This document shows, in pieces, positions 1-24,299 of a DNA stretch of 24,299 bases (its first letter is position 1; each line of letters opens with the position of its first letter). The translations under genes and the position numbers were made by a program. The notes below the pieces were generated by a model. The model was not told where the DNA came from, made no database searches, and worked only from the letters and a program-made list of their open reading frames with translations. The stretch is taken from contig URDJ01000039.1 in assembly GCA_900546615.1 (NCBI GenBank), forward strand, positions 1 through 24,299. The letters are read 5' to 3'. The stretch comes from an uncultured Eubacteriales bacterium (GTDB lineage Bacteria > Bacillota > Clostridia > Oscillospirales > Oscillospiraceae).

Positions 1-63
1 CTTTCGGGCTCCAAACCTCGCTTGTTTTTTATGGGCTTGTTTTGCAACGGACCCTAGTATTTA

Positions 64-114
64 CCGATGGGGTCGCGAAACGCGACCCCATCGGCGCGTT
101 CCGAATTGGAACGC
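64..114. repeat. Two adjacent perfect hairpins beside an XRE gene
   Basis: The first is a 14-bp perfect stem (64-77 with 81-94, arm CCGATGGGGTCGCG) around a 3-nt AAA loop. The second is a 7-bp stem (96-102 with 108-114, arm GCGTTCC) around GAATT. They lie just downstream of the leftward XRE gene that ends at base 123, so transcription termination is the simplest role. However, no clean U-tract follows on either strand. The remaining bases 1-63 hold no gene I can support. Confidence 0.6.
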
Positions 115-122
115 ACCTAATT

Positions 123-428
123 TCACATATTCTCCAGCAGCTGCAAGACAGCCTCGCGCTGCTTCGGAGTCAGCGCCGACCAATGGTCCAGCATTTCGCG
201 CTGGTCATTGGTAAGCGATACGGCCTCGCCGCCTTCGTCGAAAAACTGTGACAGCGTAATGCAGAAGCCCCTGCATACCTTGTCAAGCGTCTGTATCGTC
301 GGCGTCTGGTTCTTTCGATACCAAGTAGAAATCGTCGATTGTGTCAGCCCGCTGTTCTTGGCGAGGTCGTATTCCGACCACCCTCGCTGAAGCCGGAGCC
401 TTGTGATCTCTGCAAGAATGTCTTTCAT
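123..428 (-). CDS. XRE-family helix-turn-helix regulator
   Basis: A 101-residue protein with a Cro/CI-type helix-turn-helix at about residues 8-62; the recognition part is GLTQSTISTWYRKNQTP at about 27-43. The tail (about 70-101) is acidic and helical, ending TPKQREAVLQLLENM, a pattern common in clostridial element-borne XRE proteins where it probably mediates dimerisation. The start is ATG at 428, preceded by a weak GGGTGG ribosome site. It runs in the same direction as a second XRE gene upstream (506-808), with 77 bp between them. It is probably a DNA-binding repressor or activator of element genes. Family is clear; target and effector are unknown. Confidence 0.85.
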   Translation of the reverse strand: MKDILAEITRLRLQRGWSEYDLAKNSGLTQSTISTWYRKNQTPTIQTLDKVCRGFCITLSQFFDEGGEAVSLTNDQREMLDHWSALTPKQREAVLQLLENM

Positions 429-505
429 AAGCCCACCCGCTGCTGTGTTATTGCGTTTATTATACTTCGGCGTGAACTTCCTTGCTATGAACTTTTCAGA
501 TTTAT

Positions 506-808
506 TTATCTGTCCGCTGCGGTCCTCAGATCATCAACGATGTTTTTTATATGCTCCGCCTGGCCTGGCGTCAATCCAGACAAATCGAGCATTTGAGGAA
601 AAGAAGGTTCCTGTATGCTGCGTCCGAGTAAATAGTCTGTTGTAACAGCAAAAAAGTCGGCGATCTTCACCAGCATGTCTATTGACGGCATGATGTTGTC
701 GTTCTCCCAGTTGCTAATACTCTGTTTAGAAACACCAAGCTTTTCGGCAAGCTGAACTTGATTAATACCAGCCGACTGGCGCAGATATTTTATGCGTGTC
801 GCAAACAT
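506..808 (-). CDS. XRE-family helix-turn-helix regulator, likely master repressor
   Basis: A 100-residue Cro/CI-type regulator. The HTH covers about residues 5-60, with the classic recognition segment LGVSKQSISNWENDNIMPS at about 24-42 and the family ending ADFFAVTTDYLLG. The C-terminal ~37 residues (SGLTPGQAEHIKNIVDDLR) form a short helical tail. The start is ATG at 808 with GAGGAGG at 820-826, a rather long 11-nt spacing. Its promoter faces that of the rightward 116-aa gene across 124 bp, and a 12-bp perfect palindrome overlaps its own -10 box. By analogy with phage and ICE repressors this gene probably controls itself and its divergent neighbour; that is inferred from layout only. Confidence 0.88.
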   Translation of the reverse strand: MFATRIKYLRQSAGINQVQLAEKLGVSKQSISNWENDNIMPSIDMLVKIADFFAVTTDYLLGRSIQEPSFPQMLDLSGLTPGQAEHIKNIVDDLRTAADR

Positions 809-863
809 CTCAGGTCAAGCCTCCTCTCATGGAGATTATGGCCTAAACACTGTGATTTACAAA

Positions 864-900
864 AATACCGGTATTGTATTATTTGACTGCGTATAGTAAA
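864..900 (-). promoter_or_regulatory. Promoter of the 506-808 XRE gene with palindromic operator
   Basis: On the minus strand, -35 TTTACT (895-900) and -10 TACAAT (873-878) are separated by 16 bp. A perfect 12-bp palindrome, AATACCGGTATT (864-875), covers the downstream edge of the -10 box and the expected start point. That position is ideal for autorepression by the XRE protein made from this promoter. Confidence 0.6.
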
Positions 901-913
901 ATCAGTTTATAAT
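883..913 (+). promoter_or_regulatory. Divergent promoter of the 116-aa gene
   Basis: TTGACT (883-888) and a perfect TATAAT (908-913) are separated by 19 bp, longer than the optimal 17. They lie 20 bp before the GTG start at 933 and overlap the minus-strand promoter boxes. One regulator could therefore switch both directions, or need to activate this over-long promoter. Confidence 0.5.
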
Positions 914-932
914 AAGGATTGGAGGCGTTCAA

Positions 933-1283
933 GTGGACCACATTGGCTCTGACAATCCAGCCGTAACAGAGATCACTGCGACGGTAATGGTTCAAACCGA
1001 GGCGGCATTAAAGCGGATGATGGAGGGCACGCAGCTGACGATTGGTGAAGTCATAGACAGGCTCGCCCTGCAAATGATGCCGCGTGACAAGGAGACTGCG
1101 GCTGTCCTTGCCAGCGAGCGGGTCGCTATGTGTTTCTCTCAGCTGCCGAAGGCCCAGTCCATGGCAGCATACCTTGAGTTTTTGACCATGCTTGCATCCA
1201 TCCTCTCACCCAAGGAGCTGGATGAGCTGTGTTCGGGTGCCGAACAGCGGCGCATCGAGCTTATGCAAGAGCTTGAAGGCTGA
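933..1283 (+). CDS. Unknown 116-aa element protein
   Basis: I do not recognise this family. It is a small, mostly helical, acidic protein without cysteines arranged as a metal site, membrane segments or a signal peptide. The start is GTG at 933, fixed by GGAGG at 921-925 with 7-nt spacing. It is transcribed away from the XRE regulator at 506-808 and shares its regulatory gap, so it occupies the place taken in many phages and ICEs by the first gene of the induced operon (Cro, excisionase or antirepressor-like). It ends 6 bp before the stop of the converging SLOG gene. An excisionase or antirepressor role is conceivable but has no motif support. Confidence 0.7.
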   Translation: MDHIGSDNPAVTEITATVMVQTEAALKRMMEGTQLTIGEVIDRLALQMMPRDKETAAVLASERVAMCFSQLPKAQSMAAYLEFLTMLASILSPKELDELCSGAEQRRIELMQELEG

Positions 1284-1289
1284 CGACCC

Positions 1290-1688
1290 TCACAATCGTA
1301 TCATCCGTTTTCCCTGCCCCTCGGCCAGCGCGGCGAACTTGGCTGCGCCGCCCCAGCTGTGATGCACATAGGTCACGACATAATCCGAGCGCTCGAGCAT
1401 CCAGCGGTTGCGCCGTTCGATGGCGTAGCGGGGATGGACGAGCTCCAGTTCTTCCGGGAACATCATGTCGTCAAAGCCGGCCCCGCCGCCCTTGGGCAGA
1501 TACGCGAGCACGACGCCGTATCGCAGGCCCAGCTCGCTGAGTACGCTGCGCACCTGGGCATCGAAGCGGCCATTGTCGCCCACATAAAACATATCAACGC
1601 CGTCACCGGCCAGCCGCATGACGGCATCCCTAAGTTCGCCTCTGAGGTCGGGGCACTGGCCGTGTCCGAAAAAGGTGCAGGCCGTCAT
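1290..1688 (-). CDS. SLOG-fold (YpsA/DUF1273-like) nucleotide-binding protein
   Basis: A 132-residue Rossmann-like protein. It begins MTACTFFGHG, where the SLOG family usually has a GH(R/S) motif. It then has FYVGDNGRFD (35-43), matching the family's second glycine-rich nucleotide-contact strand, and RNRWMLERSDYVV with HHSWGGAAKF (93-118), the usual distal pocket. The start is ATG at 1688 and not seven codons upstream, because GGAGG (1695-1699) lies directly before it. SLOG proteins bind nucleotides or their derivatives and recur in phages, integrative elements and conflict systems; the ligand here is unknown. It is divergent from an 84-aa XRE gene, with a long dyad around its promoter. YpsA-like membership is judged from motifs only. 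Confidence 0.75.
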   Translation of the reverse strand: MTACTFFGHGQCPDLRGELRDAVMRLAGDGVDMFYVGDNGRFDAQVRSVLSELGLRYGVVLAYLPKGGGAGFDDMMFPEELELVHPRYAIERRNRWMLERSDYVVTYVHHSWGGAAKFAALAEGQGKRMIRL

Positions 1689-1699
1689 ATTCGCGCCTC

Positions 1700-1751
1700 C
1701 ACATAACAAATTACATGGGGCAATTATAGATTGTTATGTGTAATATATCAA
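1700..1751 (-). promoter_or_regulatory. Strong promoter of the SLOG gene inside a 10-bp inverted repeat
   Basis: On the minus strand, -35 TTGATA (1746-1751), a 17-bp spacer and a perfect -10 TATAAT (1723-1728). A perfect 10-bp inverted repeat, CACATAACAA (1700-1709) and its complement (1731-1740), brackets the -10 box. One half sits in the spacer and the other in the 5' leader next to the GGAGG. This looks like an operator; the adjacent 84-aa XRE protein is the obvious candidate ligand. Confidence 0.65.
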
Positions 1752-1815
1752 TAGTCTTGTATCATCTAATTTGATTTTTCGGCTCACGGGGTAAAATTAA
1801 GCCGAGGTGAGTTTG

Positions 1816-2070
1816 ATGAATAAGACTCAGCGCGAATTTGATAACCGGGACAAGTTCATCGAGCTCGGCTACAACATCGCATACTACCGCAAGCACGCGG
1901 GTCTGACGCAGGAGCAGCTTGCCGAGCGCGTCGGCATCAGCCGACAGCATCTCGGCGCGATTGAAGCGCCGAATCTGGTGCGTCCGATCTCGCTGGAGCT
2001 GCTGTTCAACATCGCAGATGTGCTGGACATCCCGGCCTACAAGCTGCTGCGGTTCAGGGATGAGGAGTAA
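1816..2070 (+). CDS. Small XRE-family regulator
   Basis: An 84-residue Cro/CI-type HTH protein with almost nothing beyond the DNA-binding domain. The recognition segment VGISRQHLGAIEAPN spans about 39-53, followed by the family's closing helix LELLFNIADVLDIPAYKLL. ATG at 1816 is preferred over an in-frame GTG at 1807, because GAGGTGA (1804-1810) then lies 5 nt upstream; with the GTG start this site would overlap the start codon. It is divergent from the SLOG gene (127 bp between starts), a typical pairing of regulator and regulated gene. A strong terminator follows 8 bp after the stop, so it is probably monocistronic. Confidence 0.85.
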   Translation: MNKTQREFDNRDKFIELGYNIAYYRKHAGLTQEQLAERVGISRQHLGAIEAPNLVRPISLELLFNIADVLDIPAYKLLRFRDEE

Positions 2071-2078
2071 AATAATTT

Positions 2079-2115
2079 GCGAGGGCTACTGCGTTTCGCA
2101 GTAGCCCTCGCTTTT
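2079..2115 (+). terminator. Strong intrinsic terminator after the small XRE gene
   Basis: A perfect 15-bp stem (2079-2093 with 2097-2111, arm GCGAGGGCTACTGCG), a TTT loop and then TTTT at 2112-2115, starting 8 bp after the stop codon. Confidence 0.9.
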
Positions 2116-2152
2116 GCAAGCAGGGCAAAGAGGGTCCCGTTTTGCAAAAGCG
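2109..2152. repeat. 11-bp inverted repeat overlapping the terminator edge
   Basis: CGCTTTTGCAA (2109-2119) is the exact complement of 2142-2152, with a 22-nt loop. The first arm takes the last three bases of the preceding terminator stem and its T-tract. A diverged inverted copy of part of the loop and right arm (AGGGTCC, GTT and GCAAAA in order) is present at 40-55. Function unknown. Confidence 0.5.
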
Positions 2153-2186
2153 TTTGTTGAGACTCCGTCCCAAACCCATGAGAGCA

Positions 2187-2220
2187 AAAACTCTCCCGGC
2201 CTTTTGGCTGGGAGAGTTTT
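2187..2220 (-). terminator. Terminator for the leftward 2255-5054 operon
   Basis: A 15-bp stem (2187-2201 with 2206-2220, one G-U pair), a 4-nt TTTT loop, and T-rich flanks on both strands because the arms begin with AAAA and end with TTTT. It lies 34 bp beyond the stop of the 238-aa gene and, with the terminator at 2079, insulates two convergent units. Confidence 0.8.
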
Positions 2221-2254
2221 GCAGCTGTGCGCCGCGGCGGGAGCTTAAATCTTT

Positions 2255-2971
2255 TCACAGAGTATTCAACATTTCTTCGATTGCCTCATTGCTTGCTGTT
2301 TCCAGAATGTTTAATGGTGATACTTCATCAAAGGCAGCTATTCTTTTCGCAGTCAACTCATCATTGAAGTTCAGGCAGTTTTGTTTCAAGGCCTTGCCGA
2401 AGTCGGATAGAACAAAGTTTGCGGACAACTGCGTTGGACTCTGCACCGTGAACAGCCCGTACTGGTAAAGCGACGAGATCATTGCCGTGTTGTCGCTTCT
2501 ATAGTCATAAGGCAATTCTCTGACGAACTCCAGCTCCTCGGGTATGCACATCTCCAGATACTTGCTCAGCTTGAAAAACAGGTATTTGTCAAGATCAGTC
2601 AATAGGAACGCCCGTGTCAGAGCAGCGAAGTAGTCCACCTTTTGGTCGTCGTCGAGCTGGTCAAGAAGATGTATAAGCCTCTTTACGAATTTATTGTATT
2701 TCTTGTTATCATCATTAAATTTTGCGGCCATCTTGACCTGATCTCCATAACTATAAAAGGTGCCTGTCAGGTATCGCTTCATTTTATTCCAAAACAAATA
2801 CGTCGGCATATGAACCGCAAGTTCTATAGCGTTTTTGGTCGCCCCAATTGCTGAAACCGGGTCTGAAAAAATCACCGCTTGCATCAGGTCCCAGAAACCA
2901 TCGCCGGCGTATTTTTTCAAATCCTCGTCTTTTATCAAAGCTGCCAATTTGTTTATCTGGTTTTCAAGCAA
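2255..2971 (-). CDS. Unknown 238-aa helical protein, possible accessory cargo
   Basis: I do not recognise a named family. The protein looks largely helical: a moderately hydrophobic section (about 26-68, including FWDLMQAVIF and HMPTYLFWNKMKRYL), a charged linker, then a helical block with LIHLLDQLDDDQKVDYFAALTRAF. That layout recalls helical proteins often carried as accessory genes in phages and islands, but this is impression only. The start is TTG at 2971, supported by a strong GGAGGG (2979-2984) at 7-nt spacing. It is last in a leftward operon, 17 bp after the sigma-like gene. Its base composition is visibly more AT-rich than that of its neighbours, which suggests separate acquisition. 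A defence or exclusion role is possible but unproven. Confidence 0.75.
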   Translation of the reverse strand: MLENQINKLAALIKDEDLKKYAGDGFWDLMQAVIFSDPVSAIGATKNAIELAVHMPTYLFWNKMKRYLTGTFYSYGDQVKMAAKFNDDNKKYNKFVKRLIHLLDQLDDDQKVDYFAALTRAFLLTDLDKYLFFKLSKYLEMCIPEELEFVRELPYDYRSDNTAMISSLYQYGLFTVQSPTQLSANFVLSDFGKALKQNCLNFNDELTAKRIAAFDEVSPLNILETASNEAIEEMLNTL

Positions 2972-2988
2972 GCTCTATCCCTCCAAAC

Positions 2989-3984
2989 CTATTCAAACGC
3001 CACCAGCAGTTTCTTCGCCAGCCGCTCGCCTGCGTGGGCGCGAAGATAGCTTGCGGCGCGCTCGGCGAAGCGGTGTGTTTTGACGGTATCCAGCTCAGCG
3101 AGAGCTATGATCCTGAGCTCGCCGTCAGGGTCGAGGGCGAACTCGCCCCAGTCGCCATCGCCATCGGCCTGGTAGCGGTAAGTACCCTGCGTCGTGCGCT
3201 CGATGCGTACCGCGTGCAAGGCACCGAGCTCGACCAGCCCCAGCGTGAGCTTTTCCACGGCGCGGCGGTATGCACGCTCTGCCGTGCGCGGGCTGGAAGC
3301 CTCGAACGCTATTGCCAGCTCCTCAAAGCTCAAGCGCTCGCTCAGCGGCGCGACCCGCCCGCAGGTCATGCATATGGCGCAGCGCTTTTCCAGGAGCGTC
3401 TGCTCCCGGAAGCTCAGCTCTGCAAACGCCGCTCTCACCTTCTCAGTCAGTATCCCGCCATGAAGTATGCTCACATAGTCCCAGGTGCAGCTCGCCTCGG
3501 CGTCGTTTTCAAGAGATGAGACATTCAACGCGAGCTGCGCCGTCTTCAGAAATCTCCCCGCGGCCGCTTCCGAGCAGCCGCGTTTTTTTATTAACTCCCT
3601 TTGCGAATCTCCCTGCGTCGAGCCATACATGAGCGCGGCCATCTGCCGCACAGCCTTGTACTCGTCAAGGCCCGAAAACGAGCCGGCCTCCTCGAGCATT
3701 CGCGCTCTGAGCAGCGCATTTTGCACGTCATGGTGGACAAAGGTCTCAAAACGCGACCCTATGCGCGGATCAAATCTCTCCCAGCGCTCGAGCATCGCGG
3801 CGGCGCAGGCGAGCTTGTACTCCAAGAGCGTCTCCGCGTCAAATGCCCGTTTGCCGAGAAATCTGCGCATGCGCTCGTTGAGCGACGGCTCGTAGAAGTG
3901 CAGGAATGCCGCGAAGCCCTCGCTCTCAGGCTCCGGCGGCGGGTCGAGTTGAAATGCCCGCTCTGCTTCCCTGAGCGTCAGCAT
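2989..3984 (-). CDS. Sigma-70-like RNA polymerase sigma factor of the element
   Basis: A 331-residue protein with divergent sigma-70 features. Residues about 55-92 resemble region 2 (LERWERFDPRIGSRFETFV matches the usual 'kFDp..G.rF.Ty' signature). Residues about 185-247 resemble region 4: AELSFREQTLLEKR, then the putative HTH ERLSFEELAIAFEASSPRT and RAYRRAVEKL. Between them the region-4 part contains a CxxCxxC cluster (Cys202, 205, 208). The C-terminal ~80 residues match nothing I know. Its ATG lies inside the end of the upstream gene (7-nt overlap), so the two are translationally coupled. It may direct polymerase to element promoters, or be a divergent replication or regulatory protein with a sigma-like fold. 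The sigma call is moderate. Confidence 0.65.
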   Translation of the reverse strand: MLTLREAERAFQLDPPPEPESEGFAAFLHFYEPSLNERMRRFLGKRAFDAETLLEYKLACAAAMLERWERFDPRIGSRFETFVHHDVQNALLRARMLEEAGSFSGLDEYKAVRQMAALMYGSTQGDSQRELIKKRGCSEAAAGRFLKTAQLALNVSSLENDAEASCTWDYVSILHGGILTEKVRAAFAELSFREQTLLEKRCAICMTCGRVAPLSERLSFEELAIAFEASSPRTAERAYRRAVEKLTLGLVELGALHAVRIERTTQGTYRYQADGDGDWGEFALDPDGELRIIALAELDTVKTHRFAERAASYLRAHAGERLAKKLLVAFE

Positions 3985-5054
3985 TTTCGCTCTGCTTCGG
4001 CGCGAAGCGCCTCCTGGGTCATCTCGGGCTCATAGGCCGCACGTGCGTAATTCGCGTCGGACAGCGCACGCTGGAGCTTGTCCTTGGCCAGCTTGCGCAT
4101 GGCGTCCGCCGTGGCCTCGTCGAGCCTACCGCGGCGCTGGCTCTGCAAAATGGTGTTGAGCCGTCGGTTGTATATCGCCTTCAGCGGGTGGTCGCCGGCG
4201 AGCTCGCGCTGCTCACGCCCGCGCATGGCCCCGACCTGGCGGCACGTTCTGCCGCGGGCGTCGCCGGGGGCGAACCCGCCGCAATACTTCGTGCGGCGTG
4301 CGTCGAGCGTGAGGAACCAGCGCCCGCAGACGGCGCACTTTCGCGGCGCATGGCCGATGATGAGACCCTCGTAAAGGTCCGAGCGCAGCAGCCCGACGAA
4401 CGAGACATAGTTCATCCGGCGAAGCAGCTGCGGCGGCTCGCCTGCCGAGGCGTACTGCACAGAGGCGTTGGCCAGCGCCATCAGGCTGTCGTTTGAAGCG
4501 GAGAAATGCGCACTGAACGCTGCAGCGAGGCCGTCCGGCGTTCGCTCCACATCGTCCGCGTTTATTGCCTCGGCCAGTGCTGTCATGGCCCGCTTGTACT
4601 CAGCGAGCGAGAACGCAAGCTGCGCGAAGACCGGCGCTATCTTGCTCAGCAGCGCGCCCTTGCGCAGGCCCGGCTCCTGCGCCGCCGCAAGGCCCCGTGT
4701 GAGCATGGCCATGTTGAGCGCGCGCACCTGTTCAATGGCCTCCGGCGTGAAAGCGTCCGCTATGCCTGGCGCGTAAAAGTCACGGTCCAGGTGCGAAAAC
4801 GGCTCCATCTCAAGCATGGTATTGAGTAGTTGAAGCGCGGCCCCGCACGCCCTCTCCAGAAGCTCATCCGTCACGCTCAGCATCCCGAGCGCCGCGATGA
4901 ACTCGTTGAGCACAGCGCACGGCTCATTGAGCGCCGCGATCACGGTGTCGGGAATGTTCAGCGCCTCGCAGCCGAGCGTGCCCGCCGGAGCCGTGCGTCC
5001 CTCATATGCCACAGTGCCGCGCCCGAATTCGAGAGTCAGCAGTTCGTGTTCCAT
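3978..5054 (-). CDS. DUF6076-type zinc-ribbon protein
   Basis: A 358-residue protein with a long helical N-terminal part (1-230) and a C-terminal treble-clef or ribbon-like metal site: Cys240-x2-Cys243 (RKCAVCGRWFLTLD), Cys258 (TKYCGG), Cys271 (GRTCRQVGA), followed by a conserved basic helix HPLKAIYNRRLNT. This arrangement matches the DUF6076 family as I know it, found in clostridial phages and elements; its biochemical role is unknown. ATG at 5054 is preferred over an ATG 14 codons upstream, because GGAGGG (5059-5064) sits just before it. It heads a leftward operon with the sigma-like gene, whose start overlaps its last codons by 7 nt. DNA or RNA binding is an inference from the zinc site and basic tail. 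Confidence 0.75.
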   Translation of the reverse strand: MEHELLTLEFGRGTVAYEGRTAPAGTLGCEALNIPDTVIAALNEPCAVLNEFIAALGMLSVTDELLERACGAALQLLNTMLEMEPFSHLDRDFYAPGIADAFTPEAIEQVRALNMAMLTRGLAAAQEPGLRKGALLSKIAPVFAQLAFSLAEYKRAMTALAEAINADDVERTPDGLAAAFSAHFSASNDSLMALANASVQYASAGEPPQLLRRMNYVSFVGLLRSDLYEGLIIGHAPRKCAVCGRWFLTLDARRTKYCGGFAPGDARGRTCRQVGAMRGREQRELAGDHPLKAIYNRRLNTILQSQRRGRLDEATADAMRKLAKDKLQRALSDANYARAAYEPEMTQEALRAEAERKC

Positions 5055-5079
5055 AGCGCCCTCCATGGGATTTTTTCTC

Positions 5080-5108
5080 ATTGTACCATATGTCATGTTT
5101 TTTGAAAA
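5080..5108 (-). promoter_or_regulatory. Promoter of the DUF6076-type/sigma-like operon
   Basis: On the minus strand, -35 TTTTCA (5103-5108), a 17-bp spacer and -10 TACAAT (5080-5085), 25 bp before the ATG at 5054. It shares a 145-bp gap with the divergent CHC2 gene, for which I see no convincing promoter. Confidence 0.55.
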
Positions 5109-5167
5109 CGGCCTGTCACGCTGTTTGCCGTGTTTTTCGCGTATTCCTCATATTACTGGTGGAGGGC

Positions 5168-5203
5168 ATGGCCCTTACAACAAAATTGGAGGAATGCGAA
5201 TGA
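5168..5203 (+). CDS. Possible 11-aa leader peptide before the CHC2 gene
   Basis: ATG at 5168 follows GGTGGAGGG (5158-5166) and opens an 11-codon frame (MALTTKLEECE). Its stop TGA overlaps the ATG of the CHC2 gene at 5200, and the frame contains that gene's own GGAGG. The arrangement looks like a coupling or leader cistron. It is short enough to be chance. Confidence 0.2.
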   Translation: MALTTKLEECE

Positions 5204-5673
5204 CAAACTACAGCGTGCTGAGACACGCGGCGCCGCTCGGGGAGGCGGCGCGGCGCTATGGGACGGTGCGGCGCGGCTTTATGCGCTGCCCGTTCCATGA
5301 GGACAGGGTGCCGAGCCTGAAGCTCTACGACGACCACTTCCACTGCTTCGGCTGCGGCGCGCACGGGGACGTGGTGGACCTCACGGCTGGGCTGCTCGGC
5401 TGCTCGAAGGCCGAGGCGGCGCGGCGGCTCTTGGAGGACTTCGGCCAAGGCGCGGCTCACCCTCGAGGGCTCGCGGCCTGCAGGCGGGAGCTCTCACGCT
5501 GCCGGGCGGCGCTCGCACCGAGGACGATGGGCGAGGAGCCCAGGGAAGAATACGCCGAGGCCTGCCGGCTCGGCGAGTGGACAGGGCATCTGCTCGAGGC
5601 CGGCGCGAGCGGAGCGGAGACCCGGAGCGTCGAGCGTGAGACCGCGCGGCTCATGGAGGTCTGCTGTGGTTGA
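5200..5673 (+). CDS. CHC2 zinc-finger (primase-type) DNA-binding protein
   Basis: A 157-residue protein whose N-terminal half is a DnaG-type CHC2 zinc finger: Cys30-x2-His33 (RCPFHEDRVPS) and Cys49-x2-Cys52 (HCFGCGAHGDVVD), followed by a helical extension. In DnaG this domain recognises single-stranded template. Here no TOPRIM or archaeo-eukaryotic primase catalytic domain follows, so it can only be the binding part of a primase. ATG at 5200 lies 7 nt after GGAGG (5188-5192); an ATG at 5194 is too close to that site. The next gene, a P4/D5-type helicase, overlaps it by 8 nt, placing both in one replication module. Such zinc-finger plus helicase pairs occur in phages and integrative elements. 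Confidence 0.88.
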   Translation: MTNYSVLRHAAPLGEAARRYGTVRRGFMRCPFHEDRVPSLKLYDDHFHCFGCGAHGDVVDLTAGLLGCSKAEAARRLLEDFGQGAAHPRGLAACRRELSRCRAALAPRTMGEEPREEYAEACRLGEWTGHLLEAGASGAETRSVERETARLMEVCCG

Positions 5674-6955
5674 GTTTCCCGAATGGTACGATGGCAAGAC
5701 GGTGAGCGAGGCCAAATTCTGCGAAGAATTCCTCAAGACCCACCCGATGAAGAGCGTGAACGGCACCTTCTTCACCGTCGAGGGCCGGGTCACGGACGAG
5801 GACGCGCTGCGGCGCGAGATCTACGAGGAGCTCAAGCCCTTCTTCCAGACCGGGCTCACGAAGCGCGTGGCGAACCTGCTCGAAGCCCTGAGGCTCGAGG
5901 CCTACGCGCCCGACCTGCCCATCCAGCGCGACCGCATCCACGTCGCAAACGGCACGCTCTTCCTCGACGGGCGCTTCAGCGCGGAGCGCGAGTTCTGCCG
6001 CAACCGGCTGCCGGTGGCCTACAACGAGGGCGCGGCCGCGCCGGAGACCTGGCTGCGCTTTCTCTCGGAGCTGCTCTACCCCGAGGACATCCCGACGCTG
6101 CAGGAGTTCATGGGCTACTGCCTGCTGCCTACGACGAAGGGGCAGAAGCTACTGATGCTCATCGGGCGCGGCGGCGAGGGCAAGAGCCGCATCGGGCTGG
6201 TGCTGCGAGCGCTGCTCGGCACGAACATGGCGACGGGCAGCATCTCAAAGATCGAAACCAGCCGCTTCGCCCGCGCCGACCTGGAGCACGAGCTGGTGAT
6301 GCTCGACGACGACATGAAGCTCGAGGCCCTGCCCCAGACGAACTACATCAAGGCCATCGTCACCGCCGAGCTGCCCATGGACCTCGAGCGCAAGGGCCGG
6401 CAGAGCTACCAGGGCGACCTGTACGTCCGCTTTCTCGGCTTCGGCAACGGCTCGCTCAAGGCGCTCTACGACCGCAGCGAGGGCTTTTTCCGGCGGCAGA
6501 TCATCCTCACAACGAGGCCGAAAGACGCGAGCCGCACGGACGATCCGTTCATCGCCGAGAAGATGTGCGCCGAGGCGGAGGGCATATTCCTCTGGTGCCT
6601 TGAGGGGCTGCGGCGACTCATCGCGAACAACTACAGCTTCACGCTCAGCGAGCGTGCACGCGAGAACATGGCCGAGGCGGTGATCGATGGCAATAACGCG
6701 GTGGATTTCATGAGATCTGAGGGCTACATACGGCTCAAGGCCGATGCGGAGGCAAGCAGCCGGGACATCTACGCCGTGTACAAGCTCTGGTGTGAGGACA
6801 ATGCACTCAATCCGCTGTCACCGCGCAGCCTCAGCGCGCATCTCATCGAGAACCAGGAGGTCTACGGACTCGAACCTACGAACAAGATCTATCTGCCCGG
6901 CGGCCGCCGCGTGCGCGGGTTTATGGGTGTGGAGCTGCTCCAGCGCGCGATGTGA
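5666..6955 (+). CDS. P4/D5-type superfamily 3 replicative helicase
   Basis: A 429-residue ATPase of the phage/plasmid primase (P4 family) C-terminal type. Walker A is G167-x-G-G-E-G-K-S174 (LIGRGGEGKSRIG); Walker B is VMLDDDMK (211-218). A sensor-like Asn lies in GFGNGSLKAL (258-267), with a candidate arginine finger in EGFFRRQII. The N-terminal ~130 residues carry the D5_N-type lead-in domain, and the C-terminal ~90 are wHTH-like (RDIYAVYKLWCEDN). It should form a ring that melts and unwinds the element origin. The start is GTG at 5666 with GGAGG at 5655-5659, overlapping the CHC2 gene by 8 nt; an upstream in-frame GTG at 5636 lacks a ribosome site. No primase domain is present. Confidence 0.9.
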   Translation: MVEFPEWYDGKTVSEAKFCEEFLKTHPMKSVNGTFFTVEGRVTDEDALRREIYEELKPFFQTGLTKRVANLLEALRLEAYAPDLPIQRDRIHVANGTLFLDGRFSAEREFCRNRLPVAYNEGAAAPETWLRFLSELLYPEDIPTLQEFMGYCLLPTTKGQKLLMLIGRGGEGKSRIGLVLRALLGTNMATGSISKIETSRFARADLEHELVMLDDDMKLEALPQTNYIKAIVTAELPMDLERKGRQSYQGDLYVRFLGFGNGSLKALYDRSEGFFRRQIILTTRPKDASRTDDPFIAEKMCAEAEGIFLWCLEGLRRLIANNYSFTLSERARENMAEAVIDGNNAVDFMRSEGYIRLKADAEASSRDIYAVYKLWCEDNALNPLSPRSLSAHLIENQEVYGLEPTNKIYLPGGRRVRGFMGVELLQRAM

Positions 6956-7125
6956 ATTCGAGTTCAAACATTGCGTACAAGCGTACATATGTACGCTCGT
7001 ACACGGGAAAACAACTCAGTAACGATTTTTTGAAGAAACCTGAAGAAGCCAAATCTGAAGGTATCAATCCAGATCAAGGTATAAACCCCGCTCAGGATGC
7101 GGAAACTATTGCCAAAAGGAGCTGA
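6952..7125 (+). CDS. Probable hidden 57-aa protein between helicase and 92-aa gene
   Basis: A frame opening at GTG 6952 overlaps the helicase stop (ATGTGA junction), runs 57 codons and ends at TGA 7123-7125, one base before the TTG start of the next gene. Its last codons contain that gene's ribosome site (AAAAGGAGC). The C-terminal half (KKPEEAKSEGINPDQGINP) has low-complexity, protein-like composition rich in E, N, P and Q. It would be basic at the N-terminus and acidic in the middle. No ribosome site precedes the GTG, so expression would depend on coupling to the helicase. A near-perfect GTAC palindrome lies within codons 8-18. I recognise no family. Confidence 0.42.
   Translation: MNSSSNIAYKRTYVRSYTGKQLSNDFLKKPEEAKSEGINPDQGINPAQDAETIAKRS
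6975..7002. repeat. 28-bp near-perfect palindrome with four GTAC motifs every 8 bp
   Basis: GTAC occurs at 6975, 6983, 6991 and 6999, exactly 8 bp apart. The 16-bp core GCGTACATATGTACGC (6981-6996) is a perfect palindrome, and the symmetry extends to 28 bp with one mismatched pair. It lies 20 bp after the helicase stop. It may be an operator, an origin element bound by the replication proteins, or a coding coincidence within the putative 57-aa frame. Confidence 0.7.
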
Positions 7126-7126
7126 T

Positions 7127-7405
7127 TTGCGCTTGCAAATAGATATATTGGATAATCAAAAAATCGTGGCTGTGTGGCTGACGAGGGCGGAACGCGATGA
7201 CGAATCAGTCATGGCGCGGCTGCGCTCACTGCGGTCCGAGTACAAGGCCAAGAAATATACTGTTGCCGAGTACCATTCCGGCAGCGGCGACCTGCACACG
7301 AGCGTCCTCGACCTGCTGGCCTACAACAAGCGCCGCGCCGCCGAGCTGCAGGTCCAGCGCGAGAAGGCCGCCGCCAAAGCGGAGCACTCCGCGCAGGAGA
7401 GGTAA
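7127..7405 (+). CDS. Unknown 92-aa element protein
   Basis: No named family recognised. The protein starts MRLQIDILDNQKIVAVWLTRAE, a two-strand motif followed by a helical, Arg-rich part and a strongly charged C-terminal helix (AYNKRRAAELQVQREKAAAKAE) that may be a coiled coil. TTG at 7127 is preferred over an in-frame ATG at 7097, because GGAG (7118-7121, within AAAAGGAG) sits 5 nt upstream. The ATG option would add ten residues of weak character. It closes the replication operon, directly after the putative 57-aa frame, and is followed by a terminator. Proteins of this size next to serine recombinases can be accessory or directionality factors, but nothing in the sequence proves it. Confidence 0.7.
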   Translation: MRLQIDILDNQKIVAVWLTRAERDDESVMARLRSLRSEYKAKKYTVAEYHSGSGDLHTSVLDLLAYNKRRAAELQVQREKAAAKAEHSAQER

Positions 7406-7421
7406 GATAAGATAAGAAGAA

Positions 7422-7455
7422 GCCCGCCGGTTCACCACTCACCGGCGGGCGCTTT
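7422..7455 (+). terminator. Terminator of the replication operon
   Basis: A perfect 10-bp stem GCCCGCCGGT (7422-7431) with 7441-7450, a 9-nt loop, then GCTTTGG. It starts 17 bp after the stop of the 92-aa gene. The T-run is short (three). Three tandem GATAA copies (within 7403-7418) precede it. Confidence 0.7.
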
Positions 7456-7498
7456 GGCTGCGTTACGCTCGCTGCAAATGCTGCCTCTACGGAATCAA

Positions 7499-7604
7499 GT
7501 TTATGCACTGGAATGCAAAAACTTCTTAAAGTCTGCGAGTTTGTGCACTGGAGTGCAAAAACTTTTAAAATTCGACAGGTTTGTGCATTGGAGAACAAAA
7601 ATAT
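7499..7604. repeat. Three direct repeats at exact 40-bp spacing upstream of the recombinase operon
   Basis: Copies of about 26 bp begin at 7499, 7539 and 7579. Their shared core is GTTTRTGCAYTGGA followed by a TGCA half-site and an A-run. Each holds an imperfect dyad; in copy 2 it is perfect (TGCACT-GG-AGTGCA). Copy 3 is the most diverged. The array sits in the 379-bp gene-free stretch 7406-7784, ending 14 bp before the promoter -35 box. Regular spacing near four helical turns suggests cooperative protein binding on one face, as activator or repressor sites or as origin iterons. Confidence 0.8.
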
Positions 7605-7618
7605 GATGACAATGCCCC

Positions 7619-7647
7619 TTGCGGAATGCCGCGGGGTATGGTACAAT
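7619..7647 (+). promoter_or_regulatory. Promoter of the nuclease-recombinase operon
   Basis: TTGCGG (7619-7624), a 17-bp spacer and TACAAT (7642-7647). A dyad CCCC-TT-GCGG-AATG-CCGC-GGGG (7615-7636) covers the -35 box. The transcript would have a leader of about 130 nt holding a CCGAGA hairpin (7700-7714) and a second TCTCGG copy (7734-7739) able to compete for it. Confidence 0.65.
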
Positions 7648-7784
7648 GATATCAATTATTAACACGCAGTATCTAAATTACATTGATAGAAAGCAACACC
7701 CGAGATAATCTCGGCAGTTCATAGAAAAGCTGCTCTCGGCTGCGAGGACGCACATAAGGTATTCATAGGAAAGGGGTGAGGCAA

Positions 7785-8252
7785 ATGGGTATCGCGTTTC
7801 GACATTCGGCGGGGTTTGGGAAGCGGATGGAGTACAACCTGATAGGCAAAATGCTGATGGAAGGGCTTGACTGCTATGTCCCCTTGGTGGACGACCACGG
7901 TGTGGACTGCGTCATCAAGAAGAGCGATGGGACGTTTATAGAGATACAGATAAAGGCCCGCTCAAACAATGTTAACGACGGGGATGCGGCTTTGTTCTCT
8001 GCGATCACGCACGATTACAGGCCGAACTTCTATTTCGTTTTTTACTCCGAGCGCCTGGACAACACGATGTGGATACTGTCCTCGGAGGAATTTTTGAACG
8101 AATGTGTGACGAACAAGACTGGCAAGAACACCGGAAAACGGAGCATATGGTTCAACGGGAACCGCATAGACCCGGAGACCGGGGAGAGGAAAGAGTACTG
8201 CAAAGAGCGGTACAAGAAATACATAGCGACGGATTTCTCAAGATTCCATTGA
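7785..8252 (+). CDS. PD-(D/E)XK nuclease-like protein
   Basis: A 155-residue protein with a compact PD-(D/E)XK-type signature: DHGVDCVI supplies Asp41, and FIEIQIKARS supplies Glu53, Gln55 and Lys57. This D-x11-E-x-Q-x-K pattern is typical of DUF4365-like and Holliday-junction resolvase-like folds. An upstream helix with Glu16 (RMEYNLIGKML) matches the usual first-helix acid. ATG at 7785 is preferred over GTG at 7776, because GGTGAGG and AAGGGG lie immediately before it. It is followed by the recombinase gene after 16 nt, so both share one transcript. It might process element DNA or act in restriction or defence; function is inferred from fold only, and some family members are catalytically inactive. 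Confidence 0.75.
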   Translation: MGIAFRHSAGFGKRMEYNLIGKMLMEGLDCYVPLVDDHGVDCVIKKSDGTFIEIQIKARSNNVNDGDAALFSAITHDYRPNFYFVFYSERLDNTMWILSSEEFLNECVTNKTGKNTGKRSIWFNGNRIDPETGERKEYCKERYKKYIATDFSRFH

Positions 8253-8268
8253 CACAGGAAGGTATATG

Positions 8269-10398
8269 ATGAGCGAAGCATTAAATATCGCCGGGTACTG
8301 CCGCATCTCGGTGGACGACGAGCTGGACAGGGACAATGTGTCCATCGAGAACCAGAAGGCCATCATCTCCGACTTCGTGGGGCGCAAGTTCCCCGGCGCG
8401 GAGCTCGTGTTTTTCGAGGACAGGGACAGGTCGGGCTACACCTTTGAGCAGCGCGAGGGCTATCAGGCCATGCGGCGGGAGCTTGTGGCGCACAGGCTGG
8501 ACATCCTCGTCATCAAGGACTTCTCACGCTTCTCCCGCCGCAACAGCCGGGGCCTCGTCGAGCTCGAGGACCTGCGCGACGCAGGTGCGCGCATAATCTC
8601 CATCGGAGACGGCATCGACTTCCCGAACGACGACGACTGGCTCAAGATACAGTTCCAGTTCCTCATAAACGAGATGCCCGTCACCGACACGAGCAAGAAG
8701 GTCAAAAGCGTCATCCGCCGCCGTCAGGAGGACGGCAAGTGGATCTGCGCCGCGCCCTACGGCTACATCATCAACAAGAAGCAGCAGTTCGAGGTCGTGC
8801 CGGTCGAGGCCGACATCGTTCGCCGCATCTACCGTATGTACATCGACGGCTGGGGCTACAAGAAGATCGCGAACGCCCTCACCGACGAGGGCATACCCAC
8901 GCCGCGCATGGCCGAGCGCGAGCGCAAGCTCGCCGAGGGCGAGGACTACCGCCGCAGCGTCAAGAGCGCGTGGAGCATCGCCACCGTCCAGGGCATACTC
9001 GACAACGACTTCTACATCGGCACGCTGCGCCAGGGCAAGTACACCCGCGCCAAGATAAACGGCCGGGACATCCTGCGCGACGAGGTGGAGCAGATCGTCA
9101 TCGAAAACCACCACCAGCCCATCATGGACTACCGCACCTTCGCCGCAGTCCGCGCCCTGCGCGAGAAGCGCGCGAAGTACAACTACCGCGGCGTCAAGAT
9201 AAACGAGAACGTCTACTCCGGCTTCCTCGAGTGCGGCGACTGCGGCGCGCCGATGTTCGCGCTCAGCCGGCGCGACCTCAAGCCCGCCTACACCTGCGGC
9301 ACCTATCACCGGCGCGGCACCGCGGGCTGCACCACCCACCACATCCGCGTGGACAAGCTCGACGAGCTCGTGAAGCTCTACGTCCGGAAGGTGCGCGACA
9401 ACTCCGCGGAGATGCTCGAGCGGCTCAACGCCGAGCTCGCCCGCGAGCCCGAGGACGTGGCGGAAACGGAGCGCAGCGCGGCGAACCTTGAGGACGTGCT
9501 GCTCGACGCTCAGGAGGAGCTCAAGGCCACGAAGCGCCAGCGCGTGCGGGACATCATGCGCCACCCGGAAAACGAGGCCGTGCTCGAGGCGACCTATGAC
9601 GAGTTGGAAGCCGACCTCCTGCGGAAGATAGAGGGACTGCAGAGCCAGATAGAGCACGTCACGGACAGGCGCAACACGATGATCCGCGCAAACCGCGCCG
9701 CAAAGACGGCGATGGAGGTCTTTGACGACATCATAGGAAAGGAAAAGCTCGAAAAGCAGGATTTGGAACTCATAATCGAGCGCATCAAGGTCTACGAGGA
9801 CCACGTTGAAATACAGCTCAAGGCCGACATAGACACCCTGCTGCGCCGCGGCGAGCTGCCGGAGCCGGACACGGAGCCCGTGACGGTGCTGCAGACCTCG
9901 ACCCACCACCCGGACAGGACCATCAGCGCCAATGTTGTCAATGAGGGCGACCCGCTGGAGATTTTTACGGATAAGGATGGGGAGGTCATCTTTAAAAAGT
10001 ATTCGCCCATCGGCGAGCTCTCCGACTTTGCGGCGCAGATATGCGACTCGCTGCACAAGTCCACGGACTGCATAGCCGCCGTCTGCGACCGCGACTCCAT
10101 CATCGCCGTCGCCGGCGGAGGACGCCGCGAGCTCTTTGAAAAGCGCGTCTCACCCGAGCTCGAGCAGATCATGGAGTCCCGCCGCGTCTACCGCCACGAG
10201 TCCGGAGGCGCTGCGATGCCTGTAACCGACTCCGAAAGCGGCTTCTGCGTCTCCGTCGCCGCCCCGGTCATCTCCGAGGGCGACCTCATGGGCTGCGTCA
10301 TCTTCGCTTCGGCCAAAAACTCCCCGCCCTCCGGCGAGGTGGAGCTCAAACTCGCCCAAACCGTCGCCGCTTTCCTCGGCAAGCAGATGGAAAGCTGA
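8269..10398 (+). CDS. Large serine recombinase fused in frame to the SpoVT C-terminal region
   Basis: A 709-residue chimera. Residues 1-558 are a large serine recombinase: catalytic Ser14 in GYCRIS, the EDRDRSG and KDFSRFSRR motifs, the Recombinase domain (about 160-300), a zinc ribbon (Cys322, 325, 343, 354), a coiled coil (about 380-480) and the usual final strand IKVYEDHVEIQLK. Residues 559-709 match SpoVT from EGDPLEIF through KKYSPI, CDRDSIIAVAG and the terminal FLGKQMES, lacking only the first ~30 SpoVT residues. ATG 8269 has AGGAAGG (8256-8262) at 6 nt; ATG 8266 is the alternative. Family members integrate and excise elements by Ser-linked cleavage at attP and attB. Fusion identity is strong by motif; activity of the tail is unknown. 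Confidence 0.93.
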   Translation: MSEALNIAGYCRISVDDELDRDNVSIENQKAIISDFVGRKFPGAELVFFEDRDRSGYTFEQREGYQAMRRELVAHRLDILVIKDFSRFSRRNSRGLVELEDLRDAGARIISIGDGIDFPNDDDWLKIQFQFLINEMPVTDTSKKVKSVIRRRQEDGKWICAAPYGYIINKKQQFEVVPVEADIVRRIYRMYIDGWGYKKIANALTDEGIPTPRMAERERKLAEGEDYRRSVKSAWSIATVQGILDNDFYIGTLRQGKYTRAKINGRDILRDEVEQIVIENHHQPIMDYRTFAAVRALREKRAKYNYRGVKINENVYSGFLECGDCGAPMFALSRRDLKPAYTCGTYHRRGTAGCTTHHIRVDKLDELVKLYVRKVRDNSAEMLERLNAELAREPEDVAETERSAANLEDVLLDAQEELKATKRQRVRDIMRHPENEAVLEATYDELEADLLRKIEGLQSQIEHVTDRRNTMIRANRAAKTAMEVFDDIIGKEKLEKQDLELIIERIKVYEDHVEIQLKADIDTLLRRGELPEPDTEPVTVLQTSTHHPDRTISANVVNEGDPLEIFTDKDGEVIFKKYSPIGELSDFAAQICDSLHKSTDCIAAVCDRDSIIAVAGGGRRELFEKRVSPELEQIMESRRVYRHESGGAAMPVTDSESGFCVSVAAPVISEGDLMGCVIFASAKNSPPSGEVELKLAQTVAAFLGKQMES
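9915..9970 (+). other. Predicted attR junction inside spoVT
   Basis: Left of base 9943 the sequence is the end of the recombinase, with an unusually AT-rich stretch AATGTTGTCAAT (9931-9942). From 9943 (GAGGGCGACCCGCTGGAG) it encodes SpoVT from residue ~31. Large serine recombinases use attachment sites of roughly 40-50 bp with a 2-bp crossover, so the core should lie within or next to 9935-9950. The exact crossover dinucleotide needs the other end of the element. Confidence 0.7.
9943..10398 (+). pseudogene. spoVT: 3' part of interrupted spoVT (stage V sporulation protein T)
   Basis: The 151 codons cover the second half of the AbrB-type swapped-hairpin domain (EGDPLEIFTDKDGEVIFKKYSPI) and the full GAF-like regulatory domain to the natural C-terminus. 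SpoVT is normally ~180 residues and begins with the AbrB half that contacts DNA; that half and the native promoter are absent here. SpoVT is a forespore regulator under sigma-G and is needed for proper spores. The reading frame is intact and undecayed and the C-terminal region is well conserved, which argues that it is still used after excision. It is translated here only as the tail of the recombinase. Confidence 0.88.
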
Positions 10399-10406
10399 CA
10401 ACAAAA

Positions 10407-10439
10407 CGGCCTGCCTCCGACAGGGGGCAGGCCGCCGCT
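10407..10439 (+). terminator. Terminator after the recombinase-spoVT gene
   Basis: CGGCCTGCC (10407-10415) pairs with 10426-10434, with further pairing inside; then CCGCTTTT. It lies between two converging genes and presumably was the native spoVT terminator. The short T-run continues to 10442. Confidence 0.7.
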
Positions 10440-10441
10440 TT

Positions 10442-12283
10442 TCAGCTCAGCTCGAACATACCGTTATACAGTTTATAATATAGCCCCCGCTGCTCGAGCA
10501 GGTCGTCGTGGTCGCCGCGCTCGGCTATTCGACCGTGCTCCAGCACCATGATGGCGTTGGAATTCCGCACGGTCGAGAGCCGGTGCGCTATGACGAACAC
10601 CGTTCGGCCCTCCATCAGTCGGTCCATAGCCCTCTCTATCAGAGCCTCCGTGCGCGTGTCGACCGAGCTGGTGGCCTCATCCAGAATGAGAACCGGAGGG
10701 TCCGCTACCGCCGCCCTCGCTATCGCCAGCAGCTGCCTTTGCCCCTGCGAGAGGTTCGCTCCGTCCGAGGTCACCATCGTATCATAGCCCTGCGGCAGCC
10801 TCCTTATGAACGAGTCAGCGTTCGCCACTTTCGCCGCAGCCTCGATCTCCTCCCGGCTCGCGTCCAGCCTGCCGAAGCGGATGTTGTCCGCAATCGTTCC
10901 CGTGAACAGGTGCGTATCCTGCAGCACCATGCCCAGTGAGCGCCTCAGCGACTCCTTGCTGATCTCGCGTACGTCCAGCCCGTCATAGGTGACCCGGCCG
11001 CTCTCCACCTCGTAGAAGCGGTTTATGAGGTTCGTTATCGTTGTCTTTCCGGCGCCGGTTGAGCCGACGAAGGCTATCTTCTGGCCGGGACGCGCGTAGA
11101 GGCTTATGCCGTGCAGTACCGGATGTCCCTTCTCGTAGCCGAAGTCCACATTCTCGAAGCGGACGTCCCCGCGCAGGGGCCTGAGCGTCCCGTCCGGGCT
11201 GCGCCAGGCCCATTTGCCTGTCTTTTTCCCGCTCTCTTTCAGCTGCCCGCCGGTCTCCTCCACGTTCACCAACACGGTCCTGCCCTCGTCGATCTCCGGC
11301 TTCTCGTCCATGACCTCGAAGACCCTCTCGGCCCCGGCAAGCGCCGCGAGCAGGAAGTTCGACTGCTGTGTGAACTGGTTTATCGGCGCTGCTGCCTGAC
11401 GGACAAACACGAGGTAGCTCGCAAGACTGCCCGCGTCAGTCATGCCCGTGAGCGCCATGATGCCACCGAGCACGGCGACGATGGCATAGTTTATGTACGA
11501 GATGCTCACGACGGCGGGGACCATCGTTGAGGCGTAGCTCTGGGCGCTGGTACCGGCCCTCCTGAGCGCGTCGTTTTTTGCTTCAAAGTCCTCCATGCAT
11601 ATGCTCTCGTGGTTGAAGACCTTGACGACCTTCTGGCCGTTTACCATCTCCTCGATGTATCCGTCCAGCTCGCCGAGGCAGCGTTGCTGTTTGTTGTAGT
11701 ACATCTTGCTCCGCTTCCCGCTGTACCTTATGTAGAGGAACATTGCGGCGTAGCAGACGGCCACAACCAGCGAGAGCTGCCAGTTGAGCACAAAGAGCAG
11801 GATGAGCGTGCCCGCCATCTGGATAAAGCTCTGTATGACCATTGCGAAGCTGTTGTTGAGGGCGTCGGCGATGGTGTCGATGTCGTTTGTGAAGTAGCTC
11901 ATGACATCGCCGCGGTTACGGCTGTCGAAATACTGAAGCGGCAAGGTCTGGAGGTGGGCAAAGAGGTCGCGGCGGATGTCAAAGAGCGACCTCTGCGCCA
12001 TCGTGACCATGCACTGGGTGTAGCCCAGTGCGCAGAGCACGCCAAGGCCGTAGACGCAGGCGGTAAATATGACACCCGCAACAAAACTGCCCCAGTCCCC
12101 GCCGGTGAGGCTGTTGACAACGGGGCGTATCATGTACGTCCCGACGAGGTTGGCAATGGCGCTCACGGTGACGAGCAGTGCAACGGCAAAGAGCAGCGTC
12201 CGGTAATGTCCCATATAGCTGAGCAGCCGCCGGACCGTCTGCCAGAGATGTTTGGGCTTTTTACCGCTGAGCGGACGCGCCAT
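10442..12283 (-). CDS. ABC exporter half-transporter with consensus ATPase site (TM288-like)
   Basis: A 613-residue type IV ABC exporter half: six membrane helices in about 30-320, then a nucleotide-binding domain with Walker A GSTGAGKT (407-414), signature LSQGQ (511-515), Walker B VLILDE (531-536) with catalytic Glu536, and H-loop His567. The LSQGQRQLL variant is what TM288-type subunits carry when paired with a partner having a degenerate site, as the upstream gene has. ATG 12283 is preferred, because GGGAGG (12292-12297) is 8 nt upstream; an in-frame GTG at 12292 overlaps that site. The gene overlaps the upstream half-transporter by 23 bp. Substrate unknown; multidrug export is typical. 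Confidence 0.93.
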   Translation of the reverse strand: MARPLSGKKPKHLWQTVRRLLSYMGHYRTLLFAVALLVTVSAIANLVGTYMIRPVVNSLTGGDWGSFVAGVIFTACVYGLGVLCALGYTQCMVTMAQRSLFDIRRDLFAHLQTLPLQYFDSRNRGDVMSYFTNDIDTIADALNNSFAMVIQSFIQMAGTLILLFVLNWQLSLVVAVCYAAMFLYIRYSGKRSKMYYNKQQRCLGELDGYIEEMVNGQKVVKVFNHESICMEDFEAKNDALRRAGTSAQSYASTMVPAVVSISYINYAIVAVLGGIMALTGMTDAGSLASYLVFVRQAAAPINQFTQQSNFLLAALAGAERVFEVMDEKPEIDEGRTVLVNVEETGGQLKESGKKTGKWAWRSPDGTLRPLRGDVRFENVDFGYEKGHPVLHGISLYARPGQKIAFVGSTGAGKTTITNLINRFYEVESGRVTYDGLDVREISKESLRRSLGMVLQDTHLFTGTIADNIRFGRLDASREEIEAAAKVANADSFIRRLPQGYDTMVTSDGANLSQGQRQLLAIARAAVADPPVLILDEATSSVDTRTEALIERAMDRLMEGRTVFVIAHRLSTVRNSNAIMVLEHGRIAERGDHDDLLEQRGLYYKLYNGMFELS

Positions 12284-14012
12284 CGGCCTCACCTCCCTTC
12301 ATCTGCGAGGCATAGATTTCCTGATAAATCGGGTCCTCCGCGAGGAGCTGCGTATGCGTGCCGACGGCGTGGATGCGGCCGTCGTCGAGTATGACGATCT
12401 TATCGGTGTTCATGACGGAGGATATCCTCTGCGCTATGACGATCTTGGTCACACCGCGAAGCTGCGCGAGCGCCGAGCGTATCCTGGCCTCGGTGGCCGT
12501 GTCCACGGCGGAGGTGGAGTCGTCGAAAATCAGCACCTTCGGGTCTTTGAGCAGCGCGCGTGCGATGCACAGGCGCTGCTTCTGGCCGCCGGAGACGTTT
12601 ACACCGCCCTGTCCGAGGTCGGTGTCCAGGCCCTTCGGCATGCGCTCGATGAACTCGTCGGCGCAGGCTATGCGGCAGGCGGCCATGAGATTTTCATCGT
12701 CGGCGCTGGCGTCGCCCCAGAGCAGGTTTTCGCGTATCGTGCCGGAAAAGAGCACGTTCTTCTGCAGTACCATGGCGACGGCGTCGCGCAGGGCGGCGAG
12801 GTCGTAGGAGCGCACGTCGAGTCCGCCCACCTTTACCGAACCCTCCGTTGCGTCGTAGAGCCGGGGGATGAGCTGTACGAGCGTTGTCTTGGCCGAGCCG
12901 GTGCCGCCGAGTATGCCCACGGTCTCGCCGGCGCCTATGTGCAGGTTTACGTCGGAGAGCGCATACTCGGAGGCGTCGGCCCTGTACTTGAAGGAGACGT
13001 TCTCGAACTGGATCTCCCCGTCGCGCACCTGCATGACGGCGTCGTCGGGGGAGGAGAGGGCGGGCTGCTCGTCGAGCACCTCGGCTATGCGCCGGGCGCT
13101 GGCGAGGGAGCGGGTGAGCAGCAGGAATACGTTGGAGATGAACATCATGGAGTTCATCACCTGCAAAACATAACTCAAAAAGCCGGTCAGCTCGCCGACC
13201 TGCAGCTCGGACCTCGAGATCATGCCGCCGCCGAACCACATGATGCCCACGATGGCGCTGTACATTGCCAGCTGGAAGGAGGGAAGGTTCAGCAGGGCCC
13301 TTCTGAAGGTGCCGAGGCTCGTGCCCATGAGCGAGGAATTTACCTCGCCGAACTTGCCTTCCTCGTACTCTCCGCGCACGAAGGCCTTGACTGCTCGGAT
13401 GGCGGTGAGGTTTTCCTGTACGACGGCGTTGAGCCGGTCGACCGCCTTCTGGAGTATCGAGTAGCGGGGCGCTACGCTGCGGACTATGAAGAACATGATG
13501 CCCCCGAGTACGGGAGTGCAGACGATGAAGACGAGGGCTAGCCTTGCGTTCATCATGATCGACAGCCCGATGCCCATTATGAGCATGACCGGGCTGCGCA
13601 CCAGCGGGCGCATGCCGGAGATCACGGCATTCTGTATGACCGTGACGTCGGTGGTCATCCTTGTGACGAGGCTCGAGACCTCGAAGTGGTCGAGGTTCTG
13701 GAAGGCGTAGTCCTGCACTCTGCGGAACTCCTCTTTGCGGATGTTGGCCCCGAGACCATAGGCCGCGCGCGCGCCGAAGCGGGCGTGCAGCAGCCCGCTG
13801 ATGAGGGCGAGGATTGCGCAGACTCCCATTTGTACGCCTTTCATGAGGATATAGTGCACGTCGCGGTTGGCAACGCCGACATCTATGAGGTCGGCCATAA
13901 GCACGGGTATGACCAGCTCGAAAAAGGTCTCGACCAGCACGAGGAACATGCCGAGCAGCATATATCGCCTGTATTCCCGAAGGCAGGAGAAGATACGTCT
14001 GAGTTCAGGCAT
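12261..14012 (-). CDS. ABC exporter half-transporter with degenerate ATPase site (TM287-like)
   Basis: A 583-residue exporter half with six predicted membrane helices (about 16-310) and a nucleotide-binding domain. Walker A is GGTGSAKT (369-376), with Ala374 where Gly is usual. Signature is VSGGQ (473-477). Walker B is VLIFDD, so Asp498 replaces the catalytic Glu, and Gln528 replaces the H-loop His. Loss of both catalytic residues here, with a complete set in the partner, is the hallmark of asymmetric heterodimeric exporters such as TM287/288 and BmrCD. It lies in a tightly overlapping operon: 8 bp with the MarR gene upstream, 23 bp with the partner downstream. Probably a drug or peptide exporter controlled by that MarR protein. 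Confidence 0.93.
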   Translation of the reverse strand: MPELRRIFSCLREYRRYMLLGMFLVLVETFFELVIPVLMADLIDVGVANRDVHYILMKGVQMGVCAILALISGLLHARFGARAAYGLGANIRKEEFRRVQDYAFQNLDHFEVSSLVTRMTTDVTVIQNAVISGMRPLVRSPVMLIMGIGLSIMMNARLALVFIVCTPVLGGIMFFIVRSVAPRYSILQKAVDRLNAVVQENLTAIRAVKAFVRGEYEEGKFGEVNSSLMGTSLGTFRRALLNLPSFQLAMYSAIVGIMWFGGGMISRSELQVGELTGFLSYVLQVMNSMMFISNVFLLLTRSLASARRIAEVLDEQPALSSPDDAVMQVRDGEIQFENVSFKYRADASEYALSDVNLHIGAGETVGILGGTGSAKTTLVQLIPRLYDATEGSVKVGGLDVRSYDLAALRDAVAMVLQKNVLFSGTIRENLLWGDASADDENLMAACRIACADEFIERMPKGLDTDLGQGGVNVSGGQKQRLCIARALLKDPKVLIFDDSTSAVDTATEARIRSALAQLRGVTKIVIAQRISSVMNTDKIVILDDGRIHAVGTHTQLLAEDPIYQEIYASQMKGGEADGASAQR

Positions 14013-14448
14013 CCGGGCAGACCTCCTCCGAGCGAAGGTTCCGGTACGCGCGGCGGAGGAAGGAGGCGAACAGTTCCCTTTCCTCGTCGGAAAAGCCGCG
14101 GAGCAGCCGCTCGTCGAAGCGCGCGCCGCATTCAGACCAGGCGAGGGCGGCCTGCCGGCCCTTTTCAGTCAGCTCGACTATACCGCAGCGTTTGCGCGGT
14201 GAGCCCGCTTCGCGGGTTATAAAGCCATCGCGTTCGAGTGGGAGCAGCATCCGCGAGACTGCCGCCGGGTCGATCTCGAAGTAGTCGGCCAGTTCTTTCT
14301 GCATACAGCTGCCGTGTGCCAGCAAATAGCTCAGGAGCTTCGGTTGGCCGGCGCCGAGGCCGAGCGCCGCCCCCTCGCGCCGCAGCTCCGTCCTTTGGGC
14401 GTGGAACAGCCGGTAGAGCATCATGTGAAATCTGCGTTCCAACAGCAT
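14005..14448 (-). CDS. MarR-family transcriptional regulator
   Basis: A 147-residue winged-helix protein. The recognition helix and wing lie at about 50-87 (QKELADYFEIDPAAVSRMLL, then RDGFITREAGSPRKR). The outer helices (1-35 and 105-140) give the usual dimerisation domain. It heads the operon for the two ABC exporter halves, the common MarR-controlled drug-efflux arrangement; ligand binding would release repression. ATG at 14448 lies only 2 nt after AGGAGG, unusually tight; the in-frame TTG at 14442 would have better spacing (8 nt), so the true start may be two codons later. Tandem dyads downstream of the -10 box are its likely operator. Confidence 0.9.
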   Translation of the reverse strand: MLLERRFHMMLYRLFHAQRTELRREGAALGLGAGQPKLLSYLLAHGSCMQKELADYFEIDPAAVSRMLLPLERDGFITREAGSPRKRCGIVELTEKGRQAALAWSECGARFDERLLRGFSDEERELFASFLRRAYRNLRSEEVCPDA

Positions 14449-14460
14449 TGCCTCCTATAA

Positions 14461-14514
14461 TTGACAAATCAATGATTGACATATCAAGTATAGCACATAT
14501 AGAGAAAAAGTAAA
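14461..14514 (-). promoter_or_regulatory. MarR-exporter promoter with tandem operators
   Basis: On the minus strand, -35 TTTACT (14509-14514), a 16-bp spacer and -10 TATACT (14487-14492). Just downstream, two 12-bp dyads TTGACAAATCAA (14461-14472) and TTGACATATCAA (14476-14487) are spaced 15 bp apart, both TTGA/TCAA palindromes. They cover the start point, as expected for an autorepressing MarR protein. Confidence 0.75.
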
Positions 14515-14604
14515 GGGGAAGCGGGTGCTTGACAAAAAGGGAGGAAGGGTTTACGCTCCATACAAGGAGACCCTGCGGGGCGATAAAGTATGGAGATGGT
14601 GGTC

Positions 14605-15219
14605 ATGAAGGGCGACAATCGCAGTTTCTGGCAGAGGATGTCTCTGATCTACGCGAAATTCATGAGCGGGGCTGAACCAACGTATAAAGCGGTGTGCGAG
14701 AGGATCGGGCCGGAGCTGGACTCCGGGATGGAGGTGCTGGAGCTGGCCTGCGGGACGGGGCAGCTGAGCTATCCTCTGGCCGGCCGTGTGCGGAGGTGGA
14801 TAGCGAGCGATTTTTCGAGCATGATGCTGCAGAAGGCAAGGGGCGGCGGTCCCTGGCCGGAGGGGCTTTGCTTTGAGCCGCAGGATGCCACGGCGATCAG
14901 CTATCCGGACGGGAGCTTTGACGCGGTGGTCATGGCGAACGCGCTTCATATCATGCCGTACCCGGAGAAGGCGCTGGCGGAGTGTCGGAGGGTCCTCAAG
15001 GACGACGGAGCGCTGTACGTGCCGACCTTTGTAAAGGGCGTGACAAAGAGCAACAAGCTGAGGACGAGGCTGATCCGGCTGATGGGGTTGAAGGTCTTCC
15101 ACAACTACGACAGCGAGGGCCTGTGCCAGACCGTGGCCGACGCCGGGTTCAATATCACGGAGCGGGAGATGATGGGCAGCGCCCTGATGCCGCTCTGCTA
15201 TGTAAAGGCTGTAAAATGA
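14605..15219 (+). CDS. Class I SAM-dependent methyltransferase
   Basis: A 204-residue Rossmann-fold methyltransferase. Motif I is VLELACGTGQLS (44-55); the acidic end of strand 2 is ASDFSSMML (Asp69); motif II/III is DGSFDAVVMANALHIMP, followed by AECRRVLKDDGALYVPTFV. This is the UbiE/Methyltransf_11 type acting on small molecules; substrate unknown. ATG 14605 is taken because of the GGAGATGGTGG before it and because MKGDNRSFWQRM is the usual N-terminus; ATG 14590 is possible. It is divergent from the MarR gene. A TTGACA at 14529-14534 has only a poor -10 (TACGCT) at 17 bp, overlapping an AGGGT...ACCCT dyad (14546-14574), so an activator may be needed. Confidence 0.88.
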   Translation: MKGDNRSFWQRMSLIYAKFMSGAEPTYKAVCERIGPELDSGMEVLELACGTGQLSYPLAGRVRRWIASDFSSMMLQKARGGGPWPEGLCFEPQDATAISYPDGSFDAVVMANALHIMPYPEKALAECRRVLKDDGALYVPTFVKGVTKSNKLRTRLIRLMGLKVFHNYDSEGLCQTVADAGFNITEREMMGSALMPLCYVKAVK

Positions 15220-15229
15220 AAAAGGAACT

Positions 15230-15266
15230 GCCCCGCGCCCGATTTGATCGGGTGCGGGGCGGCTTT
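15230..15266. terminator. Bidirectional terminator between methyltransferase and MATE genes
   Basis: A 14-bp GC-rich stem (15230-15243 with 15247-15260, one G-U pair) and a TTG loop. It is 10 bp from each of the two converging stop codons, with modest T-runs on both strands. Confidence 0.85.
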
Positions 15267-15269
15267 GTT

Positions 15270-16649
15270 TCAGATATTTTCTCGTGTGACGGAGTTTATC
15301 CATTTGCCGGAACGGAGCCTCGGCAGGCAGAGGAAGACCTTGCAGATGTCGTCCAGACAGATGCAGATGTAAACGGCAGTGATGCCAAGGCCGAAGACCA
15401 GACCACAGAGGGCGGCTGCGGGCAGGCATACGCAGTAAAGCGGCACAACGTCGCACAAGAGAGCGTAGCGCACGTCCCCGCCTCCGCGGAACACTCCGAC
15501 TATGTTGCAGAGGTTCAGCGAGCGTATAGGCATTACGACCGCTATGAATGCCAGCATCATTTTGGCGATTTCCCCTGATTCAGCGGAGATGTCCATGAGC
15601 GGGAAGATGAAGCTGTCCAGCAGGGTAGCCCGTATGAGCAGCAGGATACCCATGCTCACGATACCGGTCGTGAAGCAGACGAAGTTGAGCGCCACTCCCT
15701 TGCCGTAGATATCCCCGGTCTCGCCGCAGCCGATGTCGCGGCCTATGATGACCGCCGTGGTATTGCCGGCGGCAAACAGCGCCACGGCCGCGAGCCTGTC
15801 TATGTTGCCGGCGATCGTGTACGCGGCGACGATGGGCGTGTTGTTCGGCATATGCGCCATGATGATGGAAAACAGCGACATGGCGAGGCTCCAGAGGCCT
15901 TCGTTGAGAACGACTGGCAGGGAGTACTTGATGAAGTCTCCGGCGATTATACGCCCGGGCCTTGCCATAAGCGCGGCGTTTATCGGCAGGCGCTTGCTCC
16001 ACAGCATGCAGCCGAGCACCACGACGACCTCGAACACGCGGCTCAGGAGCGTAGCGACGGCGGCGCCGGCGCAGCCGAGCGCGGGCGCGCCCCACTTGCC
16101 GAAGATGAACATGTAGTTGAGCAGGATGTTCAGCGCACCCGACGCGGTGAGCAGGAATGCTCCCAGCCCGGGATTCTCCATGCTTCGCTGCACAGCTATA
16201 TACACGCCCGAAAAGGACATGCAGACATAGGAAAAGCCGACTATCCGCGCATACTCAGCTCCCGGCTCCCAGAGGTCGGGGTTGTTCGTTACTATGCGCA
16301 TCATCTGCATCGGGAAGAAAAATGCCAGCAGGGCGATGAGGGAGGTCAGCCCGATGGAGACATAGTAGCCCATGCCCATTATCCGGTTTATAGCATCGAA
16401 CCTGCCCTTGCCGTAATATTGGGCGACGAGCACTCCGGTCCCGCTCTGAATGCCGAAGATGACGAGCGACAGTACAAAAAACACGGAGTTTGCCATGGAT
16501 ACGGCGGCGATCTCGGTCTCGCCCAGCGCGCCTACCATGAAGGTATCGGCAAGCGCCATGAAATTCGTGACGAAGTTTTGCAGTATCATCGGGAGCATCA
16601 GGGCTATGGCGCTCCTGTAAAAGCCCCGGCCCTGTCTCAGGTAGTGCAT
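15270..16649 (-). CDS. MATE-family multidrug/Na+ antiporter
   Basis: A 459-residue, very hydrophobic protein with about twelve membrane helices in two homologous halves. The N-terminus is MATE-like (YRSAIALMLPMILQNFVTNF, then ADTFMVGALGETEIAAVSMAN), and the second half begins FIKYSLPVVLNEGLWSLAMS, the matching repeat. MATE proteins export cationic compounds using Na+ or H+ gradients. ATG at 16649 lies one base after the stop of the upstream ABC gene, so the two are co-transcribed and probably coupled; AGGAC lies about 10 nt upstream. It is the last gene of a leftward run and is followed by a terminator. Substrate cannot be read from sequence. Confidence 0.93.
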   Translation of the reverse strand: MHYLRQGRGFYRSAIALMLPMILQNFVTNFMALADTFMVGALGETEIAAVSMANSVFFVLSLVIFGIQSGTGVLVAQYYGKGRFDAINRIMGMGYYVSIGLTSLIALLAFFFPMQMMRIVTNNPDLWEPGAEYARIVGFSYVCMSFSGVYIAVQRSMENPGLGAFLLTASGALNILLNYMFIFGKWGAPALGCAGAAVATLLSRVFEVVVVLGCMLWSKRLPINAALMARPGRIIAGDFIKYSLPVVLNEGLWSLAMSLFSIIMAHMPNNTPIVAAYTIAGNIDRLAAVALFAAGNTTAVIIGRDIGCGETGDIYGKGVALNFVCFTTGIVSMGILLLIRATLLDSFIFPLMDISAESGEIAKMMLAFIAVVMPIRSLNLCNIVGVFRGGGDVRYALLCDVVPLYCVCLPAAALCGLVFGLGITAVYICICLDDICKVFLCLPRLRSGKWINSVTRENI

Positions 16650-16650
16650 T

Positions 16651-19611
16651 TTATTCAGTCCTTAGTGCCTCCACAGGGTCGCGCCTTGCGGCGAAGCCGG
16701 AGGGAATGAGACCCGCGATGAAGGTCAGAATCATGGATATGAGCACGAGCGCAATCCCGCCGGAAGCGGGCAGGATGGCACGCAGGCTCTCGATGCCGGT
16801 AAGGTTCTGTACGATGGCGTTGATGGGTATGATGAGCAGCAGCGTTATGCCTATGCCTATGACGCCGGCTGCAAAGCCCTCGATGAGCGTCTCCGCGTTG
16901 AAGACGTTCGACACGTCCCGCTTCGACGCGCCGATGGAGCGGAGTATGCCTATCTCCTTGGTCCTCTCAAGCACGGAGATATAGGTGATGATGCCGATCA
17001 TTATGGAGGAAACCACGAGAGAGATGGCCACGAAGGCTATGAGCACATAGCTGATGGCGTTTATAATGGTGGACACCGAGCTCATGAGTATGGCAACGTA
17101 GTCCGTGTAGCTTATCTCGTCGTCCTCATTCTCGACGGAGGCGTTGTACTCGGAGATGATGCGGGCTATCTCGTCTTTGTCGGCGAAGCTCGCGGCGTAG
17201 AGGTTTATGGAGCTGGGGCTGTCCTTGTCGACGTAGCCGAGAAGCTCGAGGTTCTCCTCATACGTGCTCTCAGAGTACTTAGGCGGAAGCTTTTCCTCGT
17301 AGAAGTACTCGTACTGCTCGTCGGTGAGCGGGGTCATTGAGAGGGCCATAGCCAGCTGATCGGCGCTCATGGAGGCGAGCTGGGCCTTCGCGGCCTCGGC
17401 GTACTGCTCGCGCACGGCTTCGGCGGTCATGTCACGCACATAGCTCATGAGCGTCTCGTCGTCCATGTCCGCGATATAGTCGCGTATGGTCTCAGGGTCG
17501 ACGCCCATCTCCACGGCGTAGCCCTCGAGCATCATCTCCTCAATGTACTCGCGGGTCATGCCCTCCATGGCCTGCTCGACGGTGAGCGTCACGTAGTCCT
17601 CGGGCGCGCGCTCGGTGATGTCGGAGTAGAGCGCGGCGCGGCCGGAGACGTCGAGGCCCTCGATGTAGGCGTCGACGTCGGATTTTATCTCGTCCATGGT
17701 CGGCTCCGGTTCGTCGCCTGTTGCAAAGGGCAGACCGAGAATGGCGTCGGTCTCGGGGTCGGCGAGCTGTGCTTGAACGATATCCGAATCGTTCGACAGT
17801 TCGATTATCTTGTCGGTCAGCGCCGAGGTGTAGCCTATGGCGCCGGTCATCATGCCGGAGACGGCGTCCTCGTTCTGACGGACGATGCCGCTTATCTTAA
17901 GGGTGATGCCGGTGTCTTTGGAGTCGTAGAGGTATTCCATGCCCGCGCTGGAGCTGGTGAGGTCGGTGTACTTGCCTGTGGCCTCGTCCCAGACGTAGTA
18001 TTCGGGCCTGGATATGAGCTTGAAGGAGAGGCCGCAGAGTTCCTCATAGCTCCAGCTCTCGACCTCGGCGTTGAGGGTCTCGCCGGACATGCTGGCCTCG
18101 AAGCCATCGGCCATCTGCTCCTCAGTGCGCAGGCCGAGGGAGTAGAGCACGAGGTCGCTGACCTCGTTGTTCTTGTCCACGATGAGGACTACCTCATCGT
18201 AGCTCTGGGGCCAGGAGCCGTAGATGACATCGTACTGGCCCTCGAGCGTCTCGTCAATGAGGCTGTCCCCGTCCCCGGGCAGCATTTCCTGCCATACCTC
18301 GAAGCTGGAGTAAAAGTCGCCCATTGTGCTGAAGTAGCTGGAGTAGTCGCCTCCGTAGACGCTGCCCATCATCTCGTTGAGAAGGGTGACGACGTCGGAC
18401 TTCACTATGTTCCCGTCCGCGTCCTTCGTGTAGACGTCGAAGCCGAGGTCGTAGCCGTACTGAATGGCGCTGACGTAGTCCTCGAGGCCGCTGGCGCCGG
18501 ACTCGATGAACTCCTTGAAGGCCTTGAGGTTGTTTGTGTTAACGTCCATGGTGTTGAGGCTGTCCATGAGGTCGTACATGACGACGTTGGAGTAGACGGC
18601 GTCGAGCTCGTGCTGACTGCCGGAGGACGCCTCGTCATGCGCGCCGCTGAGGGCCTCGACCATGGAGCCGAGGTCGGCGGCCTCTGCCTCTATCGTGAGC
18701 GGGTAGGACGAGAGTGTGTCCTCCTGCACGCGGTCGATGTAGGTCTGTATACCGTTCGAGAGTGAAAGGATGAGCGCTATGCCGATTATGCCTATGCTGC
18801 CGGCGAAGGCCGTGAGGATGGTGCGGGCCTTCTTGGTCATGAGGTTGTTAAGCGAGAGGGACAACGCGGTGAGGAAGCTCATCGAGGGGCGTTTTTTGTC
18901 CGTTTCTGCGGCCCTTACAGGCACACTGCCCGGGTCGAAGGGGTCAGTGTCGCCCTTTATCTCGCCGTCGAGCAGGCGGACGATGCGGGTGGAGTAGCGC
19001 TCGGCGAGGTCGGGGTTGTGCGTGACCATGATGACGAGCTTGTCCTGGGCGATCTCCTTGAGCAGCCCCATTATCTGCACGCTGGTCTCGGAGTCGAGCG
19101 CGCCGGTCGGCTCGTCGGCAAGGAGGATATCGGGGTCGTTGATGAGCGCGCGGGCTATGGCGACGCGCTGCATCTGGCCTCCGGACATCTGGTTGGGCTT
19201 CTTGTTCAGCTGGTCGCCCAGCCCGACTTTTTCGAGCACTTTCACCGCTCTCTCGCGCCTCTCCGTCCTCGAGACGCCGGAGATGGTGAGCGCGAGTTCG
19301 ACGTTCGCGAGCACAGACTGGTGCGGGATGAGGTTGTAGGTCTGGAAGACGAAGCCTATGGAGTGGTTGCGGTAGGTGTCCCAGTCCTTGTCGCCGTACT
19401 CCTTAGTCGAGCGGCCGTTGATGATGAGGTCGCCCTCGGTGTACTTGTCGAGGCCGCCTATGATGTTCAGAAGCGTGGTCTTGCCGCAGCCGGATGGGCC
19501 GAGCACGCAGACGAATTCGCTCTGCCTGAAGCTGATGCTGACGCCGCGCAGCGCGTGGACGCTCATGTCGCCGGCGAGGTAGTCCTTGGTGATGTTCTTG
19601 AGTGTGAGCAA
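16651..19611 (-). CDS. MacB-like ABC transporter, ATPase-permease fusion with large extracytoplasmic domain
   Basis: A 986-residue fusion. The N-terminal ATPase domain has Walker [10 protein letters not shown] (38-46), signature MSGGQ (142-146), Walker B ILLADEP (162-168) and H-loop His198. TM1 follows at about 265-285. Then comes an acidic extracellular domain of ~500 residues (about 290-820), and three C-terminal FtsX-type helices with [19 protein letters not shown] and the closing [10 protein letters not shown]. MacB-type proteins are mechanotransmitters that move lipoproteins or peptides, or act in antimicrobial-peptide resistance, rather than classical transporters. The start is TTG at 19611 with AAAGGA rather far upstream (about 12 nt), so expression may be low or coupled. 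It lies 33 bp after ktrA and 1 bp before the MATE gene. Confidence 0.92.
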
Positions 19612-19644
19612 GTTTTATACAGATCCTTTCTGGGTACGGGCGGT

Positions 19645-20292
19645 TCAGTCCCGGGTGACTTTGCGGATATCGACAAGGCTGCCGAGCACCAAGACATGCT
19701 CGTCCTTGACGAAGATGTAGGCGGGGTCGAGCACGGGGTGCAGGCTCTCTCCGCGCTTGGAGGCTATCAGGTTGAGGCTGTACTTGCTGCGCAGCCCGAC
19801 CTCGGCCACGGAGCGGCCTATCCACTCGTCCGGGGCCTCGATCTCACAGATGGCGCAGCCCTCGGACAGGCCGATGAAGTCGAAGATGCGGCTGGAGGAC
19901 TCGCGCACGGCGATGCGCTCCGCGGCGTCGCGTTCGGGATAGATGATAAAATCCGCGCCGCAGCGCATGAGGAACTTGGCTTCAAGGTCGCGGTCGGCTT
20001 TGCTGTAGACGCGCTTTGCGCCGAGTTCCTTGAGCTGGTCGGTTATTTCGAGGCAGGCCTGGAAGTTTTTGTTGACGCAGACGAAGCAGGCGTCGAAGTT
20101 CTGCACGCCGAAGGAGCGGAGCACTTCTATGTTGGCGCAGTCGCAGATCTTGGCGGAAGTGACGTAGGGCAGCATGTCCTCAAGCGCCTCGCCGTTTTGG
20201 TCTGCGATCATGACCTCGCACTTGTTTTTGCACAGGGCGCGGCAAAGATGGTGGCCGAAGGTGCCCATTCCGATTATGAGAAAGGATTTCAT
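19645..20292 (-). CDS. ktrA: Ktr potassium uptake regulatory subunit (RCK domain)
   Basis: A 215-residue cytoplasmic protein with an N-terminal RCK/KTN Rossmann domain: Gly8-x-Gly10-x-x-Gly13 in IIGMGTFGHHL and Asp31 at the end of strand 2, which would contact the ribose of NAD(H) or ATP/ADP. A C-terminal RCK_C domain follows (about 135-215). It forms an octameric ring that gates the KtrB channel. The start is ATG at 20292 with a strong AGGAGG. It sits 16 bp downstream of the gene for KtrB, the canonical partner order in this orientation. TrkA is the same superfamily, but the single-RCK length favours Ktr. Confidence 0.93.
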   Translation of the reverse strand: MKSFLIIGMGTFGHHLCRALCKNKCEVMIADQNGEALEDMLPYVTSAKICDCANIEVLRSFGVQNFDACFVCVNKNFQACLEITDQLKELGAKRVYSKADRDLEAKFLMRCGADFIIYPERDAAERIAVRESSSRIFDFIGLSEGCAICEIEAPDEWIGRSVAEVGLRSKYSLNLIASKRGESLHPVLDPAYIFVKDEHVLVLGSLVDIRKVTRD

Positions 20293-20308
20293 GTTTTAGA
20301 CCTCCTTG

Positions 20309-21643
20309 TCAGCCGACGGTGACCTGTTCCTCGGGATAGGTCACTGGCGGGTCGGAGCGCCGCTCGAGCAGCGCCATAGCAAAGGATACGCTCCCTACCC
20401 TGCCGCAGTACATGAGCAGGGCTATGACGAGCGCCGAGAGAGTGGAAAGCTCCCTCGTGATGCCGGTGGACATGCCCACCGTACCGATGGCGGAAAAGAC
20501 TTCGATGAGCACGTCAGCCAGCGGCAGCGACTGGGTGCCGCAGAGCACCAGGGCGCCGAACAACGCCAGCATCAGGTTCGTGCTGACTATCATGCCTGAG
20601 CGTTTCATGGCGTCGTCGGGTATCCTGCGCCCGAACACATAGGCACCCCGCCTGCCCCGGATACCTGAGAACAGAAAAATGAGCACCACTGCCACCGAGG
20701 TGGTCTTTATGCCGCCGGCGGTGGAGCCGGGGCTGCCGCCTATGAACATAAGTATTACGGTCAGCAGCTTCGAGGCGTCCGAGAGCGCGGCAGTGTCCAC
20801 GCTGTTGAAGCCAGCGGTCCTCGGCGTCACAGCCGAGAAAAAACTCACCAGTATCTGCTCGCCGAGGGGCATGTCCGCATTCATCCTGTTCCGCTCAATG
20901 ACGAAGAACAGCAGTGCTCCGCCGAAGATGAGCACGAGCGTCGTCAGGATGACGAGCTTGGTCTGCAGATCGTATCTTCGCCACTTGAGGCCCTTCTGCC
21001 TTACGTCGTCCCAGACGAGGAAGCCTATGCCGCCGAAAATGATGAGCAGCATGATGGTTATGCTCACGAGCGCGTCGTCCGAATACGACACCAGCGACGA
21101 GAACGGCTCTTTCACACCCATAAGGTCGAAGCCGGCGTTGCAGAAGGCGGAGATGGAGTGGAAGACGGAGTACCACAGCCCGCGCCCAAGCCCGAACTCG
21201 GGTATGAAGCGTATGGAGAGGAGCACTGCTCCGGCAAGCTCAAAGATAAGAGTCCCGAGGCCGATGGTGGAGGTGATCTCCATAATGCGGCCGACCCTGA
21301 CGGTGTTGATGCTCTCGGCCATGACGCCGCGCTCACGCATGCTCATCCTCCGGCGCAGGAGCCGGGAAAAGAGCGTGGCGATGGTCATGAAACCGAGGCC
21401 GCCGAGCTGTATGAGCACGATGATGACTGCCTGCCCGAAGCCGGACCAGTAGGTGGCTGTGTCCACCAGAACCAGCCCGGTGACGCAGGAGGCGCTGACC
21501 GAGGTAAAGAGCGCGGTCACGAGGCCTGTGGCTTCGCCGCTCTGCGAGGCCGCGGGCAGCATGAGCAATATGGTTCCCGCCGCTATAACGGTGAGAAAGC
21601 CCAGAGCAATAGTCTGGACGTATGAAAGCTGTCGTATCTTCAT
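20309..21643 (-). CDS. ktrB: Ktr/Trk potassium channel subunit
   Basis: A 444-residue membrane protein with four M1-P-M2 repeats of the SKT superfamily. The four pore loops are visible, each with its filter glycine: SASCVTGLVL, SAFCNAGFDL, TPRTAGFNSV and GSTAGGIKTT. It conducts K+ (with Na+ dependence in known KtrAB) into the cell and is gated by the adjacent KtrA. The length and the lack of extra N-terminal helices fit KtrB rather than TrkH. ATG at 21643 matches the family N-terminus (LSYVQTIALGFL). A consensus -10 box ends only 9 nt before this ATG, so the transcript may be practically leaderless. Confidence 0.94.
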   Translation of the reverse strand: MKIRQLSYVQTIALGFLTVIAAGTILLMLPAASQSGEATGLVTALFTSVSASCVTGLVLVDTATYWSGFGQAVIIVLIQLGGLGFMTIATLFSRLLRRRMSMRERGVMAESINTVRVGRIMEITSTIGLGTLIFELAGAVLLSIRFIPEFGLGRGLWYSVFHSISAFCNAGFDLMGVKEPFSSLVSYSDDALVSITIMLLIIFGGIGFLVWDDVRQKGLKWRRYDLQTKLVILTTLVLIFGGALLFFVIERNRMNADMPLGEQILVSFFSAVTPRTAGFNSVDTAALSDASKLLTVILMFIGGSPGSTAGGIKTTSVAVVLIFLFSGIRGRRGAYVFGRRIPDDAMKRSGMIVSTNLMLALFGALVLCGTQSLPLADVLIEVFSAIGTVGMSTGITRELSTLSALVIALLMYCGRVGSVSFAMALLERRSDPPVTYPEEQVTVG

Positions 21644-21652
21644 AACCTGATT

Positions 21653-21680
21653 ATTATAGCATACAGATTTACATATGCAA
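21653..21680 (-). promoter_or_regulatory. ktrB promoter, start point almost at the ATG
   Basis: On the minus strand, -35 TTGCAT (21675-21680), a 16-bp spacer and a perfect TATAAT (21653-21658). Only 9 nt separate the -10 box from the ktrB ATG, leaving at most about 3 nt of 5' leader and no room for a working ribosome site beyond CAGG. Confidence 0.65.
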
Positions 21681-21685
21681 CAAAA

Positions 21686-21707
21686 AGGCTCCGGGACACC
21701 GGAGCCT
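21686..21707 (-). terminator. Terminator of the glyoxalase-family gene
   Basis: AGGCTCCGG (21686-21694) pairs perfectly with 21699-21707 around a 4-nt loop. On the minus strand it is followed by a T-run. It is 5 bp beyond the stop codon. Confidence 0.88.
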
Positions 21708-21712
21708 TCGGC

Positions 21713-22084
21713 CTATTTTTTCTCCGGCAGGATCTCTATCCAGTATCCGTCGGGGTCCTCGATGAAGTAGACGCCCATTTTCTCGTTCACGAAGCAGACG
21801 CAGCCCATCTCCTCGTGCTTTTTACGCGCGGCCTCGATGTCGTCCACGCGCATGGCGAGGTGTATTTCCCCTTCGCCGAGGTCATAGGGCTCCTTGTGGT
21901 CGCGCAGCCAGGTCAGCTCGAGCTGGAAGCCAGTTACGCCGTCGCCGAGGAAGATGAGCTTGTACGAACCGTCGTCGGCGGACTTCTCGCGAACGGGCTT
22001 GAGGCCGAGGGCCTCGTCGTAGAACCTCACGCTCCGCTCGAGGTCGAGCACATTGAAATTGAAGTGATAGAATGTGTACCGCAT
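21713..22084 (-). CDS. Glyoxalase I-family (VOC) metalloenzyme
   Basis: A 123-residue vicinal-oxygen-chelate protein of two beta-alpha-beta-beta-beta modules. All four glyoxalase I metal ligands are in place: His7 (FYHFNF), Glu56 (FQLELTW), His75 (GEIHLAM) and Glu117 (YWIEILP), at nearly the same positions as in E. coli GloA. It probably converts the hemithioacetal of methylglyoxal and a thiol into the lactoyl thioester, though the thiol used by this host is unknown. ATG at 22084 has GGAGG (22093-22097) at 8 nt; a frame extending upstream would run through the tRNA gene and is spurious. Metal (Ni/Co or Zn) cannot be told from sequence. Confidence 0.9.
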   Translation of the reverse strand: MRYTFYHFNFNVLDLERSVRFYDEALGLKPVREKSADDGSYKLIFLGDGVTGFQLELTWLRDHKEPYDLGEGEIHLAMRVDDIEAARKKHEEMGCVCFVNEKMGVYFIEDPDGYWIEILPEKK

Positions 22085-22109
22085 GAGTCTCGCCTCCGTA
22101 TAAATAAAA

Positions 22110-22136
22110 ATTCCCGCACCGAATAGATGCGGGAAT
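22110..22136 (-). terminator. Terminator directly after tRNA-Ser
   Basis: ATTCCCGCA (22110-22118) pairs with 22128-22136. On the minus strand it follows the tRNA CCA end by one base and is followed by TTTTTATTTAT. Confidence 0.88.
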
Positions 22137-22137
22137 G

Positions 22138-22229
22138 TGGCGGAGATGGAGAGATTCGAACTCTCGAAGGGCTTTTGACCCTTACACGATTTCCAATCGT
22201 GCGCGCTCGACCAACTACGCGACATCTCC
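22138..22229 (-). tRNA. tRNA-Ser (anticodon GGA)
   Basis: On the minus strand a full class II tRNA folds: acceptor GGAGATG with CATCTCC, D-arm containing AGTTGGTC, anticodon arm CACGA-TTGGAAA-TCGTG giving anticodon GGA, a long variable arm (AAGGG/CCCTT) diagnostic of serine, and T-arm GAGAGTTCGAATCTCTC. Discriminator G and an encoded CCA (22138-22140) follow. It decodes UCC and UCU. It has its own consensus promoter upstream and a terminator directly after. Confidence 0.97.
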
Positions 22230-22270
22230 ACGCGCTGCCCGAACTGTCAATATCCAGTTGACGCCCACAT

Positions 22271-22299
22271 ATAATAAATGATATTCTCCATAAAGTCAA
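22271..22299 (-). promoter_or_regulatory. tRNA-Ser promoter
   Basis: On the minus strand, -35 TTGACT (22294-22299), a 17-bp spacer and -10 TATTAT (22271-22276), about 41 bp before the mature 5' end. Confidence 0.75.
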
Positions 22300-22312
22300 G
22301 AGAAACTTGAAA

Positions 22313-22786
22313 TTACAGCGCACAGAAGATAATCTCTCTGAGGATACCGGCATGTCGCTCCTCATCGGAGGCATTTTTACGGTATATCCCGGCAAGGACC
22401 TCGTCATTCGCAGCGTCGGCGGCCTTTCTGTAGGCGAGGACGGCGGAGAGCTCGTCGCAGTATGCGGCTCTGAGCGCCCTGAGGCCCCCTCTGGGCAGAG
22501 GACAGGTCTTCGGGGGGATATACCGCTCGCCGGTGAGCAGAAAGTACTCGGTCTGGAGCGCCCGCAGATGGCCGCGCTCGTCGCGGGCCAGCTGCTTCAG
22601 CCGGGTGGAATAAGGTGTAAATCTTGCGGCGCAGGCCTCGTAAAAGGCGGCGGCGCAGGTCTCGTCTGCGATAAAACCGCGCAGGCTCTCGAGCGCGGTG
22701 GCCGGTTCCTCCGCGGCGGGTTCGCCGCAGACCCGCCGCCAGACCTCGGGAAAGCCCTCGAGCGCGGCTCGGGTGTCAGCATCCAT
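22313..22786 (-). CDS. Ferritin-like (rubrerythrin-type) diiron protein
   Basis: A 157-residue four-helix protein with two carboxylate-ExxH motifs of ferritin-like diiron sites: RDERGH (Glu70, His73) and DEERHAG (Glu142, His145). Glu42 in ADETCAA and Glu112 in DELSAVLAYR supply the remaining acids. No rubredoxin tail is present. Such proteins in anaerobes take part in peroxide or oxygen protection or in iron handling; the specific reaction is unknown. ATG at 22786 has GGAGG (22795-22799) at 8 nt; a longer frame to 22915 lacks a ribosome site. It is divergent from rsmE, with 100 bp between starts. Confidence 0.82.
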   Translation of the reverse strand: MDADTRAALEGFPEVWRRVCGEPAAEEPATALESLRGFIADETCAAAFYEACAARFTPYSTRLKQLARDERGHLRALQTEYFLLTGERYIPPKTCPLPRGGLRALRAAYCDELSAVLAYRKAADAANDEVLAGIYRKNASDEERHAGILREIIFCAL

Positions 22787-22829
22787 GTGCCATACCTCCA
22801 CTATGTTCCTGTTACATGGTATGCGGCGC

Positions 22830-22858
22830 TTGAAAAGGCGTGACGGATGTGCGATAAT
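22830..22858 (+). promoter_or_regulatory. rsmE promoter
   Basis: TTGAAA (22830-22835), a 17-bp spacer and GATAAT (22853-22858), 28 bp before the rsmE ATG. Confidence 0.6.
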
Positions 22859-22886
22859 GTTGCAAAGAGAGCGGGAGGCAGAGAAT

Positions 22887-23624
22887 ATGGCAAGATTTTT
22901 CATGGCCGGGAGCAATATAAAGGGCGGCCGTGCTATAATACGCGGGCAGGACGCGGAGCATATCAGAGTGCTGAGGATGCGCCCGGGCGAGGACGTGGTG
23001 ATCTGCGACGGTGCCGGGACGGACTACCGCTGCCGGCTGGTGAGTTCCGGGCCGGAGGAGGCCGAGGCTGAGGTGCTCGAGGTGGTGCCCTGCCGGGGCG
23101 AGCCGAGCGTGGAGGTCACTGTGTACGCGGGCCTGCCGAAGGGCGAGCGCGCGGACTTTCTGGTGCAGAAATGCGTGGAGGCCGGCGCGTCGGGCATAGT
23201 GTTTTTCAACTGCGAGCGCTGCGTGGCAAAGCCAGACGGCCGGAGCATGGAAAAGAAGCTGGAGCGTTTTGCCCGCATAGCGGAGTCAGCTGCCCAGCAG
23301 TCTGGACGCGGGAAGATACCGACGGTCGAGTACCAGCACAACTACGTGGAGACGATAAACCGCGCTATAAAGGCCGAGCTGCGCCTGTTCATGTACGAGA
23401 CGGGCGAGGACAGGTTGCCGATGAAGGAGGCCATCGAGACGGCGGGAGACTTCAAAACGGCGTCGGTGGTCACAGGCCCCGAGGGCGGCTTCACAGAGGC
23501 TGAGGCAAAAATGGCGAAGGTCTGCGGCATGAGGCTGTGCTCCATGGGCGAGCGGATACTCAGATGCGAGACCGCCCCCGTCATAGCCGTGAGCGCCGTC
23601 ATGTACGCCACCGGCAATCTGTAA
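22887..23624 (+). CDS. rsmE: 16S rRNA (uracil(1498)-N(3))-methyltransferase
   Basis: A 245-residue SPOUT-class methyltransferase. The N-terminal PUA-like domain covers about 1-70 (HIRVLRMRPGEDVVICDG). The knotted catalytic domain carries AGLPKGERADFLVQKCVEAG (81-100), ESAAQQSGRGKIP (133-145), VVTGPEGGFTEAE (194-206) and SMGERILRCETAP (219-231), all RsmE signatures of the SAM-binding trefoil knot. It adds m3U1498 near the decoding site of the small ribosomal subunit. ATG at 22887 has GGGAGG (22873-22878) at 8 nt; upstream in-frame ATGs overlap the divergent gene and have no ribosome site. In many Firmicutes it lies near dnaJ and prmA, which are not seen here. Confidence 0.96.
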   Translation: MARFFMAGSNIKGGRAIIRGQDAEHIRVLRMRPGEDVVICDGAGTDYRCRLVSSGPEEAEAEVLEVVPCRGEPSVEVTVYAGLPKGERADFLVQKCVEAGASGIVFFNCERCVAKPDGRSMEKKLERFARIAESAAQQSGRGKIPTVEYQHNYVETINRAIKAELRLFMYETGEDRLPMKEAIETAGDFKTASVVTGPEGGFTEAEAKMAKVCGMRLCSMGERILRCETAPVIAVSAVMYATGNL

Positions 23625-23646
23625 AGCCTGTAAATAGATAGAGAAT

Positions 23647-23680
23647 AACCGGCATGACCGCTTTGGTCATGCCGGTTTCC
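23647..23680. terminator. Bidirectional terminator between rsmE and gdhA
   Basis: A perfect 13-bp stem (23647-23659 with 23665-23677, arm AACCGGCATGACC) and a GCTTT loop, between converging stop codons. Confidence 0.88.
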
Positions 23681-23703
23681 GTTCATATTATTTCTTGCTT
23701 CAC

Positions 23704-24299
23704 TTACACGCCCTGAGCCATCATTGCGGCGGCGACCTTGAGGAAGCCGGCGACGTTGGCGCCTACCATGAGGTCGCCGGGCTTGCCGACCTCGACGGAC
23801 GCGTCGTAGGCCGCGTGGAAGATGTTGTTCATGATGCCCTGCAGCTTCTCGTCCACCTCCTCGAAGCTCCACGACAGCCTCATGCTGTTCTGCGTCATCT
23901 CGAGTCCGCTCGTCGCAACGCCGCCGGCGTTCGACGCCTTGCCCGGAGAGTACATAAGGCCCGCGCCCTGTACCGCCGCTATAGCCTCCGGCGTCAGCGG
24001 CATGTTCGCGCCCTCGAATACGCCCATGCAACCGTTCGCGATGAGCGCCTTCGCACCCTCAAGATCCATCTCGTTCTGCGTCGCGCAGGGCAGCGCTATG
24101 TCGCACTTCACCGTCCAGATGCCGTGGCAGCCCTCGTGATACTCACTGCCCGGCACCTCGTCCGCATACACCTTGATCCTCGCGCGCCGCTTCTGCTTGA
24201 TGTCGATGATCTTCGCAAGATCGATGCCGTTCGGGTCGTACACATAGCCGTTCGAGTCGCACATCGCAACGACCTTGCCGCCCAGCTGCGTGCACTTCT
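23704..24299 (-). CDS. gdhA: NADP-type glutamate dehydrogenase, C-terminal part (runs off the edge)
   Basis: The last ~198 residues of a hexameric glutamate dehydrogenase; the frame is open to the window edge, where it reads GGKVVAMCDSNGYVYDPNGID, the start of the coenzyme-binding domain. Further signatures are CDIALPCATQNEMD, GANMPLTPEA, SPGKASNAGGVATSGLEMTQNS and WSFEEVDEKLQGIM, all typical of the short (about 445-residue) NADP-dependent bacterial enzyme. It interconverts 2-oxoglutarate plus ammonium and glutamate. An internal ATG at 24264 is not the start, since conserved codons continue upstream. Coenzyme specificity (NAD or NADP) is family-based inference. The stop codon TAA is at 23704-23706. 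Confidence 0.95.
   Translation of the reverse strand, partial: KCTQLGGKVVAMCDSNGYVYDPNGIDLAKIIDIKQKRRARIKVYADEVPGSEYHEGCHGIWTVKCDIALPCATQNEMDLEGAKALIANGCMGVFEGANMPLTPEAIAAVQGAGLMYSPGKASNAGGVATSGLEMTQNSMRLSWSFEEVDEKLQGIMNNIFHAAYDASVEVGKPGDLMVGANVAGFLKVAAAMMAQGV

What the first reader, a model, noticed from the sequence alone, without database searches (positions are those of the whole stretch)
8269..10398. An integrative element interrupts the sporulation gene spoVT
The serine recombinase frame passes without a stop into the last ~151 residues of SpoVT at base 9943 (EGDPLEIF onward to the natural C-terminus); the first ~30 residues and the native promoter are gone. The element must therefore be inserted at about codon 31 of spoVT, in the manner of skin in sigK and SP-beta in spsM. 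I do not know of a described spoVT-interrupting element. The retained spoVT half shows no decay, which suggests that excision restores a working gene.
Basis: partly seen in the sequence, partly recalled or inferred. Interest (0 to 1): 0.92.

Follow-up and report, generated by a model that had tools for sequence, protein, structure and literature searches.

The report
Mobile element splits forespore gene spoVT
A mobile DNA element in gut bacteria sits inside a gene needed late in spore formation, so that its own integrase gene reads on into half of that gene, and public sequences also hold the uninterrupted gene and the integrase with its own ending; this looks like a widespread, mobile version of the spore-gene interruptions known so far from a few species.

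Summary
The N-half is not in the window and no genome is held for it, so the left end is inferred from relatives. Among 400 genomes of one family, 51 show a single-frame fusion and 9 more a fusion cut by a contig end. Of 78 genomes examined (75 split), 25 have both halves on one contig, 24 in the expected order. Recombinase and SpoVT parts have unrelated histories: repeated integration, not an old fusion gene. Joining the ends predicts a palindromic attP that gives the recombinase its own tail; such proteins exist, as do intact SpoVTs with C-halves identical to fused ones. A companion gene, the candidate RDF, was found in 20 of 23 split and 0 of 17 intact genomes. spoVT is a forespore gene, unlike almost all genes known to be interrupted. 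Timing of excision is not shown.

The parts
1..9945 (.). right part of the element; its left end (with the SpoVT N-half) is taken to lie outside the window
   Evidence: no SpoVT N-half in the window; in relatives N-half and recombinase stand about 8 to 79 kb apart
8266..10398 (+). fused ORF: large serine recombinase running into the SpoVT C-half
8266..9945 (+). recombinase part (Resolvase, Recombinase, zinc ribbon)
   Evidence: closest solved relative of this part by sequence is the SP-beta recombinase YokA, 9dxh
9918..9945 (+). element-side attachment arm (AATGTTGTCA type), in the recombinase reading frame; limits approximate
   Evidence: arm seen in the fusion loci; forms one half of the dyad attP in 20 genomes
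9946..9952 (+). attR core GGCGACC, predicted crossover dinucleotide GA at 9949-9950
   Evidence: a GGYGACC core ends the N-half in 18 of 20 genomes, GGCGATC in G012, GGCGGCC in the decayed G010 (the script looked for this kind of core); intact spoVT of relatives aligns to the window from 9943
9946..10398 (+). SpoVT C-half, codons 31-180 and stop
   Evidence: 82% nt identity to intact spoVT of G633
7097..7405 (+). companion ORF of unknown family, candidate recombination directionality factor
   Evidence: relatives in 54 of 61 loci within 4 kb upstream of the recombinase; 20 of 23 split and 0 of 17 intact genomes; no convincing Pfam family in 40 members
5636..6955 (+). P4-type primase/helicase (DUF5906)
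   Evidence: TIGR01613 below its cut-off
4897..5673 (+). DnaG-type zinc-finger primase ORF (true start probably downstream of the listed one)
3978..5096 (-). DUF6076 gene that recurs in these elements
   Evidence: 6 of 21 elements or element parts clustered
10399..24299 (.). chromosomal right flank (ABC transporters, Trk system, tRNA-Ser and other genes; most names read from the ORF list)

Best explanation
The window holds the right end (attR) of an integrative element that inserts site-specifically into codons 31-33 of spoVT (core GGYGACC). Shown by sequence: a large serine recombinase reads in frame across attR, so the integrated form encodes a recombinase-SpoVT C-domain chimera; in relatives the other end (attL) holds the first 30 codons of SpoVT and its upstream region, followed by an element-encoded tail; joining the ends gives a palindromic attP in which the recombinase gets its own tail of about 25 residues, and both this free-form recombinase and uninterrupted SpoVT exist in public data. 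Inferred: excision, helped by the small companion protein acting as directionality factor, rebuilds a working spoVT, while the circle carries the recombinase with its native tail and can integrate elsewhere. My estimates: mobile element inserted at this site, 0.97; excision that rebuilds spoVT occurs in nature, 0.85; companion is the RDF, 0.5; excision is tied to sporulation, 0.4; the exchange of the recombinase's C-terminus matters for its control, 0.3.
For: Fusion and junction. N-half fragment in 25 of 28 genomes (one partial with a stop, G007) and no full-length SpoVT match in any of the 28 (chosen because they carry fusions). In some searches together 78 genomes were examined: 75 split, G331 and G343 intact, G608 without a SpoVT C-half; 25 have both halves on one contig, 24 in the expected order and strand. 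N-half leaves SpoVT at the core in the 20 fetched cases. attP dyad: 14-21 of 25 positions symmetric against 8-13 for attB, 20 genomes. Tail codons 11-26 evolve as coding sequence (pS 0.89, pN 0.26), codons 4-10 as a DNA site (0.23, 0.31); 16 of 20 genomes used. Predicted free form found: P0122, P0124, P0125, P0126, 4 of 9 hits; P0122 is 99.0% identical over 579 aa to the fused recombinase of L025. Intact SpoVT P0131, P0132, P0136 have C-halves 100% identical to fused ones. Mobility: identities of the two parts barely correlate (Spearman 0.08, Pearson 0.30, 3081 pairs of 79 fusions; L050/L074 93% against 39%) and each part rejects the other's tree; fusions in a minority of family genomes and intact spoVT common in the order. 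Selection: C-half dN/dS 0.029-0.249, median 0.108, 57 non-independent pairs; N-half protein nearly invariant.
Against: The window's own N-half and left end were not seen. Only 4 full free-form proteins were found, whereas all 120 listed hits are fused (the two searches used different words); a viral-contig scan with the joined C-terminus confirmed none of 28 pattern matches. No case shows attB and attP in the same cell or sample; intact and split alleles could be strain polymorphism, and a tandem array would also give an attP. Upstream of recombinase and companion there is no clear sporulation-promoter signal (sigma-G motif 2 of 77 and 3 of 51, shuffles 0.9 and 0.3; sigma-E/K-like 4 of 77 and 1 of 51, shuffles 6.5 and 3.0). 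The companion was not found in G548, G550 and G504, which proved to be split genomes with the fusion cut at a contig end. Exceptions: G014 has the halves in permuted order with host genes between; G507 has an inverted recombinase and no fusion; G444 has in-frame stops; G343 and G331 keep an intact spoVT plus a recombinase not fused to it.
Confidence: 0.83

Rival explanations
1. Same element, but no developmental programme: a parasite or mobilizable island that uses a gene dispensable in growth as its docking site. Carriers cannot finish spores; occasional excision or strain polymorphism gives the intact alleles.
For: No clear sporulation-type promoter at recombinase or companion; patchy distribution; 2 of 33 split genomes (G018, G021) show no recognisable sigG.
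Against: C-half and N-half stay under purifying selection; sigG is full length in 28 of 33 split genomes and in pieces in 3 more; forespore-type promoter motif kept upstream of the N-half in 12 of 19. These also fit a young, fast-moving element.
Confidence: 0.42
2. The chimera itself is functional: the SpoVT C-domain fused to the recombinase switches recombinase activity with the integrated state, so that the free form integrates and the chimera excises only on a signal.
For: Single-frame fusion in 51 of the 61 family genomes with a full or nearly full recombinase match and a separately conserved native tail; an integration-dependent change of a phage protein's C-terminus is documented for mycobacteriophage BPs (PMC4557955, abstract).
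Against: The in-frame fusion follows mechanically from one ancestral attP overlapping the integrase gene and from the conserved spoVT frame; G507 has no fusion; the model of the free form is too poor to say what the tail does (mean pLDDT 48).
Confidence: 0.25
3. Sporulation is already lost in these hosts and spoVT is only a harmless landing site.
For: G018 and G021 show only weaker matches of the size of sigG paralogues.
Against: sigG kept in most split hosts examined; dN/dS of split C-halves (median 0.108) is like that between the window and two intact relatives (0.105 and 0.119).
Confidence: 0.08
4. A stable, vertically inherited recombinase-SpoVT fusion gene.
For: The fused architecture is common in databases: all 120 listed hits.
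Against: Decoupled histories of the two parts; N-half ends at the core; intact alleles with the same C-half.
Confidence: 0.01

Closest known systems
skin elements in sigK and SP-beta in spsM (Bacillus, Clostridioides)
   Same: serine recombinase in the element, gene split at a short core, precise excision rebuilds the gene (PMC5595907 introduction, PMC6957869 passages); among solved structures the recombinase part is closest by sequence to YokA of SP-beta
   Different: target is a forespore gene; recombinase ORF crosses the att site and is fused to the host half-gene; elements are diverse islands and the recombinase moves between hosts; timing unknown
gin element in gerE of Bacillus cereus
   Same: non-phage island splitting a gene for a sporulation transcription factor, inverted-repeat att site, extra factor GirX needed (PMC5595907 introduction and discussion read)
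   Different: GerE acts in the mother cell; no fusion is mentioned in the sections read; different gene
yin element in yabG of Clostridium botulinum
   Same: prophage-like insertion in a sporulation gene of a clostridium (PMC10747680, search listing only)
   Different: other gene; YabG is made under mother-cell regulators in C. difficile (PMC10681294, start of abstract in a listing)
Integration-dependent immunity of mycobacteriophage BPs
   Same: attP lies inside a phage gene so that integration changes the C-terminus of its product (PMC4557955, abstract)
   Different: there it is the repressor that is shortened; here the integrase itself exchanges a tail of about 25 residues for a 150-residue host domain

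Membership tests
sporulation gene-intervening elements (skin, SP-beta/spsM, gin) | inserted inside the coding sequence of a sporulation gene | tested here: met
sporulation gene-intervening elements (skin, SP-beta/spsM, gin) | own site-specific serine recombinase and att sites with a core repeat and dyad attP | tested here: met
   (dyad shown in relatives, not for the window itself)
sporulation gene-intervening elements (skin, SP-beta/spsM, gin) | excision rebuilds the gene | tested here: inconclusive
   attB-form and attP-form sequences exist but not shown for one cell or strain
sporulation gene-intervening elements (skin, SP-beta/spsM, gin) | excision timed to sporulation | not testable with these tools
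   promoter scan gave no support
sporulation gene-intervening elements (skin, SP-beta/spsM, gin) | directionality factor in the element | tested here: inconclusive
   companion in 20 of 23 split and 0 of 17 intact genomes; function untested
sporulation gene-intervening elements (skin, SP-beta/spsM, gin) | target expressed in the mother cell (true of almost all known cases, PMC6957869; not a strict requirement) | tested here: not met
   spoVT is sigma-F/sigma-G dependent in C. difficile (PMC3738446, PMC3789822 passages); forespore-type promoter motif upstream of the N-half in 12 of 19, shuffles 0.15; no expression data for these hosts
large serine recombinases | Resolvase, Recombinase and zinc-ribbon domains in order | tested here: met
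integration-dependent C-terminus exchange (BPs type) | attP inside an element gene, product changed on integration | tested here: met
   (sequence level, in relatives)
integration-dependent C-terminus exchange (BPs type) | the two forms differ in stability or activity | not testable with these tools
   no bench data

The most novel reading that the evidence does not exclude
A gene-intervening element that excises in the germ line: spoVT is needed in the forespore, so to make a spore the element must leave the chromosome that will be inherited, and must survive as a replicating circle (the window's element carries primase/helicase genes) and re-enter spoVT after germination, with the recombinase's host-derived C-domain marking the integrated state and its native tail the free state.
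Probability: 0.25. Interest if true: 0.93.

Novelty: new variant of a known kind. Interest (0 to 1): 0.78.

Why it matters
Known elements in sporulation genes sit almost all in mother-cell genes, and the reason given is that the mother cell dies while the spore genome keeps the element (PMC6957869, passages). A common family in a forespore gene, whose loss abolishes heat-resistant spores in C. difficile (PMC3789822, passages) and severely impairs sporulation in B. cereus (PMC5061766, abstract), breaks that rule or shows carriers that have given up spores. Either way it bears on transmission of gut Oscillospirales between hosts. It also offers many serine integrase and attP/attB sets, and an integrase whose C-terminus depends on whether it is integrated.

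Tried and rejected
Stable fusion gene: rejected. Chance readthrough: rejected by 82 of 82 loci with the same junction. Free form in viral contigs with the joined C-terminus: nothing confirmed. Plasmid records with the recombinase: none of 72,556 at E 1e-50; phage records: 2 unannotated faecal fragments of 50,697, one of which breaks off shortly before the att core. Sporulation promoters at recombinase and companion: not supported. Fold of the companion: confident model (mean pLDDT 90, pTM 0.52) but no PDB match at E 0.001. Structure of the free-form recombinase: too poor to use. First dN/dS attempt over all pairs (median 0.404 over 1279 pairs) mixed distant pairs; I replaced it by pairs of at least 80% identity. 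Spore phenotype of named isolates: the one paper search gave nothing usable. A first promoter script failed to find the start in intact genes; the motif used was written after I had seen the split sequences, so the 19 of 29 intact loci (3 of which I had seen before) are the fairer test; shuffles there keep base composition only. My first reading of the companion control was 20 split against 20 intact genomes; a check showed that 3 of the 20 'intact' ones are split at contig ends, and I corrected the counts. Rows dropped: 3 truncated fusions of 82; one more; 4 of 20 tails; 1 of 20 upstream regions and 4 of 33 intact loci; 21 of 82 loci without enough upstream sequence.

Full report
Observation. 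The ORF 8266-10398 is open from the recombinase into SpoVT. Domains: Resolvase, Recombinase, zinc ribbon and SpoVT_C, E 1.5e-42 for the last. The DNA of intact spoVT in two relatives (G633 82%, G431 80% identity) aligns to the window from base 9943 onward. Comparison of 82 fusion loci indicates that the triplet 9943-9945 belongs to the element and that the shared core is GGCGACC, 9946-9952. The N-half is not in the window, and no whole genome is held for it, so what follows on the left end comes from relatives.

Not a single oddity. A protein search scored 8000 candidates; all 120 listed hits are full-length fusions, 95-98% identical. A scan of one genome per species found 267 relatives, of which the best 80 were kept; 77 of them cover nearly the whole query (L047, L052 and L068 are truncated). 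Their titles are mostly Oscillospiraceae or Ruminococcaceae, with Butyricicoccus, Flavonifractor, Agathobaculum, one Lachnoclostridium sp. and several called only Clostridia or bacterium. In a less biased sample, 400 genomes of the family of G003 (Flavonifractor sp. An100), I count in the listed rows 61 genomes with the recombinase (45% identity or more), 51 of them fused to SpoVT in a single frame; the other ten are G593, G562 and G631 at contig ends, G444 with in-frame stops, and G343, G331, G507, G608, G636, G438 not fused. Nine more genomes, which the list shows only with SpoVT matches starting before residue 557, carry the recombinase C-terminus joined to SpoVT but break off 41-195 bases before the core at a contig end (9 of 9 examined). 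Most further listed rows are SpoVT matches in frames of the size of an intact gene; the list is cut. With the SpoVT profile, 269 of 295 genomes of the order of G012 match and the listed rows are nearly all full length, 1-180 (list cut). In 291 genomes of the class, 5 have the fusion, the centre genome included.

The other half. A SpoVT profile in 28 genomes behind fusion loci gave C-half matches in the fusions and no full-length match; 25 of 28 also have an N-half fragment (one, G007, partial with a stop). The curated cut-off of that profile is not a guide here, since intact genes of the order mostly fall below it (2 of 295 over it); I rely on coverage. With 50 further genomes, of which G331 and G343 have an intact spoVT and G608 no SpoVT C-half, 25 of 78 have both halves on one contig; in 24 they stand in the expected order and strand (G010 with a decayed N-half at a contig end, G507 without fusion), in G014 not. 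The 20 fetched N-halves read KATGIVRRIDDLGRVVIPKEIRRT[LM]RIREGD with few changes and then leave SpoVT at the core; G010 is decayed. From N-half to recombinase 19 elements span about 8.0 to 54.5 kb (some recombinase starts approximate), and about 79 kb in G011 by the coordinates.

Attachment sites. Joining the two ends gives an attP with 14-21 of 25 positions symmetric about the GA of GGYGACC in 20 genomes; the attB has 8-13. In this attP the recombinase frame continues into a tail of about 25 residues (consensus SQTTLTxWExFCFGMLDLAKRxGW). The first codons of this tail vary like a DNA site, the later ones like a protein under selection (16 of 20 genomes). The tail is also read as the end of the N-half product, so selection on that small protein is not excluded.

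Tests of predictions. Searching proteins with the joined C-terminus returned 9 hits of 147 candidates: P0122, P0124, P0125 and P0126 are recombinases of 597-616 aa with the predicted tail and no SpoVT domain; P0123 is a chimera with the tail; P0127 ends in another tail; P0128-P0130 carry SpoVT_C. P0122 is 99.0% identical over 579 aa to the recombinase fused to SpoVT in L025. Searching with the composite SpoVT returned intact proteins of which P0131, P0132 and P0136 have C-halves identical to those of fused proteins. So split and unsplit states of one allele, and integrated and free states of one recombinase, both exist. A tandem array of elements would also give an attP, and strain polymorphism would also give both alleles.

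Mobility. In 79 fusions, identities of the two parts hardly track each other (Spearman 0.08, Pearson 0.30); the recombinase parts are more alike than the SpoVT parts in 3011 of 3081 pairs, up to 93% against 39%. Trees of 78 share 15 of 75 splits, and each part rejects the other's tree (the program warns that 1000 resamplings are few for the AU value, but KH and SH agree). Element bodies differ: among 87 larger genes chosen from 12 elements or parts there are 3 relaxases and AAA, restriction, glycosyltransferase and DUF6076 genes; tail genes were identified in L001, a viral contig. I read this as mostly islands and at least one prophage.

Companion. Relatives of window ORF 7097-7405 stand within 4 kb upstream of the recombinase in 54 of 61 loci with enough sequence (the model was built from 8 of these sequences). 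In a genome search the companion was found in 20 of 20 genomes with full fusions and in none of 20 others. A check showed that 17 of those others have an intact spoVT and that G548, G550 and G504 are split with the fusion cut at a contig end and no recombinase in the listed matches. The count is therefore 20 of 23 split and 0 of 17 intact; at least 4 of the 20 positives (G005, G020, G023, G539) had given rows to the query alignment. In G013 the companion lies near the N-half end, which is near the recombinase in the circle. It matches no Pfam family convincingly in 40 members (2 weak single matches) and no solved fold. I take it as the candidate RDF.

Forespore question. spoVT is sigma-F/sigma-G dependent in C. 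difficile and its mutant gave no heat-resistant spores (PMC3738446 and PMC3789822, passages); deletion severely impairs sporulation in B. cereus, not in B. subtilis (PMC5061766, abstract). Upstream of the N-half a motif G[CTA]ATR-N16-18-VAYWHTA stands in 12 of 19 split and 19 of 29 intact loci against 0.15 and 0.33 expected from shuffles (written after seeing the split sequences; the sigma-G consensus is recalled). sigG is full length in 28 of 33 split genomes, in pieces in 3, not recognisable in G018 and G021. Papers state that almost all such elements are in mother-cell genes and that the spore genome then keeps the element (PMC6957869, passages; PMC5595907, introduction and discussion). Hence the tension: a spoVT element must leave the inherited chromosome, or its carrier may not make spores. 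I found no clear sporulation promoter at the recombinase or companion, so timing stays open.

Literature. Six searches aimed at spoVT or sporulation-gene elements listed no paper on a spoVT-interrupting element; only listings were seen except for the papers named above. The library lacks most subscription papers and preprints.

Noticed in passing
L194:6965-7024 (G633): A 63-base piece resembling the recombinase C-terminal part stands about 110-170 bases upstream of an intact spoVT, perhaps the scar of another element.
   Followed up: partly
L227-L235 (nine genomes): Contigs break off 41-195 bases before the attR core in nine genomes, which could reflect assembly branching where recombinase or att sequences occur in more than one form.
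   Followed up: partly
L116 and L198 (G014:C23): Fusion and SpoVT N-half are on one contig in permuted order with host genes such as a MurA-like gene between them; only about 1.5 kb of apparent element lies beside the fusion.
   Followed up: partly
L199 and L200 (G507:C2): Both att arms look normal but the recombinase is inverted and reads into the antisense of the N-half, so no SpoVT fusion is made.
   Followed up: partly
L201 (G580:C10): An intact spoVT and, 15.7 kb away, a second SpoVT C-half preceded by an att arm like that of G507, in one genome.
   Followed up: partly
L205 (G343:C59) and protein P0127: Related recombinases end in other short tails, which suggests integration at other sites; G343 keeps an intact spoVT.
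   Followed up: partly
P0123: A protein whose N-terminus matches a Mur ligase domain is joined to the recombinase C-terminus with the attP tail; probably an assembly chimera.
   Followed up: no
window 3978-5096: DUF6076 gene on the minus strand recurs in 6 of 21 of these elements or element parts.
   Followed up: no
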